Source: a virus
Virus record (IMG/VR): IMGVR_UViG_3300017598_000859
Span: 1 to 29,312 of that record
DNA length: 29,312 nucleotides
Reading direction: 5' to 3' (one strand)
The notes under the pieces were generated by a model. The model did no database searches and was not told where the DNA came from. It was given only the letters and a program-made list of their open reading frames with translations. Of this stretch, positions 1 to 29,312 are shown in pieces (position 1 is the first letter of the stretch; each line of letters opens with the position of its first letter). The position numbers and the translations under genes are program-made.

Positions 1-84
1 TATTTTTTTGTATTTCATTAATTCTTTTGAATCCATATCCATTATTTCAAGATAATCTTTTTTTAATAATTTTTCTTTCTCCAT
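1..84 (-). CDS. Unknown protein, N-terminal fragment cut by the window edge
   Basis: Only the first 28 codons are present; the gene runs off the left edge. The ATG at 84 is preceded by AAAGGGAGAAACGAA, a strong ribosome binding site, so I prefer it over an in-frame ATG at 120. The visible part is Lys/Glu-rich and probably helical. It lies just downstream of a good sigma70-type promoter (127-155), so it probably begins its own transcript. No function can be given. Confidence 0.6.
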   Translation of the reverse strand, partial: MEKEKLLKKDYLEIMDMDSKELMKYKKI

Positions 85-126
85 TTCGTTTCTCCCTTTA
101 TGTGTTTGTTTTGTTTCCATGGTCTA

Positions 127-155
127 TATATATCAAGAACAATAAAGAAAGTCAA
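127..155 (-). promoter_or_regulatory. Sigma70-like promoter
   Basis: Reading the minus strand, TTGACT (155-150) is separated by exactly 17 nt from TATATA (132-127). This is a near-consensus -35/-10 pair in the short gap between the DUF115 gene and the partial gene at 1-84. It differs from the three-copy promoter motif elsewhere in the window and looks more like a host-type (early) promoter. Seen in sequence; activity is inferred. Confidence 0.6.
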
Positions 156-174
156 GAGAATAAATAAAATAAAG

Positions 175-1536
175 CTATTCTTCTAAATGTCTTTTAACCA
201 TCTCCTCATAAGTGGTTAAAAAGCTGGCGAGCCCGAGATTAGTTTGCACAGGATTACCCCAGTAGCCATCAACGGTAATTGCAGGTCCCATACTAATATC
301 TTTATCATGCAAGGAGCATCTTTGATCTTTTATTTTCCAAGCAATCTGCCCTTGTTCATTGACGTAAACGTCTCCGCCTGCATCAGCGAGTGGTGAGTGT
401 GATTCACCAGTTGTATAGGCGAGATCCTGGCCGATAATTGAGATAGGATTGCATCCCAACAACTTAGCTAACCCGAAGCACATGTGAGCAACACTTCCAC
501 CTGCTTCAATAAACCCTTTATCATTTAAAATACCCGTTGCCATTTCTTCAAATCCAGGGACAGGAGTGGCAGCAACAAATTTTGGACCTTTCCATGCTTG
601 TAACAAAGGGGCATAAGCACGATTTAAGGAAACCAATGGAACTCCACAATCCATCAATCCTTTAAAATGGCCCATATTCACTTCACCAAAATCAACAGTA
701 CAAGCAAAGTCCGGACGAATTCCACAAGATAATAAAATTCGTATTGCCTGCCCTACACAAATAATAACAACGTTATCTTGATGTTCAATCAAATGGTGGA
801 TATTCTTTTGTAAACTTGGGCCTGTGCTAACCAAAACACAAGGTTTATCTTTATATAGTCCTTTTAATTCTTCTACACCTCTGTGCCGAATCACATAAGG
901 TAAACAACTAACATCATTATCAGCAATCTTGGCTCCTGCCTCCCCGGATACTGTTCCTTGATTACAAAGGATTTGATTCAACGTATCAGAGGCAAACTTG
1001 CTAATCATCATATATTCTTTTGGTCGGTACTTAATATACATTTCATGAGTTAATAGCCAATCCGCAACAACAAAAGATTGTGAAATAGTATGTAAACACA
1101 TAGCAACTTCGTTTTCATCAGGAGTTACAATAAATAAAGATCTGTTTTTTATGTGTTCAGAAAAGTCAAAATTACTAAGTGCTAATTTAATTATATGAGC
1201 AATAGGTTCAATAATAATTATCTTATGCCCTTTTTTCATTTTTTTAGCTAATTCGTTAGCAAGATACCCAAGGCCGAACCCGACTACAATAGAGCAAGTA
1301 TCTTTATGTAGTTCTATGTCTTTAACTGCCGTTTTAGCTTGCTTTGTTGGGTCGTTGATATCATATACAAGGTGTTGCTTTGAACCTGTCTGTATAAGCA
1401 TATTTCGTTGTTTATTGCGTGATTGTATTGTTGTGATCCAATCAACATCAGGTTGCTTTTTAATATGTTCTGTTAATTCTGGATTAACACTTTTTAGTGC
1501 TTCGAAATTCTTTTTATAATTTTTTGTTGTTTTCAT
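175..1536 (-). CDS. DUF115 / Maf-like (MptE-like) protein, candidate glycan transferase
   Basis: A 453-residue protein of the DUF115 family (6-hydroxymethylpterin pyrophosphokinase MptE-like), which includes the motility accessory factors (Maf) that attach pseudaminic or legionaminic acid to flagellin. Visible hallmarks are a Rossmann-like GFGLGYL stretch near residues 86-92 followed by an IIIIEP strand, the family's STGPSL motif near 237-242, then SLNRAYAP and a GQDLAYT segment. I start at the ATG at 1536, whose ATGA overlaps the upstream stop; an in-frame GTG at 1560 would add eight residues. It is the last gene of a block holding NeuB-, PseB-, PseC- and PseH-like genes, so a role in transferring a nonulosonic acid to a protein is the natural inference. 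Family assignment is fairly sure; substrate and acceptor are unknown. Confidence 0.8.
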   Translation of the reverse strand: MKTTKNYKKNFEALKSVNPELTEHIKKQPDVDWITTIQSRNKQRNMLIQTGSKQHLVYDINDPTKQAKTAVKDIELHKDTCSIVVGFGLGYLANELAKKMKKGHKIIIIEPIAHIIKLALSNFDFSEHIKNRSLFIVTPDENEVAMCLHTISQSFVVADWLLTHEMYIKYRPKEYMMISKFASDTLNQILCNQGTVSGEAGAKIADNDVSCLPYVIRHRGVEELKGLYKDKPCVLVSTGPSLQKNIHHLIEHQDNVVIICVGQAIRILLSCGIRPDFACTVDFGEVNMGHFKGLMDCGVPLVSLNRAYAPLLQAWKGPKFVAATPVPGFEEMATGILNDKGFIEAGGSVAHMCFGLAKLLGCNPISIIGQDLAYTTGESHSPLADAGGDVYVNEQGQIAWKIKDQRCSLHDKDISMGPAITVDGYWGNPVQTNLGLASFLTTYEEMVKRHLEE

Positions 1537-1724
1537 TTTTTCTTTTCCCAAAATGTACACCCAAATTTATTAGGATCAATATAAAACTCGCCATATGAGC
1601 CAGAATATACATCTTCAATATAATCGTATAATTTTTTAAAACCACATCTTCCCATGCCATCCCAGTCATCTCCTTTGCCTTCTAATAGTATAAATTTACA
1701 ATCTTTGCATTTTTTATTATTCAT
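1533..1724 (-). CDS. Small four-cysteine protein, unknown
   Basis: 63 residues with CKDC near the N-terminus (Cys 6 and 9), one Cys near 27 and one near 56, a spacing that suggests a small zinc-binding fold. The ATG at 1724 follows AAGGAAAAGAA. It overlaps the upstream gene by 8 nt and the DUF115 gene by 4 nt (ATGA), so translation is probably coupled. No family recognised. Confidence 0.7.
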   Translation of the reverse strand: MNNKKCKDCKFILLEGKGDDWDGMGRCGFKKLYDYIEDVYSGSYGEFYIDPNKFGCTFWEKKK

Positions 1725-1989
1725 TTCTTTTCCTTAAATCATTTTCTTCTTTATACCATTTATCGTAGGCTTTATTATAATCTTCTTGATCTTTAAGTCC
1801 ATATTCTTCAAATAAATATTGAATCATTTGCTTGAATGTAAATCTTCCTTTTATATCTATATAAATTGGCATGCTATTTATATATTGTTTAAAATAATAT
1901 TCATTGTTACTCCGGCCTATGAAGCATTGAATATCTTCTTTTGCCATCTGTATAGATTCTTCTTTAATCTTTAATAGTATTTTTTTCAT
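1717..1989 (-). CDS. Unknown 90-aa protein
   Basis: A charged, probably helical soluble protein with several Tyr/Lys-rich stretches. No motif or family is recognised. Its ATG overlaps the stop of the upstream membrane protein gene (ATGA), and its ribosome binding site is weak, which suggests translational coupling. Confidence 0.65.
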   Translation of the reverse strand: MKKILLKIKEESIQMAKEDIQCFIGRSNNEYYFKQYINSMPIYIDIKGRFTFKQMIQYLFEEYGLKDQEDYNKAYDKWYKEENDLRKRNE

Positions 1990-2177
1990 TTATTATCCAA
2001 TAAATTGTATATTTCTTCATAAATTAGGCAAAATATTCCTATTCCAATTAAACAAGATACTCCTATTAAGGTTGTTGTTGGGTAATGTTTAGCAACATAT
2101 ACAAGTCCAGAAAAAGAACCACCAATAATAATAACTCCAAGCAAAGTTGTTATAAAAGTTTTAATTTTAAAATTCAT
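1986..2177 (-). CDS. Small membrane protein with two transmembrane segments
   Basis: 63 residues with two hydrophobic helices, roughly residues 8-28 and 36-53, separated by a short loop (KHYPTTT). The short charged ends suggest an inner-membrane microprotein. GGAGTGAATAA precedes the ATG. The start overlaps the RNase H stop. Function unknown. Confidence 0.7.
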   Translation of the reverse strand: MNFKIKTFITTLLGVIIIGGSFSGLVYVAKHYPTTTLIGVSCLIGIGIFCLIYEEIYNLLDNK

Positions 2178-2629
2178 TTATTCACTCCGTTCAAAAATTT
2201 TGCCTTAACAGCCGCAGCATCAGCCATTTCATTTCCCCATACTCCGGAATGACCTCGAACGTGGTGAAAGGTTAAGTGATCGAATTTATTAACAAGTTTT
2301 TTAATTTCTCTAATCAAGTCTATATTCTTTTTTGCATTCCAGTTTTTCTTAATACTTCCAAGACAATATTGTGAATCTGTATATAACCTTATCCGGTGTT
2401 TAAACAGTTGTTTAGCATTTTTTAAAGAGTCAATTTTTTGTAATGCAAAAAGGATGGCTGATAGTTCTGCTGCATTGTTTGTGCCTATACCAATATTCCG
2501 AGATATAGTATGTATGATTTTGCTGTTTTGAATAAATACTACGCCTGCCCCTGCTACCCCTGGGTTGCCGCTTACAGCTCCGTCCGAATATATGTCAAGT
2601 ATTTTTGTTAAATCAATTTTATTTATCAT
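2174..2629 (-). CDS. rnhA: Ribonuclease HI
   Basis: RNase HI cleaves the RNA strand of RNA-DNA hybrids; in a phage it probably removes primers or R-loops. In the 151-residue product (ATG at 2629) the four catalytic carboxylates are all visible: Asp16 (IYSDGA), Glu55 (NNAAELSA), Asp85 (LYTDSQ) and Asp137 (NEMADAA). The flexible-loop His127 (RGHSG) is also present. The basic handle helix region of the E. coli enzyme is represented by a Lys/Asn-rich stretch near 94-102. Length is typical for the family. A TTG six bases upstream is an unlikely alternative start. The ATG lies inside the end of the upstream 66-aa gene, which implies coupling. Confidence 0.92.
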   Translation of the reverse strand: MINKIDLTKILDIYSDGAVSGNPGVAGAGVVFIQNSKIIHTISRNIGIGTNNAAELSAILFALQKIDSLKNAKQLFKHRIRLYTDSQYCLGSIKKNWNAKKNIDLIREIKKLVNKFDHLTFHHVRGHSGVWGNEMADAAAVKAKFLNGVNK

Positions 2630-2819
2630 AAGCAAGTTTTTCGCATATTGAAATAACCTCTTTATCTTTATTCATAATTTTAATTAGTAATTCTTTTGTT
2701 TCTTCTGGAGCATGTTTCATAGCAAGCCTAACCATGTCCATCCAATTTACATTGTTTTTTGATCTTATTTCCTGCATTTGATCAATACGCATATCTTGAT
2801 TTAAACTTTTGGTTTCCAT
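2619..2819 (-). CDS. Small conserved helical protein, possibly linked to surface-sugar genes
   Basis: 66 residues. The centre reads RSKNNVNWMDMVRLAMKHAP, followed by a Glu/Lys-rich helix. From memory, short proteins with an N-N-x-x-W-M-x-x-x-R-L-A core occur beside sugar-nucleotide and nonulosonate genes in other bacteria and phages, but I cannot check this here. The start is good (AAGGAGAAATAAAA before the ATG), with the site embedded in the last codons of the acetyltransferase gene upstream. Biochemical role unknown. Confidence 0.7.
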   Translation of the reverse strand: METKSLNQDMRIDQMQEIRSKNNVNWMDMVRLAMKHAPEETKELLIKIMNKDKEVISICEKLAYDK

Positions 2820-2821
2820 TT

Positions 2822-3379
2822 TTATTTCTCCTTATTCATCCATTCGTCAAAAAGCAACCCATAACTAATTACATTTTTGTATTTTCCATTCAGCCAAACA
2901 CCGCTTCTAAGCTCGCCTTCTTTTTTAAATCCGAGCTTCTGGGCTACTCTTTGCATACCTATATTTGTCGCGGCAGTTCCGGTCCAAATGCGATGCATGT
3001 TCATTTTTTTAAAGCCGTGATCAATTAAAATAGATAAAGCTTCTGTGGCATAGCCCATTCTCCAATAGTCTGTATTTCCCATAACTATTGCCATTTCTGC
3101 TGATTTATTCGTTTGGTTGATTGATTGTAAAGAAATATTCCCAATGTGAATGCTCTTTTTTAACTTTAAAACATCTGTCTCTCTTTTTGCCCAAATACCA
3201 AAAATAATATTATCGGGATTATTTTCTAAATATTTTTCAGCATCGTCTTTTACAAAACTGCCAAGACCGTGACTATTGTGCTTTGTGACCTCTGGGCTTG
3301 AAAACCACGAAAGATAATCTTCTGAAATATCTTCTTTAATGAAAGGTTTTAAAAAAAACCTTTTTGTTTCATAGATCAT
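2822..3379 (-). CDS. GNAT N-acetyltransferase, PseH/RimJ-like
   Basis: 185 residues of the Gcn5-related acetyltransferase fold. The acetyl-CoA pyrophosphate-binding segment is WRMGYATEA (about 106-114), followed by the typical MNMHRIWTGTAATNIGMQRV strand-helix and the LGFKKEGELR motif near the C-terminus, as in RimJ/RimL and PseH proteins. In pseudaminic and legionaminic acid pathways a GNAT enzyme acetylates the 4-amino sugar nucleotide before the sugar is released. A PseB-like dehydratase, NeuB-like synthase and DegT aminotransferase lie just upstream, so that role is favoured here. Protein N-terminal acetylation is the main alternative. Confidence 0.85.
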   Translation of the reverse strand: MIYETKRFFLKPFIKEDISEDYLSWFSSPEVTKHNSHGLGSFVKDDAEKYLENNPDNIIFGIWAKRETDVLKLKKSIHIGNISLQSINQTNKSAEMAIVMGNTDYWRMGYATEALSILIDHGFKKMNMHRIWTGTAATNIGMQRVAQKLGFKKEGELRSGVWLNGKYKNVISYGLLFDEWMNKEK

Positions 3380-3382
3380 TTT

Positions 3383-3601
3383 TTAATATCCTTTAATATG
3401 TTCTTTACGTGATAAACATAGACATTTTTTATCTTTCATCCATCTATTGTTTTCTTTAAGAGTTGGTTGAAATTCTTGTAAGCATTTTCCTTGTCCAAAA
3501 ACCCTTTGTTCAAAATACCTACATTTTATATTTATGTCAGAATTAACACAAAAGGTTGAGTTTGGAACCCTAATTTCCTTAAATACTATTGTTTCTTGCA
3601 T
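3383..3601 (-). CDS. Small five-cysteine protein, unknown
   Basis: 72 residues with cysteines near 18, 27, 40, 60 and 62, so metal binding is plausible. No family recognised. It sits between the dehydratase gene (1 nt gap) and the acetyltransferase gene. GGGATGGAATAA precedes the ATG. Confidence 0.65.
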   Translation of the reverse strand: MQETIVFKEIRVPNSTFCVNSDINIKCRYFEQRVFGQGKCLQEFQPTLKENNRWMKDKKCLCLSRKEHIKGY

Positions 3602-4576
3602 TTATTCCATCCCTATCATTTTTTGAATTTGTTTAACAGTTAATTGGTCAGGGTTATTATCACTTCTGTATTCAAGCTCTTTTTTATTCCTAAACGGAAA
3701 ATTATTAGAAATAATGAATCTATTTTTTTGTTTATCTTTATATGAAACTTTGCTTTCTTGCCCAGAGATTAAAATTTCATGCATCTTTTCCCCTGGTCTA
3801 ATTCCCATATCAACAGTCACAGCATCAGGAACAATCGCCTTAGCAATATCAAGAACTTTAGCCGATCCCATAACAGGAATAAACATTTCTCCACCCTTCA
3901 TATCGTCCACAGCACCTAAAATAAATTTAACAGCATTTTCAATTGTAATCCAGAAACGTGTCATGTCTTTATGAGTTATTGTTATTTTCCCAGTTTCTTT
4001 ATACTGTTTTTTAAAAAGTGGTATAATACTTCCACGGCTTCCAAGAACATTGCCATACCTGCATACGGAGAATTTAGTTTTGTCGTCTCCAGAGTAAACA
4101 TTGCCATTTAAAAACAATTTTTCAGAACAGAATTTGGTAGCACCATATAGTGTTGTTGCTTCAACTGCTTTATCTGTACTAATCGCCATTACTTTTTCAA
4201 CATTTCTTTCGATTGCTGCTTCAAGGACATTAGCAGATCCTACAGTATTTGTTTTTACCGCTTCAAGAGGATCTTTTTCCCCTACTTGTATGTGTTTTAA
4301 TGCGGCTGCATGAATGCAAATATCAACACCCTTTAGCGCCATTTTTAATCTGTCTTTATCTCTAACATCACCGATTAAAAAAGAAACCGGAATACTTTTT
4401 CCGAACTCCTGCTCTAATTCATTTTTCATATTCCATTGCAAAGTTTCTCCTCTTGAATAAATACGGATACCTCTTGGATTTTTATTCTTCAAGAGGTATT
4501 TTGTCATGGCTTTTCCAAGAGTTCCTGATCCTCCAGTTATAAGGTATTCCATTCCAGCTTTAGTTGTTGTTGTCAT
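3602..4576 (-). CDS. PseB-like UDP-sugar 4,6-dehydratase (extended SDR)
   Basis: 324 residues, an extended short-chain dehydrogenase of the UDP-N-acetylglucosamine 4,6-dehydratase type (PseB/FlaA1/CapD clade), the first step of pseudaminic or legionaminic acid synthesis. The NADP-binding glycine motif is GGSGTLG (15-21). GDVRD (69-73) and AALKH (91-95) are typical of PseB. The catalytic set is STDKA (133-137) with Tyr144 and Lys148 (YGATK). Length matches soluble PseB rather than the long membrane-anchored FlaA1 forms. AAAGGAGGACA precedes the ATG at 4576. Whether the enzyme inverts C5 (pseudaminic) or retains it (legionaminic) cannot be decided here. Confidence 0.85.
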   Translation of the reverse strand: MTTTTKAGMEYLITGGSGTLGKAMTKYLLKNKNPRGIRIYSRGETLQWNMKNELEQEFGKSIPVSFLIGDVRDKDRLKMALKGVDICIHAAALKHIQVGEKDPLEAVKTNTVGSANVLEAAIERNVEKVMAISTDKAVEATTLYGATKFCSEKLFLNGNVYSGDDKTKFSVCRYGNVLGSRGSIIPLFKKQYKETGKITITHKDMTRFWITIENAVKFILGAVDDMKGGEMFIPVMGSAKVLDIAKAIVPDAVTVDMGIRPGEKMHEILISGQESKVSYKDKQKNRFIISNNFPFRNKKELEYRSDNNPDQLTVKQIQKMIGME

Positions 4577-4775
4577 TGTCCTCCTTTATCTTTTCTCCAC
4601 AATCACATGGATCGATATCTAACAGCAAATTTAAATCATTATCAATTCCACGAGCATAAATATTTAATGGTTCTCCGCATACACTACAGTTAATAATTGC
4701 GGGTTGTTTTTTCATGTGGTTCCATATAGCTGAACAAACTGCACTACTTACTTCATTTGTCATTTCTTTGTTCAT
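4560..4775 (-). CDS. Small zinc-ribbon-like protein
   Basis: 71 residues with CSVCG (about 30-34) and CDCG (about 57-60), two Cys pairs that probably bind one zinc ion. GGAGGAATTGCTAA precedes the ATG. It overlaps the NeuB-like gene by 23 nt and the PseB-like gene by 17 nt, in other frames. Function unknown. Confidence 0.7.
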   Translation of the reverse strand: MNKEMTNEVSSAVCSAIWNHMKKQPAIINCSVCGEPLNIYARGIDNDLNLLLDIDPCDCGEKIKEDNDNNN

Positions 4776-5613
4776 TTAGCAATTCCTCCCTAAATTTTTT
4801 CAAAGGCCTCATTCCATCAGTCGGATCAACTTTCCATTTTTTCGCTTCTGAATCATAGTTTTTATCATGGCAAAGTATAGATTCTTGACTAATCCGCACA
4901 CCGCGAATAACATTTTTAATTTCTTTTGGAGTCCAGCAATGGCCAAAAGAGGATTCCCATCCTTTTTTGTCTTCAAGATCTAAATGAAATTCAATAAATT
5001 TAGCTCCTTGATTAACTGATTGATAAATTACTCCAGGCTCTTTTGTGTGGTCTGACCATCCTATTTTATTTTGATAATTATTTAAATAATTTTTGCAAAA
5101 TCTAATGTCGTACATTGAACAGTTTTTGTGAATTGCTGGATAAACAGAAGAACATCTGTATATTGCTTCCGGAGGCTTTCTTAAAATGGCTTTTGACTCT
5201 ACAAAACGTCTCACAGTTATTAGTTCCATCATCCCTGTGCTAATTTGCCACGGCTTTCCAGTTGATTGAACTTTTTTAATAAGATCATCCCATTGATTTT
5301 CGTAAGATCCTATTTTATAAAAATCAACATAAGGGAAAAGAATATCAACAGCACTTAACGAAAATGGAGTGCAACCAAACTTAATACCGATATCTCTACA
5401 GTATGTTGAAACTTCATTTAGATATTTTGCAGGAAATGTTTTTTTCTTTAAATCTTTTCTTTGCTGCTTGAAATCTGGATGGTATAAGTTTTCATTAAAA
5501 AGTTGAAGCTTAACAGCTGTGCATCCTGCTTTTTTTGCTTCATTTATTAATTTTTTTGTTCTTGGTAAACTTCCGTTATGATTTGATCCTAAGTCCGATA
5601 TCCAATTTATCAT
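4753..5613 (-). CDS. neuB: NeuB/PseI-like nonulosonic acid synthase, short form
   Basis: A 286-residue TIM-barrel protein of the N-acetylneuraminate (nonulosonate) synthase family, which condenses phosphoenolpyruvate with a six-carbon amino sugar. Visible family motifs are SDLGSNHNG (6-14), KLQLF (35-39), CTPFS (81-85), KIGSYE (100-105), STGM (125-128), CSSVYP (154-159) and GWSDHT (185-190). The usual C-terminal SAF/antifreeze-like domain of about 60-70 residues, which closes the active site of a dimer partner in NeuB, is missing: the protein ends after a basic helix. I start at ATG 5613 (MINW), just after the upstream stop; an in-frame GTG at 5631 is less likely. Its substrate is probably a di-N-acetylated hexose made by the neighbouring enzymes. 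Confidence 0.85.
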   Translation of the reverse strand: MINWISDLGSNHNGSLPRTKKLINEAKKAGCTAVKLQLFNENLYHPDFKQQRKDLKKKTFPAKYLNEVSTYCRDIGIKFGCTPFSLSAVDILFPYVDFYKIGSYENQWDDLIKKVQSTGKPWQISTGMMELITVRRFVESKAILRKPPEAIYRCSSVYPAIHKNCSMYDIRFCKNYLNNYQNKIGWSDHTKEPGVIYQSVNQGAKFIEFHLDLEDKKGWESSFGHCWTPKEIKNVIRGVRISQESILCHDKNYDSEAKKWKVDPTDGMRPLKKFREELLNEQRNDK

Positions 5614-5615
5614 TT

Positions 5616-5951
5616 TTAACAATTCTCCCACATTTTTTCAGCTAATTTTTTTCTTTTTTCTTTTTCCTTCCGTTTAATTTCTTTATTAAGTTCTTGTATT
5701 AAATACCTTTTCTTCCATACAATTTCTTCATCAACACATTTGCCGCATTTTATACATACCATTTTTTTTGCTGGTTTAGCGAATTCACAATCATTGACAA
5801 GAAAATATTCTAAATAATATTCATATTCTTCAATACAACTCCTAAAATATCTATAAACCTTCCCATATCCAATAATTTCCCAATCATGATTACAATAACT
5901 ATCATCAATTTTTCTATTTTTCGTCTTAAATATTTTATGCAATATATTCAT
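5616..5951 (-). CDS. Unknown protein with CxxCxxC motif
   Basis: 111 residues. A central CIKCGKC and further Cys suggest metal binding; the C-terminal 35 residues form a strongly basic Lys/Arg/Glu helix. The first 14 residues (MNILHKIFKTKNRK) are identical to those of the gene at 6400-6606, because both starts lie in an 81-bp repeat. GAGAGGAATTGGT before the ATG is a usable binding site. Function unknown. Confidence 0.65.
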   Translation of the reverse strand: MNILHKIFKTKNRKIDDSYCNHDWEIIGYGKVYRYFRSCIEEYEYYLEYFLVNDCEFAKPAKKMVCIKCGKCVDEEIVWKKRYLIQELNKEIKRKEKEKRKKLAEKMWENC

Positions 5952-5991
5952 ACCAATTCCTCTCTATTCTCCCAAATCTTATGAAATGCTT
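5911..5991. repeat. Imperfect 81-bp direct repeat, copy 1 (gene-junction duplication)
   Basis: Aligns without gaps to 6566-6646 (offset 655) with four mismatches. It covers the first 14 codons of the 111-aa gene, its ribosome binding site and, upstream, an untranslated relic of the end of the aminotransferase gene: in the relic frame it reads AFHKIWENREELV then stop, against AFHKVWENREELV in the intact gene. This is a scar of a partial duplication. Confidence 0.9.
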
Positions 5992-5993
5992 CC

Positions 5994-6371
5994 TTAATCA
6001 CATTTTTTCCAAGGTTTTGGCTTTATTTCATTTATTTCTTTTAAATATGCAATATGCTTTACGCACTCTTCTTTTGTATCAAACTGGACTATTTTATAAT
6101 GCCCCCCAATATTACTTTGTCCCATTCCCGCCACCCACCTTTTCATTTCAAATGATACGCCAAATATATTTTTATGTAATATTCTATATTTTTCACCATT
6201 TGTTATAAATTTTATTGTTTTAAATCTTATTATTTCTGGATAACTAAAAACCCAAAAACCAATAGGGATTAAAATTATAATAAGTAGTATATTATACAAA
6301 TTTGATTCGATTATATTGTTTATATCAAACTCACTAACCCCTTTTATTAAATCAGCAATCCAATTTATCAT
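5994..6371 (-). CDS. Unknown membrane-anchored protein
   Basis: 125 residues with one strong transmembrane segment at about residues 26-44, followed by a soluble C-terminal domain of about 80 residues. The first eight residues (MINWIADL) nearly match the NeuB-like start (MINWISDL), and 16 bp around the two starts are identical, suggesting reuse of a gene start. The stop lies directly against the duplicated junction at 5911-5991. Function unknown. Confidence 0.65.
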   Translation of the reverse strand: MINWIADLIKGVSEFDINNIIESNLYNILLIIILIPIGFWVFSYPEIIRFKTIKFITNGEKYRILHKNIFGVSFEMKRWVAGMGQSNIGGHYKIVQFDTKEECVKHIAYLKEINEIKPKPWKKCD

Positions 6372-6399
6372 TTAATATTTTCCTTATTTAAAAGTTTAA

Positions 6400-6606
6400 T
6401 CATTTAAACCAACGGACCTCCAGTTTTGTTATATTTTCCTCTGAAACATTTATTTTAAAATCATGAAGATAAAATTCTATTTTATTTAAATCTAAATCAT
6501 TAATGCGTTTTATTTCCTTTTGCAATTCATAAATATCTTCCATATATATTCTATTTTTCGTCTTTTTTCTATTTTTCGTCTTAAATATTTTATGCAATAT
6601 ATTCAT
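6400..6606 (-). CDS. Unknown 68-aa protein
   Basis: The N-terminus is the duplicated MNILHKIFKTKNRK block with an extra tandem KTKNR copy, matched at the DNA level by two copies of ctatttttcgtctt. The rest is a charged helical stretch. GAGAGGAGTTGGT before the ATG is a good site. The start overlaps the aminotransferase stop. Function unknown. Confidence 0.6.
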   Translation of the reverse strand: MNILHKIFKTKNRKKTKNRIYMEDIYELQKEIKRINDLDLNKIEFYLHDFKINVSEENITKLEVRWFK

Positions 6607-6646
6607 ACCAACTCCTCTCTATTCTCCCACACCTTATGAAACGCTT
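6566..6646. repeat. Imperfect 81-bp direct repeat, copy 2 (intact gene junction)
   Basis: Partner of 5911-5991. This copy holds the true last codons of the DegT aminotransferase and the start of the 68-aa gene, so it is probably the parent copy. Confidence 0.9.
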
Positions 6647-7886
6647 TTGCTGTATCTTCCATATCTTTAATGGTGGAGTTTGGAGCATGCAGAAGAGACA
6701 AAAACAATTCATCTTTGTATAATTTTTCTACAACAGGCAAATGACAATTATAACCTCTGGACTTAAAAACAGGCATTCGATTAATTGGTTTTATATATCC
6801 ATTCCCAATGTGAACACCTTCGCCGTCCCTGGTTGCTCTTGCTGTTAATTCTGCTTTAACAGCATTAATATACTTATCTCTATGCAATGCTTTATCTGAC
6901 CACTTAAACGCCTGTACATAATAGCTATGAGTACAATTGCCACGAATTTTAGCTGGTGTTATAGCAGGTATATCTTTTAATGCTTTGTTAAGATATTTAA
7001 CATTAGCAAGTCTTTTTTCAAGCAAATAGTCAAACTTTGCTAATTGAACACGGGCAATTGCTGCCGTTAATTCTGTTGCTCTAAGATTAAATCCAAATAA
7101 TTCTGGATATAATATTTTTGATTCAGGATAATCATTCTGTACGGCTTCTCCATGATTCATTAGCAATCTGCATTTATTTGCTAATTCATCATTGTCTGTA
7201 ACAATTACGCCCATCTCTCCTGCCGTGATATGCTTGCCAAAATTCAGGCTATATACTCCGATATCTCCGAGTGTACCAGCATACTTTGGCCCACTAATTT
7301 CATTCATTACTGGATCAAGGCCAAAGTTATATTTTATAATTTCACTTCCAATTGCCTGTGCTGCATCTTCAATAACAATTAAATTATGTTTTTCTGCGAT
7401 TTCCATAATTTTTGGGTTAAAGACTTGACCAAAAATAGAAACAGCAATTATAGCTTTTGTTTTTGAGGTTATTAGTTTTTCTACACAATCTGCATCAATA
7501 CAAAAATAATCACTTTCTACGTCAGAGAATACTGGAGTTGCATCCCATGCCAATGGCATAGTTGCAGAGCACGTCATCGTGTATGGAGATACTATAACTT
7601 CCCCACCTTTTATGTTAGCAGCACCACAAGCAATGAACAATCCAGACGTAGCAGAGTTACATACAATAGCATGTTTTGTATTAAACTTTTTAGCCCACTC
7701 TTTTTCTAATGCTTGAATTTCAGGTCCACCATAAAAACAATCTCCATCATTTGCTCTATAGCATGACAAACGCCCTTTTTCCATAACTCTTTGTATTGCT
7801 TCTATTTCTTTATTATCAAATGTGTTTTGATCTGGGAATAATTCTTTTTTAACTGGTTTTCCACCATTAACTGCTAATTTTTTCAT
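6603..7886 (-). CDS. DegT/DnrJ/EryC1/StrS sugar aminotransferase (PseC-like)
   Basis: A 427-residue PLP-dependent aminotransferase of the sugar-aminotransferase family, which adds an amino group to a 4-keto sugar nucleotide. The PLP lysine is Lys218 (NFGKHITAGEMG), the ring-nitrogen Asp is Asp174 (IEDAAQAIGS), and the PLP phosphate region is CNSATSG (76-82). An insertion of about 25 residues follows the EDAAQ motif. In pseudaminic and legionaminic pathways the PseC/LegC enzyme acts on the product of the PseB/LegB dehydratase, and a PseB-like gene lies about 2 kb downstream in the same direction. AAGGAGAAATAA precedes the ATG. The exact substrate is inferred from context. Confidence 0.9.
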   Translation of the reverse strand: MKKLAVNGGKPVKKELFPDQNTFDNKEIEAIQRVMEKGRLSCYRANDGDCFYGGPEIQALEKEWAKKFNTKHAIVCNSATSGLFIACGAANIKGGEVIVSPYTMTCSATMPLAWDATPVFSDVESDYFCIDADCVEKLITSKTKAIIAVSIFGQVFNPKIMEIAEKHNLIVIEDAAQAIGSEIIKYNFGLDPVMNEISGPKYAGTLGDIGVYSLNFGKHITAGEMGVIVTDNDELANKCRLLMNHGEAVQNDYPESKILYPELFGFNLRATELTAAIARVQLAKFDYLLEKRLANVKYLNKALKDIPAITPAKIRGNCTHSYYVQAFKWSDKALHRDKYINAVKAELTARATRDGEGVHIGNGYIKPINRMPVFKSRGYNCHLPVVEKLYKDELFLSLLHAPNSTIKDMEDTAKAFHKVWENREELV

Positions 7887-8086
7887 TTATTTCTCCTTGT
7901 AGTGATAAAAAACCCTTTTGGTTCAATGTCAGAGCTTCCATATAAAACTTTCCATGTATCTTTAATGCACATCTGATTTCTATGCATTACAAATAACTGA
8001 TTATGTTTTATTTTATGGGTTATTTTATGGTTTATTTTATCTTTTACCCACTGTTCTGCATCAAAATCTTCATTTAATAAATCCAT
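7883..8086 (-). CDS. Unknown 67-aa protein
   Basis: A basic, His-rich small protein (several HK repeats near 19-28). No recognised family. AAAGGACAAA precedes the ATG. The last codons carry the aminotransferase ribosome binding site inside a 20-bp sequence that also occurs at 8356-8375. Confidence 0.6.
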   Translation of the reverse strand: MDLLNEDFDAEQWVKDKINHKITHKIKHNQLFVMHRNQMCIKDTWKVLYGSSDIEPKGFFITTRRNK

Positions 8087-8094
8087 TTTGTCCT

Positions 8095-8358
8095 TTATAC
8101 ATTTTCGTCATTTAATATTTTTAACACATTATCCTGAACTACAAACCTATCTGCATAACCTGATTGAGTCAGGCAATTTTTAGCAGACTCAATTTTTTCT
8201 CTTGCTTCTTGTAATTCAAGTGCTAAAAAATAAATCAAATTATCACCCGTTAAATCTCTCCATTCTTTACCATATCTTAGTGCCTTTAAACCATATTTAC
8301 CATCCATAGTAACAGTATATTTATCGTTGCTTACAGATACTTCTAAAAATCTGCTCAT
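8095..8358 (-). CDS. Unknown 87-aa protein
   Basis: A soluble protein with a predicted beta-rich N-terminal half and a helical C-terminal half. No motif recognised. The start is well supported by AAGGAGAAATAA, which lies in the end of the upstream gene. Confidence 0.65.
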   Translation of the reverse strand: MSRFLEVSVSNDKYTVTMDGKYGLKALRYGKEWRDLTGDNLIYFLALELQEAREKIESAKNCLTQSGYADRFVVQDNVLKILNDENV

Positions 8359-8577
8359 TTATTTCTCCTTGTAGTACCATTTTTCAAAAATATCCCACAA
8401 AAATGACATATGTCCATCTGGATCAACATCAATATATTCATCACCAGGGACAGTGAACCATGTTGGGCCAAATAATTTGCTGAATTCGAATAAATAAGTT
8501 GTATGCTCAAAACAAATATAATTTCTATATTTGGCAAAATCACAAGCAAATCCATTATTTATTTTTATACAAGCCAT
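8359..8577 (-). CDS. Unknown acidic 72-aa protein
   Basis: Rich in aromatic and acidic residues (for example GDEYIDVDPDGH). Chosen over an overlapping frame (8355-8555) because its ATG follows AGGAGAAACAA directly and it fits the gap between neighbours. Function unknown. Confidence 0.65.
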   Translation of the reverse strand: MACIKINNGFACDFAKYRNYICFEHTTYLFEFSKLFGPTWFTVPGDEYIDVDPDGHMSFLWDIFEKWYYKEK

Positions 8578-8586
8578 TTGTTTCTC

Positions 8587-8658
8587 CTAAAAGATTTTAT
8601 CAACGATACTATACACATAATCAGTAGACACTTTAAAATTTTTATCTTTTCTATTCAT
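8587..8658 (-). CDS. 23-aa microprotein candidate
   Basis: A short ORF (MNRKDKNFKVSTDY...), with AAAGGAAATTTAA before the ATG and a TAG stop touching the next gene's ribosome binding site. It sits just downstream of the structured RNA at 8685-8859 and is probably the first translated ORF of that transcript. Position and binding site support it; no homology evidence. Confidence 0.45.
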   Translation of the reverse strand: MNRKDKNFKVSTDYVYSIVDKIF

Positions 8659-8684
8659 TTAAATTTCCTTTGTTTAAGGTTTAA

Positions 8685-8859
8685 GGGGGTTTAGTGGGGA
8701 GTGACCCGATAGATTCACCCACTACGAGTTTTAGCCCGCTAAGGAGATTGCCACATTCCTTCCTATTTTACAGCCCGGGAAATGTGGCCCGCTCGGATGT
8801 ACACGAAAATGAAATCACCAGGCCAACCCACTTAAGCGTGGGTATTATTTTTATTATCT
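8685..8859 (-). ncRNA. Highly structured RNA (possibly HEARO/omega-RNA-like) behind its own promoter
   Basis: About 175 nt with much higher G+C than its surroundings, no supported ORF and several helices on the minus strand. P1: ACCCAC (8843-8838) pairs with GTGGGT (8831-8826). A long-range helix joins CGAG (8795-8792) with CTCG (8728-8725). It encloses P2, GCCACATT (8788-8781) with AATGTGGC (8757-8750), and P3, TTAG-CGGG-CTAA (8742-8731). P4: TAGTGGG (8724-8718) pairs with CCCACTA (8698-8692), extended by TGA/TCA. The likely transcription start, about 7 nt past TATAAT (8871-8866), leaves only about 15 unpaired nt before P1. That layout resembles IscB omega-RNAs (HEARO), where a short guide precedes the scaffold. 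The identity is a guess; no IscB or TnpB gene is in the window. The structure itself is well supported. Confidence 0.75.
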
Positions 8860-8865
8860 ACTTAT

Positions 8866-8894
8866 ATTATAGGCAAAACGGCATAAACATTTCA
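8866..8894 (-). promoter_or_regulatory. Conserved phage promoter, copy A
   Basis: Minus strand: perfect TATAAT (8871-8866), 17-nt spacer, then TGAAAT (8894-8889). The block GTTTTGCC touches the -10, with AT-rich DNA upstream. The same arrangement recurs at 17973-18001 and 24911-24939. This copy faces the structured RNA. The weak -35 and invariant spacer suggest recognition by more than plain sigma70. Confidence 0.75.
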
Positions 8895-8918
8895 GATTTA
8901 TTTTATTTTTTTATTTTT

Positions 8919-9434
8919 TTATTTCAAGTAAGTTGAATAAAAATCAAAAACACTTCTTTTAAATGAATTTAAGGTATAGTTATTTTCTAATTTATAATTA
9001 TAATTATAATTCATATATCCATTGTCACCAGTATTGCTAAATGCTTTTGCTTTTTTTTCTGCTTCATCATTAACAATTCTTATTGTAAAGCATTCAATGT
9101 TTTTATTCTTACAATAAGAAACAAGTTTTTTTATTTCTGATGGCTCACGGATATTAACGCAAATAAATTTAAATTGAGCAGAAGGGTAGCAATCAAATTG
9201 TTTTATTATTTCTTTAAAGGGAGTATTGTTATATTCTGTTGTAGCATTTTTAATGTCGCTTAAAAACCTTCTTCCTTTTGCATTTTTTTTGCCATCCCAC
9301 CCAAGTAATTTGGCTTTTTCTTTTACCCAATCAATTGAAGAATATCTAACTGTGTCGGTAATTTCTTGCATACAATCAATAAATGTATCCTTGCCAGATC
9401 TTGGAGCACCATTTATAATTAATACTTTTGCCAT
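8919..9434 (-). CDS. P-loop kinase, deoxynucleoside monophosphate kinase-like
   Basis: 171 residues starting with a strand and Walker A motif GAPRSGKDTF (about 9-18), the form seen in T4 gp1-type dNMP kinases and related P-loop kinases. A later strand (FKFICVNIREP) and Arg/Glu-rich helices fit a small nucleotide kinase with a lid. The neighbouring DUF550 pyrophosphohydrolase and thymidylate synthase support a role in dNTP supply. Substrate specificity cannot be read from sequence. It is the last gene before promoter copy A. Confidence 0.7.
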   Translation of the reverse strand: MAKVLIINGAPRSGKDTFIDCMQEITDTVRYSSIDWVKEKAKLLGWDGKKNAKGRRFLSDIKNATTEYNNTPFKEIIKQFDCYPSAQFKFICVNIREPSEIKKLVSYCKNKNIECFTIRIVNDEAEKKAKAFSNTGDNGYMNYNYNYKLENNYTLNSFKRSVFDFYSTYLK

Positions 9435-9436
9435 TA

Positions 9437-9745
9437 TTATTCCCTTATATGCTCAATTGCCTTTCCTATTTCAGCCTTTTCCCAATCAGGCCATTTTCTT
9501 TTTTGATTTTTGTTATGTTTAAAAAATAACATTTCGCAAATCTCTTTAGCAGAAAATCCATTTCTCCAAGCAGCGTCTAAGGCCAAAATAATAACATCGA
9601 TCCATTCTTCTAAATCTCCTGGAGATTCTTTAATTTCTTTTAATTCTTTTTTAATATGATCAATTATACCTTCATCTCTTTGACCTGGGCCGAATGTTTT
9701 AGTCGAAAATTTAATTTGCTGGTTAATATATTTTTCTAAGTCCAA
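9437..9745 (-). CDS. DUF550 / MazG-like nucleotide pyrophosphohydrolase
   Basis: 102 residues with the DUF550 pattern: FGPGQRDEGIIDHIKKE, then DLEEWIDVIILALDAAW (the helix with the metal-binding acidic residues), then a WPDWEKAE...AIEH tail. Members of this all-alpha NTP pyrophosphatase group hydrolyse dATP/dGTP or similar nucleotides. The start codon is TTG at 9745, preceded by GAAGAGGATTAACAAT; I see no better ATG. Probably part of nucleotide pool control with the kinase downstream and thymidylate synthase upstream. Confidence 0.8.
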   Translation of the reverse strand: MDLEKYINQQIKFSTKTFGPGQRDEGIIDHIKKELKEIKESPGDLEEWIDVIILALDAAWRNGFSAKEICEMLFFKHNKNQKRKWPDWEKAEIGKAIEHIRE

Positions 9746-9749
9746 ATTG

Positions 9750-10031
9750 TTAATCCTCTTCAGTGTCTTTTTTATTTCCGAATACGTCTTTCCACAACAT
9801 CTCTAAAACAGAAAACTTAACTCTTTCGTCATCAATAGATTGTTTATAATTTGTTTTAACAAGTTTTTTAAACATTACAGGTTCAATCCCGAACCTGTCT
9901 TTCACAGAATTTGCAAGTATTTTTAAATTATCTTTTGCTGTCTCAATATCCAAAAGAAAATTAAATCCATCTTTTTCTACCAATTCTTTTAAATCTTCTT
10001 TTTCTTTTTGCGTTAATTCGTATTTTTTCAT
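9750..10031 (-). CDS. Small helical protein, possibly T4 DsbA-like
   Basis: 93 residues. The middle (KILANSVKDRFGIEPVMFKKLVKTNYK) has the layout of T4 dsDNA-binding protein DsbA, which has AKDELGVDGKMFNRLLALYH at the equivalent place, followed by an acidic C-terminal helix. T4 DsbA binds DNA near late promoters. The resemblance is from memory and short, so the call is tentative. GAGGACTGAT precedes the ATG. Confidence 0.5.
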   Translation of the reverse strand: MKKYELTQKEKEDLKELVEKDGFNFLLDIETAKDNLKILANSVKDRFGIEPVMFKKLVKTNYKQSIDDERVKFSVLEMLWKDVFGNKKDTEED

Positions 10032-10032
10032 A

Positions 10033-10197
10033 TCAGTCCTCTTTATTTTCTTCCATTTTTAGAAATAAGTTATCAATTAAACTCTCATCTGTTACAGGGA
10101 AACAAGTCTGATTATCTGTACCTGCTAAAAGATAGAATGTTCGTTCTCCAACATATTTATAGAGATTCCGCCGATACCAAAACTTTAAACCTTTCAT
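10033..10197 (-). CDS. Unknown 54-aa protein
   Basis: A short ORF beginning MKGLKFWYRRN, basic and aromatic at the N-terminus and acidic at the C-terminus. AAGGAATAAAA precedes the ATG at 10197; the TGA stop at 10035-10033 lies one base before the next gene's ATG. It fills what would otherwise be a 190-nt gap. No family recognised. Confidence 0.65.
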   Translation of the reverse strand: MKGLKFWYRRNLYKYVGERTFYLLAGTDNQTCFPVTDESLIDNLFLKMEENKED

Positions 10198-10218
10198 TTT
10201 TATTCCTTTTTGTTAATT

Positions 10219-11010
10219 TTATTCTCTAAATTCTTCTATGGTTTTCCCTCTAACTGCTTCCGCAAGTTCAAAAACATAATTATAAATGTGAAGACCTTTG
10301 CTACTTGCAATAATTTCACCATTATCAACACCAATTTCTGACGCCATATGTTGCTTTAGTAATTCAATTGCAGCAAGGTTAGCGGGGAATCCAGACCATA
10401 AATCCCACGATCTAAAATATGGAAAAAAATGTAATTTACCATCTTGAATTCTTAAATCAATTATTTGCAGGCATGCCGGATCTTTTAAAACAGAATCTAC
10501 TGGATGGCAAATTTTAAGAACTTCTTGGTTGCTTCTGTGACCTTTGTTTTTAAAATTACTAATTGCTATTTCTACTTGGTCAATATAGTATCCAAAGATC
10601 ATGTCTGAACGCACAAAATCATTAAAATTATCTATAGTTACATCTGAATTGAATTTATCAAAATGTCTTATATTACACTTTGTCATCCTTTTCCCATATG
10701 TGTAGCTTTCACCTAGTTTTTCTTCTCCGGTCATTATATAAGGAACATAATCATTAATATAATCTGCTTCAACCGGACCTGGTATATTTAGTAAAGGATT
10801 TAAACGAGGGAGAAGTGGTTCAATTTCTCCAAATGTATTAGCTGATGGATTTTGAATTTGAATTGTAATATAGTCAAACTCAAGTCTTTTTTGTCCTTTG
10901 TATGATCCTTTATCTATTATAAATTCTCTACCCATTTCAACACATTTATATATAGTTTGGAACCATGCATCAGGAAGTGTTGTCGCTTTTATGAAAACTG
11001 GATTAAGCAT
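10219..11010 (-). CDS. thyA: Thymidylate synthase family (ThyA-type)
   Basis: 263 residues. All core residues of E. coli ThyA align at a constant offset of 34: Cys180 (nucleophile, Cys146), Arg200, Ser201 and Asp203 (RSWD), Asn211 (Asn177), His241 and Tyr243 (GLHIYNY). The segment DLRIQDGKLHFFPYFRSWDL is typical. An Asn rather than Asp at the Asn177 position favours a uracil substrate, so dUMP methylation (or hydroxymethylation) is more likely than dCMP hydroxymethylation. The C-terminus lacks the usual -PVAI-like ending. AGGAGAATTT precedes the ATG. It makes dTMP for phage DNA synthesis. Confidence 0.88.
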   Translation of the reverse strand: MLNPVFIKATTLPDAWFQTIYKCVEMGREFIIDKGSYKGQKRLEFDYITIQIQNPSANTFGEIEPLLPRLNPLLNIPGPVEADYINDYVPYIMTGEEKLGESYTYGKRMTKCNIRHFDKFNSDVTIDNFNDFVRSDMIFGYYIDQVEIAISNFKNKGHRSNQEVLKICHPVDSVLKDPACLQIIDLRIQDGKLHFFPYFRSWDLWSGFPANLAAIELLKQHMASEIGVDNGEIIASSKGLHIYNYVFELAEAVRGKTIEEFRE

Positions 11011-11018
11011 AAATTCTC

Positions 11019-11336
11019 CTATTTTTCATTCAAAAATTGCTTAAGGGTAATGCTTTTATCATCAATATAGTAATCACTTCCACCTTTTCCCATCATAATT
11101 CCATGATAAGGAACACAATTTTTAATTAACCAGGAAACAAGGAATGGAGCTTCATTCCACCATCGTGCAGTCCAAATAATAATTAAGTGCCCATTCATAT
11201 ATAATTTTTTAATTTTTTTAATAATTTCTTCATCTGGTCCTGGATTATCATTATATTCTCCAGTTGTTAACGTCCCGTCAAAATCAATATTAAAAACTTC
11301 TCTATTTTTGTTTTCTGTATACGTTTCACTTTCCAT
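11019..11336 (-). CDS. Small HAD-superfamily phosphatase
   Basis: 105 residues with HAD motif I FNIDFDGTL (about 15-23), motif II IIWTAR (about 53-58), a Lys-containing GKGGSDYYIDD segment combining motif III Lys with motif IV acidic residues. There is essentially no cap domain, as in small 5'-phosphatases and capsule-gene phosphatases. It could act on nucleotides (next to thymidylate synthase) or on a sugar phosphate (next to the sugar oxidoreductase). Nonulosonate pathways can need such a phosphatase. AGAGGTTTTTA precedes the ATG. Confidence 0.82.
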   Translation of the reverse strand: MESETYTENKNREVFNIDFDGTLTTGEYNDNPGPDEEIIKKIKKLYMNGHLIIIWTARWWNEAPFLVSWLIKNCVPYHGIMMGKGGSDYYIDDKSITLKQFLNEK

Positions 11337-11640
11337 TAAAAACCTCTTTTATTTTAATTTCATCAATATTTTCATTATCCCAATCAACAGGAATTCTCAT
11401 AATGTAATCTTTGTATTCTATCGTAAAAATGTCTTGTTTGCACTCTTCGCAAAACCCAGCGTTAACCGTCCTTTGTTTAGTTTCAAAAATATTTTTTCCA
11501 AATGCCGCCTGAATCCATTGTTTATTTTTTTCATTTATAGATAATGTGCATTTAAAATCATAAGATGTTTTTATATTAAAATAATATTCGATAAAATCTC
11601 GGACAAATTCCTCTGTGTTTTTAGATTTATCTATTTTCAT
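11326..11640 (-). CDS. Unknown 104-aa protein with CxxC
   Basis: A mixed helical/beta protein with a CEEC pair near residues 64-67. I start at ATG 11640, right after the oxidoreductase stop; an in-frame TTG at 11652 is the alternative. It overlaps the HAD gene by 11 nt. No family recognised. Confidence 0.6.
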   Translation of the reverse strand: MKIDKSKNTEEFVRDFIEYYFNIKTSYDFKCTLSINEKNKQWIQAAFGKNIFETKQRTVNAGFCEECKQDIFTIEYKDYIMRIPVDWDNENIDEIKIKEVFNGK

Positions 11641-11641
11641 A

Positions 11642-12640
11642 TTATGTCCCAATTGAATCCTTGATTAAATGTACGTGGAGAGCGTCTGATCCACTACACA
11701 ATGGTTTTGATTCGCCTCTAATAGTAGACACTGCATTATCAATTAATCCGTATAGAGACGTATTCAATCCTGTTTCTTGCCGAATTACAGAAGACAAAGA
11801 ATACTCCATAGCAGGATGACCCCATTCGTTTCTTTCTGCTACCGGATAAATCTCATATTGTAGCCCATTATCAATTAATCTGATTCTTGCCTTGTCGAAT
11901 ACAATGTCTATTTCGAAGATGCCAAACTTTCTACCATCGCACCCCTGAAAAACAACATTAGAACATTTTTCGAAAGACATTTTATAATCATACGTCAAAT
12001 CATTTGGATCTCTATCGTTAATGCCGTTTCTGTTTAGAATTTCTGCATTTAAACAATCTCCGAAAAAATATCGACAAATATCTACAGCATGACAACAATC
12101 ATGCCAACCTCTTGTGTATGCAATCCTTACATTTTGAACTTTCCCAAATTTTTCAGATTCAGTATATTTTTTAATTTCTTTGTGTCCATCTGAAAATCTT
12201 CGAATATAATCAATCATAATAGGGATATTTCTTTGATCACATTCCTGTATAATTGTTTGTGTCTCTTTCGTATTTGAGCAAAAAGGCTTTTCGGCAATGA
12301 TTAGTTTGGGTTGATTTTTACCTGAATATTTTAGGATATCATTAATAACTTGATAATGTGTATTTGTGGGGGTTGCTACAATTACAATATCTGGTGGATC
12401 AGTCTGCAAAACAGCATACATTTGTTCAACAGTGTTAAAGCAATTCTCAGGATACCATTTTTTTGTTACTGCTTTTAGTTTTTCTGTACTTTTATCAATA
12501 ACAGCATGAAGAGTCGTTTCTTGATGAACCGTAATTGCATTTGCGTGCGTCAGAATGTTTGTGCTGCCATTGAAATCAATATCATCTGGTTTGAGTGCGC
12601 CTATGGAACCTAAACCAACGAGGCATACTTTTTTATTCAT
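11642..12640 (-). CDS. Gfo/Idh/MocA-family sugar oxidoreductase
   Basis: 332 residues. The N-terminal NAD(P)-binding Rossmann motif is VGLGSIG (8-14), followed by VIVATPTNTHY (86-96) and the family's catalytic-lysine motif EKPF (117-120). A WHDCCHAVD segment (179-187) supplies the His/Asp of the active site in the C-terminal beta-sheet domain. Relatives oxidise or reduce sugars and sugar nucleotides, and PtmA-like oxidoreductases occur in legionaminic acid clusters. It lies in the same direction as the cytidylyltransferase upstream. AAAAGGAGAAAATAA before the ATG is a strong site. Exact substrate unknown. Confidence 0.88.
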   Translation of the reverse strand: MNKKVCLVGLGSIGALKPDDIDFNGSTNILTHANAITVHQETTLHAVIDKSTEKLKAVTKKWYPENCFNTVEQMYAVLQTDPPDIVIVATPTNTHYQVINDILKYSGKNQPKLIIAEKPFCSNTKETQTIIQECDQRNIPIMIDYIRRFSDGHKEIKKYTESEKFGKVQNVRIAYTRGWHDCCHAVDICRYFFGDCLNAEILNRNGINDRDPNDLTYDYKMSFEKCSNVVFQGCDGRKFGIFEIDIVFDKARIRLIDNGLQYEIYPVAERNEWGHPAMEYSLSSVIRQETGLNTSLYGLIDNAVSTIRGESKPLCSGSDALHVHLIKDSIGT

Positions 12641-12757
12641 TTATTTTCTCCTTTTCTTTTTATAAATTTTCCCACAAGAAGAACACTTATATTTCTGTGA
12701 ACAACATCCAGTTTTTATTTTAAAATATTTTCCACCGCAAGAGCATTTTCTTTTCAT
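12641..12757 (-). CDS. 38-aa basic zinc-ribbon microprotein
   Basis: Begins MKRKCSCGGKYFKI and contains CSC, a CC pair and CSSCG, enough for one zinc ion, with a Lys/Arg-rich tail. Its ATG overlaps the previous stop (TAATG), and its last codons carry the ribosome binding site of the oxidoreductase gene. Likely real by position; function unknown. Confidence 0.55.
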   Translation of the reverse strand: MKRKCSCGGKYFKIKTGCCSQKYKCSSCGKIYKKKRRK

Positions 12758-12906
12758 TATTCTTCTTGCCCAGCTTCAAACTCTTCTCCACAATCCTCGC
12801 AAATTAATGATTCTTCATAAGATGGGTCTTCTTCTGTTTCATTAAATTGCCCACAAGGACATTCCCAACCCCATCTTTCAAGCCTGTAATAATTTACCTT
12901 TTTCAT
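12757..12906 (-). CDS. 49-aa zinc-ribbon-like protein
   Basis: Contains CPCG (about 16-19) and CEDCG (about 36-40) in an acidic protein, consistent with a zinc ribbon. AAGGATGAAT precedes the ATG at 12906. It sits between the cytidylyltransferase and a second zinc-ribbon ORF. Function unknown. Confidence 0.65.
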   Translation of the reverse strand: MKKVNYYRLERWGWECPCGQFNETEEDPSYEESLICEDCGEEFEAGQEE

Positions 12907-12908
12907 AT

Positions 12909-13673
12909 TCATCCTTCTTCTATACTTTTTCTTTTAATGTTAGAGTTTATTTTCAGCAATTCAGGATTTTTATTTAACCAATAAACAACATCCTCTACTT
13001 TAAAAAACACATCATGCCCGAATTTATCAAAAACTTTTTTAAGGAGTTCATAATCCTCTGGTGTATCAAGAGTAAGTCCCCAATCTGGATAATGCATGTC
13101 TGGCGAAGCAGGCCAATTCATAATTTCAAAATATTCAGGGTTCAGAGCAAGGTTAATTCCGACATGACAATCAGGTGTAAAGATCTTATTGCATTCTTTT
13201 AAAGCATTAATTCCGTAAACCTGAATATCAAACCCATCAGGCCATGATCTTGTAACACAATTAGACACATAATCAACATCATTTTTAATAAGTGTTTCAT
13301 ATAAATAATCAATATGTCTTGGGTCTACCAACGGGCAATCACATGTTAAATCAACTATAATGTCTGTCTTATTTTTTTGCGCTGCTGCGATCATTCGTTC
13401 TATACAATTGTTTTCGGCTCCGGAATAACTAAAAACACTTACCTGGTTAGAGTTGCCGAAATATTTATTAACATGATCCCGAATAGGATCATTAGCAGAA
13501 TTAGATGTTGTCGCAATAATAACATCATCAACATATTTAGCACTAAGACACCGATTTACCATCCACCAGATTGAGCTTTTTCCATTGAGCTTTTTTAGTA
13601 CTTTTCCAGGGAGTCTTGTGGATCGCATTCTTGCAAAAATAATAGCTGTTGTTTTTGTTATTTTGTTTTTCAT
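12909..13673 (-). CDS. SpsF/NeuA-like cytidylyltransferase
   Basis: A 254-residue nucleotidyltransferase of the CMP-KDO/CMP-sialate synthetase superfamily, SpsF branch. The nucleotide-binding loop is IIFARMRSTRLPGKVLKKL (11-29). CDCPLVDP (111-118) holds metal-binding Asp residues, and LTLDTPEDY near the C-terminus is typical of SpsF proteins. It would activate a nonulosonic acid (or KDO-like sugar) as its CMP derivative before transfer. It lies about 7 kb upstream of the NeuB-like gene in the same direction. AAGGAAATAA precedes the ATG. The sugar substrate is inferred only. Confidence 0.85.
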   Translation of the reverse strand: MKNKITKTTAIIFARMRSTRLPGKVLKKLNGKSSIWWMVNRCLSAKYVDDVIIATTSNSANDPIRDHVNKYFGNSNQVSVFSYSGAENNCIERMIAAAQKNKTDIIVDLTCDCPLVDPRHIDYLYETLIKNDVDYVSNCVTRSWPDGFDIQVYGINALKECNKIFTPDCHVGINLALNPEYFEIMNWPASPDMHYPDWGLTLDTPEDYELLKKVFDKFGHDVFFKVEDVVYWLNKNPELLKINSNIKRKSIEEG

Positions 13674-13894
13674 TTATTTCCTTTCTTTGTTCTTTCCACT
13701 CTTTTTTCCCACTTAATGTCAAAATATTCTTTAATTTTCATTAGTCCGAAAGATAGCAAGGCGGGAACTCCAAACAAAATAACCATAAGAAACACAATAA
13801 CCAATGTGGAAACAATAAACCCAGTTATATTGAATATTTTTTGAATTAAAATATCAGTCTTTTTAAGGAAGTCCATTATTTTAACAGAAATCAT
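13670..13894 (-). CDS. Small membrane protein
   Basis: 74 residues with one long hydrophobic segment at about 24-51, flanked by an N-terminal amphipathic stretch and a basic C-terminal tail. AAGGTGGCTC precedes the ATG. It overlaps both neighbours by 4 nt, so translation is probably coupled. Function unknown. Confidence 0.7.
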   Translation of the reverse strand: MISVKIMDFLKKTDILIQKIFNITGFIVSTLVIVFLMVILFGVPALLSFGLMKIKEYFDIKWEKRVERTKKGNK

Positions 13895-14139
13895 GAGCCA
13901 CCTTCTTTTTTTTGGCTTCTGTTTTGTGGTCTTTCAGTTAATAAAAAAGACCGATCTGTTTTAGCCATTCTCTTTATGCATTCTTTGCAATATTTTTTTG
14001 GCATTCCTCTCCCTGTCCAATACATATCTCGTGTATGCTCTTTTTCGCAAAATGGGCAAAAGCACACAGTTGACACTTGATAGGCTTTGCTTTCTTCTTG
14101 ATGTTTAGTTTTTTGTTTTCCTTTTTCTTTCTTAGTCAT
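13891..14139 (-). CDS. Zinc-finger protein of unknown role
   Basis: 82 residues with CFCPFC (about 27-32) and YCKECI (about 50-55), two Cys pairs typical of a zinc knuckle or treble clef, in a very basic context that would suit nucleic-acid binding. No strong ribosome binding site; it starts one base after the upstream stop, so coupling is likely. Confidence 0.7.
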   Translation of the reverse strand: MTKKEKGKQKTKHQEESKAYQVSTVCFCPFCEKEHTRDMYWTGRGMPKKYCKECIKRMAKTDRSFLLTERPQNRSQKKEGGS

Positions 14140-14140
14140 A

Positions 14141-14572
14141 TTAAATTTTGGGGAAAATCATTTTGACTTTTGTTTTTTGTTTGTTTCTCCCCCATTTAGC
14201 CGATTTTATCTTTTTGACATGTTGTACCCAATTTCTTTTTAATGCTGATTCCCTTATCTGAAAAGAATAAGGGAGGGTGTTAGGAATATTTAAAATGTTA
14301 GCTTTCCAGCTAATTGAGTTATGAATATAGGTAAAAACCATCCCGCTATATTCAATAAAAAGAAGTGGTTTTTTTCTTGATAAAGATTTTCTGATTTCTT
14401 TCAAATCAATCATATTCGGGTGCATAAGAGTGAATGTTGATTTGTCTTCTTTTTCAGATGTTTCAAAGGAGCACGTACATAAAACTGTAGGACCGCTATG
14501 TGACCATTTTTGATAATCACAAGCACCACGACAAGTACAATTTCCGTTTAAATAAAATTCACACTGTTTCAT
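14141..14572 (-). CDS. Cys-rich N-terminal protein, unknown
   Basis: 143 residues. The N-terminal 35 residues carry six Cys (CEFYLNGNCTCRGACDY, then CTC), possibly a metal-binding domain. The remainder is mixed alpha/beta with a basic C-terminus. GAGAGGCTAT precedes the ATG and is part of the 37-bp repeat at 14574-14610. No family recognised. Confidence 0.65.
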   Translation of the reverse strand: MKQCEFYLNGNCTCRGACDYQKWSHSGPTVLCTCSFETSEKEDKSTFTLMHPNMIDLKEIRKSLSRKKPLLFIEYSGMVFTYIHNSISWKANILNIPNTLPYSFQIRESALKRNWVQHVKKIKSAKWGRNKQKTKVKMIFPKI

Positions 14573-14573
14573 A

Positions 14574-14610
14574 TAGCCTCTCTTTTAAATGTTGTTATTC
14601 TTTTTCTATT
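14574..14610. repeat. 37-bp exact direct repeat, copy 1
   Basis: Identical to 15365-15401. On the minus strand it spans the last codons (ending IEKE) and stop of the upstream gene plus the ribosome binding site of the downstream gene, so two unrelated junctions share one sequence. Confidence 0.92.
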
Positions 14611-14963
14611 TTTTCATCTTCAAGAATCCATTCAAGTTCTTTTTTAGCTTTTTTCTTGAATTCATTCATTTTTGCTTCAGCCTGTGCCAATTCTTTTTTA
14701 ATTTCTTCGTATTCTTCTTTTGTTGACATTGCGTTTTCATAATTTGTTTTCATTTTTGATTCCTTTTTATTAATTAGTTTAAAAATTTGCTGTGGTGTTT
14801 CTTCAACCCACCAATAACCAGCCTTTGTATTAACTGTAGTTCCTCTATCAAGTTTATCTATACCAATGCCTATTATTTTATCTATTTGTATATATTTTGG
14901 TCCATAATTATAAGTTCTTTTTAATTTAATAAATCCTAAATTTTCATATGGTTTATTCTCCAT
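14595..14963 (-). CDS. Unknown protein with duplicated coiled-coil C-terminus
   Basis: 122 residues. The first ~65 form a beta-rich domain (IQIDKIIGIGIDKLDRGT). The last ~50 are a coiled coil (KEEYEEIKKELAQAEAKMN) nearly identical to the C-terminus of the next gene upstream (14953-15204). ATG 14963 is preferred over an in-frame GTG at 14966. The fusion suggests a duplicated module was joined to a different head domain. Function unknown. Confidence 0.65.
   Translation of the reverse strand: MENKPYENLGFIKLKRTYNYGPKYIQIDKIIGIGIDKLDRGTTVNTKAGYWWVEETPQQIFKLINKKESKMKTNYENAMSTKEEYEEIKKELAQAEAKMNEFKKKAKKELEWILEDEKIEKE
14626..14745. repeat. Diverged ~120-bp tandem repeat, copy 1 (coiled-coil module)
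   Basis: Aligns to 14972-15091 (offset 346). Both encode the C-terminal module running from a KEEYEEIK motif through KKAKKELEWIL. This is a local duplication within coding DNA. Confidence 0.85.
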
Positions 14964-15204
14964 CACTCAAGATCCATTCAAGTTCTTTTTTAGCTTTCTT
15001 TTTAAAATTATTCATTTTTGCTTCAGCTTTTACCAATCTTTCTTTAATTTCTTCATACTCTTCTTTTAAACCCATCGTCTTTTCGTAATTTGTTTTGGGT
15101 TTTGGCTTTTTTTCAATAATTTCATTTTCTAAATTTGTGATTTTTTTAATTAACTCTTGTTTTTGAAGATTTCTTTTCATCTTTTTTGTTAGATTTTCAA
15201 GCAT
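14953..15204 (-). CDS. Small coiled-coil protein
   Basis: 83 residues, almost entirely charged heptad-like helix. Its C-terminal ~48 residues match those of the gene at 14595-14963. AAGGAAAAAGAAA precedes the ATG. It lies just downstream of the SbcC C-terminal-half gene and could be a partner or relic of that coiled coil, which is speculative. Confidence 0.65.
   Translation of the reverse strand: MLENLTKKMKRNLQKQELIKKITNLENEIIEKKPKPKTNYEKTMGLKEEYEEIKERLVKAEAKMNNFKKKAKKELEWILSDGE
14972..15091. repeat. Diverged ~120-bp tandem repeat, copy 2 (coiled-coil module)
   Basis: Partner of 14626-14745, within the 83-aa gene. Confidence 0.85.
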
Positions 15205-15218
15205 TTTCTTTTTCCTTA

Positions 15219-15362
15219 TCAGTTTTTATTTGTTAATTTATTTATTTTTTTCAACATTTCTTTTTGCTCGTCTATACTTTTATATGCGACTATTCCGCAT
15301 TTAAACAAACCTATTGCTGCATATAAACTAATGCCAATTACAACCAATGCTGTTAAGCTCAT
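15219..15362 (-). CDS. 47-aa single-pass membrane microprotein
   Basis: Begins MSLTALVVIGISLYAAIGLF, a hydrophobic N-terminal helix, followed by a charged tail. GAGAGGCTAAG precedes the ATG at 15362; the TGA stop is close to the next gene's ribosome binding site. It fills the gap between the two SbcC-region genes. Function unknown. Confidence 0.65.
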   Translation of the reverse strand: MSLTALVVIGISLYAAIGLFKCGIVAYKSIDEQKEMLKKINKLTNKN

Positions 15363-15364
15363 CT

Positions 15365-15401
15365 TAGCCTCTCTTTTAAATGTTGTTATTCTTTTTCTAT
15401 T
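15365..15401. repeat. 37-bp exact direct repeat, copy 2
   Basis: Partner of 14574-14610. Here it spans the end of the SbcC C-terminal-half gene (IEKE, stop) and the ribosome binding site of the 47-aa membrane protein. Confidence 0.92.
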
Positions 15402-16009
15402 TCCCTAACCTGGCTAACTCCATCCTTAATCTTAACTTCCAGAACTTTATCCCCTTCATTTATTAATTCATCTATATGGGACACCATTAAAATCTGAATT
15501 CCGAGCTGTTTACTTGTTTCTGATATCATTTTTCCAAACAAATCCATTTTATCTCTGCTTACAAATCTACCTGGTTCATCAAGAATTAATACTTTTCTAC
15601 TTCCGGGCTTTTCGAGTGTTAATGCTCCAACTTGTAATGCAAATGCAGAAACATTAATCGGGCCGCCTCCAGAAGCATCTAAGGGCTTTGTTTTATTTCC
15701 ATCTCTTTCAAACATTAAATGGCATTCTGTCGTTCCCCTGCCCACTATTTTGAAATCTGATACCATAGCATAGGGATTATCGTAAACACTCGCTAACGCC
15801 AAAGAAACTGGCTCTGTGATCCTATATTGCAACTCTTCTTGTGTATTTTTTGCAACTGCTGTTATAATTAATTGTGCTTTCTTTGATGTTTCAATCTCTT
15901 TCTCTAAATTTTCTAATTTTTGATCTGACTTTTGAATATCATTTAAGATTTGTTCCCGTTTGCCTTTTTGCCTTTCGATGTCTATTCTGTAGTTTTGGAT
16001 GGATTTCAT
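15386..16009 (-). CDS. sbcC: SbcC/Rad50/gp46-like ATPase, C-terminal half as a separate protein
   Basis: 207 residues. Residues 1-50 are a short coiled coil; the rest is the C-terminal lobe of an SMC-like ABC ATPase, with signature motif DASGGGPIN (111-119), Walker B LILDEP (141-146) and the His switch VSH (176-178). There is no Walker A here; it is in the gene at 18011-19444, so the two should assemble into one ATPase head that, with the SbcD-like nuclease between them, processes DNA ends. Short stand-alone proteins with the DASGGG signature occur in other phages as far as I recall. The start overlaps the upstream stop (TTATGA) with no clear ribosome binding site, so coupling is likely. Confidence 0.88.
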   Translation of the reverse strand: MKSIQNYRIDIERQKGKREQILNDIQKSDQKLENLEKEIETSKKAQLIITAVAKNTQEELQYRITEPVSLALASVYDNPYAMVSDFKIVGRGTTECHLMFERDGNKTKPLDASGGGPINVSAFALQVGALTLEKPGSRKVLILDEPGRFVSRDKMDLFGKMISETSKQLGIQILMVSHIDELINEGDKVLEVKIKDGVSQVREIEKE

Positions 16010-16194
16010 AAGTTAAAATCCGAATCAATACCTTTCCCTAAAAAATAACCCCATAATACAATAGGTACAAGTATCAAAAAAGATATAAAATATTTATAAA
16101 CACTAATTGGAGCTGAGCTATCTAATGCAAGCAGCATAATTAAACAAGCAAAAAACAAAGCTAAAGCAAGTGGAAGTATTATTTTCCATTTCAT
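16006..16194 (-). CDS. Small membrane protein with two transmembrane segments
   Basis: 62 residues with hydrophobic helices at about 5-24 and 34-54. GGGAGAATAAAATA precedes the ATG. Its stop overlaps the ATG of the SbcC C-terminal half. Function unknown. Confidence 0.7.
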   Translation of the reverse strand: MKWKIILPLALALFFACLIMLLALDSSAPISVYKYFISFLILVPIVLWGYFLGKGIDSDFNL

Positions 16195-16198
16195 TATT

Positions 16199-16438
16199 TT
16201 ATTCTCCCGGAAATTCTTTCTCTAATTTTTCCATACCCTCTTGAAATTTTGCCTCTTTCTCGTCTAATTCTTCTGCCATCCTGTCAAGCTCGGAATCAAT
16301 TTCAGACACATCAATATTAAATGTTTGCTTAATTTGAGACTCCAAAGCTGATTTTTTACCTTTAATTTCAGAAGACTTTACTTTGGCATCTTCAATTTGG
16401 TTCTTGATTTTCATTAATTTTTCAGTTTTGGCTTTCAT
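16199..16438 (-). CDS. Stand-alone coiled-coil protein, possible piece of the split SbcC
   Basis: 79 residues, nearly all heptad-patterned charged helix with no Cys. A break near residues 40-46 (FNIDVSEID) could allow a hairpin. AAAGGAGAAATAA precedes the ATG. Position between the nuclease and the ATPase C-terminal half suggests it supplies coiled-coil length missing from that half, but this is inference; it may also be an unrelated scaffold protein. Confidence 0.7.
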   Translation of the reverse strand: MKAKTEKLMKIKNQIEDAKVKSSEIKGKKSALESQIKQTFNIDVSEIDSELDRMAEELDEKEAKFQEGMEKLEKEFPGE

Positions 16439-16648
16439 TTATTTCTCCTTTTTTGATCTTAAATTTAGATGGGTTTTACATGCTTTTTTAAATGCTTTTT
16501 CAATTCCTTCTTTTTCCACAAAATGACCACCATCCCTATGAATAATTGCTAATAAGTCTATCAATTTTAGCTTGTAAAAACACACATCACAGACCTTGCG
16601 GGCCGGATCTATATTTATAGCATAGCTTCCACATTGACATTTTCCCAT
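16439..16648 (-). CDS. Small zinc-binding protein
   Basis: 69 residues with CQCG (4-7) and CDVC (about 20-23) at the N-terminus, a likely zinc ribbon, followed by a helical basic domain. AAGGAGAATTAA precedes the ATG, the same leader as the next gene upstream. Function unknown. Confidence 0.7.
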   Translation of the reverse strand: MGKCQCGSYAINIDPARKVCDVCFYKLKLIDLLAIIHRDGGHFVEKEGIEKAFKKACKTHLNLRSKKEK

Positions 16649-16870
16649 TTAATTCTCCTTATTTTCTGTTTTAAAATCACCGTCAGCATCGCAATGGGCT
16701 GGTGGATATCCATGTTTTCTAATATTCCAGTGCCTTAATATTCTATTTGGCAAAAGACAAAATACTATTTGAAACATTCCTTCAACAACCAATCCAACAA
16801 TAAAGGCCAAAGGCAAGCCAACAAAGAAAGTTAAATATGGGCTATCGCTCATAAATTGATAAATATCCAT
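16649..16870 (-). CDS. Small membrane protein
   Basis: 73 residues with a hydrophobic region at about 12-40 that could span the membrane once or as a hairpin, then a basic and finally acidic tail. AAGGAGAATTAA precedes the ATG. Function unknown. Confidence 0.7.
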   Translation of the reverse strand: MDIYQFMSDSPYLTFFVGLPLAFIVGLVVEGMFQIVFCLLPNRILRHWNIRKHGYPPAHCDADGDFKTENKEN

Positions 16871-17770
16871 TTAATTCTCCTTATCTATTGCTGCAAAAAT
16901 TTTATTTTTCACAGAAATTTCAGTTCGATATTTCTTCAAATAGTTTTCCATATTGTTTTCAAACGATAGCTCTAATTCCGTATCTTCACGTAATTTTTGG
17001 ACAAAAGAATCATACCTATCACTTCTTAAATCTTTTTCTATAACATGGTCAGTCAAAATAGTATCTTCATTAATCGGTAAAAGAACTTTTTTTATTTCAT
17101 TAGTATCTGAATACCAAAGGAAAACGCCGGGCTTATAATCAATCTGTGCAACTGTTGTTCTCATTATACTCCCGGGGTTCACTAACATTTGATTTTTATT
17201 TTTAGATATAAAAGAAGAATGATTATCCCCACTAACAATTAAATCATATCCAGGGTTATCAATTAATACTTGATTCCCCCTATACCCTTCTTGCCCTGGA
17301 AATAAATCTTTTTTCTGAATTATCATTTGATGAGTCATTGCAATATTGATCTGATTTCCAGATTCAGCTTTTGTGACTTCTTGCCCATAAGAAAAAGGAT
17401 GAATTAAAACATCATCCATCCATGTTGGTTCTTGAATAAAGTTAATTGCTCCGGCAGCATGCAAAACTCCAATCCCTGCTTTGTCCCATAAATCTAATTT
17501 ATGATTAGGGAGATCATGCTGGCCTGCACAGATAATAACATTAACATCTTTAAATTTATTGATTGTCCATTCTAAGAGCCAGTTTTTCCACTGTGGTTTA
17601 TGGCCAAGATCACCAGCAGAAAGAATAGGACAATTATGCTTTTTGGCTAAATTAACTATAAAATCAATCTTTTTTTCTTGAGATTGCAAAAATTCATCTT
17701 TATTTCTACAAACAGAGCTGTCTGATCTAAGGTGAATATCTGCTGTTAATATTGCGGATGCTTTTTTCAT
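16871..17770 (-). CDS. sbcD: SbcD/Mre11/gp47-like nuclease
   Basis: A 299-residue calcineurin-like metallophosphoesterase. Metal-binding motifs appear in order: TADIHL (9-14), SAGDLG (51-56), AGQHD (82-86, a GNHD variant with Gln for Asn), THQ (146-148) and SGDNHSS (179-185), followed by NPGSIMRT. The layout and length match T4 gp47 and SbcD, the nuclease partner of gp46/SbcC. Its ATPase partner is encoded in two pieces on either side. Promoter copy B and a 45-aa membrane ORF lie just upstream. The Gln replacing the conserved Asn could change catalysis and deserves attention. Confidence 0.88.
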   Translation of the reverse strand: MKKASAILTADIHLRSDSSVCRNKDEFLQSQEKKIDFIVNLAKKHNCPILSAGDLGHKPQWKNWLLEWTINKFKDVNVIICAGQHDLPNHKLDLWDKAGIGVLHAAGAINFIQEPTWMDDVLIHPFSYGQEVTKAESGNQINIAMTHQMIIQKKDLFPGQEGYRGNQVLIDNPGYDLIVSGDNHSSFISKNKNQMLVNPGSIMRTTVAQIDYKPGVFLWYSDTNEIKKVLLPINEDTILTDHVIEKDLRSDRYDSFVQKLREDTELELSFENNMENYLKKYRTEISVKNKIFAAIDKEN

Positions 17771-17786
17771 TTAATCGCCTTATAAT

Positions 17787-17924
17787 TTATAATCTTGTTT
17801 GGTCACATTTAATGAAAAATAAAGGGACAATTGCCCAAGCTTTAGCCCAGCCACTCATAAACCAAAGAATCGAAAAAAACAGCAATGCCCAAACTATATT
17901 CTCTGCATATTCCATTGTTTTCAT
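17787..17924 (-). CDS. 45-aa single-pass membrane microprotein
   Basis: Begins MKTMEYAENIVWALLFFSIL; residues ~10-38 are hydrophobic and Trp-rich. AGGAGATGAT precedes the ATG at 17924. It is the first ORF after promoter copy B, about 40 nt from the predicted transcript start. Function unknown. Confidence 0.7.
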   Translation of the reverse strand: MKTMEYAENIVWALLFFSILWFMSGWAKAWAIVPLFFIKCDQTRL

Positions 17925-17972
17925 ATCATCTCCTGGTGTTTTTATTACATAGTATCTTTATTATCTATCTAT

Positions 17973-18001
17973 ATTATAGGCAAAACTGTATAAATATTTC
18001 A
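17973..18001 (-). promoter_or_regulatory. Conserved phage promoter, copy B
   Basis: TATAAT (17978-17973), 17-nt spacer, TGAAAT (18001-17996), with GTTTTGCC against the -10 as in copies A and C. It lies only a few bases after the stop of the SbcC N-terminal half, so it separates the two halves of that ATPase into different transcription units. Confidence 0.75.
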
Positions 18002-18010
18002 AAATTATTT

Positions 18011-19444
18011 TTATTTTCCACACAAAGGGCATTCATCCGGCATTAATTCTTTTAGTTTTTTTTCAAGATCATCCTGTTTTTCTTTCCAAGATACAATAGC
18101 TTTATCATGTTTATCCAAGCCCTCCGCCAAATCGAACAATTCATTATATTTATTGTCTTTAGAGTCGATTTCATTATTAAGGGATGATAAGGCATTAACC
18201 ATGTCGCTAAACCTTGTCAAATCAGCATATTTGCACTCCTGAACACCAATATGATTAAAGCCTTTAGATAAAAGTTCAAGGGATTCATAAGATTCTCTAT
18301 TTTTATGAACTTCAGCATTCAATTCAATTAAATTATTTACCTTCTCTTCATGTTTGGCAGTCTTGTTTATTTTTTTACTTTGAATTGCTGCCCATTCTAA
18401 TTGACCGGACAATGTTAATAATTCTTTATGGTCATTCCTTAAACCCTGAATTGATTCATTTAAATTGATTAATAAATCAACATTTGGTTCAAATACAATA
18501 ACGGAATCAGCTTTTCGTTTTTGATCTCGATAAAAATTTAATTTATTTTCAAGTTCTTCTAACTCATCAAATAAATTTCCTTTTTTCTTAATAAATAAAT
18601 TTAAATCTATTAGATCATTGGTTGCTTTTTTATGACGGGTAATTTTATTGATTTTTTCATTTTCTTCATTAATTTCTTTAATTTCTTTATTCTTCTGAAA
18701 AAGAGAAGACCAGTTATCTTTGGTTTTTTTAATTGCTTTTTGAATTTTTTCACAACTTTGAATTAATTTCTCTGTATCTTCAATCCAGTTAAAAGATTTT
18801 AGATCTTCTTGTTTTTCATCGTTTTTTAGTTTTTCTGTTTTTAAATCTCTTTTTTCTGATTTAAGGGTTTTTGAAATATTAGAAATAGTCGAATCAATTA
18901 CATCAAGATTAACAATTTTATTATAGAATTTAGCAACATCAGTTGGAGAATCGTCAAGTAAAAACGGCTTTGCGAATTGAGAACTAAGATTAATAGAATT
19001 CATATTCAATACAGATTTGATTTTTTCAGGAACTCCCTGGCCGAAAGACTTAAAAACCTCAACACATCCTGAATCTTTTCCTGTTTTGATTGCTTCTTTA
19101 TAATCTTTTTTGATTTCTTCTTTTGGTTTTGTTTTGTTTATAAGAACATAAAAATTCTTATTTCCCGCTTTATATTTCTCTGCTTTGCGGTCTTTTGTGA
19201 CTGACTTATACCTTACTACTGCTTTATCGTTTAAATCTATTCTAATGGACATATTGTCGCCCCAATGGGAAAAATAACCTTCTCCGGATGGGCGATTTGT
19301 TACTACTGTATTTATAGCTTTTAAAATATTAGATTTGCCGCAATCATTTGACCCGGTAATCAAGTTAACGCCTTTGTCAAACTCAATAAAAGTGTCTTTA
19401 TGAGATCGATAGTTCTGTATTCTTATAGACTGTATTCCATCCAT
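18011..19444 (-). CDS. sbcC: SbcC/Rad50/gp46-like ATPase, N-terminal half ending at the zinc hook
   Basis: 477 residues. The N-terminal ABC lobe has IRIQNYRSHKD (7-17), Walker A GSNDCGKSN (31-39) and a Q-loop at Gln156 (SSQFAKPF). Residues ~185-465 are coiled coil. The protein stops at ECPLCGK: the hook cysteines are Cys472 and Cys475, and only two residues follow. The returning coiled coil, signature motif and Walker B are absent; they are encoded at 15386-16009, beyond the nuclease gene. In Rad50 and SbcC the CxxC hook is at the apex between the two coiled-coil arms, so this protein ends exactly at the turn. GAGGAGAAATA precedes the ATG. Confidence 0.9.
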   Translation of the reverse strand: MDGIQSIRIQNYRSHKDTFIEFDKGVNLITGSNDCGKSNILKAINTVVTNRPSGEGYFSHWGDNMSIRIDLNDKAVVRYKSVTKDRKAEKYKAGNKNFYVLINKTKPKEEIKKDYKEAIKTGKDSGCVEVFKSFGQGVPEKIKSVLNMNSINLSSQFAKPFLLDDSPTDVAKFYNKIVNLDVIDSTISNISKTLKSEKRDLKTEKLKNDEKQEDLKSFNWIEDTEKLIQSCEKIQKAIKKTKDNWSSLFQKNKEIKEINEENEKINKITRHKKATNDLIDLNLFIKKKGNLFDELEELENKLNFYRDQKRKADSVIVFEPNVDLLINLNESIQGLRNDHKELLTLSGQLEWAAIQSKKINKTAKHEEKVNNLIELNAEVHKNRESYESLELLSKGFNHIGVQECKYADLTRFSDMVNALSSLNNEIDSKDNKYNELFDLAEGLDKHDKAIVSWKEKQDDLEKKLKELMPDECPLCGK

Positions 19445-19710
19445 TATTTCTCCTCTAAATATACATAAGAAATTGTAAAATAAGGCACATCTTCATGATC
19501 ATCTTCTTTCCAACTATACATTAGTCCCATTTGAGCTAATTCGTATTTACAAGCTCTTTCAATCTCTATGCTGCAATGAAAAGGAGGAATAAACTTTTCA
19601 AAATGATTTACAAGCTTCTCAGCATCTTCTTTTTTATAAAAAGCTTGTACATTAAATTGATAAGCATCTGACCATTGCCCCGTATGACCTTCTACAATAT
19701 ATATATTCAT
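19444..19710 (-). CDS. Unknown 88-aa protein
   Basis: An alpha/beta protein beginning MNIYIVEGHTGQWSD, rich in aromatic and acidic residues. The opening resembles small phage proteins of unknown function. AGGAGAAAAA precedes the ATG; the end overlaps the SbcC start. No family recognised. Confidence 0.65.
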   Translation of the reverse strand: MNIYIVEGHTGQWSDAYQFNVQAFYKKEDAEKLVNHFEKFIPPFHCSIEIERACKYELAQMGLMYSWKEDDHEDVPYFTISYVYLEEK

Positions 19711-20270
19711 TTTTTCTCCTGTTCATAAATTTCATTTGCCCGCTTAATCATTTCTACCCACTTACCATTCAGTTTTGTTTTTAGTTTCCATACAGGCAAC
19801 TTTTTACGCCTTGGATAAATTTGAAAGTAATATTTTTTAACTCTATTGAAGTCACGCTTTTTTAAATATTCAGGAGGCAAAACTTCCGTAGGATGAATAT
19901 ACTTTTGTTCAATTAATGGTTTCCTTAAATACTTTGCTAAATTTTCCAATGCATCTGAAATATCTATATTCTTTTTGTGTAGTCCAACTCTGATAAAACT
20001 TCTTAAAACCTTTCCTTCCCAGGCATTTGCGGCAGGGTCTAAAACACCCCTTAACAGTCCTTTTCCATCTTCTCCAACTTTGCCTTCTTTGATTTCTTTT
20101 TTTGAGATGTGACAATGATCTAAAACACTTTTTTCAAAAGGAATTTCTTTATCAAGAATAGGGCATTTTTTATCTTGCTTTTCCCATTGTTTTTTTCTGA
20201 GTGGTAAAAGATCTTTTTGTTTAAGTTGGATTAGCTTAGCCATCTTGAGGCAACCTGTATTTATATCCAT
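19707..20270 (-). CDS. Endonuclease VII-like Holliday junction resolvase (T4 gp49 family)
   Basis: 187 residues with a His-Me finger core: CPILD (36-40), LDHCH (50-54), RGVLDPAANAWEGKV (74-88), and a later KYIHP segment as in T4 gp49 (NNIHP). Catalytic His52 and Asn82 are present. Of the four zinc Cys of T4 gp49 only the first (Cys36) is clearly kept; the CxxC beside the Asn is replaced by DPAA. This zinc-poor variant is known in other phage relatives as far as I recall. It would resolve branched DNA before packaging. ATG 20270 follows AGAAAGGAAATTAA; a second possible start is ATG 20243 (MAKLIQ). Confidence 0.85.
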   Translation of the reverse strand: MDINTGCLKMAKLIQLKQKDLLPLRKKQWEKQDKKCPILDKEIPFEKSVLDHCHISKKEIKEGKVGEDGKGLLRGVLDPAANAWEGKVLRSFIRVGLHKKNIDISDALENLAKYLRKPLIEQKYIHPTEVLPPEYLKKRDFNRVKKYYFQIYPRRKKLPVWKLKTKLNGKWVEMIKRANEIYEQEKK

Positions 20271-20421
20271 TTAATTTCCTTTCTACATATTCAAGCCAAA
20301 CTAATTGTTTTATTGCATATTTTTCTACAAATATAGGTCTCCATGCATACCACTTATGCCAGTTACTCAAGAAATCAATTCTATTTTTATGATTTTTAAG
20401 CGTATCTAAATTAATCTTCAT
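20236..20421 (-). CDS. Small Trp-rich phage protein
   Basis: 61 residues with WHKWYAWRPIFV and LVWLEYVERK, a pattern I recall from small phage proteins of unknown function. Its 3' end overlaps the endonuclease VII gene by about 35 nt if the upstream start of that gene is used. The ATG follows GGATAGATAGAT, a weak site. Function unknown. Confidence 0.65.
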   Translation of the reverse strand: MKINLDTLKNHKNRIDFLSNWHKWYAWRPIFVEKYAIKQLVWLEYVERKLNGYKYRLPQDG

Positions 20422-20559
20422 ATCTATCTATCCATTCGTTTAAAATATTTACATTTGTCTTTAACAGCAATAACTCAGCTTTAGAACGCTTACCATAATT
20501 AGTTTTTTGTTTTTTTTGTGTTTAATATATTTGCAATAAAGGCAGTTTTGAGAATTCAT
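20411..20559 (-). CDS. Small CxxC protein, split between two frames at a slippery A AAA AAC
   Basis: The ATG at 20559 overlaps the upstream stop (ATGA). In frame 0 the ORF encodes 32 residues (starting MNSQNCLYCKYIKHKKN) and stops at 20461. A -1 shift at A AAA AAC (20515-20509), where AAA and AAC are frame-0 codons, would continue as QKTNYGKRSKAE and on through ILNEWIDRYED to a stop at 20411, overlapping the next gene's start in the usual manner. The extended product is 54 residues. Either this is programmed frameshifting, a real inactivating mutation, or an indel error in the run of eight A. Confidence 0.5.
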
Positions 20560-20735
20560 TTTTTCTCTTTCTTGAATAATCTTTGATTCTCTTCCCAGCA
20601 TTCTTTTTCAATTGGGCATGTAGGGTGATAGCACCAAGGATCGCCACCAGACCTACCAAAATTTAAACCCCTGGGGCACAGTTTATTATTTACGTGTTCT
20701 TTGTACCATTCTAAAGAATCAACCTTATATTCCAT
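20556..20735 (-). CDS. Small four-cysteine protein, unknown
   Basis: 59 residues with Cys20 (LCPRG), Cys35, Cys40 and Cys46 (within CYHPTCPIEKEC), a plausible single metal site. The ATG at 20735 overlaps the recA stop (TAATG). Function unknown. Confidence 0.7.
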   Translation of the reverse strand: MEYKVDSLEWYKEHVNNKLCPRGLNFGRSGGDPWCYHPTCPIEKECWEENQRLFKKEKK

Positions 20736-21886
20736 TATTCGAATCTCCTTTTTCTTTTTAGCCTCATCTCTTCTTCAATTTCGTTCCAAACTTTTCCTAC
20801 AATAACTTGTAAATCATGATACAAATCTTTATTTTCAATCTGTTCAATTAATTTGCTTTTTGACGATTCAATATCTAAGTCATGAGCAATAATTGTCGAT
20901 TTTTTCTTTTTCCAATGGCCAGATACAACAAGGAAGTCAATACAACTTGAAATATCATCCATTCCAAGGTCTGTATAAATATCTATTTCAATATCTCTTA
21001 ATTTTCCAGTTAATTTATTTTTGACAACTTCAATTTTTGTAGAATTGCCGATTTTTCTTGTAATGCCTTTTACAGATTTAGGGATGGCTTTTATTTTGTT
21101 GAACCATAATTGGTGATGACTGTAGAAAAATGGTGCATTGCCTCCGCTTGTTCCTGTTTTTTTGCCATAAGTAACGCCAATTTTAGCCCTTAGTTGCTGA
21201 ACAATAAATAAAACAGATTTAGTCTTTTTGAGTCTGCCATTAATCATCCTGAGAGCTTCACCAATTGCTTTAGCTTTTTCTGTTTTATAACTCCCTGCTA
21301 ATTCTTTTTTTGATTCTGGATCTTTTGCTTTGGCTCTTGCTGCTTTGTATTCTTTTTCAATTTCTTCATCTGTTGTTAAACTATCTAAAGAATCTAACAC
21401 ATAAATAAATGGAGTGTCTTTTTTACATCTATTTAAAATGTGTGCTTTAAAGTCCTGAATAGTGTTAGAATAAAGTGGATATTCTTCTGAATCATAAGCA
21501 GGAGCAATTAATCTTTGATCTAATTTATTTCCAAACAAATACGGAATATCCATGTCGAGAGCTTCCTCTCCATCGTCGTAGATCAAATCATAGTCATCAA
21601 ATCTTTTGTCATTAGCACAACAAGCCATCATTGTTAGTGCCTGCATCGTTTTTCCGCCAGCACTTGCGCCAGGCAATGTAATAATTCTACCTAAAACAAA
21701 CGCTCCAAATGGGTTATCAGAACAAGCGCAATTTAAAAGAGTGCTACCGGAAGGAACGAGCAAACTTGTGTCAAGAGGATCTCTTTTTTCAACAGGAGTA
21801 TTTGCACTTTCTTCCACTTGCTCAGAAATGCTTTTTTCTTTCTTTTTTCGTGTTCTCCTTGGTTTATCTTGTTTATTTTCTGTCAT
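20735..21886 (-). CDS. recA: RecA/UvsX-like recombinase
   Basis: 383 residues. After a basic and Ser/Glu-rich N-terminal extension of about 35 residues, the RecA core shows Walker A GASAGGKT (73-80), Walker B FIYVLDSLD (160-168), and the DNA-binding L2 region with GTSGGNAPFFYSHHQLWF (245-262), typical of phage RecA/UvsX proteins. It forms filaments on single-stranded DNA and drives strand exchange; gp32-like SSB and endonuclease VII genes flank it. A Glu/Lys/Arg-rich C-terminus follows. Its start overlaps the stop of the small HTH gene (TAATGA). Confidence 0.92.
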   Translation of the reverse strand: MTENKQDKPRRTRKKKEKSISEQVEESANTPVEKRDPLDTSLLVPSGSTLLNCACSDNPFGAFVLGRIITLPGASAGGKTMQALTMMACCANDKRFDDYDLIYDDGEEALDMDIPYLFGNKLDQRLIAPAYDSEEYPLYSNTIQDFKAHILNRCKKDTPFIYVLDSLDSLTTDEEIEKEYKAARAKAKDPESKKELAGSYKTEKAKAIGEALRMINGRLKKTKSVLFIVQQLRAKIGVTYGKKTGTSGGNAPFFYSHHQLWFNKIKAIPKSVKGITRKIGNSTKIEVVKNKLTGKLRDIEIDIYTDLGMDDISSCIDFLVVSGHWKKKKSTIIAHDLDIESSKSKLIEQIENKDLYHDLQVIVGKVWNEIEEEMRLKRKRRFE

Positions 21887-22119
21887 TATTTAACCCCTTT
21901 ACCCCCTTTAATTCCCGAATCCAAGAAATCAACAAACTTTTGCTTATCAACTTCCCACCTGCCGGCGAACTTATACCCGAGATCATATTTTTTTAACCAT
22001 GCCAATAAAGTGGGCCGATTCGGAGTGTATCTTCTTTTTGCAAGCACATGTGATCTAAAGATTTCAAGAGCTTCCGTTGTGTCAATCCATTCAATATTTG
22101 TTGCATTTTTTTCGTTCAT
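21886..22119 (-). CDS. Small helix-turn-helix protein
   Basis: 77 residues: TTEALEIFRSH..., then RPTLLAWLKKYDLGYKFAGRWEVDKQKFVDFL, the pattern of MerR/excisionase-like winged HTH proteins (the wing holds GRW-x-V-D). Such proteins are often DNA-binding regulators or terminase-like small subunits. AAGGGAAAAC precedes the ATG. It lies between a strong hairpin and recA. Confidence 0.75.
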   Translation of the reverse strand: MNEKNATNIEWIDTTEALEIFRSHVLAKRRYTPNRPTLLAWLKKYDLGYKFAGRWEVDKQKFVDFLDSGIKGGKGVK

Positions 22120-22143
22120 GTTTTCCCTTTTGAGTAACCTATA

Positions 22144-22174
22144 GATAGGCAGCTATAAATAACGGCTGCCTATC
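22144..22174 (-). promoter_or_regulatory. 10-bp perfect hairpin between SSB and HTH genes
   Basis: GATAGGCAGC (22153-22144 arm) pairs with GCTGCCTATC (22174-22165 arm) around an 11-nt loop, and lies right after the SSB stop. There is no T-run after it on the minus strand, so it is more likely an mRNA end-stabiliser, processing site or partial attenuator than a classical terminator. Confidence 0.6.
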
Positions 22175-22185
22175 CAAATTATATA

Positions 22186-23385
22186 TTATCTTCTTGTTCT
22201 TCTACGTGTTGGCCTTGCACTTGGTTCTTCTTCTTTAGGCTCTTCTTTTGTTGATCTGGTCCGTCTGCGAGTAGGACCATTATCAGATTCTTTTTCTTTT
22301 TCTTCATCAATCTGCATTTCATTAAGATCTTTATTCTCAGAATCAGTTTTATTTTTCAATTCTTCGTCAAGATCAATCTGCTCTTTTTTTTGCATACATT
22401 CTTCGAAAGATTCGTCTGGACAATTATTGCAATCATCTGCATTCGGATCGCAGTCATCTCCAAAAGTTCTATCAAAAGGACAAGGGTTATCAGGATCTGT
22501 TTTTGGTTCTGGAGCCGGTTCTTCTTTTTTTACCTGCCTTTTTCTGCTATTGCCTGTATTTCTGTTTTTAGGTTTTTCTGGTTCTGAATCTTCATTTTTT
22601 GAATCTTCAAAACTGTCTGGATCATGTGCCCTTGCAACCTCTTCATAAGTTGGAATGTGGAGAAGTGCGTCAAAAGAAATTGTCTGATCTACAATACTGT
22701 CTTCGTAAGGATCTCGGTCAATAAAATCAATTCCTTGAGCTTCTATAAACTCAATTTTACCTAATTTTTTTAATTTTCCTTTAAATTCGATACTTTTCCC
22801 TTCTTCTGTATCTGTATAAAGTATTATTTCCTCACCTTCTTCTGCCTCCTCTAACACATTCTTTTCAAAAAGATGATAAGAAACATCATTCCAAACATGG
22901 TATCCGGCTTCTTCATCATCATAGTCATAGACATTAAAAAAATCTCTCCACTTTGGTCTTAAAGCACTTGTTTTTTTATCGTCTGGTTCTTCCTTTGCAT
23001 ACTCCTCAAACATATCCTCACAGACTCTGCATTTTCCACCAAAAGCTTCTCTAAGACAAAGAAAAGTATCGTTGTTTTCTCCGATTCCTTTATGAAGAGG
23101 AATTTCAAGCTTATAATCCCATTCTCCTACGTCAATATTGGTTGTGTTTCCAGACACAGTCCTGAGCTTAGAATACCAATCTTGAGTGATCTCGAATGGG
23201 AGAATATCAATCAAGTTTTTATCTCTTCCTGTTTTTGGTTCAAAATTATGGGGCATTTTTACTTTAAGCTTTCCCCAATCAAGTGCGGATTTTTTCCCAA
23301 GTCCTGATTTATCTCTGTTCTGAACTGCCTGTGTTTGTCTCGCTCTGAGTTTTTCCCTACGTAATTCTGCGGCTGTTTTTGCCAT
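22186..23385 (-). CDS. gp32-like single-stranded DNA-binding protein
   Basis: 399 residues. A basic N-terminal arm (LRREKLRARQ) is followed by an OB-fold core with zinc ligands probably His98, Cys110, Cys119 and Cys122 (KCRVCED), as in T4 gp32. An acidic linker leads to a second Cys cluster (CPFDRTFGDDC ... CNNC ... C) and a tail with two TRRRTR repeats. The last residues are basic, unlike the acidic tail of T4 gp32, which recruits partner proteins. AGGAGAAAAAC precedes ATG 23385; the ORF is open further upstream, but that stretch covers other genes. It coats ssDNA during replication and recombination. Confidence 0.85.
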   Translation of the reverse strand: MAKTAAELRREKLRARQTQAVQNRDKSGLGKKSALDWGKLKVKMPHNFEPKTGRDKNLIDILPFEITQDWYSKLRTVSGNTTNIDVGEWDYKLEIPLHKGIGENNDTFLCLREAFGGKCRVCEDMFEEYAKEEPDDKKTSALRPKWRDFFNVYDYDDEEAGYHVWNDVSYHLFEKNVLEEAEEGEEIILYTDTEEGKSIEFKGKLKKLGKIEFIEAQGIDFIDRDPYEDSIVDQTISFDALLHIPTYEEVARAHDPDSFEDSKNEDSEPEKPKNRNTGNSRKRQVKKEEPAPEPKTDPDNPCPFDRTFGDDCDPNADDCNNCPDESFEECMQKKEQIDLDEELKNKTDSENKDLNEMQIDEEKEKESDNGPTRRRTRSTKEEPKEEEPSARPTRRRTRR

Positions 23386-23554
23386 GTTTTTCTCCTGATT
23401 TATAATTGTATGTTTTCCCAGTATTAATGCTTGATATTGTAGTTGGTGAAACTCCAAAAATCTTAGCAATTTTATATTGGAACACACCCTTTTTTAATAA
23501 TTCTCTTATCTTTGTAACTTGTTTGTCAGAAAGCTTTTGACCAATTTTTCTTAA
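23357..23554 (-). pseudogene. Helix-turn-helix remnant without a start codon
   Basis: Directly after the stop of the ribbon-helix-helix ORF, the -1 frame encodes LRKIGQKLSDKQVTKIRELL, then KKGVFQYKIAKIFGVSPTTI. This is a clear HTH of the type found at the C-terminus of phage HNH endonucleases and small regulators, ending at a TAG inside the SSB start. No ATG, GTG or TTG precedes it in frame with a binding site. It is either the frameshifted tail of the upstream ORF or a decayed gene. Confidence 0.5.
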
Positions 23555-23709
23555 TTTATCTCTTGTTGTTGTGCCTTCCTTATCAAACGCCTGATATATT
23601 GTGTTTGTGATAAATCTATGGCTGCTGATGCCTTTTCTACAAAATGCTTATCGGCCTGTGTTAATTTCACATGAAGATTTCTAGTTTTTTCGGGGCGTAT
23701 TTTTGTCAT
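23551..23709 (-). CDS. Ribbon-helix-helix-like small protein
   Basis: 52 residues: RNLHVKLTQADKHFVEKASA, then LSQTQYIRRLIRKA, the beta-strand plus two-helix pattern of Arc/MetJ-type DNA-binding proteins. AGGAGAAAAAC precedes the ATG at 23709, identical to the SSB leader. A regulator of the downstream SSB region is possible. It may once have continued into the HTH frame that follows. Confidence 0.6.
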   Translation of the reverse strand: MTKIRPEKTRNLHVKLTQADKHFVEKASAAIDLSQTQYIRRLIRKAQQQEIN

Positions 23710-23791
23710 GTTTTTCTCCTATAATGGTTGGAATTATTTTTGCATCTGATTTGGCAGTGCGTCGACGTACTTCGAAAGTTGCTTTCGCCAC
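23681..23791 (-). CDS. Basic 36-aa microprotein candidate (GTG start)
   Basis: GTG at 23791 overlaps the stop of the UvsY-like gene (TAGTG), with AAGG five bases upstream. The product starts MAKATFEVRRRTAKSDAK and is strongly basic. Locally the DNA is richer in G+C and contains a CGAAAG/CTTTCG hairpin, so this could also be an untranslated spacer. Confidence 0.35.
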   Translation of the reverse strand: MAKATFEVRRRTAKSDAKIIPTIIGEKHDKNTPRKN

Positions 23792-24324
23792 TAAGACCTT
23801 CTCCTTCTTCGTGTTTTTAATGATTCTCTTTGTTTGTCTTGAATTTCTTCCATCTTTTCATTTTGTCTTTCTTTCATTTCTTCTCTAAAATCTTTTGCTC
23901 CTTCAATTGATCTTTCTGTTCTTGGGGTTGAAAAATAATTGTTTAAGTATAACTTGATTTCTCCTTCAATGGCCGATTTACGATCATCCATAGCTTTTAC
24001 AGCGTTCCACACCATAGACAGCTCTTTTTTTACTTCAAACATTTTTGATTTAGCTGATTGATGCCTTTCACTTATTCTGTAATAAGCCTCGACGTCTTTA
24101 TCTGTAATTTTCTTCTTACTACATGTTTCTTCTGGATCTCTAAATGCCTCAATTCTTAATAGACTTCTTTCAACCTTTACTTTTTCTTCTGTTTTTCTTA
24201 ATTTATGTTCAAGGGTTGTTAGTTTTTGTGCGTATTGCCATCTTAAGTGAGCATGATTTTTAAATTCTTCATGCAGGTTGTCTAAATCTATATTAAGATC
24301 GGATAAAAATTTGTTTTCTGACAT
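23791..24324 (-). CDS. Coiled-coil protein, candidate UvsY-like recombination mediator
   Basis: 177 residues, almost all helix: HLRWQYAQKLTTLEHKLRKTEEKVK, then a KDVEAYYRISERHQSAKS segment, a helix with WNAVKAMDDRKSAIE and a basic RRRRRS end. T4 UvsY is similarly small and helical, with a YSKWL...K...IEA pattern and a RKxAI-like segment, and loads UvsX onto gp32-covered DNA. Its place two short ORFs upstream of SSB and near recA fits, but the sequence match is weak. AAGGAGACTAA before the ATG is excellent. Confidence 0.65.
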   Translation of the reverse strand: MSENKFLSDLNIDLDNLHEEFKNHAHLRWQYAQKLTTLEHKLRKTEEKVKVERSLLRIEAFRDPEETCSKKKITDKDVEAYYRISERHQSAKSKMFEVKKELSMVWNAVKAMDDRKSAIEGEIKLYLNNYFSTPRTERSIEGAKDFREEMKERQNEKMEEIQDKQRESLKTRRRRRS

Positions 24325-24340
24325 TTAGTCTCCTTATAAT

Positions 24341-24367
24341 GCACTTGATCACTTGCTAATCAAGTGC
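24341..24367 (-). promoter_or_regulatory. 9-bp perfect hairpin just upstream of the UvsY-like gene
   Basis: GCACTTGAT pairs with ATCAAGTGC around a 9-nt loop. It lies between the 51-aa ORF and the AAGGAG site at 24324. The T-run follows it only on the plus strand, so for minus-strand mRNA it looks like a 5' structure that could affect stability or translation; for plus-strand transcription it could terminate. Confidence 0.55.
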
Positions 24368-24376
24368 ATCTTTTTA

Positions 24377-24532
24377 TTATTTTTCTCTTAATAGGATAGT
24401 AAGGGCCACTTCGATGCCTATTATTTTAGCACAATAAAACTGTGCTTTAAATTTATCACCGCTGTCCCTGGCTCGTTTTAAAGTGGCCTTCCACCTATCT
24501 CTCTTTCTTTTAATATGGTTGATTTTTTTCAT
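24377..24532 (-). CDS. 51-aa basic protein, unknown
   Basis: Begins MKKINHIKRKRDRWKATLKRA and ends with a hydrophobic-charged helix. GGAGAGGACTT precedes the ATG at 24532. The 60 bp before it hold two competing small hairpins (GCACC/GGTGC and CACCGG/CCGGTG) and an 18-codon ORF (24585-24529) whose stop overlaps this ATG, a possible leader. Function unknown. Confidence 0.65.
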   Translation of the reverse strand: MKKINHIKRKRDRWKATLKRARDSGDKFKAQFYCAKIIGIEVALTILLREK

Positions 24533-24592
24533 AAGTCCTCTCCAATGCTGCAAATCACCGGGAAGCGTAGCACCCTCCGGTGCATGGGCTTA

Positions 24593-24808
24593 TTAACCCC
24601 GTTTTTGCGCTTGCATTTCGTTGAATGGGTTCACACCAGGATTAGTGACAGAACCATTATTTTTAATATCTGCCCAGGACCAAGATTCAGCACCCTTGAT
24701 ATGAATGTGAAATTCAACCTCACCTTCTGGCAATTCTGGGTGGTTGGTTTCTTTAATTACTTGCTGAATCTTTTCTGCGAGACTTCTTTTTTCTGTCATT
24801 GAAAACAT
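24593..24808 (-). CDS. Unknown 71-aa protein
   Basis: A helix (AEKIQQVIKE) followed by a beta-type segment GEVEFHIHIKGAESWSWADIKNNG. GGAGGAACTAAA precedes the first ATG (24808), so I keep it rather than the ATG at 24799. First ORF after promoter copy C, with a leader of about 95 nt. No function known. Confidence 0.7.
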   Translation of the reverse strand: MFSMTEKRSLAEKIQQVIKETNHPELPEGEVEFHIHIKGAESWSWADIKNNGSVTNPGVNPFNEMQAQKRG

Positions 24809-24910
24809 TTTAGTTCCTCCTATAAGGGGTTAATAAGGTGTTGTCCAGACCTGTATAACATTACAAATCCGGGTTATGCAATTGTTAATTTCATTCCATT
24901 CTCTACTTAT

Positions 24911-24939
24911 ATTATAGGCAAAACTGCACAAACATTTCA
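24911..24939 (-). promoter_or_regulatory. Conserved phage promoter, copy C
   Basis: TATAAT (24916-24911), 17-nt spacer, TGAAAT (24939-24934), GTTTTGCC adjacent to the -10. It lies about 30 bp past the clamp-loader stop and heads the recombination block. Nearly identical to copy A over about 40 bp. Confidence 0.75.
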
Positions 24940-24971
24940 GATTTATTTTATTTTCTTTATTTTTCGTTATT

Positions 24972-25940
24972 TTAAAGGGTGCAATTAAAAGTAGCAAACA
25001 CAAAACCAGGGAATTTTGTGTACATAACGCTGTCTTTAAAACAATCAAAAATCAATGCGGCTCTATCAACACTTTTCTGATTATAATTGTTCAAAGCAAC
25101 ACTGGACATATATCCGCTTACAGCATATCTCATTTGCTCTGCATCCTTACCTTTTAATCCTTTTAAAATACTGCTGAGGGCTTTCCAGTTTGCTCCTTTT
25201 AGGAGCGCTTGACATAATTCCCTTACCTCAGCATCAGATTCAACAGGAACAATGCTGTTTAGGCGTTTTTCGGGTGGCAGATCAATAATACTGTCAAGTA
25301 AGACAAGACATTCTCGTGGACATCCTTCTGCATTTTCAGCAATTGCATCAATAACGTCGCCACTTACTGATTCTCCTAATTCACCGAGTGTCCAATCAAT
25401 TAATTGTTTTAGTTCTTTTTCTTTTAATCCTCTGACCTTATATTTAGCGCAACGGCTTTTTAAGGTCCCAAGAACTTTCTGAGGATCAGTTGTACAGAGA
25501 ATAAAATATGTATGGTCTGGACCATCTTCAAAAGTTTTTAATAGCCCCGCCATAAACTTTTTACTGCTATCTTGTATCTCATCAAGAAGATAAACCTTGC
25601 ATTTTGCTTCATTGGGTGGATAGTGAATGCCTTTATCTATCTTTCTTGCGGTTTCAATACCGCCATCTTTAACACTATCAAGCTCATGAAAATCCCATTT
25701 ATGAATATCAGGATCGCATCCCAATTCTTTAGAAATAATGCGTCCAATCGTCGTTTTCCCGCTACCCTTCGGGCCATGTAGCATTACGGCATGAGGAAAA
25801 TTATGATTTCCGTCTTTGTCTTTTTGCAGTTTGCTTTTAATTACAGAAATCATAGATTTATTTCCTATGACTTCGTCAAAATTTCTTGGGCGCATTTGCA
25901 AATGTAGCTCTGTTTTTTCTGTTTTCTGTTTTTTTGTCAT
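24972..25940 (-). CDS. Clamp-loader AAA+ ATPase (DnaX/RFC-like)
   Basis: 322 residues. After a QMRPRNFDEVIGN start typical of clamp loaders come Walker A HGPKGSGKTT (55-64), Walker B VYLLDE (116-121), sensor 1 ILCTTD (147-152) and the SRC motif (162-164) with its arginine finger. The C-terminal half has the helical collar. The DnaX zinc module between Walker A and B is absent, so it resembles phage and archaeal small loaders. It loads the sliding clamp for the DnaE-type polymerase upstream. AAAGGAGAAATAA precedes the ATG. Confidence 0.9.
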   Translation of the reverse strand: MTKKQKTEKTELHLQMRPRNFDEVIGNKSMISVIKSKLQKDKDGNHNFPHAVMLHGPKGSGKTTIGRIISKELGCDPDIHKWDFHELDSVKDGGIETARKIDKGIHYPPNEAKCKVYLLDEIQDSSKKFMAGLLKTFEDGPDHTYFILCTTDPQKVLGTLKSRCAKYKVRGLKEKELKQLIDWTLGELGESVSGDVIDAIAENAEGCPRECLVLLDSIIDLPPEKRLNSIVPVESDAEVRELCQALLKGANWKALSSILKGLKGKDAEQMRYAVSGYMSSVALNNYNQKSVDRAALIFDCFKDSVMYTKFPGFVFATFNCTL

Positions 25941-26156
25941 TTATTTCTCCTTTGTAAGCATTATCCTTAAAATACTAACCTGCATATCGGCAGACATGCC
26001 ATTTTTAACACCTATTTCAATTTTATCATTGATTTCAGATATTGTTTCACCCATAGTATTTAAAAGTTCATTTTTAAATGTTTCTTTATCTTCAACATTC
26101 ATCCAATCTTCATAAAGCATCTCAAAAAGCTCACTTATTTGTTTTTCATATTTCAT
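25941..26156 (-). CDS. Unknown 71-aa acidic helical protein
   Basis: All-helical, acidic; no motif recognised. Lies between the polymerase and clamp-loader genes, with ATGA overlap to the polymerase stop and no clear ribosome binding site, so it is probably translated by coupling. A small replisome accessory subunit is possible by position only. Confidence 0.65.
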   Translation of the reverse strand: MKYEKQISELFEMLYEDWMNVEDKETFKNELLNTMGETISEINDKIEIGVKNGMSADMQVSILRIMLTKEK

Positions 26157-28840
26157 ATCAAAAACCCCAAATACTGTTTAATAATTTTCCCCGAAGGCAT
26201 TTTATTTTTATCATGCGCTAATAATTCTTCGAGAACTGTATCTATTTTTGTCAATTTTCTCTGAACTGGCATTTCTTCCTTATTAAAAAAACCTCTAATC
26301 TTTCCTTTTGATTTCTTTTTATTTTTACAACATTTGGGAGCATCTTTTTCCCCTATTCCATTTATCTCAACAAAAGGAACATAACAAACTCCATCTTTAA
26401 CAGTCCATTTTATTGGGTCGCTGTATCCTATTTTTGGTGGCATTATTTTAATGTCTTGCTGTTTTAATTCTTCAATTAAAGTAGATTTTCTTTTGAAAGG
26501 ATCATAGCTTTTTTCATCCCATTCAGCAAAAGACAAAGAAGAACATAAAAATTCAACTGGATAATTTGCTTTTAGATATGCTGTCCAATAACCTACAATC
26601 GCATATGCCACAGAATGAGCTTTATTAAAAGAATATGATGCATCTGCCATCAAATCATCCCAAAAATTAACAGATTCTTCTTTAGATAATGTTTTTTCTT
26701 TAATACACCCTTCAATAAAAACATTATGGTATTTTTCAAGAAGGGCTGGATCTTTTTTCTTAGCAATAATTTTTCTAATTTTATCGGCAACTACTTTTGA
26801 TAATCCAGCAATCCTATGGATAACCTCAGTAATCTGCTCTTGATAACACAGCACACCCCATGTATCTTTTGTTATTTCTTCATAAATAGGATGGAGTTTT
26901 TGCCATTTTTCACCATGCTTTCTATTAATATATTTATCTGTCATCCCTGCTTTCCAGGGTCCAGGCCTTACAAGTGCAATTGCAGCAACAATATCATTAA
27001 AATTATCTATTTTTATTTTTTGGCATAGTTTCGATAGAGCACTTGTGCTCATTTGAAAAAAGCCTGTTGTTTTGCCTTCGCTTAAAAGATGATAACTTTC
27101 TTTATCATCAAAAGGAACTTTATCAAAATCAAAATCTATATTATGGTTTTCGTTAATTAATTTTCTGCATTCTGCCAATACAGTTAATGTAGACAATCCT
27201 AAAACATCCAACTTCATTAATCCACTATATTCAGAATTTTCCATATCCCAGTTGCAAACAATATCACCTTTTCGTTTTGCTAAGTTGCATTTTGATCCCT
27301 GTGTTAAATCTTCGTCAGATATCACAACTGCTGCCGCATGCCTGCCGACTCCCCTGCATTGTCCTTCCATCTTTTTTGCAAAATGAATTACTTTTGGATA
27401 TTTGTTTTCAAATTTAGCACATATTTTATTGTCGTTTACTGCCTCTTGAATATCTCCATCAATACATTTAGCGAATTCATTAATTTCTTCTTGCGTAATT
27501 CCTAAATCTTTATCAAAAACTCTGCATACATCTCTAAATGCAGCATTTGACTGCATTCTCATCACGGTCGATATGCCACAAATGCTATTGGTTCCATATT
27601 TTTTTCTTAAATATTCATAAACATCTGATTTAAAACGCTTTTCCCAGTCAACATCGATATCTGGTAGATCTTTTCTATCTTGTGATAAAAATCGAGAAAA
27701 AGACAATCCGTATTTAATTGGATCAATTTTAGTTATTCCAAGAGCAAGGCAAATTAAACTACCTCCCGAACTTCCTCTGCCGGGGCCGACCTCAATACCC
27801 TGTTTATGTGACCACTGTATTACATCTTCTACAATTAAAAAATACCTGCTAAAATTCTTCTTTTTTATTAGATCAAATTCTCTTTCAAATCTTTGTCTGT
27901 ATTCTTCATTTGCGTTATTATCATTCAGCCATTTTTCGCATTTATTTTTTAGGATTTCTTCATCACTTAATTCAGATTCATAGGGCATCGGCAAAGAAAT
28001 CTCTTGCTTTTTTATTCTAAAGTCACAACATTTTTCCGCTACTTCAACCGTATTATTTAATGACTCTTCTATTTGTTCTTTTGTAAAGATATGATTATGT
28101 TTTCGGAATGCAAAAACCATTTCTCTTCTTGTAGTTAAGTGAAATCCTTGTGTTTGAAATTTAAATCTTTTAGGATCTGACCATTTTTTCTTACTTTGAA
28201 TTGCTAATAAAATTTCTTGTGCTTCCCAATCTTCTTTATTCAAATAATGCACGTCATTTGTTGCAATTAATGAGATATTGTATTTTTTATGTAATTTGAG
28301 TATTTTTTCATTATAAGTGTATTGCTCTTTTAAATCATGTGGCATAATTTCAAGATAAATATCACCTGGGTATTTTTCATTTAGTTTTTTTAGAACATCT
28401 TCTCCACCAGGAAAATTAACCCAAGAATTTAAACAGGCTGTTGTGACAACCAAACCTTCTAAGTTGTTGTTAAGAAGATCACTAAAATCCACCCTTGGTT
28501 TACGGTAAAATCCTTCAAGTGCTGCTTTGGTTAATAATTTATTTAGAGTTATGTATCCTTGTTCGTTTTTGATAAGAAAAATGATATGTGCATTTTTTAC
28601 TTTTGGATCTTTTTGATTTGAATCTGGGGTGATGTATGCTTCCACTCCGAGAAGCGGTTTTATGCCTTGTTTAATGCATTCCTTCTGCCAATTTATCAAA
28701 TTGTCGGTACAACCATGATCCGTGTTTGCAATATATTTAAATTTTAAATTTTTAGCTTTTTCAATCGTGTCTTTATTTTTTCCTAATCCATCTAAAACGG
28801 ATCTTGAAGAATGAAGATGAAGGTGACAAAAATTATTCAT
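26153..28840 (-). CDS. dnaE: DNA polymerase III alpha subunit (DnaE-type), short form
   Basis: 895 residues, the replicative C-family polymerase. The PHP domain opens with HLHLHSSRSVLDG (6-18) and has NTDHG (39-43) and NDVHY (195-199), so its metal-site residues look intact and a PHP proofreading exonuclease is possible. The polymerase active site shows GPGRGSSGGS (352-361), PDIDVDW (393-399, catalytic Asp) and KLDVLGL further on (third Asp). The protein ends shortly after a helix-hairpin-helix-like EINGIGEKDA segment, so the C-terminal OB and tau-binding domains of the ~1160-residue E. coli protein are missing. AAAGGAGAATAA precedes the ATG, just below a large inverted repeat. Confidence 0.95.
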   Translation of the reverse strand: MNNFCHLHLHSSRSVLDGLGKNKDTIEKAKNLKFKYIANTDHGCTDNLINWQKECIKQGIKPLLGVEAYITPDSNQKDPKVKNAHIIFLIKNEQGYITLNKLLTKAALEGFYRKPRVDFSDLLNNNLEGLVVTTACLNSWVNFPGGEDVLKKLNEKYPGDIYLEIMPHDLKEQYTYNEKILKLHKKYNISLIATNDVHYLNKEDWEAQEILLAIQSKKKWSDPKRFKFQTQGFHLTTRREMVFAFRKHNHIFTKEQIEESLNNTVEVAEKCCDFRIKKQEISLPMPYESELSDEEILKNKCEKWLNDNNANEEYRQRFEREFDLIKKKNFSRYFLIVEDVIQWSHKQGIEVGPGRGSSGGSLICLALGITKIDPIKYGLSFSRFLSQDRKDLPDIDVDWEKRFKSDVYEYLRKKYGTNSICGISTVMRMQSNAAFRDVCRVFDKDLGITQEEINEFAKCIDGDIQEAVNDNKICAKFENKYPKVIHFAKKMEGQCRGVGRHAAAVVISDEDLTQGSKCNLAKRKGDIVCNWDMENSEYSGLMKLDVLGLSTLTVLAECRKLINENHNIDFDFDKVPFDDKESYHLLSEGKTTGFFQMSTSALSKLCQKIKIDNFNDIVAAIALVRPGPWKAGMTDKYINRKHGEKWQKLHPIYEEITKDTWGVLCYQEQITEVIHRIAGLSKVVADKIRKIIAKKKDPALLEKYHNVFIEGCIKEKTLSKEESVNFWDDLMADASYSFNKAHSVAYAIVGYWTAYLKANYPVEFLCSSLSFAEWDEKSYDPFKRKSTLIEELKQQDIKIMPPKIGYSDPIKWTVKDGVCYVPFVEINGIGEKDAPKCCKNKKKSKGKIRGFFNKEEMPVQRKLTKIDTVLEELLAHDKNKMPSGKIIKQYLGFLI

Positions 28841-28857
28841 TTATTCTCCTTTTTAAA

Positions 28858-28926
28858 ATCGGGCCTGAGAAAAACAACAAGATAAGCTATTTCTAATTGT
28901 TAAATAATTTTGCTCTCAGGCCCGAT
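28858..28926 (-). promoter_or_regulatory. 13-bp perfect inverted repeat upstream of the polymerase gene
   Basis: The arms ATCGGGCCTGAGA and TCTCAGGCCCGAT (28926-28914 and 28870-28858) enclose a 43-nt A/T-rich loop. In minus-strand RNA the stem is followed by UUUUAAAAAGGAG, that is, only four U before the polymerase binding site. It may be a leaky terminator/attenuator or a translational operator for dnaE; T4 gene 43 also has a hairpin operator at its start. Confidence 0.75.
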
Positions 28927-28939
28927 ACTTAATTAATAC

Positions 28940-28975
28940 TTAGTGTTTAGTCGGCCATTTGGCCATAAATCTCAT
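28940..28975 (-). CDS. 11-aa mini-ORF, possible leader peptide
   Basis: MRFMAKWPTKH then TAA, preceded by AAAGGAGGTGGTTGA, the best Shine-Dalgarno sequence in the window. Such a strong site in front of only 11 codons, and ahead of the inverted repeat at 28858-28926, suggests a leader peptide acting in attenuation, or a very short real peptide. There is no homology evidence. Confidence 0.4.
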   Translation of the reverse strand: MRFMAKWPTKH

Positions 28976-28989
28976 TCAACCACCTCCTT

Positions 28990-29312
28990 TCAACAACTCA
29001 AACAAATTGTATGCATAAAATAATCACTTACGAACAACATACTATCACTACCAATAATAATTTTTTTATCAAATTTTACAACTTCGCTAAACATTGCCGG
29101 GTGAATTTTGATATCAAGATCTTTTCCAGAATATTCAATTTCTCTTTCTTCTTCGAACCATCCATCTACCCCTTCTCCCCTACAGACAACCTTACCTTCA
29201 GAAAAAATCAAAGATACAAATTGGTCAAGAACAAAATCAGCACTAATCAGAATTTTAGCTCGACTTACTATTTCCAAAAATTCATCCGGAAGATTAATTT
29301 CAGGTCCATCAA
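28990..29312 (-). CDS. Sliding clamp (DnaN-like), C-terminal part, cut by the window edge
   Basis: 107 codons are open to the right edge with no start codon supported in the window; the 5' part lies outside. The visible part reads LPDEFLEIVSRAKIL, then FVSLIFSEGKVVCRGEGVDGWFEEEREIEYSGKDLDIKIHPAMFSEVVK (seen in pieces), matching the pattern of the third domain of beta clamps: LPxEF-RA, a strand with self-complementing hairpins, Y-x-G-x-x-L-x-I, and a helix, ending in SDYFMHTICL. Position upstream of DnaE and the clamp loader supports this. Identity moderately sure. Confidence 0.65.
   Translation of the reverse strand, partial: DGPEINLPDEFLEIVSRAKILISADFVLDQFVSLIFSEGKVVCRGEGVDGWFEEEREIEYSGKDLDIKIHPAMFSEVVKFDKKIIIGSDSMLFVSDYFMHTICLSC

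What the first reader, a model, noticed from the sequence alone, without database searches (positions are those of the whole stretch)
8685..8900. Dedicated promoter driving a compact multi-helix RNA
The sequence shows at least four helices (6, 8, 4 and 7+3 bp) and a 4-bp long-range helix that nests two of them, in a GC-rich island inside AT-rich phage DNA. A perfect TATAAT lies about 15 nt upstream of the first helix, so the RNA would start with a short unpaired 5' end followed by a scaffold. That is the layout of IscB omega-RNA (HEARO), where about 16 guide nucleotides precede the scaffold; HEARO RNAs without an adjacent ORF are known. If correct, this phage carries an orphan guide RNA that could act in trans with a nuclease elsewhere. 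It may instead be a new phage RNA class.
Basis: partly seen in the sequence, partly recalled or inferred. Interest (0 to 1): 0.75.

Follow-up and report, generated by a model that had tools for sequence, protein, structure and literature searches.

The report
New double-pseudoknot phage noncoding RNA
This viral DNA stretch makes a compact, intricately folded RNA of a family not in the RNA catalogue searched, kept by evolution in related phages and in a few sulfate-reducing bacteria; it is not a guide RNA of any known gene-editing enzyme, and its job is still unknown.

Summary
The minus-strand element at about 8859-8685 has homologues in four further distinct phage sequences and in four copies in three Desulfobacterota genomes (window E=2e-9 against a model built without it; others 1e-27 or better). 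Their helices differ in sequence but stay paired: over eight homologues, 24 of 38 pairs change on both sides and 92.7% of cells are paired (0/500 shuffles). It missed two pseudoknots: strand b pairs with the P2 loop (all six pairs covary, 100% paired) and strand a pairs with the P3 loop. The promoter is credible: a 67-nt box present three times in the contig. No Rfam family matches the window or nine homologous loci, and no TnpB or IscB-type protein was found in any carrier, so the omega-RNA/HEARO reading is not supported; "new phage RNA class" is. In phages it lies in a nonulosonic-acid sugar operon, 23-34 nt before a start codon. In bacteria it stands alone behind a promoter shared with a pilus-operon regulator, with the core conserved and 3' flanks diverged. 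I favour a stand-alone trans-acting RNA (about 0.5) over a cis-acting leader (about 0.3). Function is unproven.

The parts
8853..8919 (-). Phage promoter box (TGAAATGTTTATGCCGTTTTGCCTATAATATAAGTAGA core); exact -10 TATAAT at 8871-8866; predicted start near 8859; no TTGACA-like -35
   Evidence: Repeated at 24898-24964 (91%) and 17960-18026 (75%), both minus-strand intergenic gene starts
8685..8859 (-). Structured RNA (mature ends unknown)
   Evidence: R2 match E=2e-9 over 8844-8738; remaining 3' part placed by P3 and the a' motif
8826..8843 (-). P1 hairpin ACCCAC..GTGGGT
   Evidence: Counterpart CCC..GGG hairpin in the homologues
8818..8823 (-). Pseudoknot strand b (GCCUGG)
   Evidence: Pairs with b'; six of six pairs covary over the homologues, 100% paired
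8806..8814 (-). Conserved linker UUUCAUUUU, followed by CGUGU
   Evidence: Near-identical in L003, L008, L032; looser in L006 and the bacterial copies
8793..8798 (-). Pseudoknot strand a (AUCCGA), inside conserved UCCGAGCGG
   Evidence: Pairs with a' in the P3 loop; second pair is U-A, U-G, C-G in homologues and A-U here
8750..8788 (-). P2 hairpin; stem sequence changes completely between homologues
   Evidence: 8 of 11 pairs with double-sided change
8773..8778 (-). Pseudoknot strand b' (CCGGGC) in the P2 loop
8765..8772 (-). Conserved loop motif UGUAAAAU
   Evidence: GUAAAA invariant in all nine sequences
8743..8746 (-). Conserved CUCC joining segment between P2 and P3
   Evidence: Present in the homologues
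8725..8738 (-). 4-bp hairpin seen only in the window (CGGG/CUCG)
   Evidence: Absent from homologues; not part of the conserved core
8693..8723 (-). P3 hairpin with loop AUCUAUCGGG carrying a'
   Evidence: Counterpart P3: 8 of 10 pairs with double-sided change, 95.6% paired
8704..8709 (-). Pseudoknot strand a' (UCGGGU); its last U overlaps the P3 stem in this copy
8587..8658 (-). First ORF after the RNA (23 aa, AAAGGA ribosome site); coding not tested
   Evidence: Sequence
8359..8577 (-). 72-aa protein gene of the operon, unknown family; 66% identical relative in L003, also downstream of the RNA
6603..7886 (-). DegT/DnrJ/EryC1/StrS aminotransferase downstream of the RNA in the window, L003, L006/L007, L008 and L032

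Best explanation
Minus strand 8859-8685 encodes a previously undescribed structured noncoding RNA whose conserved core folds as 5'-P1-b-a-P2[b' in loop]-P3[a' in loop]-3': two crossing pseudoknots lock the P2 and P3 loops back onto the 5' half and present conserved single-stranded segments (UUUCAUUUU.CGUGU, UGUAAAAU, CUCC). It is transcribed in the phage from its own copy of a three-copy phage promoter. Shown by comparison: RNA-level selection, the fold, the promoter repeat, occurrence in a phage clade and in Desulfobacterota chromosomes. Inferred: the RNA works in trans as a stand-alone folded molecule, most likely as the RNA part of a protein-RNA complex during infection, and in phages is released from the operon transcript by processing because no terminator follows it. 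The protein partner and the biological output are unknown.
For: Covariation: 24 of 38 pairs with changes on both sides, 92.7% of cells paired, 0/500 shuffles reach it, and slid controls fall to 26-56%. Pseudoknot b/b' occurs as CUUCAG/CUGAAG, UCCCGA/UCGGGA, UUUCGG/CCGAAA, CCCUGG/CCAGGG and CCCCGG/CCGGGG, and as GCCUGG/CCGGGC in the window. Independent detection: R1, built from three phage sequences, finds L006 at 6.5e-15 and bacterial L102/L092 at about 1e-11; R2, built without the window, finds it at 2e-9. For trans action: the bacterial copies have no obvious gene after them and sit behind a promoter (TTGACA-like..TATAAT in three of four copies; an IS interrupts it in L111). Between the two bacterial clades the core is 84-90% identical, the leader 64-76% and the 3' flank 43-45%, so selection is on the RNA, not on a neighbour.
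Against: In all phage copies whose downstream side is held, the RNA ends 23-34 nt before a start codon with a ribosome site, inside a nonulosonic-acid operon and upstream of the aminotransferase, which also fits a cis-acting leader. The bacterial copies descend from one promoter-capture event and could be decaying passengers (one promoter is broken by an IS, one P3 pair is lost in L111). No transcript data. No candidate protein partner.
Confidence: 0.5

Rival explanations
1. Cis-acting leader or riboswitch-like element that controls the phage sugar operon (nonulosonic-acid pathway: NeuB, cytidylyltransferase, Gfo/Idh, DegT aminotransferase), comparable in setting to the manA and wcaG RNAs of cyanophages.
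For: Same-strand and upstream of the DegT aminotransferase in the window, L003, L006/L007, L008 and L032, including in a pattern scan of all IMG/VR not tied to that gene. RNA ends 23-34 nt before a start codon. In L006 the P3 stem is followed by CCATTTTTT, terminator-like. manA/wcaG precedent in phages: PMC2864571.
Against: The first downstream gene differs (aminotransferase, 51-52-aa ORF, 87-aa ORF, 23-aa ORF). These phages share gene order, so synteny may be simple inheritance. Bacterial copies stand alone with diverged 3' flanks. P3 lacks a U-tract in the window, L003 and the bacteria.
Confidence: 0.3
2. A new self-cleaving ribozyme that cuts the polycistronic phage transcript.
For: Size, multiple pseudoknots and conserved unpaired nucleotides are typical of small ribozymes (established knowledge), and it sits between genes in the phage sequences.
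Against: No match to any Rfam ribozyme. No conserved candidate cleavage junction: sequence just before P1 and beyond the tail after P3 varies.
Confidence: 0.1
3. Orphan omega-RNA (HEARO/IscB) or TnpB reRNA acting with a nuclease elsewhere.
For: Short 5' segment before a structured scaffold; GC-rich island.
Against: No Rfam match including HEARO RF02033 even at E up to 10 or up to 1 in homologues; no PF07282 in nine carriers (control positive) and no PF14239 (control silent).
Confidence: 0.02
4. Antitermination RNA of the put type that alters RNA polymerase on the phage operon.
For: Promoter-proximal structured RNA heading an operon in the window.
Against: Mid-operon in other phages (L006, L008, L032) and with no obvious operon behind it in bacteria; fold unlike my recollection of put RNA (not tested).
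Confidence: 0.04

Closest known systems
manA and wcaG RNA motifs of cyanophages
   Same: Structured RNAs carried by phages next to sugar and exopolysaccharide genes; manA has a suspected pseudoknot (PMC2864571)
   Different: No match in Rfam scans; different hosts; the bacterial copies here are not leaders
HEARO / IscB omega-RNA (RF02033)
   Same: Compact multi-helix RNA, found in mobile DNA
   Different: No Rfam match; no IscB- or TnpB-type gene found; HEARO RNAs lie in the 5' UTR of the nuclease gene (65% of those UTRs hit RF02033, PMC9755519)
GOLLD / ROOL RNAs
   Same: Structured RNAs of unknown function; phage association recalled, not checked here
   Different: About 150 nt here, far smaller; no match
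IS110 bridge RNA / HDV-like and other small ribozymes
   Same: Compact structured RNAs in mobile or viral settings (recalled)
   Different: No IS110 gene seen at the phage loci read; no Rfam ribozyme match; the b-a-b'-a' crossing order was not matched to a known class

Membership tests
HEARO / IscB omega-RNA (RF02033) | Covariance-model match | tested here: not met
   No match at gathering score, at E up to 10 for the window, or in nine homologous loci
HEARO / IscB omega-RNA (RF02033) | IscB/IsrB nuclease nearby or in the genome | tested here: inconclusive
   PF14239 absent in nine carriers but the control genomes were also silent; phage records are fragments
HEARO / IscB omega-RNA (RF02033) | 5' reprogrammable guide segment before the scaffold | tested here: inconclusive
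   The 5' segment differs in length and origin between homologues; no target was sought
TnpB reRNA | TnpB gene overlapping or adjacent | tested here: not met
   PF07282 absent in all nine carriers, control positive in 6 of 14
Riboswitch / cis-regulatory leader (manA, wcaG or other Rfam) | Match to a known family | tested here: not met
Riboswitch / cis-regulatory leader (manA, wcaG or other Rfam) | Consistent position in 5' UTRs of a functional gene set | tested here: inconclusive
   True in the phages, not in the bacteria
Conserved structured noncoding RNA (general) | Compensatory changes in several helices | tested here: met
   24 of 38 pairs, 0/500 shuffles
Conserved structured noncoding RNA (general) | Transcribed as an RNA | not testable with these tools
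   Promoter evidence only
Self-cleaving ribozyme | Site-specific self-cleavage | not testable with these tools
   Needs an in vitro assay

The most novel reading that the evidence does not exclude
A new family of trans-acting RNA with two crossing pseudoknots, exchanged between Desulfobacterota and their phages and expressed in the host from a promoter shared with a type IV pilus operon regulator, that lets the phage or the host control surface structures (pili, glycans) or superinfection.
Probability: 0.12. Interest if true: 0.88.

Novelty: categorically new. Interest (0 to 1): 0.64.

Why it matters
The Rfam scans find no known family, yet the structure is as well supported as comparative analysis allows with eight homologues. 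Two interlocking pseudoknots in about 140 nt imply a precise three-dimensional function (binding or catalysis). Finding it in phages and as a selected stand-alone gene in a few Desulfobacterota opens a testable phage-host RNA question. 'Categorically new' refers to the RNA family; whether the mechanism is new is unknown.

Tried and rejected
DNA-similarity searches of phages and plasmids with the RNA: nothing convincing. L004/L005 pattern hits lie inside a portal-like coding gene: chance. Twelve of 14 genome-contig pattern hits have no significant model match. L116 (antisense of murI, E=0.0016 in one of 395 genomes) and L129 (E=1.9e-5, no GUAAAAU loop, over the start of a substrate-binding-protein gene) rejected on inspection. 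Opposite-strand R1 hits in L032/L008 are P3 palindromes. L077 at E 0.02-0.07 not followed. A protein reading was considered: in L102 a 65-aa ORF spans the RNA, but in L092 that frame is closed by TGA, and the helices covary. MAFFT misaligned the 3' half of the window copy, so its P3, a and a' were placed by hand and it is not counted in the covariation statistics. Single-sequence folding was not informative. Full element ends in bacteria and a possible transposition mechanism were not resolved.

Full report
1. Is it there? The minus strand of 8859-8685 lies between the end of a kinase-like gene (8919-9434) and a 23-aa ORF starting at 8658. G+C is 50.3% against 32.1% for the contig; the most GC-rich 150-nt windows of the whole record are here. 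TATAAT at 8871-8866 is one of dozens in this AT-rich DNA, but it sits in a 67-nt box that occurs twice more, at 24898-24964 (91%) and 17960-18026 (75%), each time on the minus strand just before a gene. I take it as a phage promoter. The other two copies lead into an ORF within some 40-90 nt; only this one is followed by about 200 nt of noncoding DNA. Folding energy alone is unremarkable (z = -0.5).

2. Homologues. The downstream 72-aa protein led to L003, a 4.1-kb phage contig whose intergenic 1320-1476 resembles the window RNA. A search with an alignment of the two aminotransferases gave 80 phage loci; L008 and L032 carry it. Model R1 from L003, L008 and L032 then found L006/L007 at E=6.5e-15. 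A degenerate DNA pattern run over all IMG/VR gave only these phages plus L085, whose RNA scores identically to that of L006. The same pattern over 85,000 bacterial and archaeal species gave 14 hits of which two are real by the model: L092 (Desulfobacterales MAG) and L102 (Desulfobacteraceae MAG), E about 1e-11. Model R2 (L003, L006, L008, L032, L092, L102; no window) finds the window at 2e-9, a second copy in the L092 genome and one in a 5.1-Mb genome of the same class. It is rare: 3 of 85 genomes of that class, one genome with real copies in a sample of 395 of the phylum, and no real copy in 399 of another phylum. Those large samples used stricter filters that can lose weak matches.

3. Structure. 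On eight homologues (window left out because its 3' half needed hand placement) the fold has 38 pairs in five helices; 92.7% of cells pair, 24 pairs show changes on both sides, none of 500 shuffles reaches any of the five measures, and sliding the partners destroys the pairing. The alignment was fitted to P1-P3, so those counts lean towards them. The two pseudoknots were not part of the model, yet b/b' is 100% paired with six of six pairs covarying. Pseudoknot a/a' is 7 bp, six invariant and one covarying (U-A, U-G, C-G; A-U in the window). In the window b is GCCUGG (8823-8818) and b' CCGGGC (8778-8773); a is AUCCGA (8798-8793) and a' UCGGGU (8709-8704), whose last base overlaps the P3 stem. 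The strand order b, a, b', a' makes the two pseudoknots cross. GUAAAA in the P2 loop is invariant; CGUGU and CUCC are nearly so. The 4-bp hairpin at 8738-8725 is specific to the window.

4. Context in phages. The RNA lies on the coding strand in a nonulosonic-acid gene set (cytidylyltransferase, Gfo/Idh/MocA oxidoreductase, DegT aminotransferase, NeuB). In L006 it fills the gap between the oxidoreductase stop (6809) and the aminotransferase start (7001). In L008 and L032 it follows the oxidoreductase and precedes a 51-52-aa ORF. In L003 and the window small ORFs separate it from the aminotransferase. From the last base of P3 to the next start codon is 23-34 nt. Most aminotransferase-bearing phage loci fetched (L009-L031, L033, L034) show no copy nearby.

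5. Context in bacteria. The copies are intergenic with no obvious gene behind them. Upstream is a promoter (TTGACAAATAT..TATAAT) inside an AT-rich block that recurs at 73-89% identity in many loci of the class; in several of these it precedes a small HTH gene with a PilM-like start behind it, and the bacterial RNA leader still matches the ribosome site and first codons of that HTH gene (gene names from reading the translated sequence, no family search). So the RNA appears to have been placed behind a host pilus-operon promoter. Core identity between the two bacterial clades is 84-90%, leader 64-76%, 3' flank 43-45%: selection is on the RNA. One copy has lost the upstream part of its promoter to a DDE transposase insertion. 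Two contigs end inside the unit (L102, L120), as repeats do in assemblies.

6. What it does. The bacterial setting argues for action in trans; the phage setting alone would equally suit a leader of the sugar operon. I give about 0.5 to a stand-alone trans-acting RNA, most likely protein-bound, 0.3 to a cis-acting leader in the manner of manA/wcaG (PMC2864571), 0.1 to a new ribozyme, and the rest to others. Transcription, ends, partner and phenotype are not shown.

7. Known kinds. No Rfam 15 family matches the window or nine homologous loci at relaxed thresholds. The HEARO/TnpB reading fails the tests that could be made (the IscB protein test had a silent control). Literature searches in the held library gave no description of such an RNA, but subscription papers are missing from it.

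Noticed in passing
window 8853-8919, 17960-18026, 24898-24964 (minus): Three-copy 67-nt phage promoter box without a TTGACA-like -35; probably a temporal-class promoter needing a phage factor.
   Followed up: partly
L112, L092, L102, L121-L128: An AT-rich promoter block of about 80 nt is shared at 73-89% identity by many loci in about 23 of 85 genomes of one Desulfobacterota class, several before an HTH gene that precedes a PilM-like start.
   Followed up: partly
window 175-13673: Phage-borne nonulosonic-acid (sialic-like) pathway: MptE/Maf-like 175-1560, NeuB 4753-5631, DegT 6603-7886, Gfo/Idh 11642-12640, cytidylyltransferase 12909-13673.
   Followed up: partly
window 8919-11010: dNMP kinase-like, dATP/dGTP pyrophosphohydrolase (PF04447) and thymidylate-synthase-like genes close together: possible modified-base DNA.
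   Followed up: no
window 14626-14775 / 14972-15121 and 5909-5991 / 6564-6646: Recent duplications (79% and 95% identical), the second covering the start of two ORFs that begin MNILHKIFKTKNRK.
   Followed up: no
L003 12-920: GIY-YIG homing endonuclease with NUMOD3 repeats upstream of the RNA; not seen near the other copies, so probably unrelated.
   Followed up: partly
L114 5453-6856 / L111: DDE transposase inserted into the promoter of one bacterial RNA copy.
   Followed up: partly
L112 around 1280-2180: Repeated motifs like TTTGATCCCGAAA and AAGACCTGACACCC flank the RNA unit, reminiscent of insertion-sequence ends; a transposition route was not worked out.
   Followed up: no

Follow-up and report, generated by a model that had tools for sequence, protein, structure and literature searches.

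The question raised by this locus is whether an SbcC/Rad50-type ATPase that is encoded in two pieces, cut at the zinc hook, represents a working machine with a divided chain or something else. The window, that is, the whole stretch of 29,312 nucleotides analysed here, covers positions 1 to 29,312 of IMG/VR virus record IMGVR_UViG_3300017598_000859, a 29-kb fragment. According to its ORF listing, the minus strand encodes, in order, an SbcC/Rad50 N-terminal half of 477 aa (18011..19444), a 45-aa hydrophobic ORF (17787..17924), an SbcD/Mre11-type nuclease of 299 aa (16871..17770), a 73-aa ORF with a hydrophobic N-terminus (16649..16870), a 69-aa cysteine-rich ORF (CQCG..CDVC; 16439..16648), a conserved helical-hairpin protein of 79 aa (16199..16438), a 62-aa hydrophobic ORF (16006..16194), and an SbcC/Rad50 C-terminal lobe of 207 aa (15386..16009). 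No family match was found for the 45-, 73-, 69-, or 62-aa ORFs; the last of these, whose stop codon is overlapped by the start codon of the C-lobe gene, is a candidate member of the module. The neighboring genes in the window belong to replication and recombination and include a UvsX/RecA-type recombinase, endonuclease VII, DNA polymerase III alpha, and a clamp loader. On re-examination, the ORFs and coordinates of the original prediction proved exact, and the 79-aa protein, the nuclease, and the small ORFs that it placed between the two halves were all found on one strand.

The claim that the N-terminal half ends at the zinc hook is borne out by its 477-aa product, which closes with PDECPLCGK directly before the stop codon, so that a CPLC motif at residues 472-475 (C472 and C475) occupies the apex of the coil at the end of a long helical arm. 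The protein is a Rad50-type N-lobe with a Walker A motif (G31..K37) and a Q-loop (Q156); it matches AAA_23 in the family search (5.5e-13), phrog_16465 spans it entirely (1.8e-22), its profile ranks Rad50 first among solved structures (~1e-12 to 5f3w/3aux), and G31, K37, and Q156 are invariant columns in its alignment. The predicted model (mean pLDDT 81.5) aligns with the Rad50 N-chain half-construct 1f2u_C with a Z-score of 12.4 and an rmsd of 2.9 over 136 aligned residues, although the Foldseek/VIA coverage lies mainly within model residues 1-219 and hardly includes the distal arm, whose modelled fold is provisional given the pTM of 0.44. The terminal position of the hook is a general property of these proteins, as a CxxC motif lies within the last 45 aa in 142 of 148 N-half matches, at a median distance of 11 residues from the C-terminus, compared with 8% of the 889 remaining ORFs of 250 aa or more from these loci. 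Two N-halves, those of Microbacterium phage Magritte and locus L042, carry no hook.

The C-terminal lobe is likewise a gene of its own with a short coil of ~45 aa, as originally described. It is spanned entirely by phrog_15167 (7e-23), and its profile places Rad50 3qkr_B first among solved structures (6.6e-15), while its match to SMC_N is sub-threshold (2.6e-4). For both half-profiles, the solved-structure matches are headed by archaeal Rad50, with the two-chain constructs 1ii8 and 1f2t among them. The lobe is of the Rad50 type, with a signature, a Walker B motif (LDE; D144 E145), and an H-loop (H178), and D144, E145, and H178 are invariant. Its ABC signature is S/R-G-G-G, and in the window SGGG (114-116), rather than the usual LSGGQ/E. 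The assertion that both halves keep their catalytic motifs therefore stands for the Walker A, Q-loop, Walker B, and H-loop columns but needs to be amended for the signature, which is atypical. The nuclease matches Metallophos (2e-07) and has the calcineurin-like phosphoesterase motifs of SbcD/Mre11 (DIH, GD, GQHD, TH, and GDNH), with a D where H is usual. Nuclease and ATPase are separate chains in the window, which is thus not a case of an Mre11/Rad50 fusion.

It is clear from our results that other genomes share the split SbcC. When viral contigs were scanned with the single sequences of the two halves from the window, zero matches were returned, and alignments were therefore needed to find relatives. 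Two profile scans of viral contigs then yielded 287 and 289 C-lobe relatives, and 80 taken from each gave 157 distinct loci; with GenBank comparators included and near-copies removed at 90% identity, 122 non-redundant loci remained, some of which are possibly overlapping stretches of one contig. The wide alignment (A6) held no stretch fit for patterns. Across the scan loci and GenBank comparators, a C-lobe was present in 163 loci (median length 206 aa) and stood alone in all of them except that of Achromobacter phage JWF, the deliberately chosen intact comparator, and an N-half was detected in 146. All four genes occur in 103 of the 122 non-redundant loci, with the order N-half, nuclease, hairpin, C-lobe in 87, the nuclease last in 12, and the nuclease before the N-half in 3. 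These last three (L030, L032, and L033) are the only loci in which the nuclease is fused to the N-half, and even there the hook is terminal. The nuclease lies near the C-lobe in 113 of the 122 loci and so has an SbcC partner in the same operon. The same cut and gene set are found in the sequenced isolates Bacillus phage vB_BboS-125 and Microcystis phage Mvi-JY20, and in Magritte all four parts are retained although they are scattered over ~130 kb. That one cut and one gene set recur in upwards of 100 different virus contigs, which very probably belong to tailed phages, indicates that the break is an old, maintained design rather than a broken gene. In cells, the split form is rare: a scan of 84,980 species genomes found 10 relatives, nine of them in metagenome-assembled genomes, and says little more about hosts.

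The 79-aa protein constitutes a conserved family in its own right, with a member in 154 of 165 loci by iterated profile, usually beside the C-lobe gene. Almost all loci have a single member; L120 has a second, weak match within its N-half, and a few loci have no detectable hairpin. An AlphaFold2 model predicts two helices (residues 2-40 and 44-75) with a sharp turn between them (pLDDT 95.8), and the protein has zero cysteines and is therefore not a second hook. One explanation of this gene is that the hairpin and the C-lobe are together the descending half of an ancestral SbcC that has been cut into two genes, so that an ordinary Rad50, its antiparallel arms matched in length, is restored from three chains. 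The summed length of N-half, hairpin, and C-lobe (median 646 aa) does come close to the 625-723 aa of intact phage SbcC, and with few exceptions the hairpin gene lies ahead of the C-lobe gene, both in keeping with such an origin. However, across 97 split systems the hook lies anywhere from 287 to 522 aa along its chain, with the hairpin and C-lobe together measuring 275-306 aa throughout, and the two quantities do not correlate (Spearman 0.07, p 0.49), whereas in intact phage SbcC proteins that have a hook it sits at 0.485-0.509 of the chain. In addition, a sharply turned pair of helices is not the single descending helix that this explanation calls for, and the hairpin profile has no clear counterpart among the intact SbcC proteins. 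As the length test shows the arm and the C-side to be uncoupled, the idea of a cut arm is weakened, and we regard it as rather unlikely.

The same measurements bear on what the system is. Two genes in place of one chain, together with an arm whose length is uncoupled from the opposite side, mark it as a split variant and not an ordinary member of the SbcC/Rad50 family, in which one chain folds into matched antiparallel arms. That the hook arm evolves independently of the other side argues against a Rad50 plainly cut in two and for a distinct subunit. We tentatively suggest, as a possibility somewhat short of an even chance, that the hairpin subunit and the free C-lobe may form a head partner of constant size and the hook arm a second subunit of free length; in that case there would be no mechanical coupling between hook and C-lobe, and opening of the ring could occur through release of a subunit rather than at the hook. 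As for the origin of the split forms, they and the single-chain phage SbcC proteins fall on opposite sides of one branch in quick trees of the N-lobes (SH-aLRT 93) and C-lobes (SH-aLRT 99.9). This pattern fits a single origin without amounting to proof, as the trees are unrooted with long branches and include only 7 single-chain phage SbcC proteins.

It had also been proposed that a phage promoter at the break allows the halves to be expressed differently, and the split might exist for the sake of such regulation, with the promoter setting different doses of the two halves. A sigma70-like match of 11 out of 12 consensus positions (TTGAAA-18-TATAAT; 17973..18002, minus strand, read 18002-17973) does lie 9 bases past the N-half stop and is the best in the region, making it a candidate promoter. 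Yet chance alone would yield ~1.2 matches of this quality per strand at the composition of the window, and the genes of many relatives are overlapping or directly adjoining. The match itself thus stands, its role as a device for differing expression is unsupported, and regulation seems an improbable reason for the split.

Whether the halves are partners at all is a separate matter, since the C-lobe could instead work independently as an ABC-type regulator or belong to another complex, such as one with the sliding clamp or clamp loader, leaving the N-half to act alone. A few loci do show only a C-lobe within the stretch covered, and Tunturi_5 has a C-lobe and no detected AAA_23 lobe. Against this, neither half contains a complete ATP site by itself, 105 of the 122 non-redundant loci have both halves and many of the others are truncated, the halves are kept even when dispersed, and their evolutionary distances match. 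The pairwise distance matrices of the four proteins correlate at r 0.69-0.90 (0.84 for C-lobe and N-half, 0.90 for C-lobe and nuclease, and 0.77 for C-lobe and hairpin), compared with at most 0.23 in shuffles (maxima of ~0.2 for these pairs), and the correlations are still 0.49-0.79 when only distant pairs are considered. Shared inheritance of a phage replication module contributes to these values, and gene linkage alone could inflate the signal. No second, longer, intact SbcC was seen in the records of 20 long relatives, the window itself being a 29-kb fragment: in 18 of these records a single AAA_23 lobe, that of the split form, scores above the cut-off; the one lobe in G012 falls below it, and G015 has two further weak, sub-threshold matches. 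An independent C-lobe is very improbable. A decayed or mis-assembled SbcC, whether through a frameshift, a stop, or the gene insertion that the genes between the halves might suggest, is ruled out by conservation, given the identical cut point and gene set in the contigs and isolates noted above and the retained catalytic columns. On the strength of gene content and order, retention in Magritte despite dispersal, and the single SbcC of the long relatives, the original proposal that the split at the hook is functional, and that the 79-aa protein and SbcD are partners, is strongly supported.

We therefore consider it highly probable that these genes encode a phage SbcCD/Mre11-Rad50 DNA-end-processing complex in which the SbcC protomer is built from separate chains and has an extra hairpin subunit. 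The N-half would supply the lobe with Walker A as well as a helical arm ending at the zinc hook, and the C-lobe would supply the signature, Walker B, and H-loop. By homology with the N- and C-chains of crystallized Rad50 (1f2u and 1ii8), both lobes would pair into one ABC half-site, and two protomers would close at their heads on ATP. At the opposite end, a zinc ion presumably held by two N-half tails would join the protomers at the hook, with an SbcD dimer expected at the base of the complex. The helical hairpin of ~80 aa is most likely a third structural subunit, which may pack on the base of the coil or on the C-lobe side. In the phage, such a complex, encoded beside genes for a UvsX/RecA recombinase and for endonuclease VII, could process DNA ends or hairpins for recombination-dependent replication.

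It has long been asked how the coiled coil relays the ATP state of the Rad50 heads to the hook. A chain naturally cut at its apex in many phages, with a conserved subunit added, offers a ready-made test in which any of the pieces can be deleted, truncated, or exchanged with no need for engineering. The split also accounts for an orphan "exonuclease" and an orphan "ATPase" in phage annotations: PHROG 16465 and 15167, which carry these names, cover the two halves and are listed as unrelated, and the halves, the hairpin, and the nuclease are not linked there. Our literature search, covering open-licence papers, found no description of a split SbcC.

Compared with the cellular and phage single-chain SbcC/Rad50-SbcD/Mre11 systems (Achromobacter phage JWF gp43/gp44; T4 gp46/gp47), the split form shares the lobes, the Walker A, Q-loop, Walker B, and H-loop motifs, the CxxC hook, and the nuclease gene. 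It differs from single-chain SbcC in consisting of two genes cut at the hook, in its third conserved hairpin gene, in its SGGG/RGGG signature, and in arms of unmatched length. The Rad50 crystal constructs 1f2t, 1f2u, and 1ii8, with separate N- and C-chains, likewise form the ATP head from two polypeptides, but these are man-made and short-armed, whereas the phage split is natural and has a hook-bearing arm and an added subunit. In locus L033 (218,948 b), which we take to be Bacillus phage 0305phi8-36, the nuclease is fused to an N-half with a terminal hook, and a hairpin gene (L033:6980-7279) is followed by a gene of its own for the lobe that the fusion lacks (L033:8004-8714). A review of jumbo phages presents SbcC and SbcD as ordinary genes that all myovirus jumbo phages have (PMC7824862); for jumbo phages, a split replication enzyme of a different kind is known, a divided DNA polymerase III alpha whose stand-alone proteins are thought to reconstitute the enzyme (PMC7824862). 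A close precedent in gene architecture comes from Yoshida et al. (2011; PMC3175470), who described Mre11/Rad50 fusion proteins, including an SbcD-SbcC fusion in Bacillus phage 0305phi8-36, and reported that one SbcC P-loop segment "was not observed" in that protein; the paper describes no split. These fusions are likewise viral SbcD-SbcC systems with an altered gene architecture, and the separate lobe gene of L033 points to a likely answer for the half noted in 2011 as absent from 0305phi8-36.

The SbcD nuclease of the split SbcC/Rad50 set (window 16871-17770) carries GDNH where GHxH is usual, and a simple pattern placed aspartate at the second position of this motif in 61 of 113 relatives and histidine in 30. 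The H-to-D change in the window nuclease is identical to the one reported for Mimivirus R555 (Yoshida et al. 2011; PMC3175470). Between the nuclease gene and the hairpin gene lies a 69-aa ORF (window 16439-16648) that is cysteine-rich and zinc-ribbon-like, for which a family search returned no match.

Elsewhere on this phage contig, a minus-strand gene group (window 2822-13673) resembles a nonulosonic (pseudaminic/legionaminic-type) sugar acid pathway, its members, all on that strand, being an acetyltransferase (2822-3379), Polysacc_synt_2 (3602-4576), NeuB (4753-5631), a DegT aminotransferase (6603-7886), an oxidoreductase (11642-12640), and CTP_transf_3 (12909-13673). A divergent thymidylate-synthase-like protein (window 10219-11010) is possibly a base-modifying enzyme.

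Among viral relatives of the split set, the terminal CxxC is absent from the N-halves of Magritte (L002:3839-4891) and a relative (L042:936-1826), and the zinc hook may have been lost in both. In a 485-kb uncultured phage (L008:1813-5893), the hairpin gene is followed by a sliding-clamp-like gene and then the C-lobe, with the nuclease upstream; an N-lobe is located still further upstream, ~7.6 kb from the C-lobe. Locus L033:4678-8714 (record of 218,948 bases), which we take to be probably from Bacillus phage 0305phi8-36, encodes a nuclease fused to the N-half, together with a hairpin gene and a separate C-lobe. This separate C-lobe gene would account for the lobe reported missing by Yoshida et al. 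(PMC3175470).
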